Shown here piece by piece: positions 1 to 64,000 of a stretch of 64,000 nucleotides of DNA (positions are counted from its first letter, which is position 1; each line of letters begins with the position of its first letter). Origin of the DNA: a virus. The stretch is from positions 1 through 64,000 of the IMG/VR virus record IMGVR_UViG_3300036770_005084. One strand, written 5' to 3'. The position numbers and the translations under genes are program-made. The notes below the pieces were generated by a model that was given only the letters and a program-made list of their open reading frames with translations, was not told where the DNA came from and ran no database searches.

Positions 1-45
1 AAACTTGACCCAGAGGATTCTGAATCTCAAGTCCTTAACGGTTAA
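1..45 (+). CDS. C-terminal end of an unidentified protein (partial)
   Basis: An open frame runs in from the window edge and ends at a TAA after 14 codons, with peptide KLDPEDSESQVLNG. Nothing identifies the family. It is reported only because the frame is open to the edge and the next gene lies downstream of a tRNA. The stretch is short enough to be chance. Confidence 0.35.
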   Translation, partial: KLDPEDSESQVLNG

Positions 46-87
46 TTTCTACGGGCATTAAAGGTCCAAACTTTAAGTAAGTCCCAC

Positions 88-125
88 ACCCTCTATGCCT
101 CTTTACAATGCACAAACCAGAGGGT
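88..125. other. Inverted repeat upstream of tRNA-Arg
   Basis: ACCCTCT (88-94) and AGAGGGT (119-125) are perfect 7-base complements. They flank a -10-like TACAAT at 104-109. There is no clear -35, so this may be a weak promoter within a hairpin, or RNA structure just 5' of the tRNA. The function is unknown. Confidence 0.35.
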
Positions 126-130
126 CTATT

Positions 131-203
131 GGGCATGTAGCATAATGGATAATGCACCAACCTTCTAAGTTGTCTACTGTAGGTTCGAGTCCTACCATGC
201 CTG
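131..203 (+). tRNA. tRNA-Arg (anticodon TCT)
   Basis: A cloverleaf can be drawn by eye. Acceptor arm 131-137 pairs with 196-202 with one G-U pair. The D-arm uses GCAT/ATGC. The anticodon loop 162-168 is CTTCTAA with anticodon TCT, and the T-arm contains GGTTCGAGTCC. The first pair of the anticodon stem is mismatched. No CCA is encoded. It reads AGA, an arginine codon common in the AT-rich virion genes downstream, whereas the early genes use CGT more often. Confidence 0.88.
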
Positions 204-218
204 TTTTACTTTATTATT

Positions 219-989
219 ATGAAACTCAAAGTTCTTAGTGATTTACATCTGGAGCACTTTGTTGCTTGTCAGGTACACCCAGTTGGTGAAGGTGATGTTT
301 TGGTTCTTGCTGGAGACATTCTTTGTGCCAAGCATTTCAAGACTGACGGATATATTCACGCAGTCTATGATAGGTTCTTGAATGATTGTAGTAAGAACTA
401 TGATAAAGTTCTGTATGTAATGGGAAATCATGAGTTCTATGGATATAACTATGAGGGAACAAAGAAGAAACTAAAAGAAAATCTTCCTCATAATTTCCAT
501 CTTCTTGATAATGATACAATCACTATCAACAACTGGAACTTTATTGGTTTCACACTCTGGACTGACTTTCGTAATGAAAATGCTCTAGAGATGATGGAAG
601 CAGCACAAGTGATGAATGACTACAAAGTTATTCGTATCACTCCGAAGTATCGGAAGATGAACCCAAATGATACTCTTAACTTCCACAAAGATAGCAAGAA
701 ATATCTTCTCAAGCAACTACAAACACTGAACGACAATGTATTTGTAATCAGTCATCACGCACCGAGTTATCAGTCGATTCCAACACAATACAAAAATCAT
801 GCAAATGGTGCATATAGTAGTAATCTAGATGATTTGATTATCAATTATCCACAAATCAAATACTGGGTTCATGGACACACTCACAATGCATTTAATTATA
901 TGATTGGGGATTGTCGTATTGTTTGTAATCCTGGTGGGTATCCTGGACAAGGAACTGGATTTAATCCAGATATTTTCTTCGAAATCTAA
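219..989 (+). CDS. Calcineurin-like metallophosphoesterase
   Basis: A 256-aa protein with the full metallophosphoesterase motif series: D-x-H at residues 8-10 (SDLHLEH), GD at 32-33, GNHE at 69-72, SHHAP at 178-182 and GHTH at 219-222. These ligate the two metal ions in this superfamily. Phage members act on phosphodiesters or phosphomonoesters, but the substrate cannot be read from sequence. It is not gp47, which is a separate gene at 53618. The ATG lies 16 bases after the tRNA-Arg, so the two may share a transcript. It is the largest enzyme in this part of the early region apart from the helicase at 3270. Confidence 0.9.
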   Translation: MKLKVLSDLHLEHFVACQVHPVGEGDVLVLAGDILCAKHFKTDGYIHAVYDRFLNDCSKNYDKVLYVMGNHEFYGYNYEGTKKKLKENLPHNFHLLDNDTITINNWNFIGFTLWTDFRNENALEMMEAAQVMNDYKVIRITPKYRKMNPNDTLNFHKDSKKYLLKQLQTLNDNVFVISHHAPSYQSIPTQYKNHANGAYSSNLDDLIINYPQIKYWVHGHTHNAFNYMIGDCRIVCNPGGYPGQGTGFNPDIFFEI

Positions 990-995
990 ATACGT

Positions 996-1018
996 TGTGA
1001 CACTTTTTTCACTGTCCC
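996..1018 (+). repeat. Recurrent intergenic GTGCCAC-type element, degenerate copy
   Basis: The sequence TGTGACACTTTTTTCACTGTCC resembles the copy at 3189, which also ends CACTGTCC, and less closely the perfect hairpins at 5577 and 6885. Here only a short GACA/TGTC stem remains. As in the other copies, an extended -10 promoter follows (1046-1054). Confidence 0.5.
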
Positions 1019-1045
1019 TAACATCCAGCAAAGTCTAGGAGTGGA

Positions 1046-1054
1046 TGCTATGAT
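1046..1054 (+). promoter_or_regulatory. Extended -10 promoter (TGCTATGAT)
   Basis: TGC precedes TATGAT at 1049-1054, the extended -10 arrangement recognised by sigma-70 without a good -35. No -35 is evident. It would start transcription about 20 bases before the gene at 1079. The same TGCTAT core recurs at 3238, 5628, 6934 and 8065. Confidence 0.55.
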
Positions 1055-1078
1055 GGATTCATCAATCAAAGAGGAGGT

Positions 1079-1204
1079 ATGACTACCCCAAATTGGCAAC
1101 ACAATTCAGGAAAAGATAAGAACACAAAAGGTGCTTGTAAGGGGAAACTCAAATCAAGAAAGCAAGCACTTCAACACATCAAACGCAAACTCAAAGTAAT
1201 CTGA
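1079..1204 (+). CDS. Small basic protein, 41 aa
   Basis: ATG follows a strong ribosome binding site, GAGGAGG at 1071-1077. The 41-aa product is lysine- and arginine-rich (repeated K, R and H in the last 22 residues) with one tryptophan near the N-terminus. A nucleic-acid-binding role would fit its charge but is only inference. Its TGA overlaps the ATG of the next gene (ATGA), implying translational coupling. I do not recognise a family. Confidence 0.6.
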   Translation: MTTPNWQHNSGKDKNTKGACKGKLKSRKQALQHIKRKLKVI

Positions 1205-1377
1205 TGACCTATCAAAATCTTCTGGAGATTCTTCAGACTCTGACTCTGGAGCAGTTGAAGATGGATGTTTCAATTTATGATATTGGCACTGATGAGTTTT
1301 ATTCAATGAATAGTTTTCATTTTACAGATGAAACTGTAGATGTCCTTGACCCTGAGCACCCTTACATTTCCTTTTGA
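1204..1377 (+). CDS. Conserved small cyanophage protein, 57 aa
   Basis: It begins MTYQNLLEILQTLTLEQL and ends DVLDPEHPYISF. From memory, similar short proteins with a helical N-terminal half and a terminal D-VLD-x-x-HPY segment occur in T4-like cyanophages. No function is known. It overlaps the upstream gene by one base and is followed two bases later by the next ATG, so 1079-1869 reads as one tightly packed operon. Confidence 0.7.
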   Translation: MTYQNLLEILQTLTLEQLKMDVSIYDIGTDEFYSMNSFHFTDETVDVLDPEHPYISF

Positions 1378-1379
1378 TA

Positions 1380-1541
1380 ATGAAAGAAGTTACGATCACT
1401 GTTAAACTCCTTCTTGAGGATGACCAACCCTCTTGCGATTGGGTTTATGAAAGTATCTACCAGCAACTGAATCATGATGCTGGAGAAGCAATCCTTGAGT
1501 ATTCTGATGATGAACCGGCGTTAATAAGATGGACTGACTGA
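1380..1541 (+). CDS. Hypothetical acidic protein, 53 aa
   Basis: This is an acidic 53-aa product whose N-terminus MKEVTITVKLLLEDD looks like a beta strand, followed by a helical stretch with YESIYQQL. It is spaced tightly between neighbours (2 and 3 bases). The gene at 5398 has a similar plan: 54 aa, an N-terminal strand and an acidic C-terminus. No function can be assigned. Confidence 0.6.
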   Translation: MKEVTITVKLLLEDDQPSCDWVYESIYQQLNHDAGEAILEYSDDEPALIRWTD

Positions 1542-1544
1542 CTA

Positions 1545-1682
1545 ATGAACTCTAAAACAATTACTTACGTTTTTCTTGCATTTATTGCTATCCTTGGTTG
1601 GAACGCATTTCTTATTCAACGTGATAATAAAATGTTTGAACGATATCATAATACAACAATAACAAGAACAATAAATGTCTAA
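1545..1682 (+). CDS. Single-pass membrane mini-protein, 45 aa
   Basis: Residues 5-25 (TITYVFLAFIAILGWNAFLIQ) form one hydrophobic segment, preceded by a short polar N-terminus with one lysine and followed by a charged, polar tail. It overlaps the next gene by 8 bases. It could be an early host-takeover membrane protein, but this is inference from topology alone. Confidence 0.55.
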   Translation: MNSKTITYVFLAFIAILGWNAFLIQRDNKMFERYHNTTITRTINV

Positions 1683-1869
1683 CGATCTATTTTCGGAAGG
1701 TATTGAAGTTTACTATAAACAGCAATATGGAATAATTAGATTCGTATCTAAAGAGTATATTACTGTTTGTGTTCGCAATTTCCCTAAAGAACGAGTTAAA
1801 GATGTTTGTATTGTAGTTCACCCAGAAAATTACAAGTATATTGAATTGATTAAGGAATCTACAAAATGA
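1675..1869 (+). CDS. Conserved hypothetical protein, 64 aa
   Basis: This 64-aa protein alternates short beta-like segments (EVYYKQQYGIIRFVS, YITVCVRNF, VCIVVHP), suggesting a small beta-barrel or SH3-like fold. It ends the first short operon. The recurrent hairpin at 1876 follows seven bases after its stop. Its function is unknown. Confidence 0.65.
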   Translation: MSNDLFSEGIEVYYKQQYGIIRFVSKEYITVCVRNFPKERVKDVCIVVHPENYKYIELIKESTK

Positions 1870-1875
1870 TGCCGA

Positions 1876-1899
1876 TGTGCCACCTGTAGTACTGGCACA
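1876..1899 (+). repeat. Recurrent intergenic hairpin, copy with 7-bp stem
   Basis: TGTGCCA (1876-1882) pairs with TGGCACA (1893-1899) around a 10-base loop. It sits directly after the stop of the gene at 1675 and ahead of a promoter-like TACAAT. It lacks a U-tract, so it is more likely an RNA end-protection or processing element, or a weak terminator, than a classical terminator. Confidence 0.75.
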
Positions 1900-1929
1900 C
1901 TAAACCTCCCACAGACCCCCCTGATGCCC

Positions 1930-1935
1930 TACAAT
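1930..1935 (+). promoter_or_regulatory. Possible -10 element (TACAAT)
   Basis: TACAAT lies 25 bases before the ATG at 1960, in the place where the other hairpin modules carry TGCTATAAT. It lacks the TG extension and has no visible -35. Position in the repeated module is the main argument. Confidence 0.35.
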
Positions 1936-1959
1936 ACGGGAACACAAGCAAAGGACACC

Positions 1960-2202
1960 ATGACGGTTCTTGATGTTTTTCACTACACTACTTCTCGTTG
2001 GGATTGGCACGATGGTAATGTAAATCAGATGTGGATTCAAGAGATTGAGCACTCTCCTGATTACTACAGTTATGTTGCTGTTGCTTACAATCCTCGTACA
2101 GATGCAAGTATGGTAATGTCCGAACCACGTTGCTATGCTGATACTTTGAACTGGGTTCGTAAGTTCTGCGGTTCTTTCAGTATTCTTCCTCAATACTGCT
2201 GA
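1960..2202 (+). CDS. Hypothetical protein, 80 aa
   Basis: The start is placed at ATG 1960 because AAGGA precedes it, and because an upstream in-frame ATG at 1924 would lie before the likely transcription start. The product MTVLDVFHYTTSRWDWHDG... is rich in tryptophan, tyrosine and cysteine (WDW, CYAD, FCGS, QYC), which is unusual for so small a protein. I do not recognise the family. Confidence 0.65.
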   Translation: MTVLDVFHYTTSRWDWHDGNVNQMWIQEIEHSPDYYSYVAVAYNPRTDASMVMSEPRCYADTLNWVRKFCGSFSILPQYC

Positions 2203-2238
2203 TTCATACTTAACTCAATCAATTCTCACTTCTTCATT

Positions 2239-2619
2239 ATGACTATTAAGTTTCCTCGTCTGTCTGCTGGTATCTACGAGATTCAAAAGGATTCTAACAC
2301 AGTTGGATTCATTCGTAAAGTCAATGCAACCAAGTGGATGGTTGTTGATGTTGTAGATACTCCTCAGCATGTATCTAAGACACTCAAAGATGCAAAATAT
2401 GCTGTAGAGAACTTCATCATTTTTGATGTAGTTGACAACACTCAAGAAACTGAGTATAATGAGTCTGTCCAAGATGAAAAGATTGATAATACTCTTAATA
2501 AGACTCTAGAGGGTTCTTTGCACTGCTATAAGCAGATTCCTGGAACTGATGAGTTTGAAGAAGTATGTCCTAGCACTCTTGGATTTTCTGTTCCTACTCT
2601 TGAACCCATTGAGTTCTGA
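2239..2619 (+). CDS. Hypothetical two-part protein, 126 aa
   Basis: The N-terminal 65 residues look like a compact alpha/beta unit (GIYEIQKDSNTVGFI, KWMVVDVVDTP, SKTLKDAKYAVENFI). The rest is acidic and polar, ending in a proline-containing tail. The N-terminal part resembles a small-protein fold seen in other phage early proteins, but I cannot name it. The stop overlaps the next ATG by one base. Confidence 0.7.
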   Translation: MTIKFPRLSAGIYEIQKDSNTVGFIRKVNATKWMVVDVVDTPQHVSKTLKDAKYAVENFIIFDVVDNTQETEYNESVQDEKIDNTLNKTLEGSLHCYKQIPGTDEFEEVCPSTLGFSVPTLEPIEF

Positions 2620-2795
2620 TGTTTAAGTTTATTCTCAACACAATTCTCCAACAAAACAAAATGCACAATTCAACTCTAGATCTTTTCTGTGATCATGAAG
2701 ATGAAACTATTGCAGATGAATATGCAATGGAAATTGAACGTAAAGCAGCAGAACTAGAAGTGACTGTTGATTATTACATGATGGAGTTTGTTTGA
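2619..2795 (+). CDS. Hypothetical protein, 58 aa
   Basis: The 58-aa product starts MFKFILNTILQQNK and continues as an acidic helix (DHEDETIADEYAMEIERKAAELE). It overlaps both neighbours by one base (TGATG junctions), so it is translationally coupled. It was found by reading the sequence between the two larger genes. Its function is unknown. Confidence 0.6.
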   Translation: MFKFILNTILQQNKMHNSTLDLFCDHEDETIADEYAMEIERKAAELEVTVDYYMMEFV

Positions 2796-3091
2796 TGGAC
2801 ACTTGGGATTGTACTGTTACGATGCCATCAGGTAAGATTAGATCTATCAATGTAACTGCTTATTGTTATAGTGATGCAATTATTACTGCTGAATCTATGA
2901 CTGGTGGAATATGTAATAATGCAGTCCAAATGTATAATTCAACTACAAATAATGAAACAAGTGGAGATAATAGTGGTTTAGGAATACTATTTCTTCTTGT
3001 AGTTGTATTTTGTATTGCTGCATGGAAATATATTCTTCTCATTAGTGGAATTGCATTTGTTATGTGGTGGTTATGGAAGAATTGGAACTAA
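2795..3091 (+). CDS. Membrane protein with two C-terminal TM segments, 98 aa
   Basis: The start is ATG 2795, coupled to the upstream stop. A soluble N-terminal half (about residues 1-57) resembles a small beta domain (WDCTVTMPSGKIRSINV). It is followed by two adjacent hydrophobic segments at about 60-77 and 80-93, and a WKNWN end. The topology suggests a helical hairpin in the inner membrane with the N-terminal domain on one face. The family and function are not recognised. Confidence 0.65.
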   Translation: MDTWDCTVTMPSGKIRSINVTAYCYSDAIITAESMTGGICNNAVQMYNSTTNNETSGDNSGLGILFLLVVVFCIAAWKYILLISGIAFVMWWLWKNWN

Positions 3092-3100
3092 ATAGAATAT

Positions 3101-3174
3101 GCCTGTGTAGCTCAGTTGGATAGAGCAACGGTTTTGTAAACCGTAGGTCGTCGGTTCAAGTCCGACCGTGGGCT
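3101..3174 (+). tRNA. tRNA-Thr (anticodon TGT)
   Basis: Acceptor arm 3101-3107 pairs with 3167-3173, using several G-U pairs. D-arm AGCTCAGTTGGATAGAGC is typical. The anticodon stem ACGGT/ACCGT encloses loop TTTGTAA with anticodon TGT. The T-arm is GTCGGTTCAAGTCCGAC. No CCA is encoded. It reads ACA, common in the AT-rich structural genes. It starts 9 bases after the stop of the membrane-protein gene. Confidence 0.92.
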
Positions 3175-3188
3175 TATAATTTATAATA

Positions 3189-3211
3189 TGTGCCACTTGT
3201 AGCACTGTCCA
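3189..3211 (+). repeat. Recurrent intergenic element, degenerate hairpin copy
   Basis: TGTGCCACTTGTAGCACTGTCC shares its 5' half with the 4504 copy, but the 3' arm is altered (TGTCC for TGGCAC), leaving only GTGC/GCAC as a stem. A second small hairpin, GCACC-TTGTA-GGTGC (3226-3240), abuts the promoter. Confidence 0.6.
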
Positions 3212-3237
3212 TATCATTCCCATTTGCACCTTGTAGG

Positions 3238-3246
3238 TGCTATAAT
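3238..3246 (+). promoter_or_regulatory. Extended -10 promoter (TGCTATAAT) for the helicase gene
   Basis: TGC plus a perfect TATAAT at 3241-3246, 23 bases before the helicase ATG. No convincing -35 is seen 16-18 bases upstream, so it would rely on the extended -10. Confidence 0.65.
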
Positions 3247-3269
3247 AGTTCTATTGATTTGATTGATTG

Positions 3270-4505
3270 ATGCTGACTCTTCTTCCTTATCAACAACGTG
3301 CTCTTAAGGCAGTTCAAAATGCTATCAGGGGTAGTGTTTATATTCCCACTGGTGGTGGCAAAACTATTGTGATGATGGAAGATGCACGTCAACGGATTCT
3401 AAATGCACTAGAACCGATGACGTTTCTTGTTGTTGCTCCTCGTATTCTGCTTGCAAATCAACTCTGTTCAGAGTTCGAAGAATATCTCAAAGACCAGAAT
3501 GTTGCTTATCTGCACGTTCACAGTGGAGAAACTCATCATCAATCCTCTACACGTCCATCAGTCATTGCAGAATACAATGACACTGCAATCGGAAGTGGTA
3601 AGCATCAGTTTATCTTCACCACATACAATTCGATAGGTCGTGTGAATGAGGCAGATATTAACATTGATGTTGTGTATTTCGATGAAGCACATCACTGTGT
3701 GAAACCATCTAACTTTGTGGGTATTGCTCATACTTCAGCAGTTGCAGATAATGCTTATTTCTTCACTGCAACTCCGAAGTTTAATAACAGCAAGGAGTCA
3801 ATGAATAATACTGATGTGTATGGTAATAACATCATCAGTATTCCTGCAAAAGAACTCATTGAAGCAGGTAGTATCATTCCTCCCAAAGTTGTTCCTTATG
3901 AAGCACAAACCATTCGCACTAAAGAAAATGCACCTTTTGTAGATGCAGAGAACATTGTAGGTATTCTGTCAGAGATTTCTGATTGTGATGCTCCTAAAGT
4001 TCTTGTTGCTGCTCCTAGCACCAAAGTAATCTGGGCAATGTTTACTGAGAGTGATTTGCTGCAACAACTCAATGATATGGGTTATACGATTATGCACATC
4101 ACTTCAAAGCACGGTGCTTATATTGACAAACAGAAAGTCTCCCGTGAAGTATTCTTCCAGAAGATGAGTGAGTTTGGTGCTGATGCAGACAAGAAGTTCA
4201 TTGTATTTCATTATAGCATCCTGTCTGAAGGAATGAATGTTCATGGTCTGACTCATTGCATTATGCTTCGCAATCTTCCTCTGATTGAAATGGCACAGAC
4301 TGTTGGACGTGTTATCCGTATGCACCGTGATGATCGACAAGCAATCGCAGAGGGTAAAGTAAAAGCAGGTGAGTTTGCTTTCTATAAGAAACCCTTTGGC
4401 ACTATCACTATTCCTGTCAACAACAACTATGGTGATAAGATTGCTCGTCAACTTCAAACTGTTGTGGACACTATCTTTGTGAAGGGTGAGGTTCTTTCTG
4501 CCTAG
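3270..4505 (+). CDS. Superfamily 2 DEAH-type helicase/ATPase
   Basis: The start is ATG 3270; a TTG one codon earlier is less likely. The 411-aa protein has SF2 motifs in order: Walker A PTGGGKT (26-32), VVAPRILLANQL (Ia), DEAH (138-141), TAT (166-168) and motif VI QTVGRVIRMHR (343-353). The layout resembles the RAD25/UvsW-like group, but the separate gene at 51174 is the true UvsW counterpart. This is a second, smaller helicase within the early region, where it could remodel DNA or RNA early in infection. It forms its own transcription unit between two hairpin modules. Confidence 0.88.
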   Translation: MLTLLPYQQRALKAVQNAIRGSVYIPTGGGKTIVMMEDARQRILNALEPMTFLVVAPRILLANQLCSEFEEYLKDQNVAYLHVHSGETHHQSSTRPSVIAEYNDTAIGSGKHQFIFTTYNSIGRVNEADINIDVVYFDEAHHCVKPSNFVGIAHTSAVADNAYFFTATPKFNNSKESMNNTDVYGNNIISIPAKELIEAGSIIPPKVVPYEAQTIRTKENAPFVDAENIVGILSEISDCDAPKVLVAAPSTKVIWAMFTESDLLQQLNDMGYTIMHITSKHGAYIDKQKVSREVFFQKMSEFGADADKKFIVFHYSILSEGMNVHGLTHCIMLRNLPLIEMAQTVGRVIRMHRDDRQAIAEGKVKAGEFAFYKKPFGTITIPVNNNYGDKIARQLQTVVDTIFVKGEVLSA

Positions 4506-4527
4506 TGCCACTTGTAGCACTGGCACT
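4504..4527 (+). repeat. Recurrent intergenic hairpin, 7-bp stem
   Basis: AGTGCCA (4504-4510) pairs with TGGCACT (4521-4527), with loop CTTGTAGCAC. It overlaps the stop codon of the helicase gene. It is followed by a C4/G4 hairpin (4531-4548) and a promoter. Confidence 0.75.
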
Positions 4528-4534
4528 ATACCCC

Positions 4535-4563
4535 TTGCGGTGCAGGGGATTTCCTGGTATTAT
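4535..4563 (+). promoter_or_regulatory. Sigma-70-like promoter (TTGCGG-17-TATTAT)
   Basis: TTGCGG (4535-4540), a 17-base spacer and TATTAT (4558-4563), with TGG forming an extended -10. The -35 lies inside the C4/G4 hairpin. It would start transcription about 17 bases before the gene at 4587. Confidence 0.6.
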
Positions 4564-4586
4564 ACTTGTATGGATGAAGAACTCCA

Positions 4587-4751
4587 ATGACCTACACACC
4601 GATTGAGTCAAGTATTCCTTACTTGAAGGTTCCCGAAAACCGATTGAATCTTGCATTTAATTGGTATAATCGGCATGAAGATCATCCTTTGAACTTCCCC
4701 TGTTATTCTTATTGGATTCAACATTGTGAAAATGATGGCACTGACTACTGA
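4587..4751 (+). CDS. Hypothetical protein, 54 aa
   Basis: The 54-aa product (MTYTPIESSIPYLKVPENRLN...) is rich in aromatic residues: FNWYNRH, YSYWIQH. It overlaps the following gene by 17 bases in another frame. No family is recognised. Confidence 0.5.
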   Translation: MTYTPIESSIPYLKVPENRLNLAFNWYNRHEDHPLNFPCYSYWIQHCENDGTDY

Positions 4752-4932
4752 AACTATGCTTGACACTGTTTTGTCTATTGAAGAAGTTTTGACCGAGAAG
4801 CAACTGCTTGCTTTGCGAGACATTATGTACTTCTACAAAGAATTTGAAATGGAGTTGTACAATTATCCTCAAGAAGATACACTGTTTACTAAAACTCAAC
4901 GAGAACTATTCGACATTTTCGACATCAAATGA
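4735..4932 (+). CDS. Hypothetical helical protein, 65 aa
   Basis: The start is set at ATG 4735; ATG 4732 and GTG 4726 are alternatives in frame. The product is predicted mostly helical (MLDTVLSIEEVLTEKQLLAL) and acidic, ending in RELFDIFDIK. It overlaps the next gene by four bases (ATGA). Confidence 0.6.
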   Translation: MALTTETMLDTVLSIEEVLTEKQLLALRDIMYFYKEFEMELYNYPQEDTLFTKTQRELFDIFDIK

Positions 4933-5138
4933 CTTCAATTTCTTTCACTTCTGGTGAGTTGCTTGATATTATGAAAGCACTTGAGTATTATGAAGATGAT
5001 GCTTACTTCAATCAAAATAATGCACATCTTGCTAGTTATTATCTGAGTATGCAAAATCAATTTCAACTCATTTATGAAAAGTTGCAAGAATTACCTGGAG
5101 AGGATAGAGTTGCTAATCTTGTTCTTGCTGCAAACTAA
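4929..5138 (+). CDS. Hypothetical helical protein, 69 aa
   Basis: This acidic, helix-rich 69-aa protein has a conserved-looking core (SGELLDIMKALEYYEDDAYF) and a second helix LIYEKLQEL. It is coupled by one-base or four-base overlaps to both neighbours, as part of the operon 4587-5562. No function can be assigned. Confidence 0.6.
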   Translation: MTSISFTSGELLDIMKALEYYEDDAYFNQNNAHLASYYLSMQNQFQLIYEKLQELPGEDRVANLVLAAN

Positions 5139-5320
5139 TGAAACCTAAGTTCCGTGCCGTATTAGAATTGGCAATCGAGGAAGGTGTAAGGTATGGATAC
5201 CAACGTGCATTTAAGCACAATCCAGAACCTCACATTGATTCGATAACTGATACTATTGTAACCGAAATTTTTAACTCACTCGACACTTGGTTTGATGATG
5301 TCAACTGCACTGAAGAGTAA
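5138..5320 (+). CDS. Conserved small phage protein, 60 aa
   Basis: MKPKFRAVLELAIEEGVRYGYQ... then an acidic tail. From memory, short proteins with the same EGVRYGYQRAFKH-type core are common in T4-like cyanophages, with no assigned function. The ATG overlaps the upstream stop by one base. Confidence 0.65.
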   Translation: MKPKFRAVLELAIEEGVRYGYQRAFKHNPEPHIDSITDTIVTEIFNSLDTWFDDVNCTEE

Positions 5321-5321
5321 A

Positions 5322-5398
5322 ATGAATAGATTGCAGATTTGAACGATTCAGGTTATACTTTCAATGAACTTTCTAATTTGATCGAACAACAATTTTAA
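5322..5398 (+). pseudogene. Possible frameshifted mini-gene
   Basis: ATG 5322 opens a frame that stops after six codons (MNRLQI). A second frame starting at TTG 5339 continues 19 codons, including NELSNLIEQQF, to a TAA that overlaps the next ATG. The two parts would join by a one-base shift near 5338, suggesting a small gene broken by an indel. Chance is not excluded. Confidence 0.25.
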
Positions 5399-5562
5399 TG
5401 GAACAACAAACTGTGACTCAATACAAGTCTGTAAATCTTACTGTATATTTCAATGCCGAATTGGATGATGGTGAGGTACAAGATTTCATTGATCGTATGA
5501 CTGAAAAATATAGTCATCCTGATGACATTATTCGAGATTATGAATACTGGTATGATGAGTGA
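5398..5562 (+). CDS. Hypothetical acidic protein, 54 aa
   Basis: The N-terminal strand (YKSVNLTVYFNAELDD) is followed by a helix and an acidic C-terminus (IIRDYEYWYDE). The plan is similar to that of the 53-aa protein at 1380. It is the last gene before the hairpin at 5577. Confidence 0.6.
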   Translation: MEQQTVTQYKSVNLTVYFNAELDDGEVQDFIDRMTEKYSHPDDIIRDYEYWYDE

Positions 5563-5576
5563 GTCTAGTGTGAGAC

Positions 5577-5600
5577 TGTGCCACCTGTAGGAGTGGCACA
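5577..5600 (+). repeat. Recurrent intergenic hairpin, perfect 8-bp stem
   Basis: TGTGCCAC (5577-5584) pairs perfectly with GTGGCACA (5593-5600) around loop CTGTAGGA. It is one of the two best-preserved copies of the repeated element. It separates the 4587-5562 operon from the ArdA-like gene. Confidence 0.8.
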
Positions 5601-5627
5601 ATACACTCCCCAAACCCCCTGTGTGGG

Positions 5628-5636
5628 TGCTATAAT
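5628..5636 (+). promoter_or_regulatory. Extended -10 promoter (TGCTATAAT)
   Basis: TGC plus TATAAT (5631-5636), 28 bases before the ATG at 5665. No -35 is visible at the expected distance. It is identical in core to the promoter at 3238. Confidence 0.65.
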
Positions 5637-5664
5637 TACGAAGTAATCAAGGTTGAGAGACCAA

Positions 5665-6060
5665 ATGACTGCAACTCAAGTTGAACTTCAAGAATCCACT
5701 ATCAATTTCATCAAAGAACTTGTAGAAGATTCTTATGCTCAAGATGACATTTATGATTTCATTGCTGAGTATGGTGAGAGCACCTTTGTTCAACATTATG
5801 TAACTTATGTTGAACTGGGTGAATCTTATTCTTACGATGCAGTAGATTGCTTTATCGAAGAATTTGGTGTTAATGATCTTGACTCATTCGAAGATTCTTA
5901 CCGTGGGGAATGGAGTTCTGCTGCAGATTATGCAGCAAACTATGTCACAGATTGTTATTCTGTAGATATTCCTGATTTTGTTGAGATTGACTGGAGGGAA
6001 ACTTTCAACAATCTTGGACGTGTTTATGTCAATGGTTTTGTTTTTGATTCTCAATACTGA
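5665..6060 (+). CDS. ArdA-like antirestriction protein (putative)
   Basis: The start is ATG 5665. The 131-aa protein is strongly acidic with few basic residues. Its second half carries a series typical of ArdA proteins: FEDSYRGEWSSAADYAANYV, then IPDFVEIDW and a C-terminal YVNGFVFDS. ArdA dimers mimic B-form DNA and block type I restriction enzymes and related methylases. The N-terminal half (QESTINFIKELVEDSY...) also fits an alpha/beta acidic domain. It is the first gene after a strong early-type promoter, as expected for a defence inhibitor. The assignment rests on motif likeness seen by eye. Length is somewhat below that of plasmid ArdA (about 165 aa). Confidence 0.6.
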   Translation: MTATQVELQESTINFIKELVEDSYAQDDIYDFIAEYGESTFVQHYVTYVELGESYSYDAVDCFIEEFGVNDLDSFEDSYRGEWSSAADYAANYVTDCYSVDIPDFVEIDWRETFNNLGRVYVNGFVFDSQY

Positions 6061-6212
6061 TGAAACTTCACTTCAACGACAATCAAATCAAATTGATTCT
6101 CTATTGCTTGGAACAACAAGCATATGAGTTTAATGATGATGAGAAGGAGGATTACAATGCTATCCTTCATTCTATCGAGATTGCACACGATTCAACTAAC
6201 TACGATTTCTGA
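6060..6212 (+). CDS. Hypothetical protein, 50 aa
   Basis: The 50-aa product has an N-terminal KLHFNDNQIKLILYCLEQQ followed by an acidic helical part. Similar short modules starting with a helix of this type occur in phage early proteins. It is coupled to both neighbours by TGATG overlaps. Confidence 0.6.
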   Translation: MKLHFNDNQIKLILYCLEQQAYEFNDDEKEDYNAILHSIEIAHDSTNYDF

Positions 6213-6457
6213 TGCGACTTCAATCTAAAGATGGCAACATGGTGGTAGATTTCTATCCCATCAGAACTCCAATGGGTGATGTATCCAAAGAGTGGTATCT
6301 AAAGATTCTCACTTTTATGGGTGAAACTCAATCTAAGAAATTCATCAAAAAAGATGATATGAATCTTGAGATTGAAGATTATAATAATTCTCACAACTAT
6401 GAAGTTGTAAAGTTCAATACTATTCCACAACTTGCTAATCCTTTTGCTACTGTCTGA
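6212..6457 (+). CDS. Hypothetical protein, 81 aa
   Basis: An 81-aa protein of mixed strands (GNMVVDFYPIRTPMGDVS, WYLKILTFMG) with a lysine/aspartate middle. It is the third gene of the ArdA operon. No family is recognised. Confidence 0.6.
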   Translation: MRLQSKDGNMVVDFYPIRTPMGDVSKEWYLKILTFMGETQSKKFIKKDDMNLEIEDYNNSHNYEVVKFNTIPQLANPFATV

Positions 6458-6459
6458 TC

Positions 6460-6666
6460 ATGCTACTTCAACTTACCGACATTGAATTTGATTTTGTTGA
6501 TTCTGAGGGAGAACTTCCTTATGATGAACAGGTTGCAGTTTCTAACTCTGTGATTGGGGAAGTCTTTGATGTTGATGATGAGGATGAACTTGCAGATGTA
6601 ATCACTGATGAAACTGGGTGGTGTATTAAATCACTCAATTACATTGAAATTGTTGAATCTAACTGA
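6460..6666 (+). CDS. Hypothetical very acidic protein, 68 aa
   Basis: The 68 residues include a run VFDVDDEDELADVITDE and only one lysine, giving a strongly negative charge. In this operon, alongside an ArdA-like protein, a DNA-mimic or inhibitor role is possible but unproven. Confidence 0.6.
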   Translation: MLLQLTDIEFDFVDSEGELPYDEQVAVSNSVIGEVFDVDDEDELADVITDETGWCIKSLNYIEIVESN

Positions 6667-6668
6667 CA

Positions 6669-6851
6669 ATGGAAACTCAAACTCGCAATGAATTGGTTGA
6701 AGCATATGTTGATCGTGTGCTTGATAATATGTCAACCAAAGATTTGATTCGAATTGTAGCAGATCAACTTGAAGAAAATCTATCCGCATATAGTGATGAT
6801 GAACTCATTGCGGAGATTGATGAGTATTATCCAGAATTGCTTGAGACATGA
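6669..6851 (+). CDS. Conserved small acidic phage protein, 60 aa
   Basis: METQTRNELVEAYVDRVLD... with a central helix and a C-terminal DDELIAEIDEYYPELLE. From memory, this kind of short helical protein (an NELVEAxVD start and YxPELLE end) is common in T4-like cyanophages and unassigned. It is the last gene before the tandem hairpins. Confidence 0.7.
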   Translation: METQTRNELVEAYVDRVLDNMSTKDLIRIVADQLEENLSAYSDDELIAEIDEYYPELLET

Positions 6852-6859
6852 TCTAACAT

Positions 6860-6886
6860 CATCTCATCGAGTCCAATGATGAGATG
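6860..6886 (+). other. 9-bp stem hairpin abutting the recurrent hairpin
   Basis: CATCTCATC (6860-6868) and GATGAGATG (6878-6886) form a perfect 9-bp stem with a 9-base loop. Its last two bases are also the first two of the next hairpin (6885-6908), so the two helices compete at their junction. This is the only copy of the module preceded by a second strong stem. Confidence 0.7.
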
Positions 6887-6908
6887 TGCCACTTGTTTTT
6901 GTGGCACA
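6885..6908 (+). repeat. Recurrent intergenic hairpin, perfect 8-bp stem
   Basis: TGTGCCAC (6885-6892) pairs with GTGGCACA (6901-6908). The loop TTGTTTTT differs from the CTGTAG-type loops, while the stem is identical to the 5577 copy. Conserved arms with a changed loop point to selection on the stem. Confidence 0.8.
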
Positions 6909-6933
6909 CTAAATGAGCACAGACCCCAAAAGG

Positions 6934-6942
6934 TGCTATATT
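6934..6942 (+). promoter_or_regulatory. Extended -10 promoter (TGCTATATT)
   Basis: TGC plus TATATT (6937-6942), about 55 bases before the ATG at 6998. It follows the hairpin at the same kind of distance as at 5628. There is no clear -35. Confidence 0.55.
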
Positions 6943-6997
6943 AAGAGGGTGGAAGGGGTCAGACCCACCCACAAACGTTCAACTTACTTAAATTACA

Positions 6998-7195
6998 ATG
7001 ACTGTTGCTTTCTCTAAAGATCTGATGATTGGTATGCTCCGCAAGGGTGAGACTGGAAATCAGATTCTTGACATTCTTGATGTGATTGCACCTGACAATA
7101 CTGAACTCACCCGTGAGCAAGTTTGTGAGGATCTTGCGATTGCTGATTGTCCTGAGAACGATGATGAGATTGCTGCTTATCTTGCTGCAGTCTGA
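6998..7195 (+). CDS. Hypothetical protein, 65 aa
   Basis: The 65-aa product starts MTVAFSKDLMIGMLRKGETGNQ and continues ILDILDVI, followed by an acidic C-terminal helix (EIAAYLAAV). Its codon use (CGT, CGC, GCT) is typical of the early region. It heads the third operon (6998-7995). No function is known. Confidence 0.65.
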   Translation: MTVAFSKDLMIGMLRKGETGNQILDILDVIAPDNTELTREQVCEDLAIADCPENDDEIAAYLAAV

Positions 7196-7220
7196 GTTCA
7201 ATTCTTTATTCTTTTTCATC

Positions 7221-7406
7221 ATGTTTATTGCTTGTCCCGTAACATTCATTCTTGAAGATGCGGAATGGTTTGATGATGTTTTTGAAGCAACTGAATCTGC
7301 ACTTGATTGGAGTGCGGAACTATCTGGTGAGAATGTGATTGTTTATGAGGCAATCGAAGGTAACTATGGTTACGACTTCAAACCACTTTCTACAATTTCT
7401 GCCTGA
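7221..7406 (+). CDS. Hypothetical acidic protein, 61 aa
   Basis: The start is ATG 7221; the longer frame upstream overlaps the previous gene and is unlikely to be translated. The product (FILEDAEWFDDVFEATESAL...) is very acidic with a single lysine (FKPLS near the C-terminus). The family is unknown. Confidence 0.6.
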   Translation: MFIACPVTFILEDAEWFDDVFEATESALDWSAELSGENVIVYEAIEGNYGYDFKPLSTISA

Positions 7407-7414
7407 TTCTACTA

Positions 7415-7744
7415 ATGAACGCACAACTTTCGATTGATAAATGTAAAGTAATGTGGGTTGTTGGTGCATTGCAACGACTTGCGACTTTAGGTATGATTGG
7501 TCCTGACATTCCACTACAACTTACTCCAGAGGCAGTGGAAGATTATATTGAGATTGATAATCATCGAGATATTCTTTTTCAGTCAGACTTTGAGATTGCA
7601 TCTATCTTCACACAAATTGTAAAATGTGAATGTGATGATGAACCAAGTTCTGATGATATTAAAGGTATTGTAAATTTAATTCTTGAGTATAAGAACAATC
7701 GCACTGAGATTGTTAAGTTTGCTCTTTCACACCAAGTTATTTGA
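7415..7744 (+). CDS. Hypothetical protein, 109 aa
   Basis: A 109-aa mixed alpha/beta protein starting MNAQLSIDKCKVMWVVGAL, with several acidic stretches (ECDDEPSSDDIKGIV). Its stop overlaps the region just before the next ATG. No domain is recognised. Confidence 0.65.
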   Translation: MNAQLSIDKCKVMWVVGALQRLATLGMIGPDIPLQLTPEAVEDYIEIDNHRDILFQSDFEIASIFTQIVKCECDDEPSSDDIKGIVNLILEYKNNRTEIVKFALSHQVI

Positions 7745-7746
7745 TA

Positions 7747-7995
7747 ATGTTTAATCAACTTGAATTTCAACAACACGGTCTTAAAGATTGTGTACATGCA
7801 AAGTATCAGTTCTCAAATGATTGGAGTATTTCTATTGTTTCCGGACCTGCTGGTTGTGGATTATATGGGAATCTAGAAGATGAGACATATGAAGTTGCAA
7901 TCTACCGACCGAATGGAAATATGACTGAAGATGTGATTGGATGGAATACTAAACAGGAAGTGTCTGCGATGATGAGAGTACTGTCTCAACTCTAG
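7747..7995 (+). CDS. Hypothetical protein, 82 aa
   Basis: The start is ATG 7747; a TTG two codons earlier is possible. It looks like an all-beta protein: KYQFSNDWSISIVSGPAG, then EDETYEVAIYRPNG, then a C-terminal helix. The pattern of strands followed by glycine turns is common in small phage effectors, but I recognise no family. Confidence 0.65.
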   Translation: MFNQLEFQQHGLKDCVHAKYQFSNDWSISIVSGPAGCGLYGNLEDETYEVAIYRPNGNMTEDVIGWNTKQEVSAMMRVLSQL

Positions 7996-7997
7996 TC

Positions 7998-8020
7998 CAG
8001 CATACCGATAAGGGATGCTG
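7998..8020 (+). other. Intergenic hairpin (CAGCAT/ATGCTG)
   Basis: CAGCAT (7998-8003) pairs with ATGCTG (8015-8020) around an 11-base loop, just after the stop of the 82-aa gene. It differs in sequence from the GTGCCAC hairpins but holds the same position, before a promoter. Confidence 0.5.
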
Positions 8021-8044
8021 ATAGGTAGAAGAACCGTAAACCCC

Positions 8045-8073
8045 TTGACAACCATCCAGATCCGTGCTATGAT
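8045..8073 (+). promoter_or_regulatory. Strong sigma-70-like promoter (TTGACA-17-TATGAT)
   Basis: A perfect -35 TTGACA (8045-8050), a 17-base spacer and TATGAT (8068-8073) preceded by TGC, giving both a consensus -35 and an extended -10. It is among the strongest promoter matches in the early region and drives the small genes from about 8098 onward. Confidence 0.8.
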
Positions 8074-8097
8074 GAACGAAGTTCAGAGGATGAGACC

Positions 8098-8271
8098 TTG
8101 ACCACTGCTCAACGAATGGAAAAACAATTTTTCATCAATTTCATTCAACTTATCAATGAGGTTCAAGGTAAGACTAAACTTCCTTCGCAGATTGTTAAGA
8201 ATCGCAAGTCTGCTTGGGTTAAGCAAGTTGTAAATCCCAAGCAAAAGAAAGATGCACTTTCTCTTGTGTAG
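8098..8271 (+). CDS. Small basic protein, 51-57 aa
   Basis: Two starts are possible: TTG 8098, which has an AGAGG ribosome site at a proper distance, or ATG 8116 without one. The C-terminal half is basic (IVKNRKSAWVKQVVNPKQKKDAL), and an N-terminal helix FFINFIQLINEVQGK precedes it. It may bind nucleic acid, which is inference from charge. It is the first gene of the 8045 promoter. Confidence 0.55.
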   Translation: MTTAQRMEKQFFINFIQLINEVQGKTKLPSQIVKNRKSAWVKQVVNPKQKKDALSLV

Positions 8272-8293
8272 TTCTTTTCTTCCTTCCTTTTTC
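8271..8293 (+). repeat. Pyrimidine-rich leader repeat, copy 1
   Basis: GTTCTTTTCTTCCTTCCTTTTTC lies between two small genes and recurs at 8494-8517 with one extra T. Both copies precede a start codon by 17-25 bases. They contain no Shine-Dalgarno sequence. Confidence 0.7.
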
Positions 8294-8307
8294 TTTTTCT
8301 TCAATCA

Positions 8308-8493
8308 ATGATGAAACTCACCAAGGCACAAAAAGAAATTCTTCTCACTCTTGAGAATGGTGATGTTGTGAATAACTGGTCTCAACGTATGCGAGCAATT
8401 CAACCACTGATTGATGCTGGTATTGTTTATATCAAGGTGACGAATGATAAGAATGGTATTACAGAAGATGTAAGAGTTGCACTGGTTGATTAA
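8308..8493 (+). CDS. Hypothetical protein, winged-helix-like, 61 aa
   Basis: The frame opens with two ATG codons. KLTKAQKEILLTLENGDVV... continues with a helix (RMRAIQPLIDAG) and ends with a beta hairpin (IVYIKVTNDKNGI). The order of helices then hairpin resembles a small winged-helix fold, which suggests DNA binding but is not diagnostic. It lies between the two pyrimidine-rich leaders. Confidence 0.6.
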   Translation: MMKLTKAQKEILLTLENGDVVNNWSQRMRAIQPLIDAGIVYIKVTNDKNGITEDVRVALVD

Positions 8494-8517
8494 GTTCTTT
8501 TTCTTCCTTCCTTTTTC
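8494..8517 (+). repeat. Pyrimidine-rich leader repeat, copy 2
   Basis: GTTCTTTTTCTTCCTTCCTTTTTC matches the 8271 copy apart from one added T. It follows the stop of the 61-aa gene and precedes the ATG at 8540. Confidence 0.7.
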
Positions 8518-8539
8518 ACTAAACCAAGAGTTCTTTCTT

Positions 8540-8743
8540 ATGACTATCGACCAACTGATTTCGATTCTCAATCGTGCCAAAGAATCTGCCGGTGGTGATA
8601 CTGAAGTTCAGATTTGCTCTAGTGATTATTGCTTCGCAGATTCTTCCAATGTTGTCAATGTTGTGATTCAAGATTGTAAATCTTTGATGAGTGATGAAGA
8701 TGGAAATACTACACTTTATCTTGTTAAACCTTATGGTTCTTGA
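8540..8743 (+). CDS. Hypothetical protein, 67 aa
   Basis: The start is ATG 8540; the frame upstream runs through the pyrimidine leader and is not translated. The N-terminal helix (TIDQLISILNRAKES) is followed by strands (DTEVQICSSDYC, NVVNVVIQDC, TTLYLVKPYG). The plan of a helix then strands, with a D-x-EV turn, recurs in small phage proteins of unknown role. Confidence 0.65.
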   Translation: MTIDQLISILNRAKESAGGDTEVQICSSDYCFADSSNVVNVVIQDCKSLMSDEDGNTTLYLVKPYGS

Positions 8744-8779
8744 TTAAGTTCTTTCATCTGTCCCACATAAAAACAAGCA

Positions 8780-8941
8780 ATGCTGATTAAAACTGTTTTC
8801 GACGTTCATACTCATCAACCTGTGTATGCTATTTGTAATGCACAACATCAATGTGGTATGATTACGACTAACATTCTCAATGCTATTAAAGCAGCACAAT
8901 GTAAAGACTTCAATCAAGTTCAAACTTTAATCAATTCCTGA
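8780..8941 (+). CDS. Hypothetical protein, 53 aa
   Basis: MLIKTVFDVHTHQPVYAI... with three cysteines and several histidines (AQHQCGM), then a helix (AIKAAQCKDFNQVQTLI). Cysteine and histidine spacing does not make a clear zinc motif. The stop overlaps the next ATG. Confidence 0.55.
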   Translation: MLIKTVFDVHTHQPVYAICNAQHQCGMITTNILNAIKAAQCKDFNQVQTLINS

Positions 8942-9024
8942 TGAAACTCAAAACTAAAATCAATCTATTGTCTAAAGCAATTAACGGTAAAGAACTACTC
9001 ATTATTCTGAATTCAATCAAATGA
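8941..9024 (+). CDS. Possible micro-protein, 27 aa
   Basis: An ATG coupled to the upstream TGA opens 27 codons (MKLKTKINLLSKAINGKELL...) and its stop overlaps the next ATG by four bases. The position fits the packed gene arrangement, but the length gives little support. Confidence 0.35.
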   Translation: MKLKTKINLLSKAINGKELLIILNSIK

Positions 9025-9230
9025 CAAACAAAGTGTTTCAAATTGAATTGTGTAAAGAGGATGCACAAAGAATACTTGATGCACTTGAATTACTCCAATG
9101 TCAGACTAAACAACAGATTGATGATTGTAAGAGTGAAGAACAACAAACCATTGCCTGGTTAGAATGGTCTTATGTAAGTGAATTACATTATGATTTGGAT
9201 TGTAAGTTTAGATTAGAGACCTGGAATTGA
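9021..9230 (+). CDS. Hypothetical coiled protein, 69 aa
   Basis: A helical, charged protein: FQIELCKEDAQRILDALEL, then QTKQQIDDCKSEEQQTIAWL. It is the last gene before the 850-base non-coding region, with its stop five bases before the first DnaA-box-like 9-mer. Confidence 0.65.
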   Translation: MTNKVFQIELCKEDAQRILDALELLQCQTKQQIDDCKSEEQQTIAWLEWSYVSELHYDLDCKFRLETWN

Positions 9231-9235
9231 ATAGT

Positions 9236-9257
9236 TTTCCACAAGGTTGCGGAAAAT
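9236..9257. other. Single DnaA-box-like 9-mer with inverted arm
   Basis: TTTTCCACA at 9236-9244, and GGAAAA at 9252-9257 complementary to its first six bases. It lies 240 bases before the main cluster. Confidence 0.5.
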
Positions 9258-9329
9258 TGTTTTGATTTCATGACTTAGTAAAATGTTAATAATTATTATG
9301 ATGTGAGATATATGTCGTTTATAATGATA

Positions 9330-9353
9330 CCCCTATATCGTCCATTTCAGGGT
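9330..9353 (+). repeat. 24-bp direct repeat, copy 1
   Basis: CCCCTATATCGTCCATTTCAGGGT matches 9569-9592 exactly. The ends (CCCT/AGGG) are self-complementary, so each copy could form a small hairpin. The two copies bracket the DnaA-box cluster. Confidence 0.85.
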
Positions 9354-9483
9354 GTTTATATTGATGGTATTGTACGGTATTGTTTGATATCTGTGATTGT
9401 TCTTTTAATGTCTCTAGTTCTCGTGATCTTGGCCCACAGTTTATCACAAACTCTGAGATCTGTCAAGTGTCACTGTGCCAGTA

Positions 9484-9540
9484 GTTTTCCACAGGTTTTT
9501 CCACAATTTCCACAGGTTTTTCCACAACCCTGTGGAAAAC
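9484..9540. other. Cluster of five DnaA-box-like sites (putative origin element)
   Basis: TTTTCCACA occurs at 9485, 9497 and 9518, ATTTCCACA at 9506, and the inverted TGTGGAAAA at 9531. The block has an internal 21-bp period (two helical turns). Its outer 12 bases, 9484-9495 and 9529-9540, are perfect inverted repeats. TTTTCCACA is the DnaA-box form known from cyanobacterial origins; E. coli uses TTATCCACA. Host DnaA could bind here. Confidence 0.65.
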
Positions 9541-9568
9541 TGTAAATAATTCGATGTTTATTTTGACC

Positions 9569-9592
9569 CCCCTATATCGTCCATTTCAGGGT
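9569..9592 (+). repeat. 24-bp direct repeat, copy 2
   Basis: Identical to 9330-9353, 239 bases away. It begins 30 bases after the last DnaA-box-like site. Confidence 0.85.
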
Positions 9593-9748
9593 TATGAAAT
9601 ACAACTGCACTTCGTGTGTCGTTATCAATCACCTGAAAGGTGTCTAGAATGACCTGTAATCGTCTTTGTTCGTGTAACAGGTAGTCTGAGACCTACGTTA
9701 TATTTTCGTGCTCTCCTCGTGGTTTTTAATGCCCTGGGTATTGCTGGG

Positions 9749-9777
9749 TTGACAGAATAGGGCACTTGATGTACAAT
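9749..9777 (+). promoter_or_regulatory. Strong promoter in non-coding region (TTGACA-17-TACAAT)
   Basis: Perfect -35 TTGACA (9749-9754), a 17-base spacer and TACAAT (9772-9777). No gene starts within the next 280 bases, so the product would be a non-coding RNA or a long leader for the gene near 10079. Confidence 0.65.
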
Positions 9778-9781
9778 TAGA

Positions 9782-9802
9782 ATACAGTACGAGTTACTGT
9801 AT
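9782..9802. promoter_or_regulatory. Palindromic operator-like site at the predicted start site
   Basis: ATACAGTA (9782-9789) and TACTGTAT (9795-9802) are perfect 8-base inverted repeats with a 5-base centre. They begin about 5 bases after the -10 of the promoter at 9749 and so cover the transcription start. This fits a repressor operator or a 5' stem-loop of the RNA. Confidence 0.55.
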
Positions 9803-9840
9803 GTCACTATGGTCACAGTTCGTGTTATTATCTTCGTGTC

Positions 9841-9870
9841 CTGACAGTTATCAATTCGTGCCATTATAAT
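9841..9870 (+). promoter_or_regulatory. Second promoter-like sequence (CTGACA-18-TATAAT)
   Basis: CTGACA (9841-9846) and a perfect TATAAT (9865-9870), spaced 18. It is also upstream of non-coding DNA. Confidence 0.45.
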
Positions 9871-10008
9871 TGTTATTAGTAATACAAACTGACAGTGTAT
9901 TCGTTATACTTTGACAGTTTGTGATAATTTATAGGTATATTTTCGTGTTCGTGGAGCACAGTTATATCGGGGGTTGTTTAATTATAATACCGGGTAATGC
10001 GGTTATAA

Positions 10009-10019
10009 GGGGGGGGGGG
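10009..10019 (+). repeat. 11-base G homopolymer
   Basis: An uninterrupted run of 11 G in otherwise AT-rich DNA, 60 bases before the possible ATG at 10079. It could be a G-quadruplex former, a slippage site or an assembly artefact. Confidence 0.85.
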
Positions 10020-10078
10020 TTTTATAATTTTCGAAAGTCCTAACCTACAAAACTTTGAAAACGAGAAAGTTATTTCAA

Positions 10079-10246
10079 ATGCTAAAAAAAATTTTTTGGA
10101 GTAAAAAAAATCCTGTGAGGTTTTTGTATAATCATGTGTATGGGACAGAAACGAGTCCTTGGGATGAGATTCATTATATTGGGATTGTATTGGGAGAGAC
10201 AGTGAAGATTATTGGGAGTCACTATATAAAAAAATTTCGGATATAA
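10079..10246 (+). CDS. Hypothetical basic protein, 55 aa
   Basis: ATG 10079 opens 55 codons; a TTG at 10055 would extend it by eight. The N-terminus is basic (LKKIFWSKKNPVRFL) and is followed by a mixed segment ending IIGSHYIKKFRI. No good ribosome site is visible, so translation is uncertain. It is the first candidate gene after the gene-free region. Confidence 0.45.
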   Translation: MLKKIFWSKKNPVRFLYNHVYGTETSPWDEIHYIGIVLGETVKIIGSHYIKKFRI

Positions 10247-10249
10247 AAA

Positions 10250-10411
10250 ATGGTATATAAGTTAATTGCAAGGGAACGAGTATTTTGTGAGGGTAGTTTA
10301 GATGAGTGTCAAAAGACTCTCACAGAGATAACTCAGATGATAAGTGCAGGATTAACGACTGATTTTCAGGTCGAAGAATTTTTAATCCTCAACTTGACTG
10401 GGAATAAATAA
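10250..10411 (+). CDS. Hypothetical protein, 53 aa
   Basis: MVYKLIARERVFCEGSLDE... then a helix (CQKTLTEITQMISAG) and a short acidic C-terminus. Its pattern (a strand containing xxCEG, a helix, then a strand) is the same as in the 60-aa protein at 11198 (YQILCEGRIIYKNLSQDEM), so the two may be distant paralogues flanking the glycosyltransferase gene. Confidence 0.55.
   Translation: MVYKLIARERVFCEGSLDECQKTLTEITQMISAGLTTDFQVEEFLILNLTGNK
10403..10410 (+). promoter_or_regulatory. Late-promoter-like octamer (AATAAATA)
   Basis: GAATAAATA at 10402-10410 lies 52 bases before the glycosyltransferase ATG. It matches the T4 late consensus TATAAATA at seven of eight bases, like the 50167 site. It overlaps a stop codon, so it may be coincidental. 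Confidence 0.35.
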
Positions 10412-10461
10412 TCGAGTATCATGAAGTGGTACGTATACGTATTTGTTGTTGAATTAATTTT

Positions 10462-11220
10462 ATGGCCAAGAAAGGATTTACAGTTAAGAATACCGTAGAG
10501 AAAGAACCTGATCAGTTATTTGATATTGATGAATGTAAGGAACGTATTAGGGGCAAGACGATTGTATTTTGTCTACCAGGTAGGGGAGTTTCATATCGAT
10601 TCTTAAAATCATTTGTGCAGTTATGTTTTGATCTTGTACAATCTGGTGCTGCGATTCAGATTTCACAAGATTATAGTTCAATGGTAAACTTTGCTCGATG
10701 CAAATGTTTAGGTGCGAATGTACTAAGGGGACCAGATCAATTACCTTGGGATGGTAAACTCAAGTATGATTATCAACTATGGATTGATAGTGATATTGTT
10801 TTTAATACTGAAGCATTTTGGGCATTGTTTGCAATGGATAAGGACATTGCATGTGGATGGTATGCTACTGAGGATGGAAGAACAACATCTGTAGCACATT
10901 GGTTAGATGAGGATGATTTCAAGAGTAATGGTGGAGTGATGAATCATGAGATGGTAGATACCATTACAAATCGTAAGAAACCATTTACTGTAGATTATAC
11001 GGGATTTGGGTGGACTATGATTAAGAATGGAGTATTTGAGCATCCAGAGATGAAGTATCCATGGTTTGCTCCGCAGATGCAAGTCTTTGAATCTGGTGAA
11101 GTACAGGACATGTGTGGAGAAGATGTATCATTCTGTCTCGATGCTACACGTAAGTGTGGATTTGAAATCTGGTGTCATCCTCAAATTCGTGTCGGACATG
11201 AAAAGACAAGAATCATCTGA
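10462..11220 (+). CDS. GT-A type glycosyltransferase
   Basis: The 252-aa protein carries the GT-A D-x-D metal and sugar-nucleotide motif as WIDSD (residues 107-111). A C-terminal GEDVSFCLDATRKCGFEIW...GH (219-245) matches the usual E-D-v-x-F-c...G pattern of the acceptor and catalytic region. Such enzymes transfer sugars from nucleotide donors. In phages they modify DNA bases, phage proteins or host surface glycans, and which applies here is unclear. It stands among small genes between the origin-like region and the baseplate genes. Similar genes are frequent in T4-like cyanophages. Confidence 0.8.
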   Translation: MAKKGFTVKNTVEKEPDQLFDIDECKERIRGKTIVFCLPGRGVSYRFLKSFVQLCFDLVQSGAAIQISQDYSSMVNFARCKCLGANVLRGPDQLPWDGKLKYDYQLWIDSDIVFNTEAFWALFAMDKDIACGWYATEDGRTTSVAHWLDEDDFKSNGGVMNHEMVDTITNRKKPFTVDYTGFGWTMIKNGVFEHPEMKYPWFAPQMQVFESGEVQDMCGEDVSFCLDATRKCGFEIWCHPQIRVGHEKTRII

Positions 11221-11380
11221 TAGTTATCAGATTTTATGTGAAGGTAGGATCATTTATAAGAATCTCTCTCAAGATGAGATGTTTGACGTTATGGATGATC
11301 TTGCCGAACAATTTATAGAGACAGGTCTTCCCAAACCAGAAGACATTATGGTAGAATGTGTAAGTACTAAGGAGATTTAA
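11198..11380 (+). CDS. Hypothetical protein, 60 aa
   Basis: The start is ATG 11198, overlapping the glycosyltransferase by 23 bases. A longer frame upstream would lie entirely inside that gene. The product SYQILCEGRIIYKNLSQDEM... continues with an acidic helix and a proline (GLPKPEDIMVECV). See 10250 for a possible paralogue. No function is known. Confidence 0.55.
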   Translation: MKRQESSDSYQILCEGRIIYKNLSQDEMFDVMDDLAEQFIETGLPKPEDIMVECVSTKEI

Positions 11381-11385
11381 AGATT

Positions 11386-11529
11386 ATGGCAAAACGTCCT
11401 TCCCTATCTGGCAATTTGATTGAGAGTCGTCCTAAGAAAACTCGTCAAGGTCGTTCACAATATACGAAACTATCTGCTTCTTCGAGGAATGGAGCACGTA
11501 AAAAGTATCGGGGACAAGGTAAAGGTTGA
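11386..11529 (+). CDS. Conserved small basic cyanophage protein, 47 aa
   Basis: The very basic 47-aa protein MAKRPSLSGNLIESRPKKT... ends in ARKKYRGQGKG. From memory, near-identical short proteins (MAKRPSL start, KKYRGQG end) are found throughout T4-like cyanophages, unassigned. The charge suggests binding to nucleic acid. It is directly followed by a strong terminator. Confidence 0.8.
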   Translation: MAKRPSLSGNLIESRPKKTRQGRSQYTKLSASSRNGARKKYRGQGKG

Positions 11530-11534
11530 ATATT

Positions 11535-11566
11535 AGAGAGGATTTCTACGAATCCTCTCTTTTTTT
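11535..11566 (+). terminator. Rho-independent terminator
   Basis: AGAGAGGATT (11535-11544) and AATCCTCTCT (11551-11560) form a perfect 10-bp stem with loop TCTACG, followed by a T-run to 11566. It ends the glycosyltransferase operon. Confidence 0.92.
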
Positions 11567-11723
11567 ATGCCGTTTCTCTATTATAAGTAATAAGGTACGC
11601 TTAGCTCTTTAAGAATCTTATGGAACCCAAGGAAGTGTAAATGGTTATAGATATATTGAAGATGCAGACTATTTAAGAAAGGGATTTTATATTAATTAAG
11701 GGATAGAAACCCCTTAAAAAGTT

Positions 11724-11743
11724 CTAATTCACCCTAGAATTAG
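11724..11743. other. Inverted repeat just before the 77-aa gene
   Basis: CTAATTC (11724-11730) and GAATTAG (11737-11743) are perfect complements around six bases, ending six bases before ATG 11749. In RNA it would cover the ribosome site region. Upstream, TTAAGG and CCTTAA form another weak stem. No gene is visible in 11567-11748. Confidence 0.5.
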
Positions 11744-11748
11744 TAAAA

Positions 11749-11982
11749 ATGACTAGAAAACCAACAGATAGAGACTCTTCTTACATGTATAGTATGTGGG
11801 GAACCACAAAATTAGTCACTGATCCAGAACCACAAGTGATTAAAGAAGTTATGTTTGATAATTTTAAATCACAATCTCATAATTTAATAATTCAATCAGA
11901 TCTTCATGAGAAAATTAGAAATGATGAAGACTATGATGACTGGGAATATGGTACTGAACCAATTTATGGAAAACCACAATAA
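11749..11982 (+). CDS. Hypothetical protein, 77 aa
   Basis: A polar, acidic 77-aa protein (MTRKPTDRDSSYMYSMWGT..., then DDWEYGTEPIYGKPQ at the end). It precedes gene 25 and may be co-transcribed with the baseplate block. From memory, short proteins at this position occur in related phages. No domain is recognised. Confidence 0.6.
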   Translation: MTRKPTDRDSSYMYSMWGTTKLVTDPEPQVIKEVMFDNFKSQSHNLIIQSDLHEKIRNDEDYDDWEYGTEPIYGKPQ

Positions 11983-11985
11983 ATA
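11978..11985 (+). promoter_or_regulatory. Late promoter candidate (AATAAATA) before gene 25
   Basis: AATAAATA lies 25 bases before the GTG start of gene 25 and overlaps the stop of the 77-aa gene. It matches T4 late consensus TATAAATA at seven of eight bases. In T4-like phages gp55 recognises this element. Confidence 0.5.
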
Positions 11986-12009
11986 AATTTATAGTCTAGT
12001 CGAACTAAA

Positions 12010-12420
12010 GTGCCATTAAAAGAATCTGATATATCTAAAGGGTTTAAGGATATTAGTTTGTCTTTTAGTAGACATCCTATAACAAATGATATTTCTGCAA
12101 TTTATAATGAAGATGCGATTAAAAAATCTGTCATGAATCTAGTTCGAACGAAATTAGGTGAAAGATTTTTTAATCCATTTATTGGATCCAATGTTGAAGC
12201 AATGCTTTTTGAATTATCAACACTTGGATTAGATGATGCAATTACTGAGGAGATTAGAACTACAATTATTAATTTTGAACCAAGAGTAGTTTTGAGAGAT
12301 ATATCAGTTAATGATAATTTTGATAATAATGAACTTTTTATTGAAGTTGTTTATGACATAGTGGGATTACCTACACCGACTCAAACATTATCTTTTGTAC
12401 TACAACCAACTAGATACTAA
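12010..12420 (+). CDS. gp25: gp25-like baseplate wedge protein
   Basis: The 136-aa protein is close to T4 gp25 (132 aa) in size. It contains the lysozyme-like gp25 core: RTKLGERFFNPFIGSNVEAM, then an acidic segment and a C-terminal beta part. gp25 bridges the baseplate wedge to the first sheath ring. The start codon is GTG with no clear Shine-Dalgarno; no ATG lies nearby in frame. It leads the baseplate operon and overlaps gene 6 by one base. Confidence 0.92.
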   Translation: MPLKESDISKGFKDISLSFSRHPITNDISAIYNEDAIKKSVMNLVRTKLGERFFNPFIGSNVEAMLFELSTLGLDDAITEEIRTTIINFEPRVVLRDISVNDNFDNNELFIEVVYDIVGLPTPTQTLSFVLQPTRY

Positions 12421-14297
12421 TGGCATTCACTCAATTTACAAATTTAGATTTCGATCTAGTTAAAGTTACTATAAAGGATTATTTAAGATCAAATTCTAAT
12501 TTTACAGATTTTGATTTTGAGGGATCTAATCTATCCGTTCTAATTGATATACTTGCATATAATACCTATATTGCGGCATATAATGCCAATATGGTAGCAA
12601 ATGAATCTTTTCTGGATAGTGCCACTATCAGAGAAAATGTAGTTTCTCTGGCAAGAAACATTGGATATGTACCACAATCTAGAAGATCATCAAGAGCAAG
12701 AATATCATTTTTCATATCAGATATACCAAATACAGTTACTACAGTGACTTTGAAAACTGGTATTGTTTGTGTAGGTAATTCTGATAATACCAGTTATATT
12801 TTTTCAACTCCAGAGGACATTACAGTTGGTGTTGAAAATGGAACGGCACTATTTGAGGATATTGAAGTAGTAGAAGGTTCTTTATTAACAAAATCATTTA
12901 CAGTTGATACATCTTTAGTTAATCAAAAATATATTTTACCAAACTCATATATAGATACCTCCACAATTAGAGTTAAGGTAAAATCAGTAAACGCAACAGA
13001 AAGTGAAGAATTCAAATATATTGATAATATTATTAATATTAATTCCAAGTCTGCAGTATTTTTACTCCAAGAAATATCTGATGAAAGGTATGAGGTATTT
13101 TTTGGAGACGATTTGTTTGGCAAAAAATTAACCCATAATGATCAAGTTAGTGTAACATATATTACTTCAAATGGTGAACGAGGTAATGGTGTCTCTAATT
13201 TTTCATTTTCAGGCATAGTATTAGGAAATAATAATTCTAATTTATCTTCAAAAGTATCATCTATTGTGACTCTAGAACCGTCTACAAACGGTTCTGAAAT
13301 ACAAAGCATAGATTCTATTAGATACTACTCCCCAAGACTGTATGCTTCCCAATATAGAGCAGTAACAGCATCAGATTATGAAGCACTATTACCTTCTGTA
13401 TATCCAAATGTAGAATCTGTTACTGCATATGGTGGAGAGGAGATATATCCACCAGAATATGGAACGGTATTCTTAGCAATTAAACCAAAGAATGCAGATT
13501 ATTTAACAGAATTTTCAAAAGAATCAATACTAACTTCATTAAAAAAATATTCTGTTGCTGGAATAAATTTAAAGATTGTTGATATTAATGTACTATATGT
13601 GGAACTAGAATCTACAGTTTATTATAATTCAAATTTAATTGATTCTCCTAGTAATTTAAGAACAAAGGTTATAGATTCACTAAATTCATATGCAAATTCA
13701 ACAGATTTGAATAAATTTGGAGGAAGATTTAAATATAGTAAAACTCTAAGTATTATCGATACTACTAGTGATTCAATAACATCAAATATAACAAGAGTTA
13801 AAATTAGAAGAAATTTAGGTGTTTTAAATCTACCTACAAATTATCTAATATGCTTTGAAAATAGATTTAACGTCAATTCATCTGGATATAATATTCGAAC
13901 AACTGGATTTAAAGTTTCTGGTAATCCTAATCTTGTTTATATTTCAGATATTCCAAATGAAGATCTTACTGTCGGAAAATTATTCTTATTTTCATTAGAT
14001 GGAAATGAAGTTAAAGTTGAAGTTAATAATGTAGGAAGTGTAGATTATATCACTGGTGAAATTAATATAGATAATATAACCGTAGTGTCAACTACTATTC
14101 CAAATAATATAATTGAAATTGAAGCAATTCCATATTCAAATGATGTAATTTCAAAGAAGTCAGTCTACTTAAAATTAGACACTGGAAAAAGTAAAATTAA
14201 TTTAGAACGTGATATTATCTCTTCGGGTGAAAATTCATCTGGAAGTAGATTCCTCCCACAGTCAAGTTATAAAACCGATTTAAAAGTAAGAATCTAA
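12420..14297 (+). CDS. gp6: gp6 baseplate wedge protein (baseplate J-like)
   Basis: The 625-aa protein compares with T4 gp6 at 660 aa. The N-terminal region has the family's ILAYNTYIAAYNANMVANES and NVVSLARNIGYVPQS signatures. A middle part has RAVTASDYEALLPSVYPNVESV, typical of baseplate J and gp6. gp6 forms the inner ring that connects wedges and triggers sheath contraction. It starts at an ATG overlapping the stop of gene 25 and is followed one base later by gene 7. Confidence 0.95.
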   Translation: MAFTQFTNLDFDLVKVTIKDYLRSNSNFTDFDFEGSNLSVLIDILAYNTYIAAYNANMVANESFLDSATIRENVVSLARNIGYVPQSRRSSRARISFFISDIPNTVTTVTLKTGIVCVGNSDNTSYIFSTPEDITVGVENGTALFEDIEVVEGSLLTKSFTVDTSLVNQKYILPNSYIDTSTIRVKVKSVNATESEEFKYIDNIININSKSAVFLLQEISDERYEVFFGDDLFGKKLTHNDQVSVTYITSNGERGNGVSNFSFSGIVLGNNNSNLSSKVSSIVTLEPSTNGSEIQSIDSIRYYSPRLYASQYRAVTASDYEALLPSVYPNVESVTAYGGEEIYPPEYGTVFLAIKPKNADYLTEFSKESILTSLKKYSVAGINLKIVDINVLYVELESTVYYNSNLIDSPSNLRTKVIDSLNSYANSTDLNKFGGRFKYSKTLSIIDTTSDSITSNITRVKIRRNLGVLNLPTNYLICFENRFNVNSSGYNIRTTGFKVSGNPNLVYISDIPNEDLTVGKLFLFSLDGNEVKVEVNNVGSVDYITGEINIDNITVVSTTIPNNIIEIEAIPYSNDVISKKSVYLKLDTGKSKINLERDIISSGENSSGSRFLPQSSYKTDLKVRI

Positions 14298-14298
14298 A

Positions 14299-17200
14299 AT
14301 GAACTCAGATAAAAAGTCAGTAAAAATTAGTGATATTATTGAATCTCAGATTCCAGAAGCAATAGCATCTGATAATCCACTATTTTCAGAGTTTCTGTCC
14401 CAATATTATAAATCTACTGAATATCAAGGTGCTCCCATTGACATTGTAGAAAATCTTACTCAGTATAAAAATGTAGATAGTTTTGATGCAAAGAATCTTA
14501 TAAAATCAACAAAACTGACAAAAGCAGTTTTAGTGTCAGATGATGATGATAATATTCACGTAGAGTCTACTTTAGGATGGCCTAGTGAATATGGATTGTT
14601 AAAAATTGATGATGAAATTATTACATATACTGGTATTACAACAAATACATTTACTGGTTGTATTCGAGGATTTAGTGGAATAGAGTCATTATCTGATGAT
14701 GAAAATCCCGGATATTTAAAATTTTCGTCATCAGAATATGCAGAACATTTGAATGGAAGTGAAGTATTCAATTTAAGCAATCTATTTTTAATAGAGTTGT
14801 TTGAAAAGACAAAATATCAATTTACTCCAGGATTTGAAGAACTTGATTTTGATTCGAAAATTAACAATCAAAATTTTATAAGCAATGCAAGATCTTTTTA
14901 CCAATCAAAAGGATCAAAAGAAGCATTTGATATTTTATTTAAAGTTTTATATGGAGAATCTCCACAAATATTAATACCAAGTGAAAGATTATTTACACCA
15001 TCTGATGATAAATGGATTGTTGTTGAAAGATTTATTGTTGAATTAGTAGAAGGAGATATTAATACTATTATCGGTCAGACCTTATATCAAGATGAGAATG
15101 AATCAAAAACCATTTTACCTGCAAATGGATCAATATACAGAGCATCTAAATTGCCATCTGGAGATAATTTATATTCAATAGATATCTTTTCTGGATATTC
15201 AAATAACTTAAATCCAAAAGGTGCTATCTATGGGGAATTTGTACCTACATCAAAAACATATTGTACACAAGAAATAAAAACCTCTAGTAATTCAATTACA
15301 GTTGTTTCTACCATTGGATTTGAACAATCTGGTTCATTAATAATTAATGGAATAGAAATAAAGTATGAAGATAAGACAAATACAGAATTTTTAAATTGCA
15401 CTGGCATAACAGAAGATATTAAGTATGGAGATATAATTTATACTAATAACTATGCTTATGCATATTCAAACAATTCTATAGATTCAATTGTAAAGGTAAG
15501 AATTTTAAATACTTTGTCTGATATAGATTTTTCCGATGAATATTTAATGCTTCCTGGAGATAATTTAAAAATTAGAAGTTTAGGAAACTCTAACACAAAT
15601 AGTTTTACAAAATCTCTATTATATAATGTTCCATCAATAATTTTTGTTGGAGAAGTTGTAGATGGCCTTTCACCAAAATCTTATGGAGTTGATAGGAACA
15701 ATGGTCAAGTAAGAACTAAATATCCACACTATCTCAAAAATAATGATTTAGTTGAAATTTATAGTGTAACTGAAAACAAGAAACTTGCAGAATCTTTAGT
15801 TTCAAATGTTTCAGAAATTACATTTACTATTAGTTTTGCAAATAATTTAAAACTAAATCATATAATTAAACTTAGAAGAATCCCAATAAAATCATCTTCT
15901 ACAAAATATTCATCAATAGATAAAAAATTTAATGTGAATATCCAGGATAGTTTTGAAGATCTGGATTACAATTATATTGCAGCAAATGGATTTCCAAATT
16001 TAAGTTTAAATCCAATTATAAAAGAATCTAAATTTATTATTTCCAATTCTATTACAGACACTTTAACAGCAAATCATAAGTTTTTAACTGGAGATCAGGT
16101 AACTGTAGAAGATTATAATGTAGAGTTTGTAAATCAACCAGGATTTACAAACAAATTAGGAATAACTACAGGATCGACTTATTTTGTAAAAAGAATTGAT
16201 AATACTAACATAAAACTTGCAGAATCTAGAATAAATTTAAAAAATGGAATATATATTGACTTTAAAGAATATGTAGATGAATTTTCAACTACAATTTCGG
16301 GATTTGTAAAAGAAATAACTCTGATTGATTCAAAATTATACAATAATGAATTTACAACAACTAAATTATTTAAAAAAATACCAAAAAATCCAAAATACGC
16401 AGAGAAAAAAGTAAAAACTTCCTCTGGTGCAGTAGGAATTTTTATAAATGGTGTTGAAATACAAAGTTATAAATCATTTGATAAATTATATAATGGTACT
16501 ATTGAATCTATAGATGTTTTAAATGGTGGAAATGATTATGATCTATTAAATCCTCCAAAATTTAGTGTGAATTATGTTTATAATAATCTACATTCATTTG
16601 TCCCGGAGATAGTTGGTGAGTTAAAATCTCTTGAGGTTAAAGATTCAGGATTTGATTACTTAGAAACTCCAACAATTTCTGTACTTGGTGGAAATTCCAC
16701 AGAGACAATTGTTGAAGTTAAAATGAAAAGGATTAGAAATGAAGTTGAATTTAATGCAGCAGATCCACAATCAGTTGTAACTCTTGACGAAGTTAATAAA
16801 TTTGTATTTGAAGATAACCATAAAATGAAAGTTGGAGATGCTGTAATCTATTACACTTATGGCAACTCTCCTATTGGAATTGGAACAGAAATTGCTGATG
16901 GGTTTTTAATTGACAATTCTGTGTATTACATAACAAATGTAGGAGCAGGAACATCATTTGAAATTGCGTCTACATATGAAGATGCTGTTACTGGACAAAA
17001 TATCATCAATTTAAGAACTAGAGGAAATGGATTGCAAAAATTTATTTCTGTGGATTATGTAAATGTGGTAGATGAAGCAAATATAGTAAAATCAAGTCCT
17101 TTTAGATATAAGAGTATTGCTTTTACATCAGATAATATTAATCCATATGATAATATTATTGAATATGAAAATCATGGATTTTTGGATGGGGAAGAAGTCA

Positions 17201-20200
17201 TTTATTCTCAATCTGGAGGATCAGCAATTTTAGATGATCAAACATATTATTATATTGTTAAAATTGATGATTCTAAATTTAGAGTATCTACAGAAAAGGA
17301 TGGATCTTCTTTAGTTTCATTTTTAGGATCTGGTTCAGACACAGTTCATTATATTTCATATTCTCCAATAAGAATAGAAATACGTGGAAAGGTAACTGAA
17401 TATGGAATTTCAAATATTGGGTATTCTGCCCAGATAGAACCTATAGTTAGAGGATCTATTGTAAGTGTTATCCCGGTTGTTACTGCAAATTACTCTTCTA
17501 ATATTTTAAATTATGAGAATTCTCCAATAATTAATACTCTGAAAGGGGAAAATGCTGCCATAGGACCAATTATAACTGATGGAAGTATATCTAGAGTTGT
17601 CATATTCAATGGAGGAAAGAATTATTATAATTCTTTAGAGATAAAAGTTACTGGAATTGGATATGGTGCTAAATTATTACCAGTAGTGCAAGATGGCATA
17701 CTGGTAGATGTTAAAGTAATAAGTCCTGGAATTGGGTACGATAATTTTACTACACTAACTCTAGTTGAAATTGGAAGTGGTGCTTCATTTAAAGCAAACT
17801 TAAAGAAATGGACAGTAAATGAGTTATCAAAATATAGCACATCAGAGTTGAATGCTGGAATTCTTTTAGGAGAAAACTATTACCCAAATACAAATAATTA
17901 TGGAATTTATAATTTAAATTCTAATTTTATCAATTTATTTGACATTAAATCAACAGAACATTCTCCAATAATTGGATGGGCATATGATGGATGTCCAATT
18001 TACGGACAATATGGATATAAAAATATAGATGGCAGTGGTGGTATTATTACTATGAAATCTAGTTATAAGAAGGTGAAAACTGCACCATCATTGATAGATT
18101 CTCCAAATATAGATTTCATAGAAGATTACCAATATGTAGAAGGATTGGGGGATCTTGATGAGCATAATGGTAGATATTGCATAACTCCAGAATATCCTGA
18201 TGGGGTATATGCATATTTTGCGACTAATATTTTTCCATTTTTTATTGGGGATACTTACTCATTTGATGTACCTTCGGAAAATTTTGATGCTGATTATAGT
18301 CAAAAACTAAATTTAAATAATTTAAAAGTAGTAAAGCATACTGCACCATATTATACAGAAGATTACGATAATTATTATGACTTTTTTGAATTTAAACCAT
18401 CAAATCAATTTGCCGATCTAATAGTAACTGAAACATCTTCTGGTGGTATAAGTAGACTAGAACTAATTGATTCTGGAAGCAACTATAAAATAGGTGATAA
18501 GATTAAATTTGATAATACTAAAACTGATGGTTTTGGTGCCCTCGGAGAAGTCGTATCTATTTCTGGAGTTTCAGTCAGTAGTATAACAACATATTCCGAA
18601 TCAATTCCTTCTCTTACATTTATTTCAAATGGAAATTTAATTACTGCAATATCTTCAAATGAGATCGCAGTAGAAAATGATAACTTTGTAAGTATAACAT
18701 CTATTTCAGATCCTAAGTACTCAGAGTTACTAGGATTGCAAAAAGCAATAATAATTGATTTTAGAGCAGAATTAAAAGAACCTTTAGAGACAGAGTTTCA
18801 AACTGGAATTACAACCTCAATATCAGTGACTACATCAATTTCAAATTTTAAAATTGGTTATAATTTTAAAATTGAGAATGAAGTGTTTACTGTAATTGGA
18901 TTAGATTATATTAATAATCGTGTAAATGTAAAGAGAGAACCTGGAGGTATTGCATATGGATCTGGGGCATTTATTAAAAATACTAAGAGTGAATTTTCAT
19001 TTGAGATAAAAAATAACTTAGATATTACAACAGATAATGACATTGCTTATTTTTATAGTAGTTCTGTTTCTATTGGAACAGATTCTGGTGTTGGAGTTGG
19101 AAATACTATAGTAATTAATCCACTTGGTCCTGGAAAATCTATATCAAAATATGTAAGGACTGCTGGAATATGGATTCCAAATCACAATTTTAAAACTGGT
19201 GATAAAGTTACATATACTGAAGCAAATAGTACTATAATTGCAGCAGTTAATGGGATTGGATCTCCAACAAACCTATCTGAGTTTTCTTCACTGTACATTG
19301 TTGATTTTGGGTCAGACATTATTGGATTGACAACAGTAAAATCAAATTCATTTAACCAATCAGACCTTTTATATTTTACAAATGAAGGAACTGGAAATTA
19401 TCATAAGTTATCTACCGATAGACAAGTTGTTACAGGATCTGCAGTATATTCTGAAACTATATTATCTACTGAGGATCCACATGGTCTTTCTATTGGAGAT
19501 TTAATAAATGTCAATGTTACTGTTGGATCTGAAGTTGAGTATATTGTTAGTTATAATTCAATAACTAAGAGATTGGTAATAGATTCTGAAAATAATCCAG
19601 AATTATTAGCATATAAAAACCAAACTATTAAATTTAATTTAACCTCAACAACATTATCAAAAACAAAATTCAAACTATATACCGATAGAAATTATATTAA
19701 TGAATATTATGGCAGTGGTTCAGGATTCGATGAAGTATATTACGAAGGTGACTATCTATATCTAAAGATAACAGACACAACACCAGATATTTTATATTAT
19801 AACATAGAATCTACTATTAAAACAGTTTATGAAGATATCTCAGTTAAAAATAACAATACGGTATTAGTTATACCAAGTAATTACAATATAATTTGTGGTG
19901 TAGTAACATATACAGAAAATGACTTCACAGTAAACCTAGAGGCATTACCGGAGTCCAATTCATATATTTCCGATGGAAATACTACTATTTCATATAATGT
20001 AATTAAATCCGATATTTCTGGTCCCGTATATGATGCTAGATTAATTTTAACTGGAAAAAATTATAAAAAACTCCCACCGATTGTTGGAATAGGATCGACC
20101 GGAATTAATTGTGAATTAATACCAGTTTCAGATAATATTGGAAAAATTGAATCTACAAAAATAATATCAAATTCTCCTTTCCCAGCAGATAAGACATTAA

Positions 20201-22533
20201 AACCATATCTAGATATAAATTCAGTATTATATTTGACAGATAATTACAGTGTTGCTGAAATTGAAGTTAATGATCCAGGATCAAATTACTTATCACCACC
20301 AAAGGTAAAATTATATAATGAACTTACAAATACAGTCAATGAGCAGTTTAGTGGTTATTGTAATTTGAAGGGAACTGGAGTTTCTGAAATAATTATCACA
20401 AGTCCAGGTACTGGCATTAAAAAATATGGAAATAAAATTATATTTACTGATAATAATAATGGATTAAGAATTTTAGAAGCATATAGAAATCAAATTTCAG
20501 ATAATGAATATAGAGTATCTTTGAGAGTTGAAACTCCTTCTGTTGGATTTACCACTTCAAATCCACCACCATTTAAAATTGGGGATTTTATTTATGTTGA
20601 AGGAATTCAATCTTTGGGTAGTAATGGATATAATTCTTCTGATTATAACTATAATCTATTTGAAGTATATGATGTTATTGAAAATTTATCTAGTGAAAAT
20701 GAAACTTTAATACGATATAATTTACCAAAGGATCCTGAAGTTCCTTCTATTATTGATTTTGGAGTTGTAGTAAATGCAAAAAATCTTCCAATAGCAAAAC
20801 TGAAATTAAAGGAAAATCTATTCTATTCAGGAGAAAGTATTGGTAATTCTAATATTATAAAAAATGATCTTTACTCAACAAATAGTTTTGTCCTTAGGGT
20901 TAATAATTCCAATGAGATCGAATTAAATTCAAATATTTTCGGAACTAATAGTCTATCAAAAGGAAAGGTAGTCAAAATACATGATTTTAACTCCGGTGCA
21001 AATGTAGATTCTAGTAAAGAGCAAATTTTAGGGAATAAGGAAAATAAAGGAGTTTTATCTGAAACTACACAAAAAATTCAAAATAATGATTATTACCAGA
21101 GATTTTCTTATTCAATTAAGAGTTCTATAGAAAATAGTAAATGGGATCCACCAATATCACAGTTGACTCATATTTCCGGATTTAAAAAATTTGGAGATAT
21201 GCAAATAGAATCTGATCCAAATTCTCCAACATTAACTACTAGTCAAAGTCCTCTTATTAATGTATCTTTAAGTAGTTATGTTGATGCATCTACAATTAAT
21301 AATTTTGATCTTGTTTTGGAAGATGTTGATGATCATGACAATTTATATTCTGAAATTTTAATATTTAATAGTAAAAAATTAACAGATTATGTTATTTCAA
21401 AAGAAAATAGAGTATTGTCTATAGATGATATTGCTTCAGAATTTGATACCGATTTAAAAATTGAAAAAATTCTAGTGGATACTCTACCAACATTTAACGT
21501 TGGTAGTATGATATCAAAATATCTAGTGTTTATAGAATCTACAACTTCATTATATACTGATTATGAATTGCCATTATTGGCAGAAGTTTACATTTCTAGA
21601 AGAGGTAACAATGTAAACTTATCTACATATTCTTATTATGAAGATGTGCCTTTGGGAGTTTTTAATAGTTTAATAAATCCCAGTAATGTAAATGAAGTTT
21701 TGCTAGAATTTATTCCAAGAAATATTAATAATATTCATTCAGCAAGAACAATTTCTGATCTAGTTCCATTATCTGGAATTACAACTACAGCATATGGTAA
21801 TACCAAATATATTGGAATAGCAACTAATTATAGTAGTCAGTCAGTACCAACACAAAAAACAATATTAATTTCATCATTAAGTGAATGTAAATCTGGAAAT
21901 ATATTTGTTGGAATATCAACTACTGAAAATATAATCCAAGAATTCTATGAGATGTCTTTTGTATATCGAAATAATAATTTTGTTACATCTATTTATTCGG
22001 AAAATGTTTTAGTAGATTTGGGTGAGGTTGGTATATCAACTTTAAATACAGGGAATGTTTATTTGACTTATAATGGCATTCCAAATATACCAGCATATCT
22101 ATATGTTGGTGTGTCCATGTTAGTTAATACCAAAACTAATCCATCAGAAATAATTTTAGATTATGGTAAGTTAAATAGTTCTCGAATACAGTTTACAGCA
22201 ACTACAAATGATCCTGTAGGCATATCGACAATATCAAAAGAATATGCAGCATCTAAACATGTCCTAGAAATAAACAAAACTATTGGTTCTACCACAAAAA
22301 GAACTATTGTTCAAATAAACTCAGTACATTATGATATCATACCACAAATTGAAAAGTATTTAAATAATATTACATACAACTTTATAGGTGAATTTGATGA
22401 TATAGATTTTAAAACTTTTTATGATGTGAATAGTGGACAATATACGTTGGCATTTGTACCAAACGATTTAGCAACTTATGATATAAAGTTTTATGAAAAA
22501 CATATATTAAGATCCACAAACCCATTATTGTAA
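14299..22533 (+). CDS. gp7: Giant gp7-like baseplate wedge protein with YHYH domain
   Basis: A 2744-aa protein in the gene-7 position (T4 gp7 is 1032 aa). Near its N-terminus, ARSFYQSKGSKEAFDILFK followed by VLYGES (about 195-222) matches the T4 gp7 segment FYSTKG...YKFLFKVLYNEE. Before it, at about 95-130, is a phage DEIITYTGI...GCIRG module. The long remainder holds repeated units: NHxFxxGD modules, G-x-x-Y...P beta repeats (VKDSGFDYLETPTIS, VNDPGSNYLSPPKV and others) and, at about 1225-1300, a YHYH domain (GWAYDGCPIYGQYGY). The extra domains probably project from the baseplate rim and may help bind the host or hold fibres. Codon use is very AT-rich. Confidence 0.88.
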   Translation: MNSDKKSVKISDIIESQIPEAIASDNPLFSEFLSQYYKSTEYQGAPIDIVENLTQYKNVDSFDAKNLIKSTKLTKAVLVSDDDDNIHVESTLGWPSEYGLLKIDDEIITYTGITTNTFTGCIRGFSGIESLSDDENPGYLKFSSSEYAEHLNGSEVFNLSNLFLIELFEKTKYQFTPGFEELDFDSKINNQNFISNARSFYQSKGSKEAFDILFKVLYGESPQILIPSERLFTPSDDKWIVVERFIVELVEGDINTIIGQTLYQDENESKTILPANGSIYRASKLPSGDNLYSIDIFSGYSNNLNPKGAIYGEFVPTSKTYCTQEIKTSSNSITVVSTIGFEQSGSLIINGIEIKYEDKTNTEFLNCTGITEDIKYGDIIYTNNYAYAYSNNSIDSIVKVRILNTLSDIDFSDEYLMLPGDNLKIRSLGNSNTNSFTKSLLYNVPSIIFVGEVVDGLSPKSYGVDRNNGQVRTKYPHYLKNNDLVEIYSVTENKKLAESLVSNVSEITFTISFANNLKLNHIIKLRRIPIKSSSTKYSSIDKKFNVNIQDSFEDLDYNYIAANGFPNLSLNPIIKESKFIISNSITDTLTANHKFLTGDQVTVEDYNVEFVNQPGFTNKLGITTGSTYFVKRIDNTNIKLAESRINLKNGIYIDFKEYVDEFSTTISGFVKEITLIDSKLYNNEFTTTKLFKKIPKNPKYAEKKVKTSSGAVGIFINGVEIQSYKSFDKLYNGTIESIDVLNGGNDYDLLNPPKFSVNYVYNNLHSFVPEIVGELKSLEVKDSGFDYLETPTISVLGGNSTETIVEVKMKRIRNEVEFNAADPQSVVTLDEVNKFVFEDNHKMKVGDAVIYYTYGNSPIGIGTEIADGFLIDNSVYYITNVGAGTSFEIASTYEDAVTGQNIINLRTRGNGLQKFISVDYVNVVDEANIVKSSPFRYKSIAFTSDNINPYDNIIEYENHGFLDGEEVIYSQSGGSAILDDQTYYYIVKIDDSKFRVSTEKDGSSLVSFLGSGSDTVHYISYSPIRIEIRGKVTEYGISNIGYSAQIEPIVRGSIVSVIPVVTANYSSNILNYENSPIINTLKGENAAIGPIITDGSISRVVIFNGGKNYYNSLEIKVTGIGYGAKLLPVVQDGILVDVKVISPGIGYDNFTTLTLVEIGSGASFKANLKKWTVNELSKYSTSELNAGILLGENYYPNTNNYGIYNLNSNFINLFDIKSTEHSPIIGWAYDGCPIYGQYGYKNIDGSGGIITMKSSYKKVKTAPSLIDSPNIDFIEDYQYVEGLGDLDEHNGRYCITPEYPDGVYAYFATNIFPFFIGDTYSFDVPSENFDADYSQKLNLNNLKVVKHTAPYYTEDYDNYYDFFEFKPSNQFADLIVTETSSGGISRLELIDSGSNYKIGDKIKFDNTKTDGFGALGEVVSISGVSVSSITTYSESIPSLTFISNGNLITAISSNEIAVENDNFVSITSISDPKYSELLGLQKAIIIDFRAELKEPLETEFQTGITTSISVTTSISNFKIGYNFKIENEVFTVIGLDYINNRVNVKREPGGIAYGSGAFIKNTKSEFSFEIKNNLDITTDNDIAYFYSSSVSIGTDSGVGVGNTIVINPLGPGKSISKYVRTAGIWIPNHNFKTGDKVTYTEANSTIIAAVNGIGSPTNLSEFSSLYIVDFGSDIIGLTTVKSNSFNQSDLLYFTNEGTGNYHKLSTDRQVVTGSAVYSETILSTEDPHGLSIGDLINVNVTVGSEVEYIVSYNSITKRLVIDSENNPELLAYKNQTIKFNLTSTTLSKTKFKLYTDRNYINEYYGSGSGFDEVYYEGDYLYLKITDTTPDILYYNIESTIKTVYEDISVKNNNTVLVIPSNYNIICGVVTYTENDFTVNLEALPESNSYISDGNTTISYNVIKSDISGPVYDARLILTGKNYKKLPPIVGIGSTGINCELIPVSDNIGKIESTKIISNSPFPADKTLKPYLDINSVLYLTDNYSVAEIEVNDPGSNYLSPPKVKLYNELTNTVNEQFSGYCNLKGTGVSEIIITSPGTGIKKYGNKIIFTDNNNGLRILEAYRNQISDNEYRVSLRVETPSVGFTTSNPPPFKIGDFIYVEGIQSLGSNGYNSSDYNYNLFEVYDVIENLSSENETLIRYNLPKDPEVPSIIDFGVVVNAKNLPIAKLKLKENLFYSGESIGNSNIIKNDLYSTNSFVLRVNNSNEIELNSNIFGTNSLSKGKVVKIHDFNSGANVDSSKEQILGNKENKGVLSETTQKIQNNDYYQRFSYSIKSSIENSKWDPPISQLTHISGFKKFGDMQIESDPNSPTLTTSQSPLINVSLSSYVDASTINNFDLVLEDVDDHDNLYSEILIFNSKKLTDYVISKENRVLSIDDIASEFDTDLKIEKILVDTLPTFNVGSMISKYLVFIESTTSLYTDYELPLLAEVYISRRGNNVNLSTYSYYEDVPLGVFNSLINPSNVNEVLLEFIPRNINNIHSARTISDLVPLSGITTTAYGNTKYIGIATNYSSQSVPTQKTILISSLSECKSGNIFVGISTTENIIQEFYEMSFVYRNNNFVTSIYSENVLVDLGEVGISTLNTGNVYLTYNGIPNIPAYLYVGVSMLVNTKTNPSEIILDYGKLNSSRIQFTATTNDPVGISTISKEYAASKHVLEINKTIGSTTKRTIVQINSVHYDIIPQIEKYLNNITYNFIGEFDDIDFKTFYDVNSGQYTLAFVPNDLATYDIKFYEKHILRSTNPLL

Positions 22534-22539
22534 TATAAA

Positions 22540-25254
22540 ATGTCATCAAATTCTACTAATTCTACTTATGTACCTACTACTTTTGGTACAAATACTTTTA
22601 AACTTTTACATAAAGGGGATTCTATTTTTCGTAAAGAATTTAATCCCTCTAAAGTGGGTGTTGTCAATATAGTAGATGACACTATTAGTATTAAAAATCA
22701 TTTTTTTAAGACTGGTGAGATTTTAAAATATTCCTTAGAAAGGGGTGGAGAAAAAATAGGAATATCTACTACTAGTCCAGGAAATAGTTTGTCAACATCT
22801 TTCTTACCGGATGATGTTTATGCTGTAGTTGTAGATGAAAATAAACTAAAATTTGCATTTACTGAAAATTTAGCATATGCAAACTCTACTATAGATATTG
22901 TTTCTGTTGGTATTGGGACAATACATGAATTTAAAGCAGATAAGGAAAATGCTAAGAGTTTAATTATATTGGATAATATAATTCAATCTCCAGTATCTGT
23001 AGCAGGAACAACTGGTGTGGAAAGTATAATATCAGCAACAAAATTAAGATTGGATTCTGTAAAAAATATTAGACCTGGAACAATTTTAAAAATAGATGGA
23101 GAATATACAAAAGTAATTAAAATTGAGTATGATGGGAATACTGGTATTGGTGGAACTGTAAATTTATTGCGAGGAATATCAATTTTAGGATCTCCTCCAG
23201 TTGAATTTACAACCAACACAAAATTAGCATACATTATGGAAGGTCAGTACAATATAGTAGGAGATAAAGTTTATTTTACCGAATCACCTTTTGAAGGAAT
23301 TAAATTAAATTTTACAGTAGAAACTAATGATATTAATTATATTAGTGAATCTGTAGATATTTTTACAAATTCAATAAGAACGGGAAGTTTACTTATATTA
23401 AATTCAGGCAACCCTCCTAGAGGACTAGATCAAAAAAATTTTTATTATGCAATAAAAAACTATGAAAATAACTTTAGTTTTGCGTTAACATACCAAGATG
23501 CTATTAATAAAATCAAAGTTCCATTTGAAAATATTGGAGGATATGATTTTTCAATTCCCGTTGATAAATTAAATATTACTTTATTGAACTATTCTGAAGG
23601 AACTAGTTTTGAAGGAAGGGTGTTTTTAAAATCAAATTATGATGGAAATGCTGTATATGACGATATTAGCAATCAATTCACAGGAATTGCAAGTTCATTT
23701 GAATTAAAGCAATCTGGAATATCTACAGTGGGAATCAAGAGTGATAATGGTATTATTTTAGTTAATAATATTTTTCAATATCCAGGATCAGATGAAGCAT
23801 TTTATTATGATGAAGTTGGAGGTTCAACTAACTTATATTTCATAGGAAATGGAGATGCATCAGTTTTACCAAAAGATTATGATGTAAATTTAAAGGGATA
23901 TCCTAGAGGGGGAATGATTATTTCCTATTCAATTACTGGTGGATATAATTATCAACCACTTAGACCTGCAGAATTAGGAATTTCTGGTGTATTGAACTTT
24001 GATTCTAATAACGATTACATATCAAATGATAATATTCAAATCCTATATTCAGGATCTGGTTATAGAGATGTTGTAGGTTATTCTGTCTCAGTATATTTTG
24101 TTGATGAATTTGGAGACAAATTATCTGGATATGGAACTGCAACCATCAGTGATGGAAAAATTTCTAGTGTTAATATATTGCAAGATTGTGTTTATGATAA
24201 AAATTCTGCAGTACCATTAATTATTATATCAGATCCATTAAACTATGAAAATGAATATGTTTCTAGTACAGGAGTTGGAACAGGAGCAAGAGTTTCATTT
24301 AATATTAATGATGACGGAAGTATTGCAGATTTTCAATTTACTAATTTTGGGTATTCTTATGAGGACGGTGATATATTAACAATACCATCCATTCTTGGTA
24401 ATTTAAGTCAAACTTCAGAAGAACAAATCGAAATAAAAATACTTTCCGTTGGAAAAGATAGTTTTTCATCTTGGAACATTGGAACTTTAGAGAAATTAGA
24501 TGATTTAAGTAGTTTATCAAATGGTATTAGAAAATCATTTACTTTATCTAAAGATGGGGATATTGTAAGTTTGGAGACTAAGTATGGTTCGAATATAGAT
24601 TTGGCTTACAATTTGCTAATATTTGTTAATGATGTACTACAAGTTCCAAATGAATCATATTTCTTTAATGGTGGTACACAGATATTATTTTCAGAGGCAC
24701 CAACATCAAATAGTAATATAAAGGTATATTTTTATTCTGGGTATACTGGAGATACTGAGTTTTTTGATATTGATAGTCCAATAGAAATTGGAGATAATGT
24801 ATTAGTAAAGAAAAATTATGAGAAAAATCCACAAACACAAATAAAACGTACAGTAAGAAGACTTCTTGCCTCCGATAGATTAAAAACAGAGTTATATAAA
24901 GATAGTGGATTATCATATGATTCAAGTACATATAGACCTTTAGATTTAATTCCACAAAAAGAAGATTTGGTTATTTTTGGAGAATATGTAAGCAAATCTA
25001 GGGAAAGTCTAAGCACAAAAATAACTAAATTCCAAAACGTATATTCTGGAATTGCTACTTTTGTTGGTGTTGGTACTGATTATGCCACTATTAATGGTTC
25101 TGGTAGTGTTTTAGTGGGAGATTACATAGATACCGAATATACAGATGGTTATAAAGTAATCGAAGTTTTACCCAATAAAGTTAGATTTGACAGACCATCA
25201 AATCTAACTTTCATATCGACAATTGCAAACTCTTCAATATGGAGAAAAATTTAA
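22540..25254 (+). CDS. Virion structural protein, 904 aa, gp7-related repeats
   Basis: This 904-aa protein lies between genes 7 and 8, where T4 has no gene. It repeats the module types of its neighbour: IKNHFFKTGEILKYS, IDGEYTKVIKIEYDG..LLRG, and G-x-Y units such as LYSGSGYRDV and TNFGYSYEDGD. The C-terminus has VFVNDVLQVPNESYFFNGG-like segments, written here IFVNDVLQVPNESYFF, a common phage fibre motif, and a KKNYEKNPQ linker. It is probably a baseplate or side-fibre-associated protein, perhaps split from or duplicated from the giant gp7. Related proteins occur in other T4-like cyanophages. Confidence 0.75.
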   Translation: MSSNSTNSTYVPTTFGTNTFKLLHKGDSIFRKEFNPSKVGVVNIVDDTISIKNHFFKTGEILKYSLERGGEKIGISTTSPGNSLSTSFLPDDVYAVVVDENKLKFAFTENLAYANSTIDIVSVGIGTIHEFKADKENAKSLIILDNIIQSPVSVAGTTGVESIISATKLRLDSVKNIRPGTILKIDGEYTKVIKIEYDGNTGIGGTVNLLRGISILGSPPVEFTTNTKLAYIMEGQYNIVGDKVYFTESPFEGIKLNFTVETNDINYISESVDIFTNSIRTGSLLILNSGNPPRGLDQKNFYYAIKNYENNFSFALTYQDAINKIKVPFENIGGYDFSIPVDKLNITLLNYSEGTSFEGRVFLKSNYDGNAVYDDISNQFTGIASSFELKQSGISTVGIKSDNGIILVNNIFQYPGSDEAFYYDEVGGSTNLYFIGNGDASVLPKDYDVNLKGYPRGGMIISYSITGGYNYQPLRPAELGISGVLNFDSNNDYISNDNIQILYSGSGYRDVVGYSVSVYFVDEFGDKLSGYGTATISDGKISSVNILQDCVYDKNSAVPLIIISDPLNYENEYVSSTGVGTGARVSFNINDDGSIADFQFTNFGYSYEDGDILTIPSILGNLSQTSEEQIEIKILSVGKDSFSSWNIGTLEKLDDLSSLSNGIRKSFTLSKDGDIVSLETKYGSNIDLAYNLLIFVNDVLQVPNESYFFNGGTQILFSEAPTSNSNIKVYFYSGYTGDTEFFDIDSPIEIGDNVLVKKNYEKNPQTQIKRTVRRLLASDRLKTELYKDSGLSYDSSTYRPLDLIPQKEDLVIFGEYVSKSRESLSTKITKFQNVYSGIATFVGVGTDYATINGSGSVLVGDYIDTEYTDGYKVIEVLPNKVRFDRPSNLTFISTIANSSIWRKI

Positions 25255-25261
25255 CTAAATA
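25254..25261 (+). promoter_or_regulatory. Late promoter candidate (ACTAAATA) before gene 8
   Basis: ACTAAATA lies 22 bases before gene 8 ATG. It differs from TATAAATA in the first two bases and resembles the site before gene 23 (48649), which is the same octamer. Confidence 0.5.
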
Positions 25262-25282
25262 AGGTAAAAGAGTATTTTAAAG

Positions 25283-26848
25283 ATGCCTGCAATAGTAACT
25301 GATAATTTTAAGATTGAAAATTGTAGTAATTTTATTAATAAAATTTCATCAACTGATGTATTAACTGATAGCAATTATTATGTTTTTATTGGTTATCCAA
25401 ACTCAAATATATATTGGGATGCTAATCCAGAAAGTCCTGTAGATAATGTAACTTATCATAATTCATATAAAGAGTCTATTCTTGGGGTTAAAAAACTCAC
25501 TTCTTCTAATGTGATTAGAGTAATACCAAGAATAGATTGGGAAAATGGGGTTAGATATGATATGTATAGGCATGATTATAGTGTATATAATCAAACTAAG
25601 GTAACAGGTTCTTCTAGATTATATGATTCAAATTTTTATGTGATGAATAGTGAATATAGAGTTTATATGTGTTTGAGTAATGGTGCAAGTATAGATAATG
25701 AGTTTAAGGGTGTTCCATCAACAATAGAACCAATTCATACTGATCCTAGTGATTATTCTGATAAGGGTGATGGATATGTATGGAAGTATTTGTATACGAT
25801 TAGTCCTGGAGACTTTTTAAAATTTGATTCTACAAAATATATTTCAGTGCCAAATAATTGGCAAACATCATCAAATTCATCTATTAAAAATGTAATTGAC
25901 ACTGCAATTGATGGTGGAATTATTTCAGTCTTGATTGAAAAAAAGGCACAATATTTAGTTGGATCAGATCCACAGCAGGGAATAAGTTGTCAAATTAAAG
26001 GTGATGGATCTAATGCCACTGCATTGGTAATTTTTGATGATGAAGGTTATCCAATATCTGTGCAGGTTACTAATTCAGGATCTGGATATACATATGGAAC
26101 TCTTGATTTAGATTCGGTAGTATCTCCAGCAATTGAAGGAGAACGTTCGATATTTAATGTAATTATTCCACCAATTGGAGGATATGGGAAAAATATATAT
26201 AATGATCTTGGTGCTTTTAGATGCTTAGTTTATTCTAGAATTGAAAATGAAGAAAACAATCCAGATTTTATAGTTGGCAATCAATTTGCAAGAGTTGGTA
26301 TTGTAAAAAATGTTACTGCATATGGGACTGCTTCTCTATTTAATGGGTCTACAGGATCTGGTGTTTATGCTTTGGTAATTGATGGAACTGGATTGGGAAT
26401 AAGTTTGGATGAAGAAATTTCACAATTAAGTACTGGAGCAAAGGGAATAATTGTAAGTACAGAAGAAATAGGATCAGTTACTTTCATCAAATATATTCAA
26501 CCAAGGGAAAACTATGTAGATACTTATGTAAATACCGATCAAGGAATCACTGGTACATTTGATCCATTTGTCGTAAATCCAGATTATACAGGCATCCAAA
26601 CTTCACTTTCATATTCATTTTCCGAATTTAATACTTCTGCTGTTACAATTTCAGGTTCTACATATAATATAGTGTCTATTAATGGATCAACTTATAATGG
26701 AAATTTTTTGGGTCAAAATTTCACAGATGGCATTTCAAAACCAGATATAAATACAAAGAGTGGTGATATTTTATACGTGGATAATAGATCAACGATCACC
26801 AGACAAATAGACCAGAGAGAAGACATTAAAGTTATCATAGAGTTCTAA
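25283..26848 (+). CDS. gp8: gp8 baseplate wedge protein
   Basis: The 521-aa protein is longer than T4 gp8 (334 aa). The gp8 family signature is clear: YRVYMCLSNG, then DKGDGYVWKYLYTISPGDF (about residues 128-178), and an N-terminal NYYVFIGYP. The extra length includes a G-x-G-Y beta repeat (VTNSGSGYTYGTLDL, about 260) and C-terminal strands. In T4 gp8 dimers join each wedge. It lies between the 904-aa protein and the DUF4815 protein, and the four-base gap to the next gene suggests co-translation. Confidence 0.92.
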   Translation: MPAIVTDNFKIENCSNFINKISSTDVLTDSNYYVFIGYPNSNIYWDANPESPVDNVTYHNSYKESILGVKKLTSSNVIRVIPRIDWENGVRYDMYRHDYSVYNQTKVTGSSRLYDSNFYVMNSEYRVYMCLSNGASIDNEFKGVPSTIEPIHTDPSDYSDKGDGYVWKYLYTISPGDFLKFDSTKYISVPNNWQTSSNSSIKNVIDTAIDGGIISVLIEKKAQYLVGSDPQQGISCQIKGDGSNATALVIFDDEGYPISVQVTNSGSGYTYGTLDLDSVVSPAIEGERSIFNVIIPPIGGYGKNIYNDLGAFRCLVYSRIENEENNPDFIVGNQFARVGIVKNVTAYGTASLFNGSTGSGVYALVIDGTGLGISLDEEISQLSTGAKGIIVSTEEIGSVTFIKYIQPRENYVDTYVNTDQGITGTFDPFVVNPDYTGIQTSLSYSFSEFNTSAVTISGSTYNIVSINGSTYNGNFLGQNFTDGISKPDINTKSGDILYVDNRSTITRQIDQREDIKVIIEF

Positions 26849-26851
26849 AAA

Positions 26852-29800
26852 ATGTCGCAAAGTACTAATCTAAACGTAAATCCCTATAATGACGACTTTG
26901 ATGCGTCAAAAAATTACTATAAAGTTTTATTTAAACCTGGAGTAACTGTACAATCTAGGGAATTAACTACATTACAATCAATTCTTCAAGATCAAATTGA
27001 AAAATTTGGTTCTAATTTTTATTCAAGTGGTGGTGTTGTTATCCCTGGAAATTTCTCATATGATGGAGCATTTACCTGCGTTGAAGTAGAAGATACTTAT
27101 AGGGGGATATACGTAGAAGATTATTTTAATGGATTAGTTGGTAAACTAATTAGAGGTAAAAATTCTAATATTACTGCAAAAATTGAATTCGTATTATCAA
27201 AAGAAAATTCAATACGAAATAGTACAACAATTTATATAAAATATCAAGGTTCATCTACTACTGATTTTTCAAAAGAAATTTTTGAAGATGGTGAAGAATT
27301 AGTACTTGTTGATGATGTTATATTTGATAATTTTGTATTACTTTCTGGACAAGGGGTGTTTAAAGTTTTAGCACCATCAGGAAGAACAGCATCATCAGTA
27401 GGATCAGCAGCAAAACTAACTACTGGGGTATACTTTATTAGAGGATATTTTGTAAATGTTTATGATGATGTAATAATACTAGATCAATACTCAAATTTAC
27501 CTTCATATAGAGTTGGTTTAGAGATTACTGAAAGTATTATAAATTCAAATCAAGATCCATCATTAAATGATAACTCAAAGGGATTTACAAACTATGCTGC
27601 TCCAGGAGCAGATAGATTAAAAATTACAGCAAATCTAACTAAAAAAGCATTAGATGACTTCAATGATGACAATTTCATAGAATTATATAATGTTAAAAAT
27701 GGAGTTGTAAAAATTGTTAGAAAAAATGATGTAAATAATTTTATTAAGGATATATTAGCAGAAAGAACTTATGATGAATCTGGAAATTACTCAGTAACTC
27801 CATTTGTTGTAGAAGCATTGGAATCTTTAAATGATAGAACTGGAAATGGAGGATTATTTCTAGAAAATCAAAATACATTTGAGGGTGCAACTCCAAATAA
27901 AGATCTTGCAGTATTAAAAATATCACCAGCAAAATCATATATTAAAGGATATGAAGTAAATACCTCTACAGAAATTCTTGATTATATTAAACCAAGAGAA
28001 GAAAAATCAGTAGAGGGATCTTCTGCTGTATTTTCTGCTGGTAATATTTTAAGAATTAATAACATCAATGGTATTCCAAATATTGGGTTAACTAATAATA
28101 CACCATTAATTCTCTATGATACAAGATTAGATGGCACATCAATTAGTGGGGCAGCAACATCTATAGGACAGGCTAGAATATACGATATAGAATCTTTTAA
28201 TAGTGCATATTCAGATGAATCAAGTCAATTTAATTTGTATTTGTTTGACATACAAACATATACAAAATTAACTACAAATATAAATGATGCGAATATCTCA
28301 GTTGGCAATTTTATTGCAGGAAAAAATAGTGGTGCTTCTGGATATGTAATTGAAAAAAATTCTTCTGAAGTTATATTATATCAAGTATCTGGTAAATTCT
28401 CATTTAATGAGCAAATTAATGTTTGTGGAATAGGATCTACAACTTCAATATCTTCAATTGTAGATTATTCTATAGATGACATTAAATCTGTAGGAATTAC
28501 TGGCACATTTGCAGCAGACACAGTTCTGTCAAAAACTACAACCTTCAATGGTCCATTTGATATTACAGTAGTAGGTTCTGCGGCTACAATATCTTCACCA
28601 ACACCGTTTGCAAATACAATTAAAGTCAATGATATTATAAGTTATTTTAGATCTGGTACTTCAGATCCAGTATATAATAAAGTATCTTTAGTATCAACAG
28701 ACAAAAGAAGTATTACAGTCGGTTCTGCATCTACAGTAACAGGTGTTTCAGATGGTGGTCTTGGATCTACAACTATTTTACAATCAATTAATTTAGTAAG
28801 ACCAGAAATTATAAATTATAATAATTCATCTTTATACAGTAAATTATCTCACTCCAGTATATCTGATGTAAGTTTTTTAAACTCCAGTACATTTGTTAAA
28901 AGAAAAAGTGATGGAATAACTATCTCTAGCAATTCAGTTTCTTTACCATCATTACAAAATACCAGTTATGCATATGCACCATTTGATGATGAGAGATATA
29001 ATTTAATAGATTCTGATGATACTCATATTGATTTAACTAATGCATCTTTAACTCTATCTAATGGTGGAAAAGATGCAACTCTCTCTGGATTTACAGCATC
29101 AAATACATCCAGTGCAAAATTAATATCAACATTGATAAAAACTGAGGTTTCTTCAAAATATAAAAAATTAGTTAGATCAAATAATTTAACTATAAGTAGA
29201 ACTAAGTATAGTGTTCCAAAAAATGCAGGGTTAACTTTTAGTTCTATCTATGGAACAAGGGTAGAAGATGGTGAAATCTCATTAAATGTTCCGGATATTT
29301 ATAAATTACATGCAGTATTTCAGTCTTCAGGAACTGGAAATCCACAATTACCCTCATTAGATTTGACTGGTATTGATAGTGCAAACTTAGTTTTAGGTGA
29401 AACTTTAACTGGAGCAACTTCTGGTGCTGTAGCAATTTATACAACAGCAGTTACTACAAACAGTATTTCATTTGTATATAAATCAAATAATAAATTCATT
29501 GCTGGTGAAACTATAGAATTTAAAGAGAGTGGATATTCTGCTACGATAAATTCAATTACAATTGGAGATCCAAATATACTAGAAGAATTTACGTTGGATA
29601 ATGGTCAACGTGAGCAATATTATGATTTTGGCAGAATTATTAAAAAGGATAAGAGCAAAGAATTATCATCTAGAATTACAATAATTTATGATAATTTTGC
29701 ATTTGAACCCACAGATTCTGGTGATATTATTACAGTAAATAGTTATTCTGCAGATGTTTATGGAATGGAAATTCCCAAACTTTCTGGGGTAAGAAACACT

Positions 29801-32800
29801 GATATGGTTGATATTAGACCAAGGGTATCTAACTATTCATTATCTTCAACATATAGTCCATTTGAATTTTTATCTAGAGATTTTTCACTGTCATATAATA
29901 ATTCTGCTCAAGTAATATCATCAAATGAATCTATTGTTTTTGATTATAGTTTTTATCTTGGAAGAATAGATAAAATTTCATTAGATAGTGATGGAAACTT
30001 TAGCATTGTATATGGTCAATCAAATGAGTTTCCAAAAGAACCAAAAATTGATTTAGAGTTATTGGATGTCGCAACTATTGTAGCATCTCCATATGTTTAT
30101 AGTATTGAAGATGATATTACAATTACCTTAACAGATAATCGTAGATATACAATGTCCGATCTACGAGACATTGAAAAAAGAGTTGATGACTTAGAATATT
30201 ATACATCTCTTTCATTACTTGAAATTTCTACCCAGAATCTACTAATTGAAGATTCCGATGGATTAAATCGATTTAAATCAGGATTTTTTGTTGACAACTT
30301 CACTTCATATCTTTCTGCTGATACAAATAATTCTGTTTTTTCTTCTATAATATCAAACAATCAATTAACTCCAATTGAAGTATTGAATAAGATAGATTTA
30401 AATATCAATACATCTGCAGGTATTAAAATTACTGGCAGCACTGCATCATTAGATTACACAGAAGAAGAATATATAACTCAACCTTTTGCTAGCACATACA
30501 CCAGTGTAAATCCATTTAATATAGTAACTTGGAGTGGTGTATTGAGTCTTAACCCAGCAATTGATAGTTGGTCAACGTTTACATCTGAAGCATTGAATCT
30601 AAGACCAGGATTTATGCTTTCTTCTACTGCAATTTCTAGAATGAGATCTAGAAATATACAATTTGTAGGAAATAGATTAAAACCAAATACTAGATTTGAC
30701 TTAATTTTTGATTCTAGAAACTTTACAGATAATTCACTGGGAACAACATATGCATTTCCAAAGTTAATAGAAATTAAAAATGTAACTGGACAATTTAGTA
30801 TTGGAGAAACTGTTAATGGATTTGATGATAATGGCAATTCAATATCATTTAGAATTTGTTCACCAGATCATAAATCCGGTCCAATTGATTCACCAATAAG
30901 AAAATATTCAGTAAATCCATATAATCCAGCAACTGGAATATCTACAATATATGGAATTCAGTCAACAATTTTAAATATTGATGTAGAATCATTACAGATT
31001 AATAATGAATCCCAATTTAGTGGAACTATAACTACAGGAATGATTCTTTATGGTGAAACTAGTAATGCTACTGCTGAAGTTTCTAATGTAAGATTAATTT
31101 CCGATGATAATGGATTAGTTATTGGTAGTATATTTGTTCCAAATACTTCAGAAATATCCTTCCCAACTGGAACTGTAACTGTGGAGTTGGATAGTTATCA
31201 AACATCTTTTGGAGTTCCAGAAGAATATACAAGCTCAGCATCTACTCCTTTCACTTCTACAGGAAGTTTAGTTACCGCAGTTCCAATACCACCTCCACCA
31301 GCAAGAGATCCAATAGCACAATCGTTCTTAGTAGAAGAGCAAGATGGAATAATAATGTCATCTATTGACGTTTATTTTAAGGCAAAGGATGGGAGTGTTC
31401 CAATTACATTAGAAATTAGATCTATGTCTTCTGGATACCCACAAGATGGTTCTGGTGTTATAGATAATCTTTCTGTCACATTAAATCCAGATGAGGTTAA
31501 TATTTCTGAGGATGCTTCTATACCAACTAAATTTACATTTGATAAATTGGTAAGATTGGAAGGTGGAAAAGAATATTCAATTGTTCTAATATCAGATTCT
31601 TCAGATTATTTTGTTTGGATTTCTAGAATTGGATCTGAAGATATTTCTACAGCAAATCTTCCAGAAATTGATAAAATTTTCATCAATAAGCAACCTTCAC
31701 TTGGAACTCTATTTAAGTCTCAAAATGGTGGAACTTGGACTGCAATACAAGAAGAAGATCTTAAATTTGTTATTAATAGGGCAAAATTTGTATCATCTGG
31801 TTCAATAGAGTTAGTAAATTCAAATATTTCCACTACTTCTATTGATAATAAACTTCCATCTAATCCATTATATTGTATTTCAGAGTCAGAACCATCATAT
31901 AATTCTGGAAGATACATATTGGTCAATCATCCAAATCATGGAATGTATTCAAATGGACAAAAAGTAATTTTTAGTGGAATATTTCCAGATTCTCTGCCAA
32001 GAAAACTTACATCAAAATATGAAATAACATCTACATCAAATATTGAATTAGATTCAACATCAGGATTTGAAGTATTTGAAAGTTCAGCAGTATCAGTTAC
32101 AAATCCAGGTTATATTTTAATTTCCGATGAAGTTATTTCTTATACTGGTATTTCTGGAAACTTCTTAACAGGAATTCAAAGATCTAAATTTGGATCTCCA
32201 GCATTAACTCATTTACAAAATTCAAGAGTATATAAGTATGAATTAAATGGAATTAGTTTATCAAGAATTAATACCACACATACAATACAAGATCCCGAAA
32301 TAGATTCTTATTATGTTGAAATAACCGCAGCATCATCAATAAAATTCACCTCTAGTAAACTTTCTGGTGGAGATTCTTGTTATGCGTCAAAAAATATAAT
32401 TTTCTCATCTATAGAAGGAAATAACGAGATTATTTCTAATTTTAATTCAACTTCTGTAAATTCATCAATTAGAACTATAAGTTCTAGATCATCTAGTGGA
32501 TCAGAAACTGCATTTTTAGATAATGGGTATGAATCTATAGATATAAACTCAGAAAATATATTTACCACACTTAGAATGGTTTCATCGAGACCAAATGAAA
32601 CCGAGTTCTTATCTAATTCTCAGTTTGTAGATAATAAATCTCTATTCTTACAATTGTCATTATCCTCATTAGACGACAAATTATCTCCAATAGTTGACTT
32701 AAATAATTTATTCTTAACATCAAAATCATATAGAATCAATTCACCAATTTCAAATTATATTACAGATTCTAGAGTAAATTCAAATACTGATGATCCCAAT

Positions 32801-33190
32801 AAATTTGTATATGTCTCTCAAAAAATCAATTTATCTCAAACTGCTTCTTCATTAAAAGTTTTATTATCTGCTTATAGACCTCAAGATTCAGATATTAGAG
32901 TTCTTTATAAATTGTTTAGAAATGATGTTCCAGATGAAGATCAAGTATGGGAACTTTTCCCAGGATATGAAAATCTAGACTCTAATGGTCAGATAATCTC
33001 AGACTCAAATAACAATGGAAATCCAGACTTCTTTGTTAGAAATAGTAATGAAGATGAATTCTTAGAGTATTCATTTACAATTGATGGATTGCCAGCATTT
33101 AATGCGTTTGCAATAAAGATCATTGGATCCTCAACAAATCAAGCAAATTATCCAATAATTAGTGAGTTGAGAGGAATAGCACTTAAATAA
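26852..33190 (+). CDS. Giant DUF4815 baseplate/fibre protein (gene 9/10 position)
   Basis: A 2112-aa protein whose N-terminus has the DUF4815 signature: NPYNDDFDASKNYYKVLFK, then QSRELTTLQSILQDQIEKF. This family occurs in T4-like cyanophages directly after gene 8, in place of T4 genes 9 and 10. The middle and C-terminal parts are beta-rich, with repeated TTG-type loops, an ISDEVISYTGISGNF..TGIQRSKFG module at about 1760, and a carbohydrate-binding-like end. A role as a baseplate wedge pin or tail-fibre attachment or receptor-binding protein is likely but inferred from position and fold. It is extremely AT-rich. Confidence 0.82.
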   Translation: MSQSTNLNVNPYNDDFDASKNYYKVLFKPGVTVQSRELTTLQSILQDQIEKFGSNFYSSGGVVIPGNFSYDGAFTCVEVEDTYRGIYVEDYFNGLVGKLIRGKNSNITAKIEFVLSKENSIRNSTTIYIKYQGSSTTDFSKEIFEDGEELVLVDDVIFDNFVLLSGQGVFKVLAPSGRTASSVGSAAKLTTGVYFIRGYFVNVYDDVIILDQYSNLPSYRVGLEITESIINSNQDPSLNDNSKGFTNYAAPGADRLKITANLTKKALDDFNDDNFIELYNVKNGVVKIVRKNDVNNFIKDILAERTYDESGNYSVTPFVVEALESLNDRTGNGGLFLENQNTFEGATPNKDLAVLKISPAKSYIKGYEVNTSTEILDYIKPREEKSVEGSSAVFSAGNILRINNINGIPNIGLTNNTPLILYDTRLDGTSISGAATSIGQARIYDIESFNSAYSDESSQFNLYLFDIQTYTKLTTNINDANISVGNFIAGKNSGASGYVIEKNSSEVILYQVSGKFSFNEQINVCGIGSTTSISSIVDYSIDDIKSVGITGTFAADTVLSKTTTFNGPFDITVVGSAATISSPTPFANTIKVNDIISYFRSGTSDPVYNKVSLVSTDKRSITVGSASTVTGVSDGGLGSTTILQSINLVRPEIINYNNSSLYSKLSHSSISDVSFLNSSTFVKRKSDGITISSNSVSLPSLQNTSYAYAPFDDERYNLIDSDDTHIDLTNASLTLSNGGKDATLSGFTASNTSSAKLISTLIKTEVSSKYKKLVRSNNLTISRTKYSVPKNAGLTFSSIYGTRVEDGEISLNVPDIYKLHAVFQSSGTGNPQLPSLDLTGIDSANLVLGETLTGATSGAVAIYTTAVTTNSISFVYKSNNKFIAGETIEFKESGYSATINSITIGDPNILEEFTLDNGQREQYYDFGRIIKKDKSKELSSRITIIYDNFAFEPTDSGDIITVNSYSADVYGMEIPKLSGVRNTDMVDIRPRVSNYSLSSTYSPFEFLSRDFSLSYNNSAQVISSNESIVFDYSFYLGRIDKISLDSDGNFSIVYGQSNEFPKEPKIDLELLDVATIVASPYVYSIEDDITITLTDNRRYTMSDLRDIEKRVDDLEYYTSLSLLEISTQNLLIEDSDGLNRFKSGFFVDNFTSYLSADTNNSVFSSIISNNQLTPIEVLNKIDLNINTSAGIKITGSTASLDYTEEEYITQPFASTYTSVNPFNIVTWSGVLSLNPAIDSWSTFTSEALNLRPGFMLSSTAISRMRSRNIQFVGNRLKPNTRFDLIFDSRNFTDNSLGTTYAFPKLIEIKNVTGQFSIGETVNGFDDNGNSISFRICSPDHKSGPIDSPIRKYSVNPYNPATGISTIYGIQSTILNIDVESLQINNESQFSGTITTGMILYGETSNATAEVSNVRLISDDNGLVIGSIFVPNTSEISFPTGTVTVELDSYQTSFGVPEEYTSSASTPFTSTGSLVTAVPIPPPPARDPIAQSFLVEEQDGIIMSSIDVYFKAKDGSVPITLEIRSMSSGYPQDGSGVIDNLSVTLNPDEVNISEDASIPTKFTFDKLVRLEGGKEYSIVLISDSSDYFVWISRIGSEDISTANLPEIDKIFINKQPSLGTLFKSQNGGTWTAIQEEDLKFVINRAKFVSSGSIELVNSNISTTSIDNKLPSNPLYCISESEPSYNSGRYILVNHPNHGMYSNGQKVIFSGIFPDSLPRKLTSKYEITSTSNIELDSTSGFEVFESSAVSVTNPGYILISDEVISYTGISGNFLTGIQRSKFGSPALTHLQNSRVYKYELNGISLSRINTTHTIQDPEIDSYYVEITAASSIKFTSSKLSGGDSCYASKNIIFSSIEGNNEIISNFNSTSVNSSIRTISSRSSSGSETAFLDNGYESIDINSENIFTTLRMVSSRPNETEFLSNSQFVDNKSLFLQLSLSSLDDKLSPIVDLNNLFLTSKSYRINSPISNYITDSRVNSNTDDPNKFVYVSQKINLSQTASSLKVLLSAYRPQDSDIRVLYKLFRNDVPDEDQVWELFPGYENLDSNGQIISDSNNNGNPDFFVRNSNEDEFLEYSFTIDGLPAFNAFAIKIIGSSTNQANYPIISELRGIALK

Positions 33191-33191
33191 A

Positions 33192-33419
33192 ATGAAATAT
33201 GCGAAAGTAAATGGGTATCCAAATTTACTCAGAGATTTGGATACTAATGCAATAATAAACGTGGACTCTACAGAGTCCACAAATTACGATAGACTGAAAA
33301 GGAAAAAAATATTAGAAAAAACTGAAATTAATAAAATGAAAGAGGATATTGAAGACCTAAAGAAATCTATCGATAAATTATCAACTATTATTCTGGAGTT
33401 TGTTAGTAATGAATCATGA
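33192..33419 (+). CDS. Small coiled-coil protein, 75 aa
   Basis: MKYAKVNGYPNLLRDLDTN.. begins with a short conserved part, then a Lys/Glu coiled coil (ILEKTEINKMKEDIEDLKKS) to the end. From memory, short proteins of this plan, with an N-terminal KYAKV..xxNLxRD, are common near neck or baseplate genes of T4-like cyanophages. It could be a virion-assembly factor. It overlaps the next gene by 11 bases. Confidence 0.75.
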   Translation: MKYAKVNGYPNLLRDLDTNAIINVDSTESTNYDRLKRKKILEKTEINKMKEDIEDLKKSIDKLSTIILEFVSNES

Positions 33420-33582
33420 GAATCTTAAACTAGATAGCATAAACAAATTATTTGAATATGAAAAAATATCTAGGGAATTGGATACTTGCACAAATATAGA
33501 TTTGTTGAGAAATCTTTGTAAATGCTATGTGAAATTATATTTAAAACAACAAGAGACCTTATCATTTATTCTAAATAATTAA
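33409..33582 (+). CDS. Hypothetical protein, 57 aa
   Basis: The start is ATG 33409; a TTG at 33400 is possible. The product is helical and charged with a pair of cysteines (LCKCYVKLYLKQQ). It lies between the coiled-coil protein and gene 13, 14 bases before the gene 13 ATG. It is conserved in position in related phages as far as I recall. The function is unknown. Confidence 0.65.
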   Translation: MNHENLKLDSINKLFEYEKISRELDTCTNIDLLRNLCKCYVKLYLKQQETLSFILNN

Positions 33583-33596
33583 AAAGAGAAACCATA

Positions 33597-34427
33597 ATGG
33601 CAAAACCAGCATCAAGACAACAATTAATTGATTATTGCCTAAGAAGACTTGGTGCCCCAGTTTTAGAAATTAATGTTGCTGAAGAGCAAATAGATGATCT
33701 GGTAGATGATGCCTTACAATATTTTAGTGAAAGGCATTTTGATGGGGTCGAAAAAATGTTTCTCAAATATAAAATAACAGAAGATGATATTGATAGAGGA
33801 AGGTCTAGTGGTGGTAGTATTTCAAGTGGTATAGTTACAACTACGGTTAATTCTGGAATAGGGACTTTTAAATGGGAAGAAAATAGCAATTACATTCCAG
33901 TTCCAGACACTATTATTGGTATTGAGAGAATATTTAAACTAAGTAGTACAACGATTGCATCAAATTTATTCAGTATAAACTATCAGTTATTTTTAAATGA
34001 TATTTATTGGTTTAGTTCTACAGAACTTTTGAATTACTATGTGACAAAAAGATATCTAGAAGATATTGATTGGATTGTAACCCCAGATAGACAAATTAGA
34101 TTTAATAAACGTCAAAATAGACTTTATATTGATACAAATTGGAATACTTTGAATGCTGGAGATTATTTACTGATAGAATGTTATCGAATATTAGATCCAA
34201 CAAATTTCACAAACGTATATAATGATTCATTTTTAAAGATGTATTTGACATCTTTAATTAAAAAACAATGGGGACAAAACTTAATAAAATTCCAAGGTGT
34301 TAAATTGCCGGGGGGAATTGAACTTAATGGAAGACAAATTTATGATGATGCCCTAAAAGAATTGCAAGATATCCAAGACAGGATGATGCTCGAATTCGAA
34401 TTGCCCCCAATGGACTTAATAGGATAA
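33597..34427 (+). CDS. gp13: gp13 neck protein
   Basis: The 276-aa protein compares with T4 gp13 (309 aa). The N-terminal RQQLIDYCLRRLGAPVLEIN and DDLVDDALQYFSERHFDG are the usual gp13 head-completion motifs. The C-terminus ends in an acidic helix followed by MMLEFELPP. gp13 and gp14 seal the portal after packaging and allow tail joining. It is followed one base later by gene 14. Confidence 0.93.
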   Translation: MAKPASRQQLIDYCLRRLGAPVLEINVAEEQIDDLVDDALQYFSERHFDGVEKMFLKYKITEDDIDRGRSSGGSISSGIVTTTVNSGIGTFKWEENSNYIPVPDTIIGIERIFKLSSTTIASNLFSINYQLFLNDIYWFSSTELLNYYVTKRYLEDIDWIVTPDRQIRFNKRQNRLYIDTNWNTLNAGDYLLIECYRILDPTNFTNVYNDSFLKMYLTSLIKKQWGQNLIKFQGVKLPGGIELNGRQIYDDALKELQDIQDRMMLEFELPPMDLIG

Positions 34428-34428
34428 C

Positions 34429-35802
34429 ATGTTAAACCCATTTTTTCTACAAGGATCATTAACTGAGCAAGGTCTTGTTCAAGACCTTATAAATGAACAA
34501 TTGAAAATGTATGGTATTGAAGTATACTATATGCCAAGAGAAATATTCTCAGAAGGTAAAGTAATACGTGATGTAATAAATTCAAAGTTTAATAATGCAT
34601 TTCCTATTGAAGCGTATTTAGTAAATTATGAAGGATTTGATGCAAATAGTGTCATGATGAGTAAATTTGGTGTAAAGATTACTGATGAAATGAATTTAAT
34701 TATTTCAAAGGAAAGATTTGAACTATACATATCAGAATTAATAAAAGATATACCAAATATAAAAAATCCATTAAGACCTAATGAGGGAGATTTAATTTAT
34801 ATTCCATTATCTGACAGTTTAATGGAAATTAAATTTGTTGAGAATAGAAAACCATTTTACCAACTACAAAAAAATTATGTTTATGACTTGAGATGTGAAG
34901 TATATGAAATGGATGATTCTGAAATTAATACTGGTATTGATGATGTTGATGAACCAATGAAAGATCTTGGATATAATGCAACTTTAACATTATCTGGAAT
35001 AGGTTCTACAGCATCTGCATACACATCTATAGTAAATGGAGCAATCTATAAAGTTGATGTTATTAATGGTGGATATGGTTACATTTCTACCCCTAAGATA
35101 ATAGTTTCAGAACCATCTTCAGGATCTGTGGCAGAATTATCTGGTATAATGACATCATCAAGATCATTGGTAAATAAATTAAGTTTAGATGAGATTTACA
35201 TAAAAGATCCGGGTTTTGGTTATACAAATAATGATAAAGTATTGTTATCATTTTTTGGTGGTGGTGGATATAATATCAAAGTTTCACCAAAAATATCTAC
35301 AACTGGAAGTATAGGAGTTGTTACATTATCTTCCTCTGGATACGGATATGTAGATACTCCTACAATAGTATTTTCCTCTCCTGGGGTTGGTGTAACTGCT
35401 ACTGGATATGCGGTATTAGATGCGTCTGGAAGTATTGATGAAATCCGAATAACAAATGCTGGATATGGATATACTTCTCCACCATCAATTACAATAGGTG
35501 CAGGTACAACAATAGCAGAAGGTAGTTTTGAATTTGGAGAAAGAGTAACTGGATCTATTAGTGGTGCAATAGGAATAGTTAAAAATTGGAATTCACCACT
35601 AAAAACTTTAGAAGTTACCGGAACTGGGAAAGATTTTATTGAGGGAGAAAAGATAATTGGCAGTGATACAAATTCTACTTATATAATTAAAGAGTATAAA
35701 ACTTTTGAAAATAAGACTGATTATAATAACAATGATATTATTGAAAGTGAGGCAGATGAAATAATAGATTTCAGTGAAATTAACCCATTTGGAGATATTT
35801 AA
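34429..35802 (+). CDS. gp14: gp14 neck protein with inserted beta-repeat domain
   Basis: The 457-aa protein is far longer than T4 gp14 (256 aa). Residues 1-165 match gp14 well: MYGIEVYYMPRE, AYLVNYEGFDANSVMMSKFG and NEGDLIYIPLSDSLMEIKFVE have direct T4 counterparts. The C-terminal INPFGD also matches gp14's SPFDND end. Between about residues 185 and 430 lie G-x-G-Y repeats (VINGGYGYISTPKI, IKDPGFGYTNNDKV, LSSSGYGYVDTPTI, ITNAGYGYTSPPSI) of the same type as in gp7 and gp8, making a probable beta-repeat insertion on the collar. It may serve as a decoration or fibre-holding site. Confidence 0.9.
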   Translation: MLNPFFLQGSLTEQGLVQDLINEQLKMYGIEVYYMPREIFSEGKVIRDVINSKFNNAFPIEAYLVNYEGFDANSVMMSKFGVKITDEMNLIISKERFELYISELIKDIPNIKNPLRPNEGDLIYIPLSDSLMEIKFVENRKPFYQLQKNYVYDLRCEVYEMDDSEINTGIDDVDEPMKDLGYNATLTLSGIGSTASAYTSIVNGAIYKVDVINGGYGYISTPKIIVSEPSSGSVAELSGIMTSSRSLVNKLSLDEIYIKDPGFGYTNNDKVLLSFFGGGGYNIKVSPKISTTGSIGVVTLSSSGYGYVDTPTIVFSSPGVGVTATGYAVLDASGSIDEIRITNAGYGYTSPPSITIGAGTTIAEGSFEFGERVTGSISGAIGIVKNWNSPLKTLEVTGTGKDFIEGEKIIGSDTNSTYIIKEYKTFENKTDYNNNDIIESEADEIIDFSEINPFGDI

Positions 35803-35816
35803 CTTTTAGTTAAATA

Positions 35817-35824
35817 TATAAATA
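35817..35824 (+). promoter_or_regulatory. T4-type late promoter (TATAAATA) before gene 15
   Basis: A perfect TATAAATA octamer lies in the 40-base gap between genes 14 and 15, 19 bases before the gene 15 ATG. Confidence 0.75.
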
Positions 35825-35842
35825 ATAGGATTGGAGTTTAGT

Positions 35843-36697
35843 ATGCTTGGCAACTATTTTTACAACAAATGCATTCATAAGACTGTAGTTGCATTTGGAA
35901 CATTATTTAATAATATAAAAATACATCATTCAGATCAAAGTGATGTTGATGTTTCAATATTAAAAGTGCCATTATCTTATGGTCCAATTCAAAAATTTCT
36001 ATCTAGAATTGAGCAAGCACCAGACGGAAATAGAAGAGTAGCAACTACTCTTCCGAGAATGTCATTTGAAATGATATCCATTGAATATGCACCAGCAAGA
36101 AAAGCATCAGCAATACAAAAATTCAAATCTTCACCAAACTCCTCTGGAAATGAAATTAAAAATATTTACATGCCAGTACCATATGATATTGGATTTGAAT
36201 TGACAATTGTTTCAAAAATTCAGGACGATGCTTTACAGATAATAGAGCAAATTATACCATTTTTTCAACCATCATTTAATGTTACAGTAAATTTAATTCC
36301 AGAAATATCAGAAAGAAGGGACATACCAGTAGTTTTAAATAGAATTAATTTTAGAGATACTTACGAAGAAGATTTTACACAAAGAAGATTAATTTATTAC
36401 ACCTTAAGTTTTACTGCAAAAACTTACATCTTCAATGAAATTCCTTCCGACTCAGATGGTCTGATTAGAAAAGTTCAAGTTGATTATGCATCAGATGCTA
36501 TTAAAAATGCTAAACGTGAACTAAGATATACAGTAACTCCAAAAGCACTTGAAGATTACAATGAGGATGGAAATATTGATGTTCTAGATGATCCATTAGT
36601 TGAATATGGTGATGATTTTGGATTTAATAGTTCTCTAGAAGATTTTAGTGATTTTAAGACTTACAGTAGTTCTCAAGGTATTGACGTAGATATTTGA
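35843..36697 (+). CDS. gp15: gp15 tail sheath terminator
   Basis: The start is ATG 35843, seven bases after GGAG; a TTG at 35831 would be too close to the late promoter. The 284-aa protein compares with T4 gp15 (272 aa) and has the typical LGNYFYNKCIHKTVVAFGTL N-terminus, then VDVSILKVPLSYGPIQKF. gp15 forms the hexameric ring on top of the finished tail and joins it to the neck. Its stop lies two bases before the ATG of gene 16. Confidence 0.93.
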   Translation: MLGNYFYNKCIHKTVVAFGTLFNNIKIHHSDQSDVDVSILKVPLSYGPIQKFLSRIEQAPDGNRRVATTLPRMSFEMISIEYAPARKASAIQKFKSSPNSSGNEIKNIYMPVPYDIGFELTIVSKIQDDALQIIEQIIPFFQPSFNVTVNLIPEISERRDIPVVLNRINFRDTYEEDFTQRRLIYYTLSFTAKTYIFNEIPSDSDGLIRKVQVDYASDAIKNAKRELRYTVTPKALEDYNEDGNIDVLDDPLVEYGDDFGFNSSLEDFSDFKTYSSSQGIDVDI

Positions 36698-36699
36698 TT

Positions 36700-37104
36700 A
36701 TGGAAAATAATTATAAAAACATAGAAGATGCTTTAGACATTGAAACAAGCATAATAGAAACGCAAAAGGAAGAAATTACTGCCCCGAATGACCCTCAAAA
36801 AGATTATGATTATACTAGAGCAAATCTGTACAATTTAATTGAAAAGGGACAAGAAGCAATTACTGGCATATTAGAACTTGCACAAGAATCTGGTCATCCA
36901 AGAGCATATGAAGTTGCTGGTCAATTGATAAAATCGGTTGGTGATGTTTCAGACAAACTTTTAGATTTACAAAAGAAAATGAAAGATTTAGATGCACCTC
37001 AGAAGAACGGTCCTACAACGGTAAATAATGCTCTATTTGTTGGTTCTACCGCAGAATTATCAAAACTTATAAAGAAAGGTCTTCTAAATAATTCAGAAGA
37101 GTAG
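36700..37104 (+). CDS. gp16: gp16 small terminase subunit
   Basis: The start is ATG 36700. The 134-aa protein is near T4 gp16 (164 aa) in size. The core DYTRANLYNLIEKGQEAITG followed by ELAQESGHPRAYEVAGQLIK and VSDKLLDLQKKMKDL is the gp16 signature of helices forming a coiled coil. It assembles as a ring that feeds DNA to gp17 and starts packaging. It lies upstream of gene 17, with a small conserved gene between. Confidence 0.9.
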   Translation: MENNYKNIEDALDIETSIIETQKEEITAPNDPQKDYDYTRANLYNLIEKGQEAITGILELAQESGHPRAYEVAGQLIKSVGDVSDKLLDLQKKMKDLDAPQKNGPTTVNNALFVGSTAELSKLIKKGLLNNSEE

Positions 37105-37123
37105 TATTTAAAGTTAGATATAT

Positions 37124-37408
37124 ATGAATAATAAAAAAACTTTTTCAGAATTTATGATTGAAGTTGCTGCTTGGCAAAGAAAAGAAGGGAAAAGTAAATC
37201 TGGTGGATTAAACGAAAAGAGAAGAAAATCGTATGAAAAAGAAAATCCTGGATCAGATTTGAAAGCACCATCAAAGAAAGTTGGGAATCCTCGTAGAGCA
37301 TCATTCTGTGCCAGAATGAGTGGGATGAAAAAAAAGTTAACCTCTAAAAAAACTGCGAACGATCCTAATTCTAGAATTAATAAATCACTAAGAGCTTGGA
37401 ATTGTTAA
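37124..37408 (+). CDS. Conserved small basic protein (cyanophage), 94 aa
   Basis: A 94-aa, lysine/arginine-rich protein: KTFSEFMIEVAAWQRKEGKSK.., RRKSYEKENPGSDLKAP, then RASFCARMSGMKKKLT and a final SLRAWNC. From memory this family is widespread in T4-like cyanophages and often lies between genes 16 and 17. The SFCARMSGM core, two cysteines and high basicity suggest nucleic-acid contact, which is inference. It is three bases before the ATG of gene 17. Confidence 0.8.
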   Translation: MNNKKTFSEFMIEVAAWQRKEGKSKSGGLNEKRRKSYEKENPGSDLKAPSKKVGNPRRASFCARMSGMKKKLTSKKTANDPNSRINKSLRAWNC

Positions 37409-37411
37409 TTT

Positions 37412-39064
37412 ATGAGCAATAAGAATGTATATCTTGGTAATCCATTATTAAAAAAAGCAAATACACAAATTCAATTTACTGCAGAGCAGATTGAGGAATT
37501 TGTAAAGTGCAGAAAAGACCCGGTATATTTTGCAAAAAACTATATTAAAATTGTAACCCTAGACCATGGATTACAACAATTTACACCATATGATTTTCAG
37601 GAAAATTTAATCGAAAATTTCCACAACAACCGATTCAACATTTGTAAGATGCCAAGGCAGACTGGTAAATCTACAACTGTTGTCTCTTATTTGTTGCATT
37701 ATGCTATTTTTAATGATAATGTAAATATTGCAATTCTAGCAAATAAAGCATCTACGGCAAGAGATCTTTTACAGAGATTGCAAACAGCATATGAAAATCT
37801 TCCAGATTGGTTACAGCAAGGTATAGTTGCTTGGAATAGGGGATCCATGGAATTGGATAATGGATCTAGAATTCTTGCTGCTTCAACTTCTGCATCTGCA
37901 GTTAGAGGTGGATCTTATAACATCATTTTCTTGGACGAATTTGCATTCGTTCAAAATCATTTAGCAGATGATTTCTTTGCTTCCGTTTATCCAACAATTT
38001 CATCAGGAACATCTACAAAAGTTATTATTGTTTCAACTCCACACGGTATGAATCATTTCTACCGTCTTTGGCACGATGCAGAACGTGGAAAGAATGAATA
38101 TGTCCCAACTGAAGTTCATTGGTCAGAAGTACCTGGAAGAGATGATAATTGGAAAGCACAAACCATTGCCAATACTTCGGAACAGCAGTTTAAGATTGAA
38201 TTTGAATGTGAATTTTTAGGGTCAGTAGATACATTAATTTCTCCAAGTAAACTAAAAAGTTTAGTATATGATAATCCAATAAAGAAAAATAAAGGTCTTG
38301 ATGTTTATGAAGATTCAGATTCTGAAAGAGATTATGTAGTTACTGTTGACGTTGCTAGAGGAGTCGGAAATGATTACTCTGCTTTTGTTGTTTTTGATAT
38401 TACCGAATTTCCACATAAAATTGTTGCAAAGTATAGAAATAATCAAATCAAACCAATGTTATTTCCATCGGTAATATATGAAGTAGCAAAGGCATATAAT
38501 AATGCGTTTATCTTATGTGAGGTAAATGATGTTGGTGATCAAGTAGCATCAATTATTCAATATGATCTAGAATATCAGAATTTACTTATGTGTTCTATGA
38601 GAGGAAGAGCAGGACAAATTGTTGGGCAAGGATTTTCTGGGAATAAAACTCAGTTAGGACTAAAGATGTCGAAAACTGTCAAGAAAATTGGTTGTATCAA
38701 CCTAAAAACTTTGATTGAAGAAAATAAATTAATATTTAATGATTACGAAATCATCAGTGAACTTACTACGTTTATTCAAAGACACAACTCATTTGAGGCA
38801 GAAGAAGGATGTAATGATGACTTAGCAATGTGTCTTGTAATTTATGCTTGGTTAGTTGCTCAAGATTACTTCAAAGAACTTACTGATCAAGATGTTAGGA
38901 AGAGATTATATGAAGAACAGAAAAATCAAATCGATCAAGATATGGCACCATTTGGGTTTATTTTAACTGGAATTGATGATGAAACTCATTTCAAAGATTC
39001 TGATGGAGATGTTTGGTTTGCAGATGAATATGGTGATCGTTCTTATATGTGGGAATATAGATAA
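37412..39064 (+). CDS. gp17: gp17 large terminase subunit
   Basis: The 550-aa packaging motor. The ATPase part has Walker A RQTGKST (82-88), Walker B IIFLDE (171-176) and the coupling motif VSTP (207-210). The nuclease part has acidic residues at TVDVARG (D313), LCE (E370) and GCNDDLAM (D470), matching the RNase H-like trio of T4 gp17 (D401, E458, D542). It cuts concatemers and pumps DNA through portal gp20. Length is slightly below T4 (610 aa). It is followed 55 bases later by gene 18 with a perfect late promoter between. Confidence 0.97.
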   Translation: MSNKNVYLGNPLLKKANTQIQFTAEQIEEFVKCRKDPVYFAKNYIKIVTLDHGLQQFTPYDFQENLIENFHNNRFNICKMPRQTGKSTTVVSYLLHYAIFNDNVNIAILANKASTARDLLQRLQTAYENLPDWLQQGIVAWNRGSMELDNGSRILAASTSASAVRGGSYNIIFLDEFAFVQNHLADDFFASVYPTISSGTSTKVIIVSTPHGMNHFYRLWHDAERGKNEYVPTEVHWSEVPGRDDNWKAQTIANTSEQQFKIEFECEFLGSVDTLISPSKLKSLVYDNPIKKNKGLDVYEDSDSERDYVVTVDVARGVGNDYSAFVVFDITEFPHKIVAKYRNNQIKPMLFPSVIYEVAKAYNNAFILCEVNDVGDQVASIIQYDLEYQNLLMCSMRGRAGQIVGQGFSGNKTQLGLKMSKTVKKIGCINLKTLIEENKLIFNDYEIISELTTFIQRHNSFEAEEGCNDDLAMCLVIYAWLVAQDYFKELTDQDVRKRLYEEQKNQIDQDMAPFGFILTGIDDETHFKDSDGDVWFADEYGDRSYMWEYR

Positions 39065-39075
39065 AAAATCAAATA

Positions 39076-39083
39076 TATAAATA
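39076..39083 (+). promoter_or_regulatory. T4-type late promoter (TATAAATA) before gene 18
   Basis: A perfect octamer, 37 bases before the gene 18 ATG. GAGGAG at 39109-39114 is the ribosome site. Confidence 0.78.
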
Positions 39084-39119
39084 CTTTTAGATCAAAATGA
39101 AGCAGTTAGAGGAGTCAAA

Positions 39120-41735
39120 ATGGCTTTAAGCTTATCATCTCCAGGGATTTCAATAAAGGAAGTAGATTTAACTCAAGGGTCAGTAGAATCAACTTCTTCA
39201 TTTGCTGCAGGAATCGTTGCACCATTTGCCAAGGGTCCTGTAGGAGAAGTTATAACAATAAGAAATGAAAACGAATTATTAAATACTTTTGGATCACCAT
39301 CAACAGAGGATTACCAATATGAATATTGGTACTCTGCATCAAACTACATGTCTTATGGTGGAAATCTACGTGTAGTTAGAGCAGATTCTACAAATTTGAA
39401 AAACTCAAATGCTGGTGTTGCAACAGATTTTGTTTCATTAAAAATCAAAAATAATGATGAATATGAAGCAGCAACTTCATATTCCTATTATTGGGCAGCA
39501 AAAAACCCTGGATATTGGTCAGATGGTATCAAGGTTTGTGTAATTGATAATTTTGCTGATCAGGTATTATCCGGAGTTGTTACAACTGGTCTTGATGTTG
39601 GATATGGAGTAACCCAAGCATTATCTTCTGGAAGTGGACACCTAAAAGGTATCATAACTGATATTGGAGAAGGTAGTATTAGTGTTAAAGTTACAAATAA
39701 AGTAATATCTAATGTAGAAACTACTCAAGATTATACAGAAAAGGGAATCTATTCATTTAATACTGCAGAACCAGTTTATATTGGTGATAATCTTGGTGTT
39801 GGATTAACAGCAGTCTCAGTTACTAGAAAGGCATTAGGAACTAATAATGCAACTATAATTGGAGCAGGAGTTTCATTCAATCTTTTACATTACGTTGGTC
39901 AGACTGAAGTTCAACTTGCGGGCGGAGATACATTTTTATCTTCGGAAGATTCATTCACAGTATCAAGTACCGTTGGAATAGATACTGGAAGAGTTATTTT
40001 AATTGGAACTGAACTGTTTCACATTAATTCATTTACCGGAAATACCATTGCAGTAAGAAATGGTGGTACTAGTTACAATGGATATGGGACAACTCAGACA
40101 AATCACTTTGATGGAGATACTGTAAAAATATTTACACTTACCACAGATTATACAGAATCATCACAGTCTGTGACCGCTTCTGATACGGTAATCCCAATAT
40201 CATTCTTAGGTGTTATTACAACTGACGACTACTTAATCAACAAGTCTTCAAATGAGATTATAAAAGTTAATGTTGCAAGTAATGTTGGATCACTTTCACC
40301 AAGTACTGCAGATGATTGGTACAATCAACAGTATTTACTAAGTACTGCAAATGGTGATAAACAGAATATTCTATGGAGATCTGTTGCTCCAAGACCAACT
40401 ACAAATAGATATGTAACTGATAGAGGTGGCAATAATGATGCACTTCATGTTGCAGTCATTGACAATACCAGAGCATCAAATAATGCCGGAGCAACACCAC
40501 AACAAGTATTGGAAATCTTCAGAAACTTATCAAAAGCAAAAGATGCTCAAGTTTCCCCATCACAAGATGTATATTATGTAAAATACTTAGCAGAAAATTC
40601 AAAATACATTTATGCTGGAACAACTCTAGCAACAGACTCTTATTGGGGAATTACTGAGGTTTCAACTGCATTCTCTAGTGGATTCACTCCAATATCAACA
40701 TCTATTAGTGGTTGGGGTCAGGATTCACTAGACACCAAGTTTAATAGTATTGGTAATAAATCATTTACAATTAGAGGTGGCAAAGATTACTCAACAGGTC
40801 TTGGACAAGCAACAAACGTTGGTGGGTATTCTGTACAACTTAGTGACATTACTAATTCATTAGAACTTCTTGTAAATACAAGTGAAGTAGATTTAAACTT
40901 CTTATTACAAGGAAGTGCTTCCGGATCAGATGATTTTGAACAATCTAGAGCAAATGCTTTAATCTCAATTGCAGACAGAAGAAAGGACTGTATTGCATTT
41001 ATATCACCATATAGAACATCAGTTGTTAACTCTAATTCGGATTCTCAAAAATTAAACAATATTTTAGAGTTCTTTACACCTTTAACATCTTCATCATATG
41101 CAGTATTTGATTCTGGATATCAGTATGTCTACGATAGATTTAACAAGGTATTTACTTACATGCCATGTTCTGCAGATGTTGCAGGGTTGTGCGTAAGGAC
41201 CGATGTTAATCAGTTCCCATGGTATTCTCCAGCAGGTAAGAATAGAGGAGCATTAAAGAATGTAGTAAAACTTGCATATAATCCTTCTCAGGATGATAGA
41301 GATCAACTTTATCAAAACAGAATAAATCCAATCATCACATACCCAGGTTCTGGAACAATCTTGTTTGGAGATAAAACTGCTCTTGGATACTCTTCAGCAT
41401 TTGATAGAATCAATGTTAGAAGATTGTTCATTACCATTGAAAAGGCAGTACGTGGTGCTGCTGATGATCAACTATTTGAGTTTAATGATGCTACAACAAG
41501 AGCAAACTTTATTAATATTGTTGAACCATATTTAAGAGATGTTCAAGCAAACAGAGGAATTACCGATTTCCTCTTAGTTTGTGATGAATCAAATAATACC
41601 CCCGACGTTATTGATCGTAATGAATTTATTGCAGATATCTATGTAAAACCAGCACGTTCAATTAACTATATTGGACTTACCTTCATTGCTACAAGAACTG
41701 GGGTATCCTTTGAAACCATTGTAGGAACCGTTTAA
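39120..41735 (+). CDS. gp18: gp18 tail sheath protein
   Basis: The 871-aa protein is longer than T4 gp18 (659 aa). The N-terminus LSSPGISIKEVDLTQGSVES and FAAGIVAPFAKGPVGE are the sheath family signature. The C-terminal SINYIGLTFIATRTGVSFE is the conserved end that makes the inner sheath contact. The extra length sits in the middle (about 250-330) and includes the IGTELFHINSFTGNTIAVRNG module seen in gp7 and the DUF4815 protein, probably exposed on the outside. It is expressed from its own late promoter together with tube protein gp19. Confidence 0.95.
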   Translation: MALSLSSPGISIKEVDLTQGSVESTSSFAAGIVAPFAKGPVGEVITIRNENELLNTFGSPSTEDYQYEYWYSASNYMSYGGNLRVVRADSTNLKNSNAGVATDFVSLKIKNNDEYEAATSYSYYWAAKNPGYWSDGIKVCVIDNFADQVLSGVVTTGLDVGYGVTQALSSGSGHLKGIITDIGEGSISVKVTNKVISNVETTQDYTEKGIYSFNTAEPVYIGDNLGVGLTAVSVTRKALGTNNATIIGAGVSFNLLHYVGQTEVQLAGGDTFLSSEDSFTVSSTVGIDTGRVILIGTELFHINSFTGNTIAVRNGGTSYNGYGTTQTNHFDGDTVKIFTLTTDYTESSQSVTASDTVIPISFLGVITTDDYLINKSSNEIIKVNVASNVGSLSPSTADDWYNQQYLLSTANGDKQNILWRSVAPRPTTNRYVTDRGGNNDALHVAVIDNTRASNNAGATPQQVLEIFRNLSKAKDAQVSPSQDVYYVKYLAENSKYIYAGTTLATDSYWGITEVSTAFSSGFTPISTSISGWGQDSLDTKFNSIGNKSFTIRGGKDYSTGLGQATNVGGYSVQLSDITNSLELLVNTSEVDLNFLLQGSASGSDDFEQSRANALISIADRRKDCIAFISPYRTSVVNSNSDSQKLNNILEFFTPLTSSSYAVFDSGYQYVYDRFNKVFTYMPCSADVAGLCVRTDVNQFPWYSPAGKNRGALKNVVKLAYNPSQDDRDQLYQNRINPIITYPGSGTILFGDKTALGYSSAFDRINVRRLFITIEKAVRGAADDQLFEFNDATTRANFINIVEPYLRDVQANRGITDFLLVCDESNNTPDVIDRNEFIADIYVKPARSINYIGLTFIATRTGVSFETIVGTV

Positions 41736-41756
41736 TTTTAACAGGAGATTAGAGCA

Positions 41757-42377
41757 ATGCCTAGATTTTCAGAAAGAACAATCGACAGTTTTAAAACCCA
41801 GATGAAGGGTGGTGGTGCAAGAAGCAACCTATTTGAAGTAAGTTTTGGTAAGGAGCAAGGTGGTACTACATCTCCTGTTTTGGAGAATCTTGGTATTAAC
41901 CTTGAAAATAGTGATTTAATGTTGATCAAATCTGCAGGATTACCAGCATCAACAATTACTGAAATTCCTGTACCATTCAGGGGAAGAACTTTAAAAATTG
42001 CTGGTGATAGAACCTTCGATGTATGGACTATCACAGTAATTAATGATACAGACTTTAAGTGGAGAAGATTATTTGAAAGATGGATGAATTACATCACCAA
42101 AATTTCAGATGGAAGTGGAACAACAAATCCAGTTGATTACATGACCGAAATGAATGTTGTCCAACTATCAAGAGCACCAGGTGTTGGTCCAAATGTAAGA
42201 AATGATGGTGAAATTAATGTACTAAGAAAGTATGTTGTTCATGGTGTATTCCCAACAAATATAAGTCAAATTGACCTATCATATAATAATGAAAATGAAA
42301 TTGAAGAATTTACAGTTGACCTTCAAGTTCAGTATTGGGAAGCATACGATGAAAATAATAGAGATGATATTATCTGA
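41757..42377 (+). CDS. gp19: gp19 tail tube protein
   Basis: The 206-aa protein compares with T4 gp19 (163 aa). It has ARSNLFEVSFG near the N-terminus, then GLPASTITEIPVPFRGRTLKIAGDRTFDV, written here in part as PVPFRGRTLKIAGD, and a C-terminal beta part (FTVDLQVQYWEAY), as in tail-tube proteins. Hexamers stack to form the inner tube. AGGAGA precedes the ATG. It has no promoter of its own and is likely read through from gene 18. Confidence 0.93.
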   Translation: MPRFSERTIDSFKTQMKGGGARSNLFEVSFGKEQGGTTSPVLENLGINLENSDLMLIKSAGLPASTITEIPVPFRGRTLKIAGDRTFDVWTITVINDTDFKWRRLFERWMNYITKISDGSGTTNPVDYMTEMNVVQLSRAPGVGPNVRNDGEINVLRKYVVHGVFPTNISQIDLSYNNENEIEEFTVDLQVQYWEAYDENNRDDII

Positions 42378-42383
42378 TAAATA
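42376..42383 (+). promoter_or_regulatory. Late promoter candidate (GATAAATA) before gene 20
   Basis: GATAAATA overlaps the stop of gene 19 and is 28 bases before the gene 20 ATG. It matches seven of eight bases of TATAAATA. Confidence 0.6.
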
Positions 42384-42410
42384 ATACATTAAACGGTTCT
42401 AAATTACACA

Positions 42411-44072
42411 ATGGCAAATCTTTTTGGGTTTTCGATTGAAGACAATAATAAACTTCCAAAAGGTGCAGTATCACCCGTCCCCGATAACAACGAGGACGGG
42501 GTTGATTACTATTTAACTAGTGGATTTTATGGTCAATATGTAGATATTGAAGGTGTATATAAAAATGAACATGATTTAGTTAGAAGATATCGTGAAATGG
42601 CACTTCACCCAGAATGTGATAGTGCCATTGAAAATGTCGTAAATGAGGCCATTGTTAGTGATCTAAATGATTCTCCAGTAGAAATAGAATTGAGTAATTT
42701 AAATTGTAGTGATTCTTTAAAAAAAATTATTAGAGAAGAATTTAAATATATAAAAGATCTTTTAGATTTTGATAAAAAATCTCATGAGATTTTTAAAAAT
42801 TGGTATATAGATGGTAGATTGTTATATCACAAAGTAATAGATCTAAAGAATCCTAGTGAAGGTATAAAGGATCTTAGATATATGGATGCCCTTAAAACCA
42901 AATTTGTTAGGCAAGAAAGAAAAGAAAAGAATAATAATCTGTCAAATTCTTATGTAAATTATTCAAATATGAATAATTTAACTGCATTTAAGGAACCAGT
43001 AATTGATGAATATTTTATATACTATCCTAGTGGTTCTGCTCAAAAGGCAAATTCAACTGTAAATGGAATTAAAATTTCAAAAGATTCTGTAGTATTTGTT
43101 CATTCTGGATTAGTAGATAGAAATCGTCAATTAATACTATCATATCTACACAAAGCAATTAAATCACTCAATCAACTAAGAATGATTGAGGATTCTCTTG
43201 TGATTTATAGATTGTCAAGAGCACCAGAAAGAAGAATATTTTACATCGATGTTGGCAATTTACCAAAAGTAAAGGCAGAACAATACTTAAGAGATGTAAT
43301 GTCTCGTTATAGAAACAAATTAGTTTATGATGCCAATACTGGTGAAATGCGTGATGATAAAAAATTTATGAGCATGATGGAAGATTTTTGGTTGCCAAGA
43401 CGTGAGGGTGGTAGGGGAACAGAAATCACTACACTTCCAGGTGGTCAAAATCTAGGTGAACTATCAGATGTTCAATATTTTCAAAAGAAGTTGTTTAGAT
43501 CTCTAAATGTACCAGAATCAAGAACTGCATCTGACGGCGGATTTAATCTTGGTAGATCCTCTGAAATACTCAGAGATGAATTAATGTTTGGTAAATTTGT
43601 AGGAAGATTAAGAAAACGGTTTAGTGCCTTATTTCATGATCTATTAAAAACTCAATTGGTATTGAAAAATATTGTTACCCCAGAAGATTGGGAGAAAATG
43701 AGTGACCATATTCAGTATGATTACTTATATGATGGTCATTTTGCAGAATTAAAAAATACTGAATTAATGAATGAAAGATTGAATTTAATGGTTGCAATTG
43801 AACCATACATTGGAAGATATTATTCAAAAGATTATGTTAGAAGAAAGATTCTTCGTCAAACTGATCAAGAAATAGTAGATGAAGATAAGATGATGAAAAA
43901 GGAAATTGAATCTGGAGAGTATCCGGATCCAAAATTAATGCCTCCGATTGGACCCGATGGACAACCAATCGATATGCAGGGGAATCAGATATTAGGAAAT
44001 GTTCCGATGGAACCAGATTTAAAGTCTGCCGATTCTGCTACTTCAATTAACAGCAAGGCTGCTGAGATATAA
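42411..44072 (+). CDS. gp20: gp20 portal protein
   Basis: The 553-aa protein is close to T4 gp20 (524 aa). Family signatures: RYREMALHPECDSAIENVVNEAIV near the start (in part YREMALHPECDSAIE), the SLVIYRLSRAPERRIFYIDVG core, DFWLPRREGGRGTEI with a following TLPGGQNLG, and SSEILRDELMFGKFV. It forms the dodecameric vertex, where gp17 docks and the prohead starts. Gene 20 is the usual marker for cyanophage diversity surveys. It is followed by the prohead core gene under its own late promoter. Confidence 0.97.
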   Translation: MANLFGFSIEDNNKLPKGAVSPVPDNNEDGVDYYLTSGFYGQYVDIEGVYKNEHDLVRRYREMALHPECDSAIENVVNEAIVSDLNDSPVEIELSNLNCSDSLKKIIREEFKYIKDLLDFDKKSHEIFKNWYIDGRLLYHKVIDLKNPSEGIKDLRYMDALKTKFVRQERKEKNNNLSNSYVNYSNMNNLTAFKEPVIDEYFIYYPSGSAQKANSTVNGIKISKDSVVFVHSGLVDRNRQLILSYLHKAIKSLNQLRMIEDSLVIYRLSRAPERRIFYIDVGNLPKVKAEQYLRDVMSRYRNKLVYDANTGEMRDDKKFMSMMEDFWLPRREGGRGTEITTLPGGQNLGELSDVQYFQKKLFRSLNVPESRTASDGGFNLGRSSEILRDELMFGKFVGRLRKRFSALFHDLLKTQLVLKNIVTPEDWEKMSDHIQYDYLYDGHFAELKNTELMNERLNLMVAIEPYIGRYYSKDYVRRKILRQTDQEIVDEDKMMKKEIESGEYPDPKLMPPIGPDGQPIDMQGNQILGNVPMEPDLKSADSATSINSKAAEI

Positions 44073-44075
44073 ATA
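44068..44075 (+). promoter_or_regulatory. T4-type late promoter (TATAAATA) after gene 20
   Basis: A perfect octamer overlapping the stop of gene 20, 21 bases before the ATG at 44096. Confidence 0.75.
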
Positions 44076-44095
44076 AATTTAAACTTGAGGTTTAT

Positions 44096-44263
44096 ATGGA
44101 ATCTAGTTACGAATTAATGGATATGATTATGTCCAGCAATAGTCCAGAGCAAATATCAGATAAAATTAAAGAGATTTTGTTTTCAAAATCTTCAGAAAAT
44201 ATTGAGTCAATAAGTCCCGCAGTTTCTTCTTCATTATTTGGAAATAATTCGGAGGATAGTTGA
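44096..44263 (+). CDS. gp67: gp67-like prohead core protein, 55 aa
   Basis: The 55-aa protein MESSYELMDMIMSSNSPEQI... continues with a KIKEILFSKSSENIESI helix and ends SSLFGNN. Its position directly after gene 20, its small size and its acidic helical nature fit the T4 gp67 prohead core protein (80 aa), and cyanophages carry similar short proteins here. gp67 helps set head length and is cleaved by gp21. The assignment rests on position and pattern rather than a strong motif. Confidence 0.65.
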   Translation: MESSYELMDMIMSSNSPEQISDKIKEILFSKSSENIESISPAVSSSLFGNNSEDS

Positions 44264-44266
44264 TCT

Positions 44267-44959
44267 GTGGAAGAAATCAACAAAGAATTAATTGATTTCT
44301 TCAAATTAGTAAAAGAAGAAAAGAAAGAAAAAAAAGAAAAAATTAACTCTATAATAGGTAATTCCTTTATTGAAGATTTCATAAATCCTTTGGTAAAAGA
44401 GTTAAACTCTAAAAATATCTCAACTGAAATAATAGTTGAAGATAAAATTGAAGAGTTATCCGAAGAAAAAACTCTAGTAGAAAAATCTTTAGGTCTTTTA
44501 TCTGAACCATCTTCGTCAAAGAATCAAAATGATCCATTAACTCCAATGGATCAAAATTTTGTAACATTAGATCAATTACAAAAGCACTATAAATTATTCT
44601 TAGAAAGAATACAGCAGCAACTTTCTACTTTAGGTGGAGGTGGTGAGGCAAACCTTACTTACATGGATGTCCCAATAACATCTGTTACTTCTTCTTTTTA
44701 TAGAATTAAACCACAAGATTATTATATTGGAGTGAATTATGTTGGAGCAGTTACTATTACTTTACCAAAAGCAGATAGAGAAGGAAAAATTTTTGTTGTT
44801 AAGGATGAATTGGGAGAAGCATCAAAAGGAACTAATAGATATATTACAATCTTACCAACAGGATCCGACTTAATTGATGGTAGAGATAGAGCAATTCTTG
44901 CTTATGATTATGGTTCACTTACGTTTGTTTGGAAAAGTAATTCCTGGAGGGTAATTTAA
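44267..44959 (+). CDS. Virion protein with coiled coil and C-terminal beta domain, 230 aa
   Basis: It starts with GTG 44267 after GGAGGA (44251-44256). Residues 1-75 are a Lys/Glu coiled coil. The linker at about 80-125 is polar. The C-terminal 95 residues form a beta domain (VGAVTITLPKADREGKIFVV.., ITILPTGSDLIDG.., LTFVWKSNSWRVI) of a type found in several phage tail and fibre-tip proteins. It lies between prohead-core and structural genes and is probably a virion part. It overlaps the next gene by one base. No T4 counterpart is recognised. Confidence 0.75.
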   Translation: MEEINKELIDFFKLVKEEKKEKKEKINSIIGNSFIEDFINPLVKELNSKNISTEIIVEDKIEELSEEKTLVEKSLGLLSEPSSSKNQNDPLTPMDQNFVTLDQLQKHYKLFLERIQQQLSTLGGGGEANLTYMDVPITSVTSSFYRIKPQDYYIGVNYVGAVTITLPKADREGKIFVVKDELGEASKGTNRYITILPTGSDLIDGRDRAILAYDYGSLTFVWKSNSWRVI

Positions 44960-46173
44960 TGTCACACTTATATGATCAGTCTCCATTAGGGAAAGGATTT
45001 AGTGGTGATTTGTTTGGAAGATTAAAAATATCTCAACCATACACTCTATTTGATTCATCTCATATATATTCTCAAGATGGAGATTTTAGTGATGTAATTA
45101 AAGGTATTGGTTCTGCCGTTGGAATAATTACTTCTCAAAGTACTGCAACATTAGGTATTGGATCAACTTCTGGTTGCTCTTATATTCGTGAAAGTAAAAG
45201 AGTATTTTCATATCAACCAGGAAAATCACTACAAGTCTTGCAAACTTTTGTAATGAATCCACCTAAAAATAATTTATTACAAAGAGTTGGATATGCATCA
45301 TCAGAAAATGGTGTGATGTTAGAACTCAATGGTTCTCAAATAAACATAATAAAGAGAACTGCAATTTCTGGAGTTGGAACTACTATATCAATTCCACAGT
45401 CTGAATGGAATCAAGACAAATTAGATGGTACTGGACCCAGTGGATATACCTTAGATATTACGAAAGCACAAATATTATTCTCAGAATACGAATGGTTGGG
45501 TGTTGGTTCTGTTAGAGTTGGATTTGCGATTGATGGTAAATTTATTATTGCTCACCAATTTGATCATGCAAATCATATAGACACAACATATATGACAACA
45601 GCAACTCTTCCAATTAGATATGAAATATTAAATACAGGAAATACTTCGTCACCATCATCAATGAAACAGATATGTGCATCTGTTCTTTCTAATGGTGGAT
45701 ATGAAAGATTAACCAAAAGAGATGTTGCAAGAAGATTAACTACTGTTTCTGTAGGTTCCACATCATTTGTTCCATTGGTAACTATTCGTCTTACTCCAGG
45801 AAGAGAAGATGCAATTATTCTTCCAAAATCATTTTCATTTTTAGGAAGTTCTGCGAACACATCAATTTTAGAGGTTGCTTGGATTCGTAATGGTACTATC
45901 AATGCAACAACTTGGGAATCTCTACAAGGAACACCAAATGCACAAAAAAATACTGATGCAACTACAATTACTGGTGGAACTATTATTTTAAATGATTTTG
46001 TTTCCTCTGCAAATAAATCAGATACTCCATTAAATGTGGAAAGTAATTATAATTGGGATTTACAATTGGGAAGAACTCAAGCAAAGGTAAGTGATACGAT
46101 TACACTAGCAGCAAGAGCAGTGACAGGTTCTGCAGATTGTATTGGTGGAATTACTTTTTACGATTTAACATAA
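44959..46173 (+). CDS. Conserved cyanophage virion protein, 404 aa
   Basis: A 404-aa beta-rich protein (SPLGKGFSGDLFGRLKISQPY, then SKRVFSYQPGKSLQVLQTF and FDHANHIDTTYMTTATLPIRYE). From memory, T4-like cyanophages carry a homologue with the same GxFGRLxxSxPYTLFDS start between genes 20 and 21. The middle looks like a jelly-roll or lectin-like domain, so a head decoration or fibre role is plausible but not shown. It is followed by a perfect late promoter. Confidence 0.75.
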   Translation: MSHLYDQSPLGKGFSGDLFGRLKISQPYTLFDSSHIYSQDGDFSDVIKGIGSAVGIITSQSTATLGIGSTSGCSYIRESKRVFSYQPGKSLQVLQTFVMNPPKNNLLQRVGYASSENGVMLELNGSQINIIKRTAISGVGTTISIPQSEWNQDKLDGTGPSGYTLDITKAQILFSEYEWLGVGSVRVGFAIDGKFIIAHQFDHANHIDTTYMTTATLPIRYEILNTGNTSSPSSMKQICASVLSNGGYERLTKRDVARRLTTVSVGSTSFVPLVTIRLTPGREDAIILPKSFSFLGSSANTSILEVAWIRNGTINATTWESLQGTPNAQKNTDATTITGGTIILNDFVSSANKSDTPLNVESNYNWDLQLGRTQAKVSDTITLAARAVTGSADCIGGITFYDLT

Positions 46174-46179
46174 CGATCT

Positions 46180-46187
46180 TATAAATA
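46180..46187 (+). promoter_or_regulatory. T4-type late promoter (TATAAATA) before the 187-aa gene
   Basis: A perfect octamer in a 37-base gap, 24 bases before the ATG at 46211. Confidence 0.77.
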
Positions 46188-46210
46188 ACTAATATAAGAT
46201 TTTTGCACCA

Positions 46211-46774
46211 ATGTATGTTTTTAAGGTAGTACAAAATGTACCAGATTTGAGTGTATCTGTTGGATCTGCTGTTACCACTGATTATATTTCATTAAAAACT
46301 GGATATTTGGCAATAAGTGCTGAAGTTGGATGTTATATTGAAGTTGGAAATTCACCTTCTATCAGTACGACATCATCATCTACTTGGGTATCTACAAATG
46401 AAACTTTTGTATTTAAAGATAGTGCCGCATCTAATAAAATTGTTGGGGTAACTACTGGAGCAACTACTATATTAGATTTTCCAGAAGGAACTGGATGTCC
46501 AGTTTCAGTTGGAGACATTGTTTCAGTTTCTGGGGTATATCCTGTCGGAATCAATACAACGAACGCATTGGTGACTGAACTTACTAATGGAATAGGTGCT
46601 GGTGGATTTAGAACTTCAAGAATTATTTTAGATTATGATACTTCATCTGTGGTTGGAGTTATAACCACTACAGAAAATGCTGAGATTAGAAGAGCAGTTA
46701 GAATTGCTGCTCAGGCATCAAGTTCCGGTGGAACAGTACATATAACAGAAGTTCAATTAGCAACTGGCGGATAA
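46211..46774 (+). CDS. Virion structural protein, 187 aa
   Basis: A 187-aa, serine/threonine- and valine-rich beta protein (PDLSVSVGSAVTTDYISL, SVGDIVSVSGVYPVGINTT, SSGGTVHITEVQLATGG). It is expressed from its own late promoter and followed two bases later by gene 21, so it is made in large amounts late. From memory, proteins of this plan occur at the same place in other cyanophages. It could be a head decoration protein, as T4 Soc/Hoc genes are absent here, but that is inference. Confidence 0.7.
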   Translation: MYVFKVVQNVPDLSVSVGSAVTTDYISLKTGYLAISAEVGCYIEVGNSPSISTTSSSTWVSTNETFVFKDSAASNKIVGVTTGATTILDFPEGTGCPVSVGDIVSVSGVYPVGINTTNALVTELTNGIGAGGFRTSRIILDYDTSSVVGVITTTENAEIRRAVRIAAQASSSGGTVHITEVQLATGG

Positions 46775-46775
46775 A

Positions 46776-47426
46776 ATGAAATTAATCACAGAAGAGATAG
46801 AATCAGTAGAAATAATCACTGAAGAAAAAAATGGTGTGAAAACACTATATATTCAAGGTCCATTTTTACAAGCAGAAGTAACTAATAGAAATGGTAGAAA
46901 CTATCCAAAAACAATTTTAGAACGTGAAGTAAACAGATATTATACTAATTTTATTTCTAAAGGTAGAGCATTGGGTGAACTAGGTCATCCAGATGGACCT
47001 ACTGTTAATTTGGATCGTGTTTCACATATGATTACAAGTCTTCATTCTGAAGGCAATAACTTTATTGGAAAAGCTAAGATTTTAGATACTCCAATGGGAA
47101 ATATTGCAAAGTCTTTATTGGGTGAAGGTGTAACCCTCGGGGTTTCTTCAAGAGGAATTGGTTCTTTAGTTGAAAGAAATGGAATCAAATATGTTGGTGA
47201 AGATTTCATGCTTGCCACTGCTGCTGATATCGTAGCAGATCCATCCGCACCTGATGCTTTTGTTCAGGGTATTATGGAAGGGAAAGAATGGGTATGGGAT
47301 GGAGGAATTTTAAAGGAGACCAGTGCTGAAGAGTCAAGAAAAGCAATTGAAAGATTGTCTAGACAAAAAAGATTAAATGAGGAGAATAAACTCAAATTAT
47401 TCTCCAAATATCTTTCAAATCTATAA
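46776..47426 (+). CDS. gp21: gp21 prohead core protease
   Basis: The 216-aa protein is near T4 gp21 (212 aa). Catalytic residues can be placed: His71 in ALGELGHPDG, Ser124/125 in LGVSSRGIG, and Asp151 in TAADIVADPSAP, the pattern of the herpes-type serine protease fold in prohead proteases. It cuts gp22, gp67 and the N-terminus of gp23 after (L/I)-x-E. It is followed by a perfect late promoter and gene 22. Confidence 0.94.
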   Translation: MKLITEEIESVEIITEEKNGVKTLYIQGPFLQAEVTNRNGRNYPKTILEREVNRYYTNFISKGRALGELGHPDGPTVNLDRVSHMITSLHSEGNNFIGKAKILDTPMGNIAKSLLGEGVTLGVSSRGIGSLVERNGIKYVGEDFMLATAADIVADPSAPDAFVQGIMEGKEWVWDGGILKETSAEESRKAIERLSRQKRLNEENKLKLFSKYLSNL

Positions 47427-47428
47427 TT

Positions 47429-47436
47429 TATAAATA
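47429..47436 (+). promoter_or_regulatory. T4-type late promoter (TATAAATA) before gene 22
   Basis: A perfect octamer, 40 bases before the gene 22 ATG, with GGAG at 47466-47469. Confidence 0.77.
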
Positions 47437-47475
47437 AATATAGAATAAATTAAAGATTTTATTCGGAGAATAAAA

Positions 47476-48636
47476 ATGAGTGTCGGTAACGATTTACAAG
47501 AAATGGAAGTATCAACAAAAAAATCAACTTCTGCAGTAAATAAGGGTGCTAAACCAGCAGAGTCCATGCCAAAAGGGACTATTCCTGGTGAAGGACTAAA
47601 TAATTCTGTAGAGGATCTTGGTGGTCCAACACCCCAAAATTCTCGTCCCAGTGATGAATCAAATAAACTAAAGACCCCTGCAAGAACTTTATCTAAAGTT
47701 AGCAATGTTGTAAATAAGGGAGCAAAAGCACCCGACCCAATGCCAGTTGCTAACAAATCTGCAATGAGTTATGAAGAAACTGAATTAGAAGATGAAGTAA
47801 TTGCTGAGGAAGAAGAAGTTGATGAAGATCAAATTGAAACTGAGTATGAAGAAGATGAAGAAGTAGTCGAAGAAGAAAATGAGTTTTCTCTAGACGAAAG
47901 ACTTGAAGAAATTGCAAGAGAAAAAATTGATTGTAGAGAAGATATTAATGCCCTAATGGGTGGTGAAGATCTCAGTGAAGAGTTTATGCAAAAGGCATCA
48001 ACAATTTTTGAGACTGCAGTAAAATCAAAACTACATGCAATTATCGAAGCCTTTGAAGTTGACTACTCAAACAAACTTGTAGAAGAAGTTACCGCAATTA
48101 GAGAAGAATTAACTGAAAGAGTTGATTCTTATCTTGAGTATGTTTCTGAAGAGTGGATGGTAGAAAATGCCCTCCAAATCGAAAGTGGCATTAAAGTTCA
48201 AGTAACAGAATCGTTCCTATCAAATCTGAAGGAACTTTTTGAAGATCATTATGTAGAAATCCCTGAAGATAAATATGATGTATTAGAAGGAATGGTCGAA
48301 AGACTAGATGAGATGGAAGAAAAACTCAACGAACAAATCGAAAGAAATGTTCAACTTAACAATAGATTAAGTGAAGCTGTAAGTGATACAATTTTATCCG
48401 ATGTTTCTGAAGGGTTAGCTTTAACTCAGAAAGAAAAACTTGCTTCTCTTGCCGAAAGTGTTGAGTTTGAAAGTGAAGAAGACTATCGTGAGAAACTGGA
48501 GACACTAAAGGAATCATATTTCTCAAGAACTCCAGATTTTTCAAGAAAAGAGGAAATGCTAATAGAAGAAGCAACTGAGGACTATTCTCCTCAAATGAAT
48601 GCTTATCTAAAAGCAGTATCAAAATACTCTAAGTGA
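47476..48636 (+). CDS. gp22: gp22 prohead scaffold protein
   Basis: The 386-aa protein is longer than T4 gp22 (269 aa). Its N-terminal 95 residues contain two copies of a VNKGAKxxxxMP unit (AVNKGAKPAESMPKG and VVNKGAKAPDPMPVA). Then comes an acidic segment rich in glutamate, and long helices to the C-terminus, as expected of a scaffold that forms the core. Several (L/I)-x-E sites are present for gp21. It lies between genes 21 and 23, the invariant order of T4-like phages. Confidence 0.92.
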   Translation: MSVGNDLQEMEVSTKKSTSAVNKGAKPAESMPKGTIPGEGLNNSVEDLGGPTPQNSRPSDESNKLKTPARTLSKVSNVVNKGAKAPDPMPVANKSAMSYEETELEDEVIAEEEEVDEDQIETEYEEDEEVVEEENEFSLDERLEEIAREKIDCREDINALMGGEDLSEEFMQKASTIFETAVKSKLHAIIEAFEVDYSNKLVEEVTAIREELTERVDSYLEYVSEEWMVENALQIESGIKVQVTESFLSNLKELFEDHYVEIPEDKYDVLEGMVERLDEMEEKLNEQIERNVQLNNRLSEAVSDTILSDVSEGLALTQKEKLASLAESVEFESEEDYREKLETLKESYFSRTPDFSRKEEMLIEEATEDYSPQMNAYLKAVSKYSK

Positions 48637-48648
48637 ATTTAATATTAT

Positions 48649-48656
48649 ACTAAATA
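48649..48656 (+). promoter_or_regulatory. Late promoter candidate (ACTAAATA) before gene 23
   Basis: ACTAAATA, 45 bases before the gene 23 ATG. The same octamer precedes gene 8. AAGGAG at 48688-48693 is the ribosome site. Confidence 0.6.
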
Positions 48657-48701
48657 TTTGTAGATTAACACTTTAACAAGACAAACCAAGGAGAAAAGCA
48701 A

Positions 48702-50117
48702 ATGTTCCTTTCAGAACAATTGCAGAGAAAGTGGGAACCACTTCTTGAAGCAAATGGTTTAGAAAAAATTTCTGATCCATACAAGAAGGCAGTTACCGCA
48801 GTTCTGCTCGAAAACCAAGAAAGATTTCTAAAAGAAGAGAGAGGTTTCCTTGCGGAAGCAACTCCAAATATCAATACTGATCCAAGTGCAACTGGTGCTG
48901 CTGGTTTCTCTGGGGGTGCATCAACTCCAGTAGCAGGTTTTGACCCAGTTCTAATCTCACTCATCAGACGTTCAATGCCAAATCTTGTGGCATATGATCT
49001 TGCTGGTGTTCAACCAATGAATGGTCCTACAGGACTCATCTTCGCAATGCGTTCTACTTATCAGAACCAGAATGGTGAGGAAGCACTTTACAATGAACCA
49101 GATACTTCATACTCTGGACAAGATGATGGATTCGACCTTGCTCAAGGTGGATATGTTTCAGGTTCAAGTGGTGCATCTGTAGGTTTTGGTACTACCGGAT
49201 TTATTGGTGGTGGTTCTGCTGCTGGTAGCAACCCTGCTAGTCTAAATGGTGGTGCTGGCACTACCTATAGAGTTGGTCAGGGTATGAGCACTCAAGCTGC
49301 TGAGGCACTTGGTGGTGAAGATGGTGATCACTTCAACCAGATGGGATTCAGCATTGAGAAGATTGCTGTTACTGCAAAGTCAAGAGCACTCAAGGCTGAG
49401 TACACCCTAGAACTCGCACAAGACCTCAAGGCAATCCATGGTCTTGATGCTGAAGCAGAACTAGCAAATATCCTCTCAACCGAGATCCTTGCTGAGATCA
49501 ACCGTGAAGTTATCCGCACCATCTATAAGGTTGCAGAACCTGGTGCTCAAACTAACGTAGCAACTCAAGGTGTATTTGACCTAGACGTTGATTCCAACGG
49601 TCGTTGGTCTGTAGAGAAGTTCAAAGGTCTTCTTTTCCAACTTGAGAGAGATGCTAACGCAATTGCTCAAAGAACTCGTAGAGGAAAGGGCAACACAATT
49701 CTGTGTTCTGCTGACGTTGCATCTGCTCTTACCATGGCAGGTCTTCTAGACTATACCCCAGCACTCAACACCAACCTAAGTGTTGATGACACTGGCAATA
49801 CCTTTGCTGGAGTACTCAACGGCAAGTTTAAGGTATATATTGATCCTTATTCAGCAAACCTTGCTGCTGAGCAGTATTACGTTGTTGGTTATAAGGGTAG
49901 CAATCCTTATGATGCAGGTCTATTCTACTGCCCATATGTTCCTCTCCAAATGGTTCGTGCCGTTGGTCAGGACACCTTCCAACCAAAGATTGGATTCAAG
50001 ACTCGTTACGGAATGGTTGCAAACCCATTCGCAGAGGGAACCAATGCTGGTCTTGGAGCAATCAAAGCAGGTTCAAACCGTTACTACAGAAGAGTAAAGG
50101 TTCTAAACCTAATGTGA
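48702..50117 (+). CDS. gp23: gp23 major capsid protein
   Basis: The 471-aa protein compares with T4 gp23 (521 aa). It has the gp23 hallmarks FDPVLISLIRRSMPNLVAYDLAGVQPMNGPTGLIFAMR (in part SMPNLVAYDLAGVQPMNG), and the C-terminal GMVANPFAEGT. A gp21 cleavage site (L-x-E before A) is present as FLAE at 49-52, so the mature form probably starts at Ala53. Codon use is richer in GC and in C-ending codons than the neighbours, as expected of the most abundant virion protein. It ends at a strong terminator. Confidence 0.97.
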   Translation: MFLSEQLQRKWEPLLEANGLEKISDPYKKAVTAVLLENQERFLKEERGFLAEATPNINTDPSATGAAGFSGGASTPVAGFDPVLISLIRRSMPNLVAYDLAGVQPMNGPTGLIFAMRSTYQNQNGEEALYNEPDTSYSGQDDGFDLAQGGYVSGSSGASVGFGTTGFIGGGSAAGSNPASLNGGAGTTYRVGQGMSTQAAEALGGEDGDHFNQMGFSIEKIAVTAKSRALKAEYTLELAQDLKAIHGLDAEAELANILSTEILAEINREVIRTIYKVAEPGAQTNVATQGVFDLDVDSNGRWSVEKFKGLLFQLERDANAIAQRTRRGKGNTILCSADVASALTMAGLLDYTPALNTNLSVDDTGNTFAGVLNGKFKVYIDPYSANLAAEQYYVVGYKGSNPYDAGLFYCPYVPLQMVRAVGQDTFQPKIGFKTRYGMVANPFAEGTNAGLGAIKAGSNRYYRRVKVLNLM

Positions 50118-50138
50118 TCTCAAATCACAATTTCTCAG

Positions 50139-50161
50139 GGGTCCTTCGGGACCCTTTTTTT
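50139..50161 (+). terminator. Rho-independent terminator after gene 23
   Basis: GGGTCC (50139-50144), tetraloop TTCG, GGACCC (50149-50154), then T-run 50155-50161. A UUCG loop gives an unusually stable hairpin. It separates the capsid gene from the next transcription unit. Confidence 0.95.
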
Positions 50162-50166
50162 ATGCG

Positions 50167-50174
50167 AATAAATA
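50167..50174 (+). promoter_or_regulatory. Late promoter candidate (AATAAATA) after the terminator
   Basis: GAATAAATA begins five bases after the terminator T-run and lies 18 bases before ATG 50192, so transcription restarts at once after gene 23 ends. Confidence 0.6.
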
Positions 50175-50191
50175 GTTCAAAACTAATAAGG

Positions 50192-50743
50192 ATGGCAAAT
50201 TCAATTTGGTCAAAACAGATAGAAAATAGAAATTTTTTATCTCCAACTGGGTTTAAATTTATTTTAAACAAAGCACCTAAGGTAGATTTCTTTTCCAACA
50301 CCGCAAATATTCCAGCAATATCATTGGGGTCTTCCACAATGACTAGGTATGGAAAAAATATTGATATACCTGGTGATAAGATGGAATTTGGTGATTTTAA
50401 TCTTAGATTCATCGTAGATGAATATTTGGAAAACTATATGGAAATATGGAATTGGATGACCGGACTAGGATTTCCATATAGTATTGAACAATATCACGAT
50501 CTAACAGAAACTGCAGATCCAAACCTAAAAGGAATAAAATCTATATCATCATATGAAAGATCTGATGGAACTTTACAGATTTTAAGTAGTAATTTTAATC
50601 CCACATTATCTGTAATTTTTTATGGTTTATATCCAATATCATTGTCTTCATTGGAGTTTGATGCAACTTCAGAAAATATAAACTACTTCACAGCACAAGT
50701 AAACTTCAAATATACTTACTATAAAATACTTAAAAATATATGA
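50192..50743 (+). CDS. Tail-completion/tube-like virion protein at the gene 3 position
   Basis: The start is ATG 50192; the longer frame would cross the terminator and late promoter. The 183-aa protein has FLSPTGFKFILNKAPKVDFF near the N-terminus and IDIPGDKMEFGDFNLRFIVD in the middle, followed by WMTGLGFP. From memory it is conserved in T4-like cyanophages between genes 23 and uvsY/uvsW, where the tail-completion protein gp3 is often annotated. The fold resembles tail-tube proteins. Its T4 counterpart is not certain, so no symbol is given. Confidence 0.72.
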   Translation: MANSIWSKQIENRNFLSPTGFKFILNKAPKVDFFSNTANIPAISLGSSTMTRYGKNIDIPGDKMEFGDFNLRFIVDEYLENYMEIWNWMTGLGFPYSIEQYHDLTETADPNLKGIKSISSYERSDGTLQILSSNFNPTLSVIFYGLYPISLSSLEFDATSENINYFTAQVNFKYTYYKILKNI

Positions 50744-51171
50744 TTGATCTTGAAAAATTGCAAGAATTATGGAAAGAGGATTCGACAATCGACATTGATA
50801 ATTTACATAATGAATCTTTAAGAGTTCCAACACTACATTCAAAATACTATGAGATATACAATAATATATCATTACTAAGAAAAAGAGCAGAACTACAATA
50901 TAAGCAAAAAAAATTAGAACGATATAATTATTACAGTGGAAAAGCAGATCCTCAAGCATATGTAGAAGAACCTTTTCCATATAAAGTGAGAGATAAAGAA
51001 GGTATGCAAAGGTATCTGGATGCAGATAATAAACTATCAGATATTTTTATGAAAATTGAATATTATGATACAATGTTAAAATATTTGGAAGAAATTATTA
51101 AAATGATTTCAAATAGATCATTTCAAATTAAAAACTCAATTGATTTTCTAAGATTTCAGTCCGGTATGTAA
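50740..51171 (+). CDS. uvsY: UvsY recombination mediator
   Basis: The 143-aa protein is close to T4 UvsY (137 aa). Direct matches include LEKLQELWKEDSTID at the start, the YYSGKADP segment (T4 YYSGRGD), a middle LDADNKLSDI and the C-terminal FQIKNSIDFLRFQSGM (T4 FAIKHIQDMRAFEAGK). UvsY hexamers load UvsX onto gp32-coated single-stranded DNA. It overlaps the preceding gene by four bases and is followed two bases later by uvsW. Confidence 0.88.
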   Translation: MIDLEKLQELWKEDSTIDIDNLHNESLRVPTLHSKYYEIYNNISLLRKRAELQYKQKKLERYNYYSGKADPQAYVEEPFPYKVRDKEGMQRYLDADNKLSDIFMKIEYYDTMLKYLEEIIKMISNRSFQIKNSIDFLRFQSGM

Positions 51172-51173
51172 AT

Positions 51174-52634
51174 ATGACAAATTTAGTAATTAGTAAAAAG
51201 AACGAAATATATTTAAAGATAGATTGCGAACCACATATTAAATATGAACTTTCTGATCAATTTACCTTTGATGTTCCTGGAGCAAAGTTTATGCCCCAGT
51301 ATAGAAGTAAGCATTGGGATGGAAAAATTAGATTATTTAATCTAACAACTGGAGAAATTTATGCCGGTCTTTTGGATAAAGTTATAGAGTTTTGTGAGAA
51401 TCACAATTATAAATTTTCATTAGAAGAAAATAAATTTTATGGAATCCCAGGAGAAATAGTTGAATCAATTTCTTTAGAGGGAGTTAAAGATTATATGAAG
51501 AGTATTTGTTCTCATGAACCTAGGGATTATCAAATCCAAGGGGTTTATGAGGCACTTAGATACAAAAGAAAACTAGTTCTATCTCCAACTGCTTCTGGGA
51601 AATCCTTAATGATATATTCCGTAGTTAGGTATCTAGTTGAAAGGGGGAAAAATATTCTACTGATAGTTCCAACTACTTCATTAGTAGAACAAATGTATAA
51701 AGACTTTGAAGATTATGGATGGGATTCTGAAAAATATTGTCATAAAATTTATGGTGGTATGGATAGAAGCAGTGATAAACAAGTAACAATATCAACTTGG
51801 CAATCAATTTATAAGTTAGATAAAAGTTATTTTACTTCATACGATGCTGTTATAGGTGATGAAGCACATCTATTCAAATCAAAATCCCTTGTAAGCATCA
51901 TGTCGAAGTTATTTGATGCCGATTATAGATTTGGGTTTACAGGCACTCTAGACGGTTCTCAGACGCATAAACTGGTATTAGAAGGTCTATTTGGACCAAC
52001 ATATAAATTAATTAAAACTGATGAGTTAATTAAAAAAGGATATCTTTCAAAATTAGATATTAAAGTTCTTCTTTTATCTCATAATGATACAAAGATAGAC
52101 AACTATGAGGATGAAGTTCAGTATTTAATAACCCACGAAAGAAGAAACAAGTTCATCAAAAATCTAGCATTAGACTTAAAAGGAAATACTTTAGTTCTGT
52201 TTAATCGAGTAGAATCTCATGGTAAACCACTATTTGATTTAATAAATAGTGGTGCTAAGAATAGAAAGGTGTTTTTTATTCATGGTAAAGTAGATACTGA
52301 AGAAAGAGAATTTGTAAGACAAATTGCAGAAACAGAAACCAATGCAATCATTGTTGCATCATATGGAACATTCAGTACAGGTATCAACATTAAAAATTTA
52401 CACAATATTATCTTTGCATCACCTAGTAAATCTAGGATAAGAAATCTTCAAAGTATTGGAAGAGTCCTAAGAAAAGGGAAAGAAAAGGTTTCTGCTACTT
52501 TATATGATATTGCAGATGAAATTAAATATCAATCAAAAAAGAATTATACTTTAAATCATTTGATAGAAAGAATTAAAATCTACAATGAAGAGAATTTTAA
52601 CTACGAAATTTTAACTATAAATTTTAAAAAATAA
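51174..52634 (+). CDS. uvsW: UvsW helicase
   Basis: The 486-aa protein compares with T4 UvsW (503 aa). It has a small N-terminal DNA-binding domain (about 1-100, with SKHWDGKIRLFN) and SF2 motifs: SPTASGKS (137-144), DEAH (229-232), GFTGT (254-258) and QSIGRVLRKG (426-435). UvsW unwinds branched DNA and R-loops and switches the phage from origin-based to recombination-based replication. It overlaps the next gene by one base. Confidence 0.95.
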   Translation: MTNLVISKKNEIYLKIDCEPHIKYELSDQFTFDVPGAKFMPQYRSKHWDGKIRLFNLTTGEIYAGLLDKVIEFCENHNYKFSLEENKFYGIPGEIVESISLEGVKDYMKSICSHEPRDYQIQGVYEALRYKRKLVLSPTASGKSLMIYSVVRYLVERGKNILLIVPTTSLVEQMYKDFEDYGWDSEKYCHKIYGGMDRSSDKQVTISTWQSIYKLDKSYFTSYDAVIGDEAHLFKSKSLVSIMSKLFDADYRFGFTGTLDGSQTHKLVLEGLFGPTYKLIKTDELIKKGYLSKLDIKVLLLSHNDTKIDNYEDEVQYLITHERRNKFIKNLALDLKGNTLVLFNRVESHGKPLFDLINSGAKNRKVFFIHGKVDTEEREFVRQIAETETNAIIVASYGTFSTGINIKNLHNIIFASPSKSRIRNLQSIGRVLRKGKEKVSATLYDIADEIKYQSKKNYTLNHLIERIKIYNEENFNYEILTINFKK

Positions 52635-53008
52635 TGGAAGACGATTTTTATGCTACTATTAAATTAGTATCTGGAGAAGAGATATTCTGCTCTGTTTGTC
52701 CCTTCTTTGAAGAAGAAAAAACATTTTTACTATTAGATAATCCAGTAATAATAATTCCTATACAAAGTAAATCTTCTAAAATAGTAGGATATAAAGTATC
52801 ACCTTGGATAAACATTTCAGATGATGAAATGCATATTATAGAAATGAAAAATGTGATTACTATAACCGAAGTAAATAAACCAGAAATAATTTCAATATAT
52901 CAAAAATTCACTAAAAATACTTCTAAGGTAGAAGTTACTAAAGAAATGGGATTATTATCTAAGGTAGATGAAGCAAGAAGTCTTCTAGAAAAGATCTATA
53001 ATACTTAG
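52634..53008 (+). CDS. Small conserved protein, Sm-like N-terminal plan, 124 aa
   Basis: A 124-aa protein of unknown family. Its first 75 residues follow the same plan as the two proteins at 60766 and 61049: a strand with K-L-V-S-G-E-E-I-F-C-S-V, a D-NP-V-I-I turn, then a W-I-x-I-S-D-D segment, ending in a helix after ITITEVNKPEI. This looks like a beta-barrel of Sm type. A 3' helix continues. The family members could bind RNA or act as small regulators. Confidence 0.7.
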   Translation: MEDDFYATIKLVSGEEIFCSVCPFFEEEKTFLLLDNPVIIIPIQSKSSKIVGYKVSPWINISDDEMHIIEMKNVITITEVNKPEIISIYQKFTKNTSKVEVTKEMGLLSKVDEARSLLEKIYNT

Positions 53009-53069
53009 ATATTAATTATCTTCAAACCTAACAGAGTGATTATAGTCATATTATAGGTTGCATGTCAAG

Positions 53070-53098
53070 TTGTGGAATATTCTTTATGGTGCTATAGT
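53070..53098 (+). promoter_or_regulatory. Sigma-70-like promoter before gene 55 (TTGTGG-17-TATAGT)
   Basis: TTGTGG (53070-53075), a 17-base spacer and TATAGT (53093-53098) with TGC ahead of it, in the 114-base gap between the 124-aa gene and gene 55. It is the same TGCTATA form as in the early region. Confidence 0.7.
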
Positions 53099-53122
53099 TA
53101 ACTTACATATATAAGAGAAAAA

Positions 53123-53614
53123 ATGAGTGTTATACACATGTCAAGGGAAAGAAAAAGATCTGAACACTATGTAAGCAATAAAGACTTTCATACAGCATTG
53201 ATTGAATATAAAAAAATGGTAGATAATGCTAAAGAAAATAATCTACCAAAACCAAAAATTCCTAATTATATTGGTGAATGTTTTTTAAAGATTGCAACTC
53301 ACTTGTCATACAAACCAAATTTTGTCAACTATATGTTCAAAGATGACATGATTTGTGATGGCATAGAAAATTGTGTGCAATATATTCATAACTTTGATGT
53401 GACCAAAAAAAATCCTTTTGCTTATTTTACTCAAGTCATATATTATGCATTTTTACGGAGAATTGCTAAAGAGAAAAAACAACTTGAAATCAAAACCAAA
53501 ATAATTGAAAGATCTGGATTTGATGAAGTATTTACAGCAGATAGTTCTGATGTTGGATATGAATACGGGGAAATGAATAGTATTAAGGATGGTATTAATT
53601 ATAGATTCAATTAA
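53123..53614 (+). CDS. gp55: gp55 late-transcription sigma factor
   Basis: The 163-aa protein compares with T4 gp55 (185 aa). It contains the gp55 core: KIPNYIGECFLKIATHLSYKPNF, FDVTKKNPFAYFTQVIYYAFLRR (in part NPFAYFTQVIYYAF) and IAKEKKQLEIK, the sigma region 2-like helices that bind core RNA polymerase and melt the TATAAATA element. With the gp45 clamp it activates late genes. It is placed under a host-type promoter, so it can be made before late transcription starts. Confidence 0.93.
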   Translation: MSVIHMSRERKRSEHYVSNKDFHTALIEYKKMVDNAKENNLPKPKIPNYIGECFLKIATHLSYKPNFVNYMFKDDMICDGIENCVQYIHNFDVTKKNPFAYFTQVIYYAFLRRIAKEKKQLEIKTKIIERSGFDEVFTADSSDVGYEYGEMNSIKDGINYRFN

Positions 53615-53617
53615 ACT

Positions 53618-54655
53618 ATGAAAATAGCTATAATTACTGATACACATTATGGATTTAAAAAAGGAAATAAGATTTTCCACGATTATTTTGAGAAGTTTTA
53701 TTCTAATATATTTTTTCCATATTTAAAGAAAAATAAAATAAAAACAGTAATACATCTTGGAGATTCTTTTGATAGTCGAAAAGGAATTGATTATTGGTCT
53801 TTAAGGTGGGCAAAGGAAAATGTATATGACAAATACTTAAATCTTGGTATATCTTTATATAAAATAATTGGAAATCATGACATCTATTATAAAAATACAA
53901 ACATTTTAAATTCCCCAGATTACCTATTATCGAATTATTCAAATATAACTACTATCTCAAATCCACAGGAAATAAAAATTGATAATTTATCAATATTAAT
54001 GGTTCCTTGGATAACTAGTGAAAATCAAGATGAAGTTAATGAACTAATTTCAAAAAGTTCATCATCTGTCGTTATGGGTCATTTAGAATTAAATGGATTT
54101 AAAGTTAATTCTAAAATGGTAAGTGATCATGGATATAATCCAGATATTTTTAATAAATTTAATAAGGTATTTTCTGGACATTATCATACTCGATCTAATA
54201 ATGGAAAAGTATATTATCTTGGAAATCCATATGAAATGTTTTGGACCGATCATAATGACCTAAGAGGATTTACTATTTTTGATACTGAAACTTTAAGTCA
54301 TACTCATATCAATAATCCTTATAGATTATTTGAAATTGTTGAGTATGATGAAGATAATGAAGACTATAATTTTTCTGAATATACTGATAAGATTCTAAAG
54401 GTTATTATTAAGAATAAAGTAGACATTAAAAAGTATGAAAATTTCTTTGATAAATTAGTTAGTTTTTCTCCACATGATATAAAAGTGGTAGAAACCGTAC
54501 AAACATTACTTACAGATGTTAATGTTGAGTGTGATAGTAGTGAAAATACACTAACTCTACTTGAAAAGTATGTTGATGAATCTGAAACTAGCTTAAATAG
54601 AGATAAGATTAAAAGATTGATAACTCAGATCTATCAAAATTCATACCAAGTGTAA
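53618..54655 (+). CDS. gp47: gp47 recombination nuclease (Mre11-like)
   Basis: The 345-aa protein compares with T4 gp47 (339 aa). Metallophosphoesterase motifs: DTH (8-10), GDSFDS (48-53), GNHD (85-88), GHLE (154-157) and GHYH (187-190). With gp46 it forms the Mre11-Rad50-type complex that resects double-strand ends and degrades host DNA. It is separated from gene 46 by the small DUF3110-type gene, unlike in T4. Confidence 0.95.
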   Translation: MKIAIITDTHYGFKKGNKIFHDYFEKFYSNIFFPYLKKNKIKTVIHLGDSFDSRKGIDYWSLRWAKENVYDKYLNLGISLYKIIGNHDIYYKNTNILNSPDYLLSNYSNITTISNPQEIKIDNLSILMVPWITSENQDEVNELISKSSSSVVMGHLELNGFKVNSKMVSDHGYNPDIFNKFNKVFSGHYHTRSNNGKVYYLGNPYEMFWTDHNDLRGFTIFDTETLSHTHINNPYRLFEIVEYDEDNEDYNFSEYTDKILKVIIKNKVDIKKYENFFDKLVSFSPHDIKVVETVQTLLTDVNVECDSSENTLTLLEKYVDESETSLNRDKIKRLITQIYQNSYQV

Positions 54656-54658
54656 TAG

Positions 54659-54940
54659 ATGTATATACTCACATTGCAAAATAATCCAGACGAAGGTGCA
54701 TTTTCAATACAAACTGAAACTGGAAATAATTCTATTCTTATTTTTGAAGAGCATGACGATGCAGAAAGATATATCTTAATGCTTGATGAATTGGAATATC
54801 CATCAATGGTAGTTACAGAGGTTGATGATGACCTAATGTTGGCAGCATGTGAGCAATATAATTACGAATATGTTATAATTACTCCAAATGAATTAATAAT
54901 ACCTCAAGAATATGATAAAGTTTACCAAAATAAAATATAA
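54659..54940 (+). CDS. DUF3110-like protein, 93 aa
   Basis: The 93-aa protein reads: N-terminal YILTLQNNPDEGAFSIQTE, then SILIFEEHDDAERYILMLDE, written in part as FEEHDDAERYILML, and VVTEVDDDLMLAACEQYNYEY. This is the DUF3110 plan, a family common in cyanobacteria and otherwise rare. Its role there is not known. Being wedged between genes 47 and 46, with its end overlapping gene 46 by 29 bases, it is part of the recombination operon. This is the best single protein clue to a cyanobacterial host. Confidence 0.78.
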   Translation: MYILTLQNNPDEGAFSIQTETGNNSILIFEEHDDAERYILMLDELEYPSMVVTEVDDDLMLAACEQYNYEYVIITPNELIIPQEYDKVYQNKI

Positions 54941-56630
54941 AAATTTTCTTTCTTCTGGTAATTATTGGACAGAGATAAACTTCTTAGAGTGCAATTCGAC
55001 ACTGATTGTTGGGCAAAATGGAGCAGGAAAAAGCACACTATTGGATGCACTTACCTTTGTTTTGTTTAACAAACCATTTAGAAAAATTAACAAAAATCAA
55101 TTAGTAAACACAATAAATGAAAAGGAGTGTTTGGTTGAGATTGATTTTTTTGTTCTCAATGACTCTTATAAAATTATAAGAGGAATAAAACCGTCTAGAT
55201 TTGAAATTATAAAAAATGGAAAAGTATTAGATCAACTATCATCTATAAATGATCAGCAAAAATATCTAGAGCAAAATATATTAAAGTTAAATTATAAATC
55301 ATTCACTCAAATAGTAATTTTAGGATCTACTAATTTTATTCCTTTTATGCAATTGGCATCTTCAAATCGAAGAGAAGTTGTTGAAGATATATTAGATATT
55401 AAAATATTCTCATCAATGAATGATATTACAAAAGTAAATATAAAAACATTAAGGGAAGAAATAAGAGAATATGAATATAAAAAGCAAAATATAAAGGATA
55501 AAATTGAATCTCAAAACACTTTAATTAGTGAACTTAAGAAGAGAAATTCTATAGATATAGATGAAAAAACTAAAAGTAATTTAATTCTTGAAAATCAAAT
55601 CAAAGAATTATTAATTGATACTGAAAACATATCAAAAGATATTGATAAGTTAACTCCAAAAGTAAAGGATGGTTCGGGAATTTCTGAGAAAATTAAAAAA
55701 GCAGAGATATTAATGGTTAAACTAAATCAAAAAATATCTCAGGTAATTGAAGATAAAAGTTTCTTTTTGGAAAACGATGTTTGCCCAACCTGTACTCAAA
55801 AGTTAGATGAACCCTTTAGGGATTCTAAAGTAAGAACACTTACAACTAAAATTGAAGAACTACAAAGTGGAACTAAAGAGTTGGAAAAAACTTTATTAGT
55901 TGAAAAAGATAGGGAAAAGTATTTTTCAGATATACTAGATTCTATCTCAAAATTAAATCAAAAAATCTCCGAAAATAATTTTAAGTTATCTCAATTAGAA
56001 TCACAAAGAACTCAAATCCAAAAAGAAATTCAAAAACTTAATGATAGAAGTGTAGATTTAAATATTGAATATGAAAATTTAGATAAACTAAAAGAACAAT
56101 TAGAAGTAGTATTTGAGGATATTACTAAAAAAACTGAAGATTTAATGAACTATGAATTCATTCATACGTTACTTAAGGATAATGGAGCAAAGACATCAAT
56201 AATCAAGAAATATTTACCAATTATAAACAAGAGTCTAAACAACTACTTAAGTATTATGGAGTTTCCAATTAACTTCAACCTTGATGATGAATTTAATGCA
56301 ACTGCTCTAAATCCAATTTATGAAGATTTTTCATATGATTCTTTTAGTGAAGGTGAAAAAATGAGGATTGATCTATCTTTGTTATTCACTTGGAGAGAGG
56401 TTGCAAAATTGAAAAACTCTATTAATACTAATCTTTTGATCTTGGATGAAGTATTTGATAGTTCTTTAGATGAATTTGGCACAGATAGTTTTACAAAAAT
56501 AATTAAATATATAATTTCAAATTCAAATATATTTGTAATATCACATAAGGTAGATGAATTGGAAGATAAATTTGATCGAGTTTTAAAATTTAAAAAAGAT
56601 AAGGGATTTGGAATTTTGGTTGACGACTGA
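54912..56630 (+). CDS. gp46: gp46 recombination ATPase (Rad50-like)
   Basis: The 572-aa protein compares with T4 gp46 (560 aa). Walker A GQNGAGKS (34-41), a long coiled coil broken by a CPTC zinc hook (291-294), the ABC signature SFSEGEKMRIDLSLLF and Walker B LLILDEVFD are all in order. It partners gp47 in end resection. It starts inside the upstream gene, so translation is likely coupled. Confidence 0.96.
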   Translation: MIKFTKIKYKNFLSSGNYWTEINFLECNSTLIVGQNGAGKSTLLDALTFVLFNKPFRKINKNQLVNTINEKECLVEIDFFVLNDSYKIIRGIKPSRFEIIKNGKVLDQLSSINDQQKYLEQNILKLNYKSFTQIVILGSTNFIPFMQLASSNRREVVEDILDIKIFSSMNDITKVNIKTLREEIREYEYKKQNIKDKIESQNTLISELKKRNSIDIDEKTKSNLILENQIKELLIDTENISKDIDKLTPKVKDGSGISEKIKKAEILMVKLNQKISQVIEDKSFFLENDVCPTCTQKLDEPFRDSKVRTLTTKIEELQSGTKELEKTLLVEKDREKYFSDILDSISKLNQKISENNFKLSQLESQRTQIQKEIQKLNDRSVDLNIEYENLDKLKEQLEVVFEDITKKTEDLMNYEFIHTLLKDNGAKTSIIKKYLPIINKSLNNYLSIMEFPINFNLDDEFNATALNPIYEDFSYDSFSEGEKMRIDLSLLFTWREVAKLKNSINTNLLILDEVFDSSLDEFGTDSFTKIIKYIISNSNIFVISHKVDELEDKFDRVLKFKKDKGFGILVDD

Positions 56631-56648
56631 ACCTGATAATGCTATACT
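56620..56648 (+). promoter_or_regulatory. Sigma-70-like promoter before the gene 45 block (TTGACG-17-TATACT)
   Basis: TTGACG (56620-56625), a 17-base spacer and TATACT (56643-56648) preceded by TGC. The -35 overlaps the last codons of gene 46. It drives the 114-aa gene and the replisome genes 45, 44 and 62 through regA. Confidence 0.78.
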
Positions 56649-56677
56649 ACTTTAGGTGAATAGATTAAAATCTTTAA

Positions 56678-57022
56678 ATGCAAGACGACATTATTAATTT
56701 TACAGGAACTAGTGAAAATTCCCATCCATTTTGGAAATATGGAGAAGATAAAACACTTAAAGCAGTGGAAGAATATCTAAAAGGAACCTATCATTCTCAT
56801 TACGCATCTGATAATTCTAAAGTACAAGTTCTTGACATTATTGATGCCATTGGAGATGGAATTCCATTCTGTAGAGATAATCTAATTAAATATTCTTCTC
56901 GATTTGGTAAAAAAGATGGACTGTCAAAACTTGACTGTCTAAAGATCATCCATTATGGTATTCTTATGTATCACTTTGCTGGATTCAATTCCAGTAACTC
57001 CAATCAATATAGCACTTTTTGA
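56678..57022 (+). CDS. DUF3310-like protein, 114 aa
   Basis: Residues 20-105 follow the DUF3310 plan: YHSHYA, then VQVLDIIDAIGDG..FCRDN, IKYSSRFGKKDG and LDCLKIIHYGILMYH. Many phages carry such small proteins of unknown function, sometimes near nucleotide-metabolism genes. It is the first gene under the promoter at 56620, upstream of the clamp gene. The match rests on motifs seen by eye. Confidence 0.6.
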   Translation: MQDDIINFTGTSENSHPFWKYGEDKTLKAVEEYLKGTYHSHYASDNSKVQVLDIIDAIGDGIPFCRDNLIKYSSRFGKKDGLSKLDCLKIIHYGILMYHFAGFNSSNSNQYSTF

Positions 57023-57028
57023 TATATT

Positions 57029-57694
57029 ATGAAACTTTCTGATAATACCCTGACAATTCTAAAAAACTTTTCTTCTATTAATCAATCAATCCTAGTTAAG
57101 TCTGGATCTAAACTAAGGACTATTTCTATTCTAAAAAATATTTTTGCAGAAGCAGAAGTAGCAGAAACATTCCCTAGAGATTTTGCTATCTATGACCTAT
57201 CAGAATTTCTAAGTGGTCTTAGTTTGCACCAAGATCCAGATCTTGACTTTTCACAAGACTCTCATGTAATTATTAGAGAGGGAAAACGAAAAGTAAAATA
57301 CTTTTATGCCGATCCTGAAGTTATCGTTTCTCCACCAGAAAAAGAAATTACACTACCATCCCAAGATGTATGTTTTCAACTTGAGCATTCTCAATTAGAC
57401 AAACTTAAGAAAGCATCTTCAGTTTACAAACTTCCAGACGTTTCTGCTATTGGTGAATCCGGTGTAATTCGTTTGGTTGTTCGTGATAAAAATAATGACA
57501 CATCAACTGAATATTCTATTGTTGTTGGTGAAACAGATGAAAATTTTGTTTTTAACTTTAAAGATGAAAACATTAAAATTATCCCAGGAAGTTATGATGT
57601 AATAATTTCGCAGAAACTATCTGCTAAGTTTGTAAATTCAAAATATAATATTACTTACTATATTGCATTGGAACCTGATTCTACTTTTGGTTAA
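57029..57694 (+). CDS. gp45: gp45 sliding clamp
   Basis: The 221-aa protein compares with T4 gp45 (228 aa). The start MKLSDNTLTILKNFSSINQSI and FPRDFAIYDLSEFLSGLSLH are the gp45 signatures. The C-terminal part (ISQKLSAKF..YNITYYIALEPDSTFG) matches the second clamp domain. The trimer tethers gp43 and, together with gp55, activates late promoters. Its stop overlaps the next ATG. Confidence 0.96.
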   Translation: MKLSDNTLTILKNFSSINQSILVKSGSKLRTISILKNIFAEAEVAETFPRDFAIYDLSEFLSGLSLHQDPDLDFSQDSHVIIREGKRKVKYFYADPEVIVSPPEKEITLPSQDVCFQLEHSQLDKLKKASSVYKLPDVSAIGESGVIRLVVRDKNNDTSTEYSIVVGETDENFVFNFKDENIKIIPGSYDVIISQKLSAKFVNSKYNITYYIALEPDSTFG

Positions 57695-58206
57695 TGAATA
57701 TTTTTGTCACTTCTCCCTGGCCTGCTGAAAGTGCTGTTTGTCTTCCAGATAAACATATCGTTAAAATGCCTCTAGAGTGCTGCCAGATGCTTTCTATTGT
57801 TGCATCTGAGAAATGGGGATATGGTTACGGTACTCTCCCTAAGGCAGATGGAACTCCTTATAAAACCGAAAAGGGTGCATTTAGAAATCATCCTTGTACC
57901 AAGTGGGCAATGGAAAGTATTCATAATGCCTATTGGTTAATCAAGTGGGGACTGAACTTGTCTGATGAATACTGTCTTCGGTATAATAAGACTCACTCCT
58001 GTTACAACACTCTTGTGGAGGCATACTACCTGTTTCCAAAGGGTAAGATTACAGAAGTGACTCCATTTGCTCGTGCTATGCCTGAGGAATGGAAATTTGA
58101 TAGCACTATTGATACATTTGAAGCATATCGAAGATACATTGCATCTAAACCTTGGGTATCTGAAAATTATCTTCGTATGCCACAACGCAAACCTGATTGG
58201 GTATAA
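57694..58206 (+). CDS. Conserved phage protein of unknown function, 170 aa
   Basis: The 170-aa protein has LPDKHIVKMPLECCQML near the start, AFRNHPCTKWAMESIHNAYWL in the middle (NHPCTKWAMES), and NLSDEYCLRYNKTH after it. From memory this D-K-H-V-x-K-M...NHPC-x-x-W-A...YGKxH plan occurs in many T4-like cyanophages and other phages, with conserved histidines and acidic residues that suggest an enzyme. The reaction is unknown. It lies between genes 45 and 44, one base overlapping the clamp gene. Confidence 0.72.
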   Translation: MNIFVTSPWPAESAVCLPDKHIVKMPLECCQMLSIVASEKWGYGYGTLPKADGTPYKTEKGAFRNHPCTKWAMESIHNAYWLIKWGLNLSDEYCLRYNKTHSCYNTLVEAYYLFPKGKITEVTPFARAMPEEWKFDSTIDTFEAYRRYIASKPWVSENYLRMPQRKPDWV

Positions 58207-58209
58207 ATT

Positions 58210-59154
58210 ATGACAAGTGAATTTCTTTTTGTGGAAAAATATCGTCCGAAAGTAATTGACGATTGTATTCTTCCGGATGAAACTAAAAAAATATTTAAGG
58301 AGTTTGTTGCTAAAGGAGAAATTCCAAATCTTCTTTTATCAGGACCTCCAGGGATTGGTAAAACTACAATTGCAAAAGCACTATGCAATGAACTAGGAGC
58401 AGATTTTTATGTCATCAACGGATCCGACGAAGGACGTTTCTTGGATACTGTACGGAACCAAGCAAAAAACTTTGCTTCGACCGTCTCACTTACGGGATCT
58501 TCTAAACACAAAGTCATCATCATCGATGAGGCAGATAACACAGGGAACGACGTACAACTCCTATTGCGGGCAAATATTGAGACATTTTATAGCAACTGCC
58601 GATTCATCTTTACCTGTAACTATAAAAACAAAATCATCGAACCTCTTCACTCCCGATGTGCAGTCATTGACTTCACTCTCAGAGGAAAAGAGAAAGTACA
58701 ACTTGCAGGGAATTTCTTTCAGAGGTTACGATTTATCCTTGATCAGGAAAAGATTGAGTATGATGAAAAAGTCGTTGCGGAACTCGTATCCAAACATTTT
58801 CCCGATTTTCGACGTGTTCTAAATGAATGCCAAAAATATTCTTCAAGTGGAAAGATTGACTCTGGAATTTTATCCTCATTAGTAGATATAAACGTCAGTA
58901 GTCTAATTAAAGATATGAAGGATAAGAAGTTCAATGATGTTAGAAAATGGGTTGTATCAAATTTAGATAATGATCCAACGACATTACTTAGAAAAATTTA
59001 CGATGCTGGATATACTTCCTTAAAACCAGAATCGATTCCTTCGGCAGTATTGATTATTGGAAAATATCAATATCAATCTGCATTTGTTGCTGATCAAGAA
59101 ATTAATCTCTTGGCAGCATTGACAGAAATTATGTGTGAGTGTGAATTTAAATGA
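58210..59154 (+). CDS. gp44: gp44 clamp loader large subunit
   Basis: The 314-aa protein compares with T4 gp44 (319 aa). Features: Walker A GPPGIGKT (45-52), Walker B VIIIDEAD (102-109) and the SRC arginine-finger motif (148-150). It forms the pentamer with gp62 that loads gp45. A segment at about 58410-58820 uses GC-richer codons than the rest of the gene; see the findings. It overlaps the next gene by four bases (ATGA). Confidence 0.96.
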   Translation: MTSEFLFVEKYRPKVIDDCILPDETKKIFKEFVAKGEIPNLLLSGPPGIGKTTIAKALCNELGADFYVINGSDEGRFLDTVRNQAKNFASTVSLTGSSKHKVIIIDEADNTGNDVQLLLRANIETFYSNCRFIFTCNYKNKIIEPLHSRCAVIDFTLRGKEKVQLAGNFFQRLRFILDQEKIEYDEKVVAELVSKHFPDFRRVLNECQKYSSSGKIDSGILSSLVDINVSSLIKDMKDKKFNDVRKWVVSNLDNDPTTLLRKIYDAGYTSLKPESIPSAVLIIGKYQYQSAFVADQEINLLAALTEIMCECEFK

Positions 59155-59318
59155 AGAAAAAGACAACCCCAGAAAATGTTAATGAAGCAAATAATGCTTT
59201 GTTTAAGTCAAAGATGAATATTCCAGAAGCAGCAGAACATTGCGGAATGACCATAAAAGAAATGAAAATGACTTTTACAGAGTATCTAAAATATCATCCT
59301 CCAACTTATGAAAATTGA
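59151..59318 (+). CDS. Small conserved protein between genes 44 and 62, 55 aa
   Basis: The ATG overlaps the stop of gene 44 and the end overlaps gene 62 by 11 bases. The product MKKKTTPENVNEANNALFKS... continues with AAEHCGMTIKEMKMTFTEYL, resembling a helix-turn-helix segment. From memory, cyanophages have a short gene at this location. DNA binding is inference. Confidence 0.7.
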   Translation: MKKKTTPENVNEANNALFKSKMNIPEAAEHCGMTIKEMKMTFTEYLKYHPPTYEN

Positions 59319-59694
59319 ACTGAAGGATTGGTTAAACTCAATTAACCAAACTAAGCATAATATTATTGATGAAGATTTGCAGGTGGAAAAAGAATATCCT
59401 CCTTATATTATTAATAAATGTATGTCTGGATATATTGATACTATAATGCTTGCAAACGAAATAAATCTTCTTCCAAGATTGGACAAAAAACTACAATATG
59501 ATTTTTATATAAATATTGTTAGGAAAAGGAAAAGATTTTCTCCTTGGGTCCGAAAAGAAAAAATCGAAAATCTTGAATGTATTAAATCTTACTATGGTTA
59601 TAGTAATGAAAAAGCAGAACAAGTGTTGAAGATTTTATCAACTGAACAAATTAACTTTATCAAATCAAAAACTGAAACTGGAGGAATGAAATGA
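59308..59694 (+). CDS. gp62: gp62 clamp loader small subunit
   Basis: The 128-aa protein is shorter than T4 gp62 (187 aa), as is usual in cyanophages. LKDWLNSINQTKHNIIDED and YPPYIINKCMSGYIDTIMLAN are the gp62 signature; the C-terminal region is a basic helix (NIVRKRKRFSPWVRKE). It completes the gp44/62 loader. It overlaps regA by four bases. Confidence 0.92.
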   Translation: MKIELKDWLNSINQTKHNIIDEDLQVEKEYPPYIINKCMSGYIDTIMLANEINLLPRLDKKLQYDFYINIVRKRKRFSPWVRKEKIENLECIKSYYGYSNEKAEQVLKILSTEQINFIKSKTETGGMK

Positions 59695-60131
59695 GTGTTG
59701 TGACCGAACCTGAAGTTAAGTGGCAACAAAATCAAATGATTGAAGTTCTGCTTAATGAACCTGATGATTTCCTAAAAGTGCGAGAAACACTTACTAGGAT
59801 TGGGGTTGCCTCTCGAAAGGAGAAAAAAATATACCAGTCTTGCCATATCTTGCATAAGCAGGGCAGATATTATTTGGTTCACTTTAAGGAGTTATTTGCA
59901 CTTGATGGAAAACATGCAAATATCACTGTCAATGATATTCAACGAAGAAATCGTATTGCGCAATTATTGGCAGATTGGGGTTTAATTACTATTGTAACTC
60001 CAGAAAAAATCCAAGATATTGCTCCTTTAAATCAAATTAAAGTTATTGCATATAAGGAAAAAGGTGAGTGGATTCTAGAAACCAAATACAATATTGGTTC
60101 TAAAAAGAAGCATTTGGTAGAACCCGAATGA
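59691..60131 (+). CDS. regA: RegA translational repressor
   Basis: The 146-aa protein is slightly longer than T4 RegA (122 aa). It has MIEVLLNEPDDFLKVRETLTRIG, written in part as DDFLKVRETLTRIG, then SCHILHKQGRYYLVHFKELF and NDIQRRNRIAQLLADWGLI, the RegA core with the RNA-binding surface. In T4 it binds ribosome sites of early genes and stops their translation. A strong terminator follows five bases later. Confidence 0.94.
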   Translation: MSVVTEPEVKWQQNQMIEVLLNEPDDFLKVRETLTRIGVASRKEKKIYQSCHILHKQGRYYLVHFKELFALDGKHANITVNDIQRRNRIAQLLADWGLITIVTPEKIQDIAPLNQIKVIAYKEKGEWILETKYNIGSKKKHLVEPE

Positions 60132-60135
60132 TTTT

Positions 60136-60162
60136 GGGGGGTATTCCTACCCCCCTTTTTTT
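60136..60162 (+). terminator. Rho-independent terminator after regA
   Basis: GGGGGGTA (60136-60143) pairs with TACCCCCC (60148-60155) around TTCC, followed by a T-run to 60162. It ends the replisome operon. Confidence 0.95.
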
Positions 60163-60235
60163 ATGAATCTTATATAATTATATACGGATGCCTTTTGGGT
60201 CCATGTATAACACTTGCTTTAATAGGAGAAAAAAA

Positions 60236-60667
60236 ATGTCTGTAATTACAAAGTTTAATACTTCAAATCTTCAAAAGTTTTTGAACGAAATTGATAGATA
60301 TTACATTGGTGGGGATGAGTGGATTAAAAGAATGTATAATGCAAGTTATAATGATACTAACTATCCACCGTATAATGTCATTAGGGAAAACGATAATGAA
60401 ATTAAATTGGAAGTTGCTGTAGCAGGTTTTAAGTCTAATGATATTAACGTATATACTGAAGATGGTAAGTTAGTTATTGAATGTAATAAGGAAGTAAACA
60501 ATAATAAAGAATATGTTTATCATGGATTAGCAACCAGAGCATTTAAGAGGCAATGGACCATCTCAGATGATATGGAGGTAAAATCTGTAAATCATGAGGA
60601 TGGTGTTTTAATGGTGCTTTTAGAAAAAGTTATTCCAGAAAATAAAAAGAAGAAAGTTTGGTTCTAA
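60236..60667 (+). CDS. hsp20: Hsp20-family small heat-shock protein
   Basis: The start is ATG 60236, seven bases after AGGAGA; the frame upstream starts earlier but without a ribosome site. The 143-aa protein has an alpha-crystallin domain: NEIKLEVAVAGFKSNDINVY, VYHGLATRAFKRQWTIS (the class A sHSP signature) and VLMVLLEKVIPE. Cyanophage hsp20 genes are common and are thought to help virion or host protein folding. It is a single-gene unit between two terminators. Confidence 0.93.
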   Translation: MSVITKFNTSNLQKFLNEIDRYYIGGDEWIKRMYNASYNDTNYPPYNVIRENDNEIKLEVAVAGFKSNDINVYTEDGKLVIECNKEVNNNKEYVYHGLATRAFKRQWTISDDMEVKSVNHEDGVLMVLLEKVIPENKKKKVWF

Positions 60668-60691
60668 ATATAATTGAATATCGTCGGCGCA

Positions 60692-60731
60692 GGGCACAAG
60701 TGGCAAAATCCACTTGACGTGCCCTTTTTTT
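60692..60731 (+). terminator. Rho-independent terminator after hsp20, with embedded -35
   Basis: GGGCAC (60692-60697) pairs with GTGCCC (60719-60724); an inner AAGTGG (60698-60703) pairs with CCACTT (60710-60715); a T-run follows to 60731. A GAC bulge on the 3' side (60716-60718) forms part of a TTGACG -35 element. Confidence 0.9.
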
Positions 60732-60742
60732 CTTGCTAGAAT
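60714..60742 (+). promoter_or_regulatory. Sigma-70-like promoter (TTGACG-17-TAGAAT) inside the terminator
   Basis: TTGACG (60714-60719), a 17-base spacer and TAGAAT (60737-60742) with TGC before it. It would drive the genes at 60766, 61049 and gene 43. The -35 lies in the 3' arm of the hsp20 terminator. Confidence 0.75.
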
Positions 60743-60765
60743 AAATGTTGAGTTAATATGTAATT

Positions 60766-61077
60766 ATGGCAGTAAAAATTTTAATTCTTAAATCTCTTGA
60801 AGATGTAATCGCAGAAGTACAAGAAGTATTTACTGGTCTGGAAGTTACATCATATAAACTGGAAAATCCATACACGGTATCTATTCAGCAATCTGAACCT
60901 TCGAATGGTTCTGATATTGTAACTAAAGTCGGATTTTATCCATATGCACCACTAGCAAAAGGTAGCACTGTAGAAATTCGATCTGATTGGGTTGTTTCAA
61001 TTGTTGATCCAATCGAAGAGATTCAAAAATCATATGAGGAAAAGGTAAATGGAAAATCTAAAACTTCTGATATTTAA
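60766..61077 (+). CDS. Small conserved protein, Sm-like plan, 103 aa
   Basis: A 103-aa protein: first strand ILILKSLEDVIAEVQEV, then YKLENPYTVSIQ, a glycine/proline turn, and VEIRSDWVVSIVDPIEEI. The order (strand, x-L-x-NP, strand, hydrophobic-D-W-V-x-x-I-V-D-P) is shared with the genes at 61049 and 52634. From memory, cyanophages have similar small genes near gene 43. RNA binding is possible but not shown. It overlaps the next gene by 29 bases. Confidence 0.7.
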   Translation: MAVKILILKSLEDVIAEVQEVFTGLEVTSYKLENPYTVSIQQSEPSNGSDIVTKVGFYPYAPLAKGSTVEIRSDWVVSIVDPIEEIQKSYEEKVNGKSKTSDI

Positions 61078-61300
61078 GAATACACTAGAACTAATTTGTG
61101 AAATTAAAGAACTATCTGCGGAACTTGGAGAACCAGATTGTAAATTAATTAATCCACTAAGAATCTTGAATAATGATACTCTAGAAAGGTGGCCAAATTA
61201 TACAAATCAAAAGGAAATCATAGTACATTCGGATTCTATTTTAACAATTGTAGATCCAGAACCAAAATACATTGAACTTTATTTGAAAGCAATTAAATGA
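61049..61300 (+). CDS. Small conserved protein, Sm-like plan, 83 aa
   Basis: The 83-aa protein repeats the plan of the gene before it: LLIFKNTLELICEIKEL, CKLINPLRIL, then IIVHSDSILTIVDPEPKYIELY. It lacks the longer C-terminal helix and so looks like a shortened paralogue. Its stop overlaps the ATG of gene 43 by four bases, implying coupled translation with the polymerase. Confidence 0.7.
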   Translation: MENLKLLIFKNTLELICEIKELSAELGEPDCKLINPLRILNNDTLERWPNYTNQKEIIVHSDSILTIVDPEPKYIELYLKAIK

Positions 61301-63792
61301 AATTTTATACCAACATAGTTCTTGTCGGAAATGAAATTCTTTCTAGAGGATATGATAATGGAGAGCATTTTAAAAATAGGGAAATGTTTTATCCAAAACT
61401 TTATTTGAGTACAAATAAGCAAACAAACTATAAAACTCTTGAAGGAAACTATGTTGAGGAAATAAATCCAGGAACAATTAGGGAGACGAGAGAGTTCATT
61501 GAAAAATATGAAAACGTAGAAAACTTTAATCTCTATGGTAATACGAGATATATTAATCAATATATCTCAGATAATTATCCTGAAGATCAAATTAAATTTG
61601 ACATCTCTAAAATTAAATTAGTTACAATTGACATTGAGGTGGCATCAGAAAATGGATTCCCAGACGTTAGATCTTGTCAAGAACAAATACTTACAATTTC
61701 AATCCAAAACTATACTACTAAAAATATAATAACCTGGGGGTTACATGAATTTAATAATACAAATCCAAAGGTGCATTATGTTAAATGTGATAATGAAGAA
61801 GACTTACTGAGAAAATTTGTAGAGTATTGGTATTATGAACCTCCAGAAGTTATTACGGGATGGAATTGTGAATTATATGACATTCCATATTTGTGTTCTA
61901 GGATTTCTAAAGTTATTGGTGAAAAGCAAGTTAAAAAATTATCTCCTTGGGGAATTGTCACTGAAAATGAGATTCTAATAACCGGAAGAAAATATCTAAA
62001 GTTTGATATTGCTGGAATTACAGTATTAGATTATTTGGATCTTTACAAAAAGTTTACATATACTAATCAAGAGTCTTATAGACTAGATCATATTGTATCT
62101 GTAGAACTTGGTGAGAAAAAATTGGATCACTCAGAGTACGATACATTTAAAGAGTTTTATACAAATGATTGGCAAAAATTTGTAGAATACAACATCAAAG
62201 ACGTTCAACTCGTTGATCGTCTTGAGGATAAGATGAAACTAATTGAACTTGCCATTACTATGGCATATGATTCAAAAAGTAATTATAATGATGTATTCTA
62301 TCAAGTTAGAATGTGGGATTCAATTATCTACAATTATCTTCGCAAAAGGAATATTGTAATTCCATTTAAAAAGGAAAGTAGGAAGGATCAAAAATATGCT
62401 GGAGCATATGTAAAAGAACCAGTTCCTGGTAAGTATGATTGGGTGGTTAGTTTTGACTTAAACAGTCTATATCCACACCTGATCATGCAATATAATATTT
62501 CTCCAGAAACACTTGTAGATAAACGACATCCAAATGTAAATGTCGATAAAATTCTAAAACAAGAATTGGATTTTTCTGAATATGATCAATATGCCGTATG
62601 TGCGAATGGTGCATTATATCGAAAAGATATTCGGGGATTTCTTCCGGAGTTGATGGAGAAAATGTATAGTGATCGAGTAATCTTCAAAAAGAAGATGATT
62701 GATGCAAAAAAAGAATATGAAAAAAATCCATCTCAAGAAATCTTAAAGGAAATCTCAAGATGCAATAATATCCAAATGGCAAAAAAGATTTCTCTTAACT
62801 CTGCTTATGGTGCTGTTGGAAACGAATATTTTAGATACTTTCGTATCGAAAATGCAGAGGCAGTAACTTTATCTGGACAGGTTTCAATCCGATGGATTGA
62901 AAATAAAATGAATTCCTACCTAAATAAACTTCTTAAAACGGAGAATGTTGATTATGTTATTGCTTCAGATACTGATTCTATTTACCTTAATATGGGTCCT
63001 TTGGTTGAACGTATATACAAAGGAAGAGAGAAGACTACTGAGGGCATTGTCACATTCCTTGATAAGATCTGTAAGGTGGAACTTGAAAAGTATATTGAAA
63101 GTTGCTACCAAGAATTGTCTGAGTATGTAAATGCATACGATCAGAAAATGAGTATGAAGAGAGAGAACATTGCTGAACGTGGAATCTGGACCGCAAAGAA
63201 AAGATATATTCTCAATGTTTGGGATAGTGAGGGTGTCAGATATTCTGAACCAAAATTAAAAATCATGGGTCTTGAGGCAGTAAAGTCATCAACTCCTGCA
63301 CCTTGTCGTCAAATGATTAAGGATGCCTTTAATATTATAATGACTAAAAGTGAAGATGATGTAATTGAGTTCATTAATGCAAGTAGAAAAAAATTCTATT
63401 CATTAACACCAGAAGAAATTTCATTTCCAAGATCTGCAAATAATATTGAAAAGTATAGATCAACCTCTACAATTTATATTAAAGGGTGTCCAATTCATAT
63501 TCGAGGGGTATTACTATACAATCACTATTTGAAAAAGAATTCACTTGAAAATAAATATCCTCTCATTAACAATGGAGAAAAGATAAAATTTTGTTACCTG
63601 AAAACCCCAAACACAATTCATGAGAACGTAATATCATTCATTCAACAATTTCCAAAAGAACTTAATATTCAAAGATATGTTGATTATGAACTTCAATTTG
63701 AAAAAAGTTTTATTGAACCATTAAAAACTATTCTAAATTGTATTGGATGGGGAATCGAGAAAACTAATACATTGGAGTCTTTATTTGGATGA
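61297..63792 (+). CDS. gp43: gp43 family B DNA polymerase
   Basis: The 831-aa protein compares with T4 gp43 (898 aa). Exonuclease motifs: Exo I DIE (112-114), Exo II GWNCELYD (188-195) and Exo III YNIKD (298-302). Polymerase motifs: A DLNSLYP (387-393), B KISLNSAYGAVGN (497-509) and C SDTDS (557-561). All catalytic aspartates are present, so both activities are expected. It copies phage DNA with gp45 and gp44/62. It overlaps a 42-aa gene by four bases. Confidence 0.98.
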   Translation: MKFYTNIVLVGNEILSRGYDNGEHFKNREMFYPKLYLSTNKQTNYKTLEGNYVEEINPGTIRETREFIEKYENVENFNLYGNTRYINQYISDNYPEDQIKFDISKIKLVTIDIEVASENGFPDVRSCQEQILTISIQNYTTKNIITWGLHEFNNTNPKVHYVKCDNEEDLLRKFVEYWYYEPPEVITGWNCELYDIPYLCSRISKVIGEKQVKKLSPWGIVTENEILITGRKYLKFDIAGITVLDYLDLYKKFTYTNQESYRLDHIVSVELGEKKLDHSEYDTFKEFYTNDWQKFVEYNIKDVQLVDRLEDKMKLIELAITMAYDSKSNYNDVFYQVRMWDSIIYNYLRKRNIVIPFKKESRKDQKYAGAYVKEPVPGKYDWVVSFDLNSLYPHLIMQYNISPETLVDKRHPNVNVDKILKQELDFSEYDQYAVCANGALYRKDIRGFLPELMEKMYSDRVIFKKKMIDAKKEYEKNPSQEILKEISRCNNIQMAKKISLNSAYGAVGNEYFRYFRIENAEAVTLSGQVSIRWIENKMNSYLNKLLKTENVDYVIASDTDSIYLNMGPLVERIYKGREKTTEGIVTFLDKICKVELEKYIESCYQELSEYVNAYDQKMSMKRENIAERGIWTAKKRYILNVWDSEGVRYSEPKLKIMGLEAVKSSTPAPCRQMIKDAFNIIMTKSEDDVIEFINASRKKFYSLTPEEISFPRSANNIEKYRSTSTIYIKGCPIHIRGVLLYNHYLKKNSLENKYPLINNGEKIKFCYLKTPNTIHENVISFIQQFPKELNIQRYVDYELQFEKSFIEPLKTILNCIGWGIEKTNTLESLFG

Positions 63793-63917
63793 TAACACTA
63801 CAGTTGACTTTATTAGAATTGAAGAGTATCCTAAAGGGAATACAATATAAAAACGAACCCCTTTATAATAAATTAGTAACAATTTATTATGCTAACATTT
63901 TACCTAAGGAGGATTGA
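63789..63917 (+). CDS. Small protein between gene 43 and uvsX, 42 aa
   Basis: ATG 63789 overlaps the stop of gene 43, and the TGA overlaps the ATG of uvsX by one base. The product MITLQLTLLELKSILKGIQY... is helical with a positively charged middle. AAGGAGG near its end (63906-63912) is the ribosome site for uvsX. Both overlaps suggest that it is really translated. Confidence 0.6.
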   Translation: MITLQLTLLELKSILKGIQYKNEPLYNKLVTIYYANILPKED

Positions 63918-64000
63918 TGGATTTTTTAAAAGATATTGTTAAAGAAATTGGAGGAGAATACACACAACTTGCTGCAGACATTGATGAAACAGAAACTTAT
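63917..64000 (+). CDS. uvsX: UvsX recombinase, N-terminal part (cut by window end)
   Basis: Only 28 codons are in the window: MDFLKDIVKEIGGEYTQLAAD followed by IDETETY, written here in parts. This N-terminus (M-D-F-L-K-D-x-V-K-E-I-G-x-E-Y) is the usual start of UvsX in T4-like cyanophages, and the gene lies directly after gene 43 as in that group. UvsX is the RecA-like strand-exchange protein that works with UvsY and UvsW. AAGGAGG lies just upstream. Confidence 0.82.
   Translation, partial: MDFLKDIVKEIGGEYTQLAADIDETETY

Follow-up and report, generated by a model that had tools for sequence, protein, structure and literature searches.

An ArdA relative lacking domain 1 heads a hairpin-promoter cassette of small, mostly acidic proteins in a T4-like cyanophage

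The closest described relatives of the locus presented here are the ArdA antirestriction proteins (PF07275), such as ORF18 of Tn916 (PDB 2w82) and ArdA of plasmid R64, whose genes are carried by conjugative elements. For ORF18 ArdA, residues 62-103 are given as domain 2 in PMC3969726, and mutagenesis placed antimodification in domain 3, and antirestriction in the two domains before it (PMC3906837). A free-standing C-terminal ArdA from bacterial chromosomes, sArdC, has ~1/3 of the size of ArdA and protects phage lambda against type I restriction in E. coli, according to PMC12548430. Among phages, the annotated anti-restriction proteins of the cyanophages S-PM2, S-SZBM1, P-TIM68 and S-TIM54 form part of the family PHROG 36653, to which the protein discussed below also belongs. 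With regard to gene arrangement, the PeSL promoter-stem-loop cassettes of T4-like phages are reportedly the subject of Arbiol 2010 and Comeau 2014. They are likewise cited as reported for T4-like phages in PMC4503421.

The locus compared with these systems lies in the window, i.e. the whole stretch of DNA that was analysed (64,000 nucleotides), which represents bases 1-64000 of a record of 155,231 bases. T4-type proteins encoded in the window include a DNA polymerase, a clamp loader, an SbcC-like nuclease subunit, a head scaffold and a helicase, and the closest named DNA polymerases are those of Synechococcus phages with ~70% identity. Judged from these gene products, the source virus is a T4-like cyanophage. 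The helicase gene at 3267-4505 (412 aa) matches phrog_16, as does the gene at 51174-52634; the record therefore has two such helicases. A run of + strand genes includes two very long ORFs, presumably structural, at 14299-22533 (2744 aa) and 26852-33190 (2112 aa). The ArdA-like cassette sits in a small-gene region in the first 12 kb of the window and has the following features:

5577..5600 (core 5578-5599), + strand: upstream hairpin TGTGCCAC-8 nt-GTGGCACA, located by pattern and RNA fold
5627..5636, + strand: extended -10 GTGCTATAAT, 27 nt past the hairpin (to TGC) and 28 nt before the ATG
5665..6060, + strand: ArdA-like anti-restriction protein, 131 aa, net charge -25; resembles the ArdA C-terminal half, with a non-ArdA, predicted helical N-terminal segment
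6060..6212, + strand: acidic protein, 50 aa, net charge -8; its start overlaps the stop of the ArdA-like gene by one base (TGATG)
6212..6457, + strand: neutral protein, phrog_500, 81 aa, net charge -1
6460..6666, + strand: most acidic protein, phrog_2460, 68 aa, net charge -19
6669..6851, + strand: second most acidic protein, DUF7326 (PF24012) / phrog_1352, 60 aa, net charge -13
6885..6908 (core 6886-6907), + strand: downstream hairpin TGTGCCAC-8 nt-GTGGCACA closing the cassette, located by pattern and RNA fold
6933..6942, + strand: extended -10 of the next cassette, GTGCTATATT, 25 nt past the hairpin (to TGC)

The five genes are tightly packed, with one-base overlaps (TGATG) joining the first three (5665, 6060 and 6212) and spacers of 2 nt between the later ones, and their assignment to a single tight operon (5665-6851) is supported. 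When all mechanically called ORFs of at least 40 aa from the window and the remaining five stretches of the record were ranked by net charge per residue (n=204), the products of 6460 (-0.279), 6669 (-0.217) and 5665 (-0.191) took ranks 1, 2 and 3, followed at rank 9 by that of 6060 (-0.160), while the 6212 product, at -0.012, is neutral. Pooled over the five genes, the charge amounts to -0.169 per residue, and no other run among the 137 formed by five adjacent ORFs on one strand goes as low. When five ORFs were drawn at random 100,000 times, the set was equally acidic in 8 draws if all 112 small ORFs were eligible, and in 337 if the choice was restricted to the 31 small + strand ORFs at window positions 1-12000, whose median is -0.071 per residue. 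Upon random placement, the three most acidic of these 31 ORFs fell within five consecutive genes in 166 of 4495 triples. Hence, the acidic clustering is real, yet it is embedded in a region that is acidic overall. These counts, together with the promoter pattern described below, bear out the initial annotation, which had read the locus as an operon for small acidic proteins that is preceded by an extended -10, headed by a strongly negative 131-aa protein and continued by acidic genes at 6060, 6460 and 6669; the neutral 6212 gene was absent from it. Just upstream of the first hairpin, positions 5398-5562 hold another acidic ORF (54 aa, net charge -10) that is 88-93% identical in four related loci (L024, L025, L039, L040) and has no significant family match in Pfam or PHROG.

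The operon is framed by two copies of a compact module that combines a hairpin with an extended -10. Hairpins with the arms GTGCCAC/GTGGCAC occur exactly twice in the window, once on each side of the operon, and in none of 100 shuffles; the other five stretches of the record, each read apart, contain none. RNA folding gave -17.5 kcal/mol (z -2.0) for positions 5565-5612 and -22.5 kcal/mol (z -3.0) for positions 6856-6925. The stems are followed by TGCTATAAT after 27 nt and by TGCTATATT after 25 nt, respectively, and the pattern GTGCTATAWT is found five times on the two strands of the window, against 0.27 expected. The predicted extended -10 ahead of 5665 was indeed located at 5627-5636; a two-hexamer sigma-70 scan did not list this site, which is without a good -35. 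No T-run follows either stem and terminator-like sites number zero, so that a terminator role of these stems, stable in themselves, is putative. A degenerate half of the module (positions 3190-3246) also precedes the 3267-4505 helicase gene and consists of TGTGCCACTTGTAGCACT, then GTGCTATAAT at 3237.

The same module recurs in relatives. In an alignment of 13 modules, i.e. the two from the window and eleven from relatives that were picked for having the hairpin, the arms TGTGCCA/TGGCACA are kept in 13 of 13, and the next inner C-G pair reads G-C, with both sides changed, in two loci (L046, L043) and is broken in two others (L090, L086). The upstream survey covered 60 ArdA-like loci, namely the window and 59 distinct relatives, after one more had been dropped because its upstream sequence was lacking. 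A hairpin lies within 130 nt upstream in 21 of the 60, and in all 21 of these TGCTANNAT is located 31-50 nt before the start. The remaining 39 loci have no such hairpin in this range, including those of S-PM2, S-SZBM1, P-TIM68 and S-TIM54, which also differ in their gene neighbours; the absence counts against the preferred reading given below. A module of hairpin and extended -10 fits with early expression, as an antirestriction protein needs, and the cassette is probably expressed early.

By analogy, the modules flanking the operon look like PeSL cassettes. As far as the accessible descriptions permit comparison, both systems join an early-type promoter to a stem-loop and repeat this unit between variable cassettes of small accessory genes; here, two such modules flank the operon and 21 of the 60 loci carry one upstream. 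A point of difference is that the stems described here are not followed by a T-run. In the accessible part of the literature on cyanophage DNA mimics, on cyanophage anti-restriction and S-PM2, and on cyanophage PeSL, a description of the cassette was not found.

The relationship of the 5665 protein to ArdA is remote. Pfam ArdA (PF07275) aligns with residues 32-111 at an E-value of 0.0018 and 19.4 bits, which misses the gathering cut-off of 27 bits, whereas PHROG 36653 'anti-restriction protein' (phrog_36653) matches at E 2.9e-22; an NCBIfam search returned nothing. Relatives were found by tblastn (E up to 1) in 22 phage records, among them S-PM2, S-SZBM1, P-TIM68 and S-TIM54, where the gene is annotated as anti-restriction and the identity is 32-39%, and also in Streptomyces phages, in some of which it is annotated as ArdA-like. 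For the family alignment in viral contigs, the best 80 of 261 relatives' loci were retained. Of the 44 proteins aligned for the family, 37 match PF07275 at E up to 1, the lowest value being 2.1e-5, as do 10 of 12 phage or virus records searched whole (E up to 1); the gathering cut-off was reached in none of these 12, and S-SZBM1 and P-TIM68 gave no PF07275 match whatever at E 1. Comparison of the family alignment with R64 ArdA by hhalign yielded a score of 47.6 (E 2.4e-7) over R64 residues 79-166, while R64 ArdA scored no more than 19.7 in any of 100 shuffles and 11.1 when reversed; a second antirestriction protein from this plasmid gave 10.1.

A further line of evidence comes from the AlphaFold2 model of the protein (mean pLDDT 89.7). 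Plain Foldseek against the PDB listed no ArdA (best E 2.1), and phmmer and profile searches of PDB sequences likewise gave no ArdA but only noise. In a second look with VIA-align, however, ArdA 2w82 came out on top with Z 6.3 (rmsd 3.0, 80 residues aligned; next row 4.1), placing residues 50..130 of the model on ArdA residues 75..165. Taken alone, a Z of 6.3 is a middling value; the match gains weight because sequence and fold agree on the same half of the same protein. The acidity that the family shares with ArdA is likewise conserved, with a median of -0.209 per residue across 60 distinct relatives (range -0.147 to -0.299). In agreement with the ArdA-type C-terminal series noted initially, family profiles, profile-sequence comparison and fold comparison thus support the 5665 protein as a remote ArdA relative over its C-terminal half only; of the relation expected from a PF07275 search, this half stood, but its score remained below the Pfam gathering cut-off. 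The ArdA identity itself is largely present already in the public annotation of the relatives. The present analysis adds two points: profile and model both show that domain 1 has been lost, and the cassette is bounded at either end by a conserved hairpin-promoter module. When bacterial and archaeal genomes were scanned with patterns of the ArdA-like family, 73 candidate stretches came up and none was confirmed as a relative; within the limits of these patterns, a cellular source of the family was thus not found.

Common to ArdA and the 5665 protein are therefore the sequence of R64 residues 79-166, the fold of ArdA residues 75..165 and the acidity. Since domain 2 of ORF18 comprises residues 62-103, the shared part corresponds to late domain 2 plus domain 3. 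In contrast, residues 1-50 of the 5665 protein scored 12.4 against R64 ArdA in hhalign, with 50 shuffles reaching up to 19.4, and the model predicts helices at 10-21, 26-36 and 38-54 in this part. Judged from sequence profile and model, ArdA domain 1 is absent and replaced by ~50 unrelated, helical residues. Unlike the ArdA proteins of conjugative elements, this variant is carried by lytic-type T4-like phages. It likewise resembles sArdC, as described, in retaining just the C-terminal, dimer-interface half, while it differs in its size of 131 aa and in its additional N-terminal segment.

What this architecture means for function can be approached from two sides. Set against the domain assignment available from PMC3906837, the absence of domain 1 speaks against an easy transfer of function to the 5665 protein, whereas the protection conferred by sArdC offers a precedent for a C-terminal ArdA acting on its own. 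From the homology to the ArdA C-terminal half, the conserved acidity and the anatomy of operon and module, we infer inhibition of a host type I enzyme as the likeliest function, for which dimerisation, a DNA-like charge layout, a type I target and early timing would be expected. The corresponding reading, to which we assign a probability of about 0.68, is that of a truncated and rebuilt ArdA-type DNA mimic, encoded by the first gene of an early cassette and putatively blocking a host type I enzyme. In this scenario, host RNA polymerase would transcribe the cassette soon after infection from the hairpin and extended -10. The protein would have retained late domain 2 and also domain 3, which forms the dimer interface and faces the methyltransferase core, with helices substituting for domain 1. 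The acidic protein would then fill the DNA-binding groove of a host type I restriction-modification enzyme, and incoming phage DNA would be spared by the blocked enzyme. Its four small companions would be cargo of the same cassette, and roles in host takeover or anti-defence are guesses for these. As to phage-borne DNA methylation as an alternative means of protection, PF00145 and PF01555 had no match at E 0.01 in the record, which may be incomplete.

Alternatively, the 5665 protein may be an ArdA-derived DNA mimic with a target other than restriction, for example RNA polymerase, a repressor, a nucleoid protein or another defence. The replacement of domain 1 lends some credit to this idea, as the target may have changed with it, and ArdA is reported to be able to regulate gene expression in E. 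coli in a 2026 paper (PMC13300388). Nevertheless, anti-restriction is the name that both PHROG and GenBank give to the relatives, even if such names rest on similarity, and a non-restriction target is considered unlikely.

The companion genes raise a different question. The 6212 product belongs to phrog_500 (E 1.8e-14), the 6460 product to phrog_2460 (E 4.2e-14) and the 6669 product to PF24012 (DUF7326; E 3.9e-17) and phrog_1352 (E 4e-20), all of which are uncharacterised families, and a literature search on DUF7326 found no papers. The exception is the 50-aa protein from 6060, which did not significantly match any family in Pfam, PHROG or NCBIfam. The suggestion that the smaller proteins are possibly undescribed hence holds for their function, but not for the families, as three of the four are catalogued. 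Relatives occur in 82 (6212), 48 (6460) and 43 (6669) phage records compared to 22 for the ArdA-like gene, so that many phages have these companions without a detected ArdA relative. Near ArdA-like genes, they were found in 62 (6212), 59 (6460), 34 (6669) and 8 (6060) of 87 partly redundant loci. In 37 of the 87, the 6212 relative comes directly after the ArdA-like gene and lies within 380-570 nt of the start of the latter; in 17 it is then followed by 6460, and in 11 by 6669 as well (order ardA-6212-6460-6669); in distant relatives, companion genes are located upstream of the ArdA-like gene or far off.

For the 6460 product, AlphaFold2 predicts a beta-alpha-beta-alpha-beta arrangement (pLDDT 93). 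Against the PDB, this product gave no sequence match, and its fold matches did not exceed Z 4.0; a BFVD search (E up to 0.001) gave four matches, namely three uncharacterised cyanophage proteins and one nameless entry. The top rows of the fold search suggested a likeness to a phycobilisome core-linker (LC7.8), which, at Z of no more than 4.0 and E above 1, was put down to chance similarity between small alpha-beta folds. The Ung inhibitor p56 also appeared, with Z values of 2.9, 2.6 and 2.3 in a list where unrelated proteins reach 4.0, and this likeness is probably due to chance as well. As a weak sign of a possible ArdA origin, the 6460 product scored 17.0 with R64 ArdA in hhalign, the best of 50 shuffles reaching 15.7, over 18 columns at 2% probability. 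For the 6212 product, a CRISPR ring-nuclease match (E 0.026, 14.2 bits vs. a cut-off of 125) was dismissed as noise.

The surroundings of the modules in relatives inform on how such cassettes are composed. Between successive hairpins, an ArdA-like gene is present in 26 of 130 distinct cassettes, in 20 of which it is the first called gene. A whole-module scan of viral contigs, whose pattern was derived from the window's own modules and is hence biased towards them, was analysed for 80 of 98 stretches and gave 87 modules, 81 with a first ORF, of which 59 are distinct. The commonest first gene behind the module is ArdA-like (18 of 59), followed among others by a very acidic family of ~47 aa with -0.268 per residue (8 of 59) and by 6460 relatives (3 of 59). 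A further family of ~156 aa that starts with a 'VFDLDATL' stretch stands first behind the module in 13 of the 59.

Could the whole operon then encode acidic DNA mimics or an anti-defence set, with the 6060, 6460 and 6669 products hitting other host DNA-binding proteins? Besides the ranks 1, 2 and 9 of 6460, 6669 and 6060 in acidity, this idea can draw on conserved charge in the 6460 and 6669 families (medians -0.236 and -0.210), in each of which ten D/E positions are kept in at least 80% of the rows. In addition, genes at -0.15 per residue or lower are more frequent beside an ArdA-like gene (46% of 95) than in other cassettes (19% of 298), a comparison that is descriptive since the cassette rows are related. 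Yet the 6212 product is neutral, the companions outnumber the ArdA-like gene in phage records, the order ardA-6212-6460-6669 is found in merely 11 of 87 loci, and none of the known mimics with a solved structure emerges as related to the 6460 model, as p56 with Z up to 2.9 falls within noise and a PDB sequence match is lacking. This reading is rather improbable, and just as doubtful is its more specific form, a compact and shuffled early anti-defence operon of cyanophages in which half an ArdA with its substitute N-terminal segment is combined with two or three acidic micro-proteins (68, 60 and 50 aa) as novel DNA-mimic inhibitors directed at other DNA-binding defences of the host. With three companions in uncharacterised families, one of the four neutral, and families that are commoner than the ArdA-like gene, the initially proposed set of DNA mimics or anti-defence proteins is a conjecture of low probability.

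A reasonably likely account of the companions is that they are ordinary accessory early proteins of a generally acidic region, which are shuffled between cassettes and have unrelated functions. The cassette content varies among relatives, basic proteins are also among the first genes behind the same module, and within the first 12 kb the small ORFs on the + strand are acidic as a group, with their median of -0.071. Set against this, 6460 and 6669, like their families, are much more acidic than the median for the region, and just 337 of the 100,000 sets drawn there at random match the acidity of the operon.

Returning to the preferred reading of the 5665 protein as an ArdA-type inhibitor of a host type I enzyme, several implications emerge. 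The conserved hairpin-promoter module provides a search key for such cassettes in phage genomes, and the ArdA-like gene (18 of 59) and the 47-aa acidic family (8 of 59) are ready candidates for anti-defence screens. If the proposed function holds, T4-like cyanophages would rely for early antirestriction on an ArdA that lacks domain 1, and would thus offer a natural test of the claim that a partial ArdA suffices.

Follow-up and report, generated by a model that had tools for sequence, protein, structure and literature searches.

Where in its genome does a T4-like cyanophage start replication, and does the initiator protein of its host take part? The start site and the mode of replication of these abundant phages are not settled; for Syn9 a single theta origin was predicted, its place being left unstated (PMC2984593). 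The stretch of viral DNA analysed here (64,000 nucleotides, hereafter the window) belongs to a record of 155,231 bases from a T4-like cyanophage (Kyanoviridae), which carries gp25 and gp6, psbA and gp59. The closest host genes to its psbA are those of Synechococcus RCC307 and Cyanobium (96%). An array of nonamers in a gap between genes of this window, taken in an earlier note for a putative origin, gives a precise candidate for the start site.

A phased array of DnaA boxes in a non-coding gap

No convincing gene was found between positions 9231 and 10249. The ORF covering the array is an 80-aa GTG ORF and the small ORFs nearby had no family match, which bears out the initial description of the region as gene-free. 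The phrog_1574 gene (10462-11220, plus strand, 252 aa), which is the first conserved one right of the gap, served as an anchor, and the baseplate wedge genes gp25 and gp6 (12010-14297, plus strand) constitute a syntenic anchor common to T4 oriE.

Scanning of the sequence located five exact copies of TTTTCCACA, at 9235, 9485, 9497 and 9518 on the plus strand and at 9531 on the minus strand, and a box with one mismatch, ATTTCCACA, was read at 9506 on the plus strand. These six sites had been counted correctly in the earlier note, which overlooked a seventh, TTTTCCGCA, on the minus strand (9248-9256). The latter and the plus-strand box at 9235-9243 form a left inverted pair (9235-9256). The remaining boxes form a right cluster (9485-9539) with start-to-start distances of 12, 9, 12 and 13 bases, and the array as a whole holds five exact and two near-exact copies of the host DnaA box. 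The right cluster contains an exact 21-bp tandem repeat (9486-9506 and 9507-9527), and its outer arms (9483-9498 and 9526-9541) are complementary, perfectly so over the outermost 13 bases. Both the packing of five boxes into 55 bases with a 21-bp period and the perfect inverted repeat at the cluster ends were thereby confirmed.

The left pair adjoins an AT-rich stretch (9260-9329), in which 50-base windows reach up to 82% A+T compared with about 60% nearby. By its composition this stretch is a candidate unwinding element, placed beside the boxes as in a bacterial-type DnaA-dependent origin. In relatives, an AT-rich stretch likewise adjoins the left boxes, on either side.

The window contains six copies of TTTTCCACA, compared with 1.5 expected and a maximum of five in 100 shuffles. 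In the whole 155-kb genome there are eight exact copies, five of them in the array and the other three all single, so that the nonamer is not frequent elsewhere. However, clustering alone was rejected as a proof, since 149 nonamers of the phage genome also reach five copies within 310 bp. Most of these are presumed to be repeats inside genes. Because clustering is not unique to TTTTCCACA, conservation in relatives was taken as the decisive evidence. Some short motifs, among them GGTATCCAA and GGAACTCAA, are found tens of times in the phage genome, densely clustered with up to 17 copies per 310 bases; they are probably internal repeats of a long gene.

Two direct repeats of 37 nt (9317-9353 and 9556-9592, 89% identical) contain the exact 24-mer CCCCTATATCGTCCATTTCAGGGT, at 9330 and 9569, as had been noted. 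The 24-mer had no match in IMG/VR; it was therefore rejected as part of the conserved device and is probably incidental.

Conservation of the array upstream of gp25-gp6

Relatives were collected by their gp6 and by their phrog_1574 protein. Dozens of T4-like cyanophage contigs have the array upstream of gp25-gp6, and an equivalent array occupies the same gap in the relatives L131, L133, L134, L137, L150, L043, L222, L225-L227, L232 and L233. At the default threshold the DNA of the window region gave no similarity match to isolates; a DNA search with the array, loosened to E = 10, found S-PM2, Syn1 and other isolates. The search for the array in related cyanophages, which the earlier note had proposed, was thus positive for many contigs and for isolates of at least nine genera (S-PM2, Syn1, Syn9, S-CAM1, S-CAM3, S-RIM8, S-RIM32, P-TIM68 and S-SZBM1). 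The boxes are located several kb upstream of gp25-gp6 in S-PM2, Syn1, S-CAM3 and S-RIM32, and amid small genes in the cognate region of S-CAM1, S-RIM44, S-RIM8, Sf-CH3, P-TIM68 and S-SZBM1; Syn9 has an inverted box pair 6 kb upstream of gp6, at 52.6 kb of NC_008296. Up to eight boxes were found in the region of DSL-LC03, and many isolates have just two or three.

The arrangement of the boxes is also conserved. The left inverted pair occurs as in the window in L131, L137, L150, L182, L303, S-PM2, S-CAM3 and S-RIM32, and right clusters with spacings of 21, 11-12 and 22 bases occur in L043, L137, L222, L225-L227, L232 and L233. One clade has an almost invariant layout: an inverted pair 23 bases apart, a leftward promoter and one box are followed, 78-79 bases after this lone box, by boxes at 21, 11 and 22 bases and a rightward promoter. 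When eight relatives were aligned, the boxes and promoters stood out as conserved islands. The exact inverted pair was present in 8 of 24 whole isolate genomes compared with none for the reversed control, a count that leaves out isolates whose boxes are all on one strand, such as Syn1. S-RIM32 carries a second inverted pair (NC_031235, 61859-61880) about 1 kb to the right of the first, which resembles the right cluster of the window clade. In S-PM2 (NC_006820, 19177-19333; L299) an annotated tRNA-Leu and tRNA-Asn span the box array, and ARAGORN finds neither; in Syn1 the hypothetical ORF Syn1_073 likewise overlaps boxes. These annotations look doubtful.

The array was absent from the regions or genomes examined of P-SSM2, S-SRM01, S-CAM7, S-T4, ACG-2014f, S-SSM7 and S-CAM9, and several genera are without it. 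Since isolates were sampled by similarity, the presence rates are not a census. In some lineages without the array, the cognate region contains other repeats such as CTCGACGAG. Clustered palindromic repeats, TCTCGACGAGA or TCTCGACTAGAT, were observed there in phages lacking the array (S-T4, L212, ~2650-2880; S-SRM01, L209, ~3360-3480; L261, L289 and L291), and TATAAAGAAT repeats in the cognate region of L249, L281 and L293; all three may be alternative iterons.

An unbiased scan of IMG/VR for two copies of TTTTCCACA within 30 bases returned at least 120 stretches. Among the 120 listed, 35 encode gp25, gp6 or phrog_1574, the boxes being upstream of these genes in every case, at a distance of 0.9-10.5 kb; the reversed nonamer gave one such stretch in 120 listed, of similar total length. 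Three or more boxes within 120 bases were found in 48 of the 120 listed stretches compared with 7 of 120 for the reversed control. Neighbouring boxes are mostly spaced by 11-12 or 21-22 bases when on one strand and by 12-14 or 23-25 when on opposite strands, which corresponds mostly to one or two helical turns, although the loci are related and the counts not independent. Judged from the sequence, and with the same reservation about related loci, this phasing would permit cooperative binding.

The boxes match those of the host chromosomal origin

In S. elongatus, Anabaena and Cyanothece the nonamer TTTTCCACA is the DnaA box (PMC4674748). Among 27 genomes of the picocyanobacterial host family it is the commonest form of TTTTCCNCN upstream of dnaN, with 19 exact copies in ~16.5 kb, ahead of TTTTCCCCA (16) and TTTTCCTCA (11); its identification as a cyanobacterial DnaA box was therefore correct. 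Whole host genomes contain 8-17 exact copies. Host DnaA retains the helix-turn-helix signature of the solved DnaA-box complexes 1j1v and 3pvp/3pvv, and its recognition segment is kept, with the residues that we take to contact the bases. A DnaA C-terminal domain (domain IV) is not encoded by the phage. Because the box matches that of the host oriC, the recognition segment is kept and the phage has no such domain of its own, host DnaA is the most economical ligand of the array, and its binding there is likely.

Several host-family genomes have inverted pairs 20-21 bases apart upstream of dnaN; across 151 host-family genomes, no strict inverted pair of good boxes was found. As the phage boxes are also purer than those of the host, simple copying from oriC was rejected as the source of the locus.

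Predicted promoters flanking the right cluster

Cyanomyoviruses are thought to express their early genes through the unmodified host sigma-70 polymerase (PMC2984593). A leftward sigma-70 promoter with an extended -10 element lies between the two groups of boxes (9438-9466, minus strand; TTGACA, a 17-base spacer ending in TGN, and TAAACT), and a rightward candidate matching the consensus lies to the right of the cluster (9749-9777, plus strand; TTGACA, 17 bases, TACAAT). Both are sequence matches, and the total number of predicted promoters in the region is not above chance. The leftward motif TTGAC(A/T)-N14-TGN-TA was found in 19 of the 26 array regions, with no occurrence on that strand in 295 kb of flanking sequence; rightward promoters were found right of the cluster in 12 of 28 tabulated regions. 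The predicted leftward transcript is antiparallel to small plus-strand genes on its left, and the ORF list shows no evident minus-strand gene to the left of this promoter.

Comparison with known origins and DnaA-binding sites

The T4 annotation places oriE 1.7 kb upstream of gene 6, with copying in the (-) direction. This origin requires an early promoter, and its repeats, evenly spaced and conserved in relatives, have been assigned no role (PMC3016281). The array resembles it in belonging to a T4-like phage, in its position upstream of gene 6, at a distance of a few kb (~3 kb in the window), in its phased repeats and in a leftward early promoter, predicted from sequence, which would provide a candidate primer RNA. 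However, the T4 repeats are GTTGAAGGTAATG-like, spaced by 24 bases and located inside the annotated gene 5, whereas the array consists of host DnaA boxes in a non-coding gap, and the T4 origin overlaps repEA/repEB. The T4 stretch examined contained no box-like site, and the T4 repeat sequence was not found in the array. Because the T4 repeats lie inside gene 5 and are unrelated in sequence, the likeness to oriE is an analogy and not a membership. T4 is not known to use DnaA, nor its oriE to bind it.

The cyanobacterial oriC upstream of dnaN shares with the array the TTTTCCACA box, a short non-coding region and, in several hosts, inverted pairs about two helical turns apart. Unlike it, the phage locus has more tightly packed boxes that come closer to the consensus, lacks dnaN and dnaA as neighbours and contains a leftward promoter. 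A GC-skew switch, as expected of a bacterial-type origin, was absent at the locus, the skew being positive on both sides; T4 oriA and oriC are also without a strand-composition switch (PMC3016281). Iteron origins of plasmids and lambda-type phages likewise combine phased repeats with a neighbouring AT-rich stretch and a promoter, but the repeat of the array is the host DnaA box, and no phage initiator gene for it was recognised. Titration sites of the datA type are non-coding clusters of DnaA boxes as well; the cyanophage array differs from them in its fixed synteny by an early promoter and often has just two or three boxes.

Proposed function of the array and alternative explanations

Since the array matches oriE in position, in the direction and class of its promoter and in its phased sites, we suggest that it is a conserved early-acting control locus of Kyanoviridae, in which a transcription-primed, oriE-like origin and an early-promoter hub are assisted by host DnaA. 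We assign this reading a probability of about 0.5. The host sigma-70 RNA polymerase would start a leftward, apparently non-coding early transcript within the gap, and this RNA would serve as primer for leftward leading-strand synthesis. Host DnaA would occupy the consensus boxes, their one- or two-turn spacing favouring a cooperative complex, and may help to open the AT-rich stretch next to the left pair or to stabilise an R-loop. The opened DNA could then allow the phage helicase system, which includes gp59, to load. Counted against this reading are the genera without the array, the lack of a known use of DnaA by T4, the phage-encoded gp59, the missing GC-skew switch, the absence of strict pairs from all 151 host-family genomes, the unrelated T4 repeats and a coverage rise near the array in S-PM2 that was interpreted as terminal redundancy (PMC4503421). 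Lack of a helicase loader was rejected as a reason to need DnaA, as gp59 is encoded.

The chief rival, though an unlikely one, is a divergent early promoter without origin activity, at which DnaA or a phage repressor bound to the boxes represses or times both sigma-70 promoters and the leftward RNA is a regulatory antisense transcript. DnaA regulates transcription in other bacteria, and in the best-resolved clade the boxes lie between or beside both promoters. Antisense transcription has been reported in Kyanoviridae (PMC10976474). Such a switch, however, leaves the AT-rich stretch by the left pair without a role, and that pair is located downstream of the leftward start and not at the promoter; the place of the locus, moreover, matches T4 oriE.

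Less probable still is a site for a phage protein (an initiator, an early regulator or, at a pac site, the terminase) that resembles the DnaA box by chance. The different repeats in the cognate region of other lineages, such as CTCGACGAG, would fit this explanation. So would the read density of S-PM2 virion DNA, which rises 2-3 fold just downstream of a region ending at 15,339, an increase ascribed to terminal redundancy by the authors (PMC4503421); the S-PM2 array, at 19,231, is ~4 kb from this rise, and virion DNA cannot separate a pac site from an origin. Against a phage protein stand the exact host box consensus across distant genera and the lack of a DnaA C-terminal domain in the phage, and a pac site would not be expected to carry a sigma-70 promoter. 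A decoy that titrates DnaA and so halts new rounds of host replication appears improbable to a similar or slightly greater degree: the phage boxes are mostly exact TTTTCCACA and those of the host oriC mostly degenerate, as a decoy would favour, but the two or three boxes of many isolates are few for titration, and a decoy needs neither the fixed position nor the promoter nor the phasing, all of which are conserved. A hairpin element (terminator, processing site or cruciform) with an incidental DnaA-box match is very improbable, since, although the inverted pairs are foldable (z = -7.0 in L133, -5.1 in L131 and -2.7 in the right cluster of the window), many boxes are on the same strand and cannot pair with each other, the loops vary from 3 to 16 while the spacing tracks helical turns, no terminator-like site was found at the boxes, and an Rfam search gave no family and nothing above chance.

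If the array is an oriE-like origin assisted by DnaA, a lytic T4-like virus family would start or license its replication at a transcription-primed origin that recruits host DnaA, tying replication to the DnaA state and the cell cycle of cyanobacteria; we regard the odds of this as even. It would be the first known case of a T4-like phage relying on the host initiator, as far as our literature search went, and it would suggest a role for the repeats at oriE-like loci, whose function is unknown in T4, as well as a route by which the cell-cycle state of the host affects infection. No earlier report linking T4-like cyanophages to DnaA boxes was found in the literature searched, the coverage of which was incomplete. 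The conserved, precisely placed array with its leftward promoter allows a cheap direct test in cultured S-PM2, Syn9, Syn1 and S-RIM8.

Other sequence elements of the gap

Right of the array (9610-9960), TTCGTG and ATTCGT motifs are abundant in the window, as they are in the relatives L133/L134 (~2790-3130). At 10010-10020 the otherwise AT-rich gap contains about ten G in a row. A conserved non-coding element, consisting of CCTAACCTACAAA followed by A-rich sequence, lies upstream of the phrog_1574 gene or its neighbours in the window (~10040-10110), L131 (~840-900), L137 (~1415-1480), L210 (P-SSM2, ~4165-4230) and L411 (Syn9, ~2510-2560), and it occurs also in phages without the box array.
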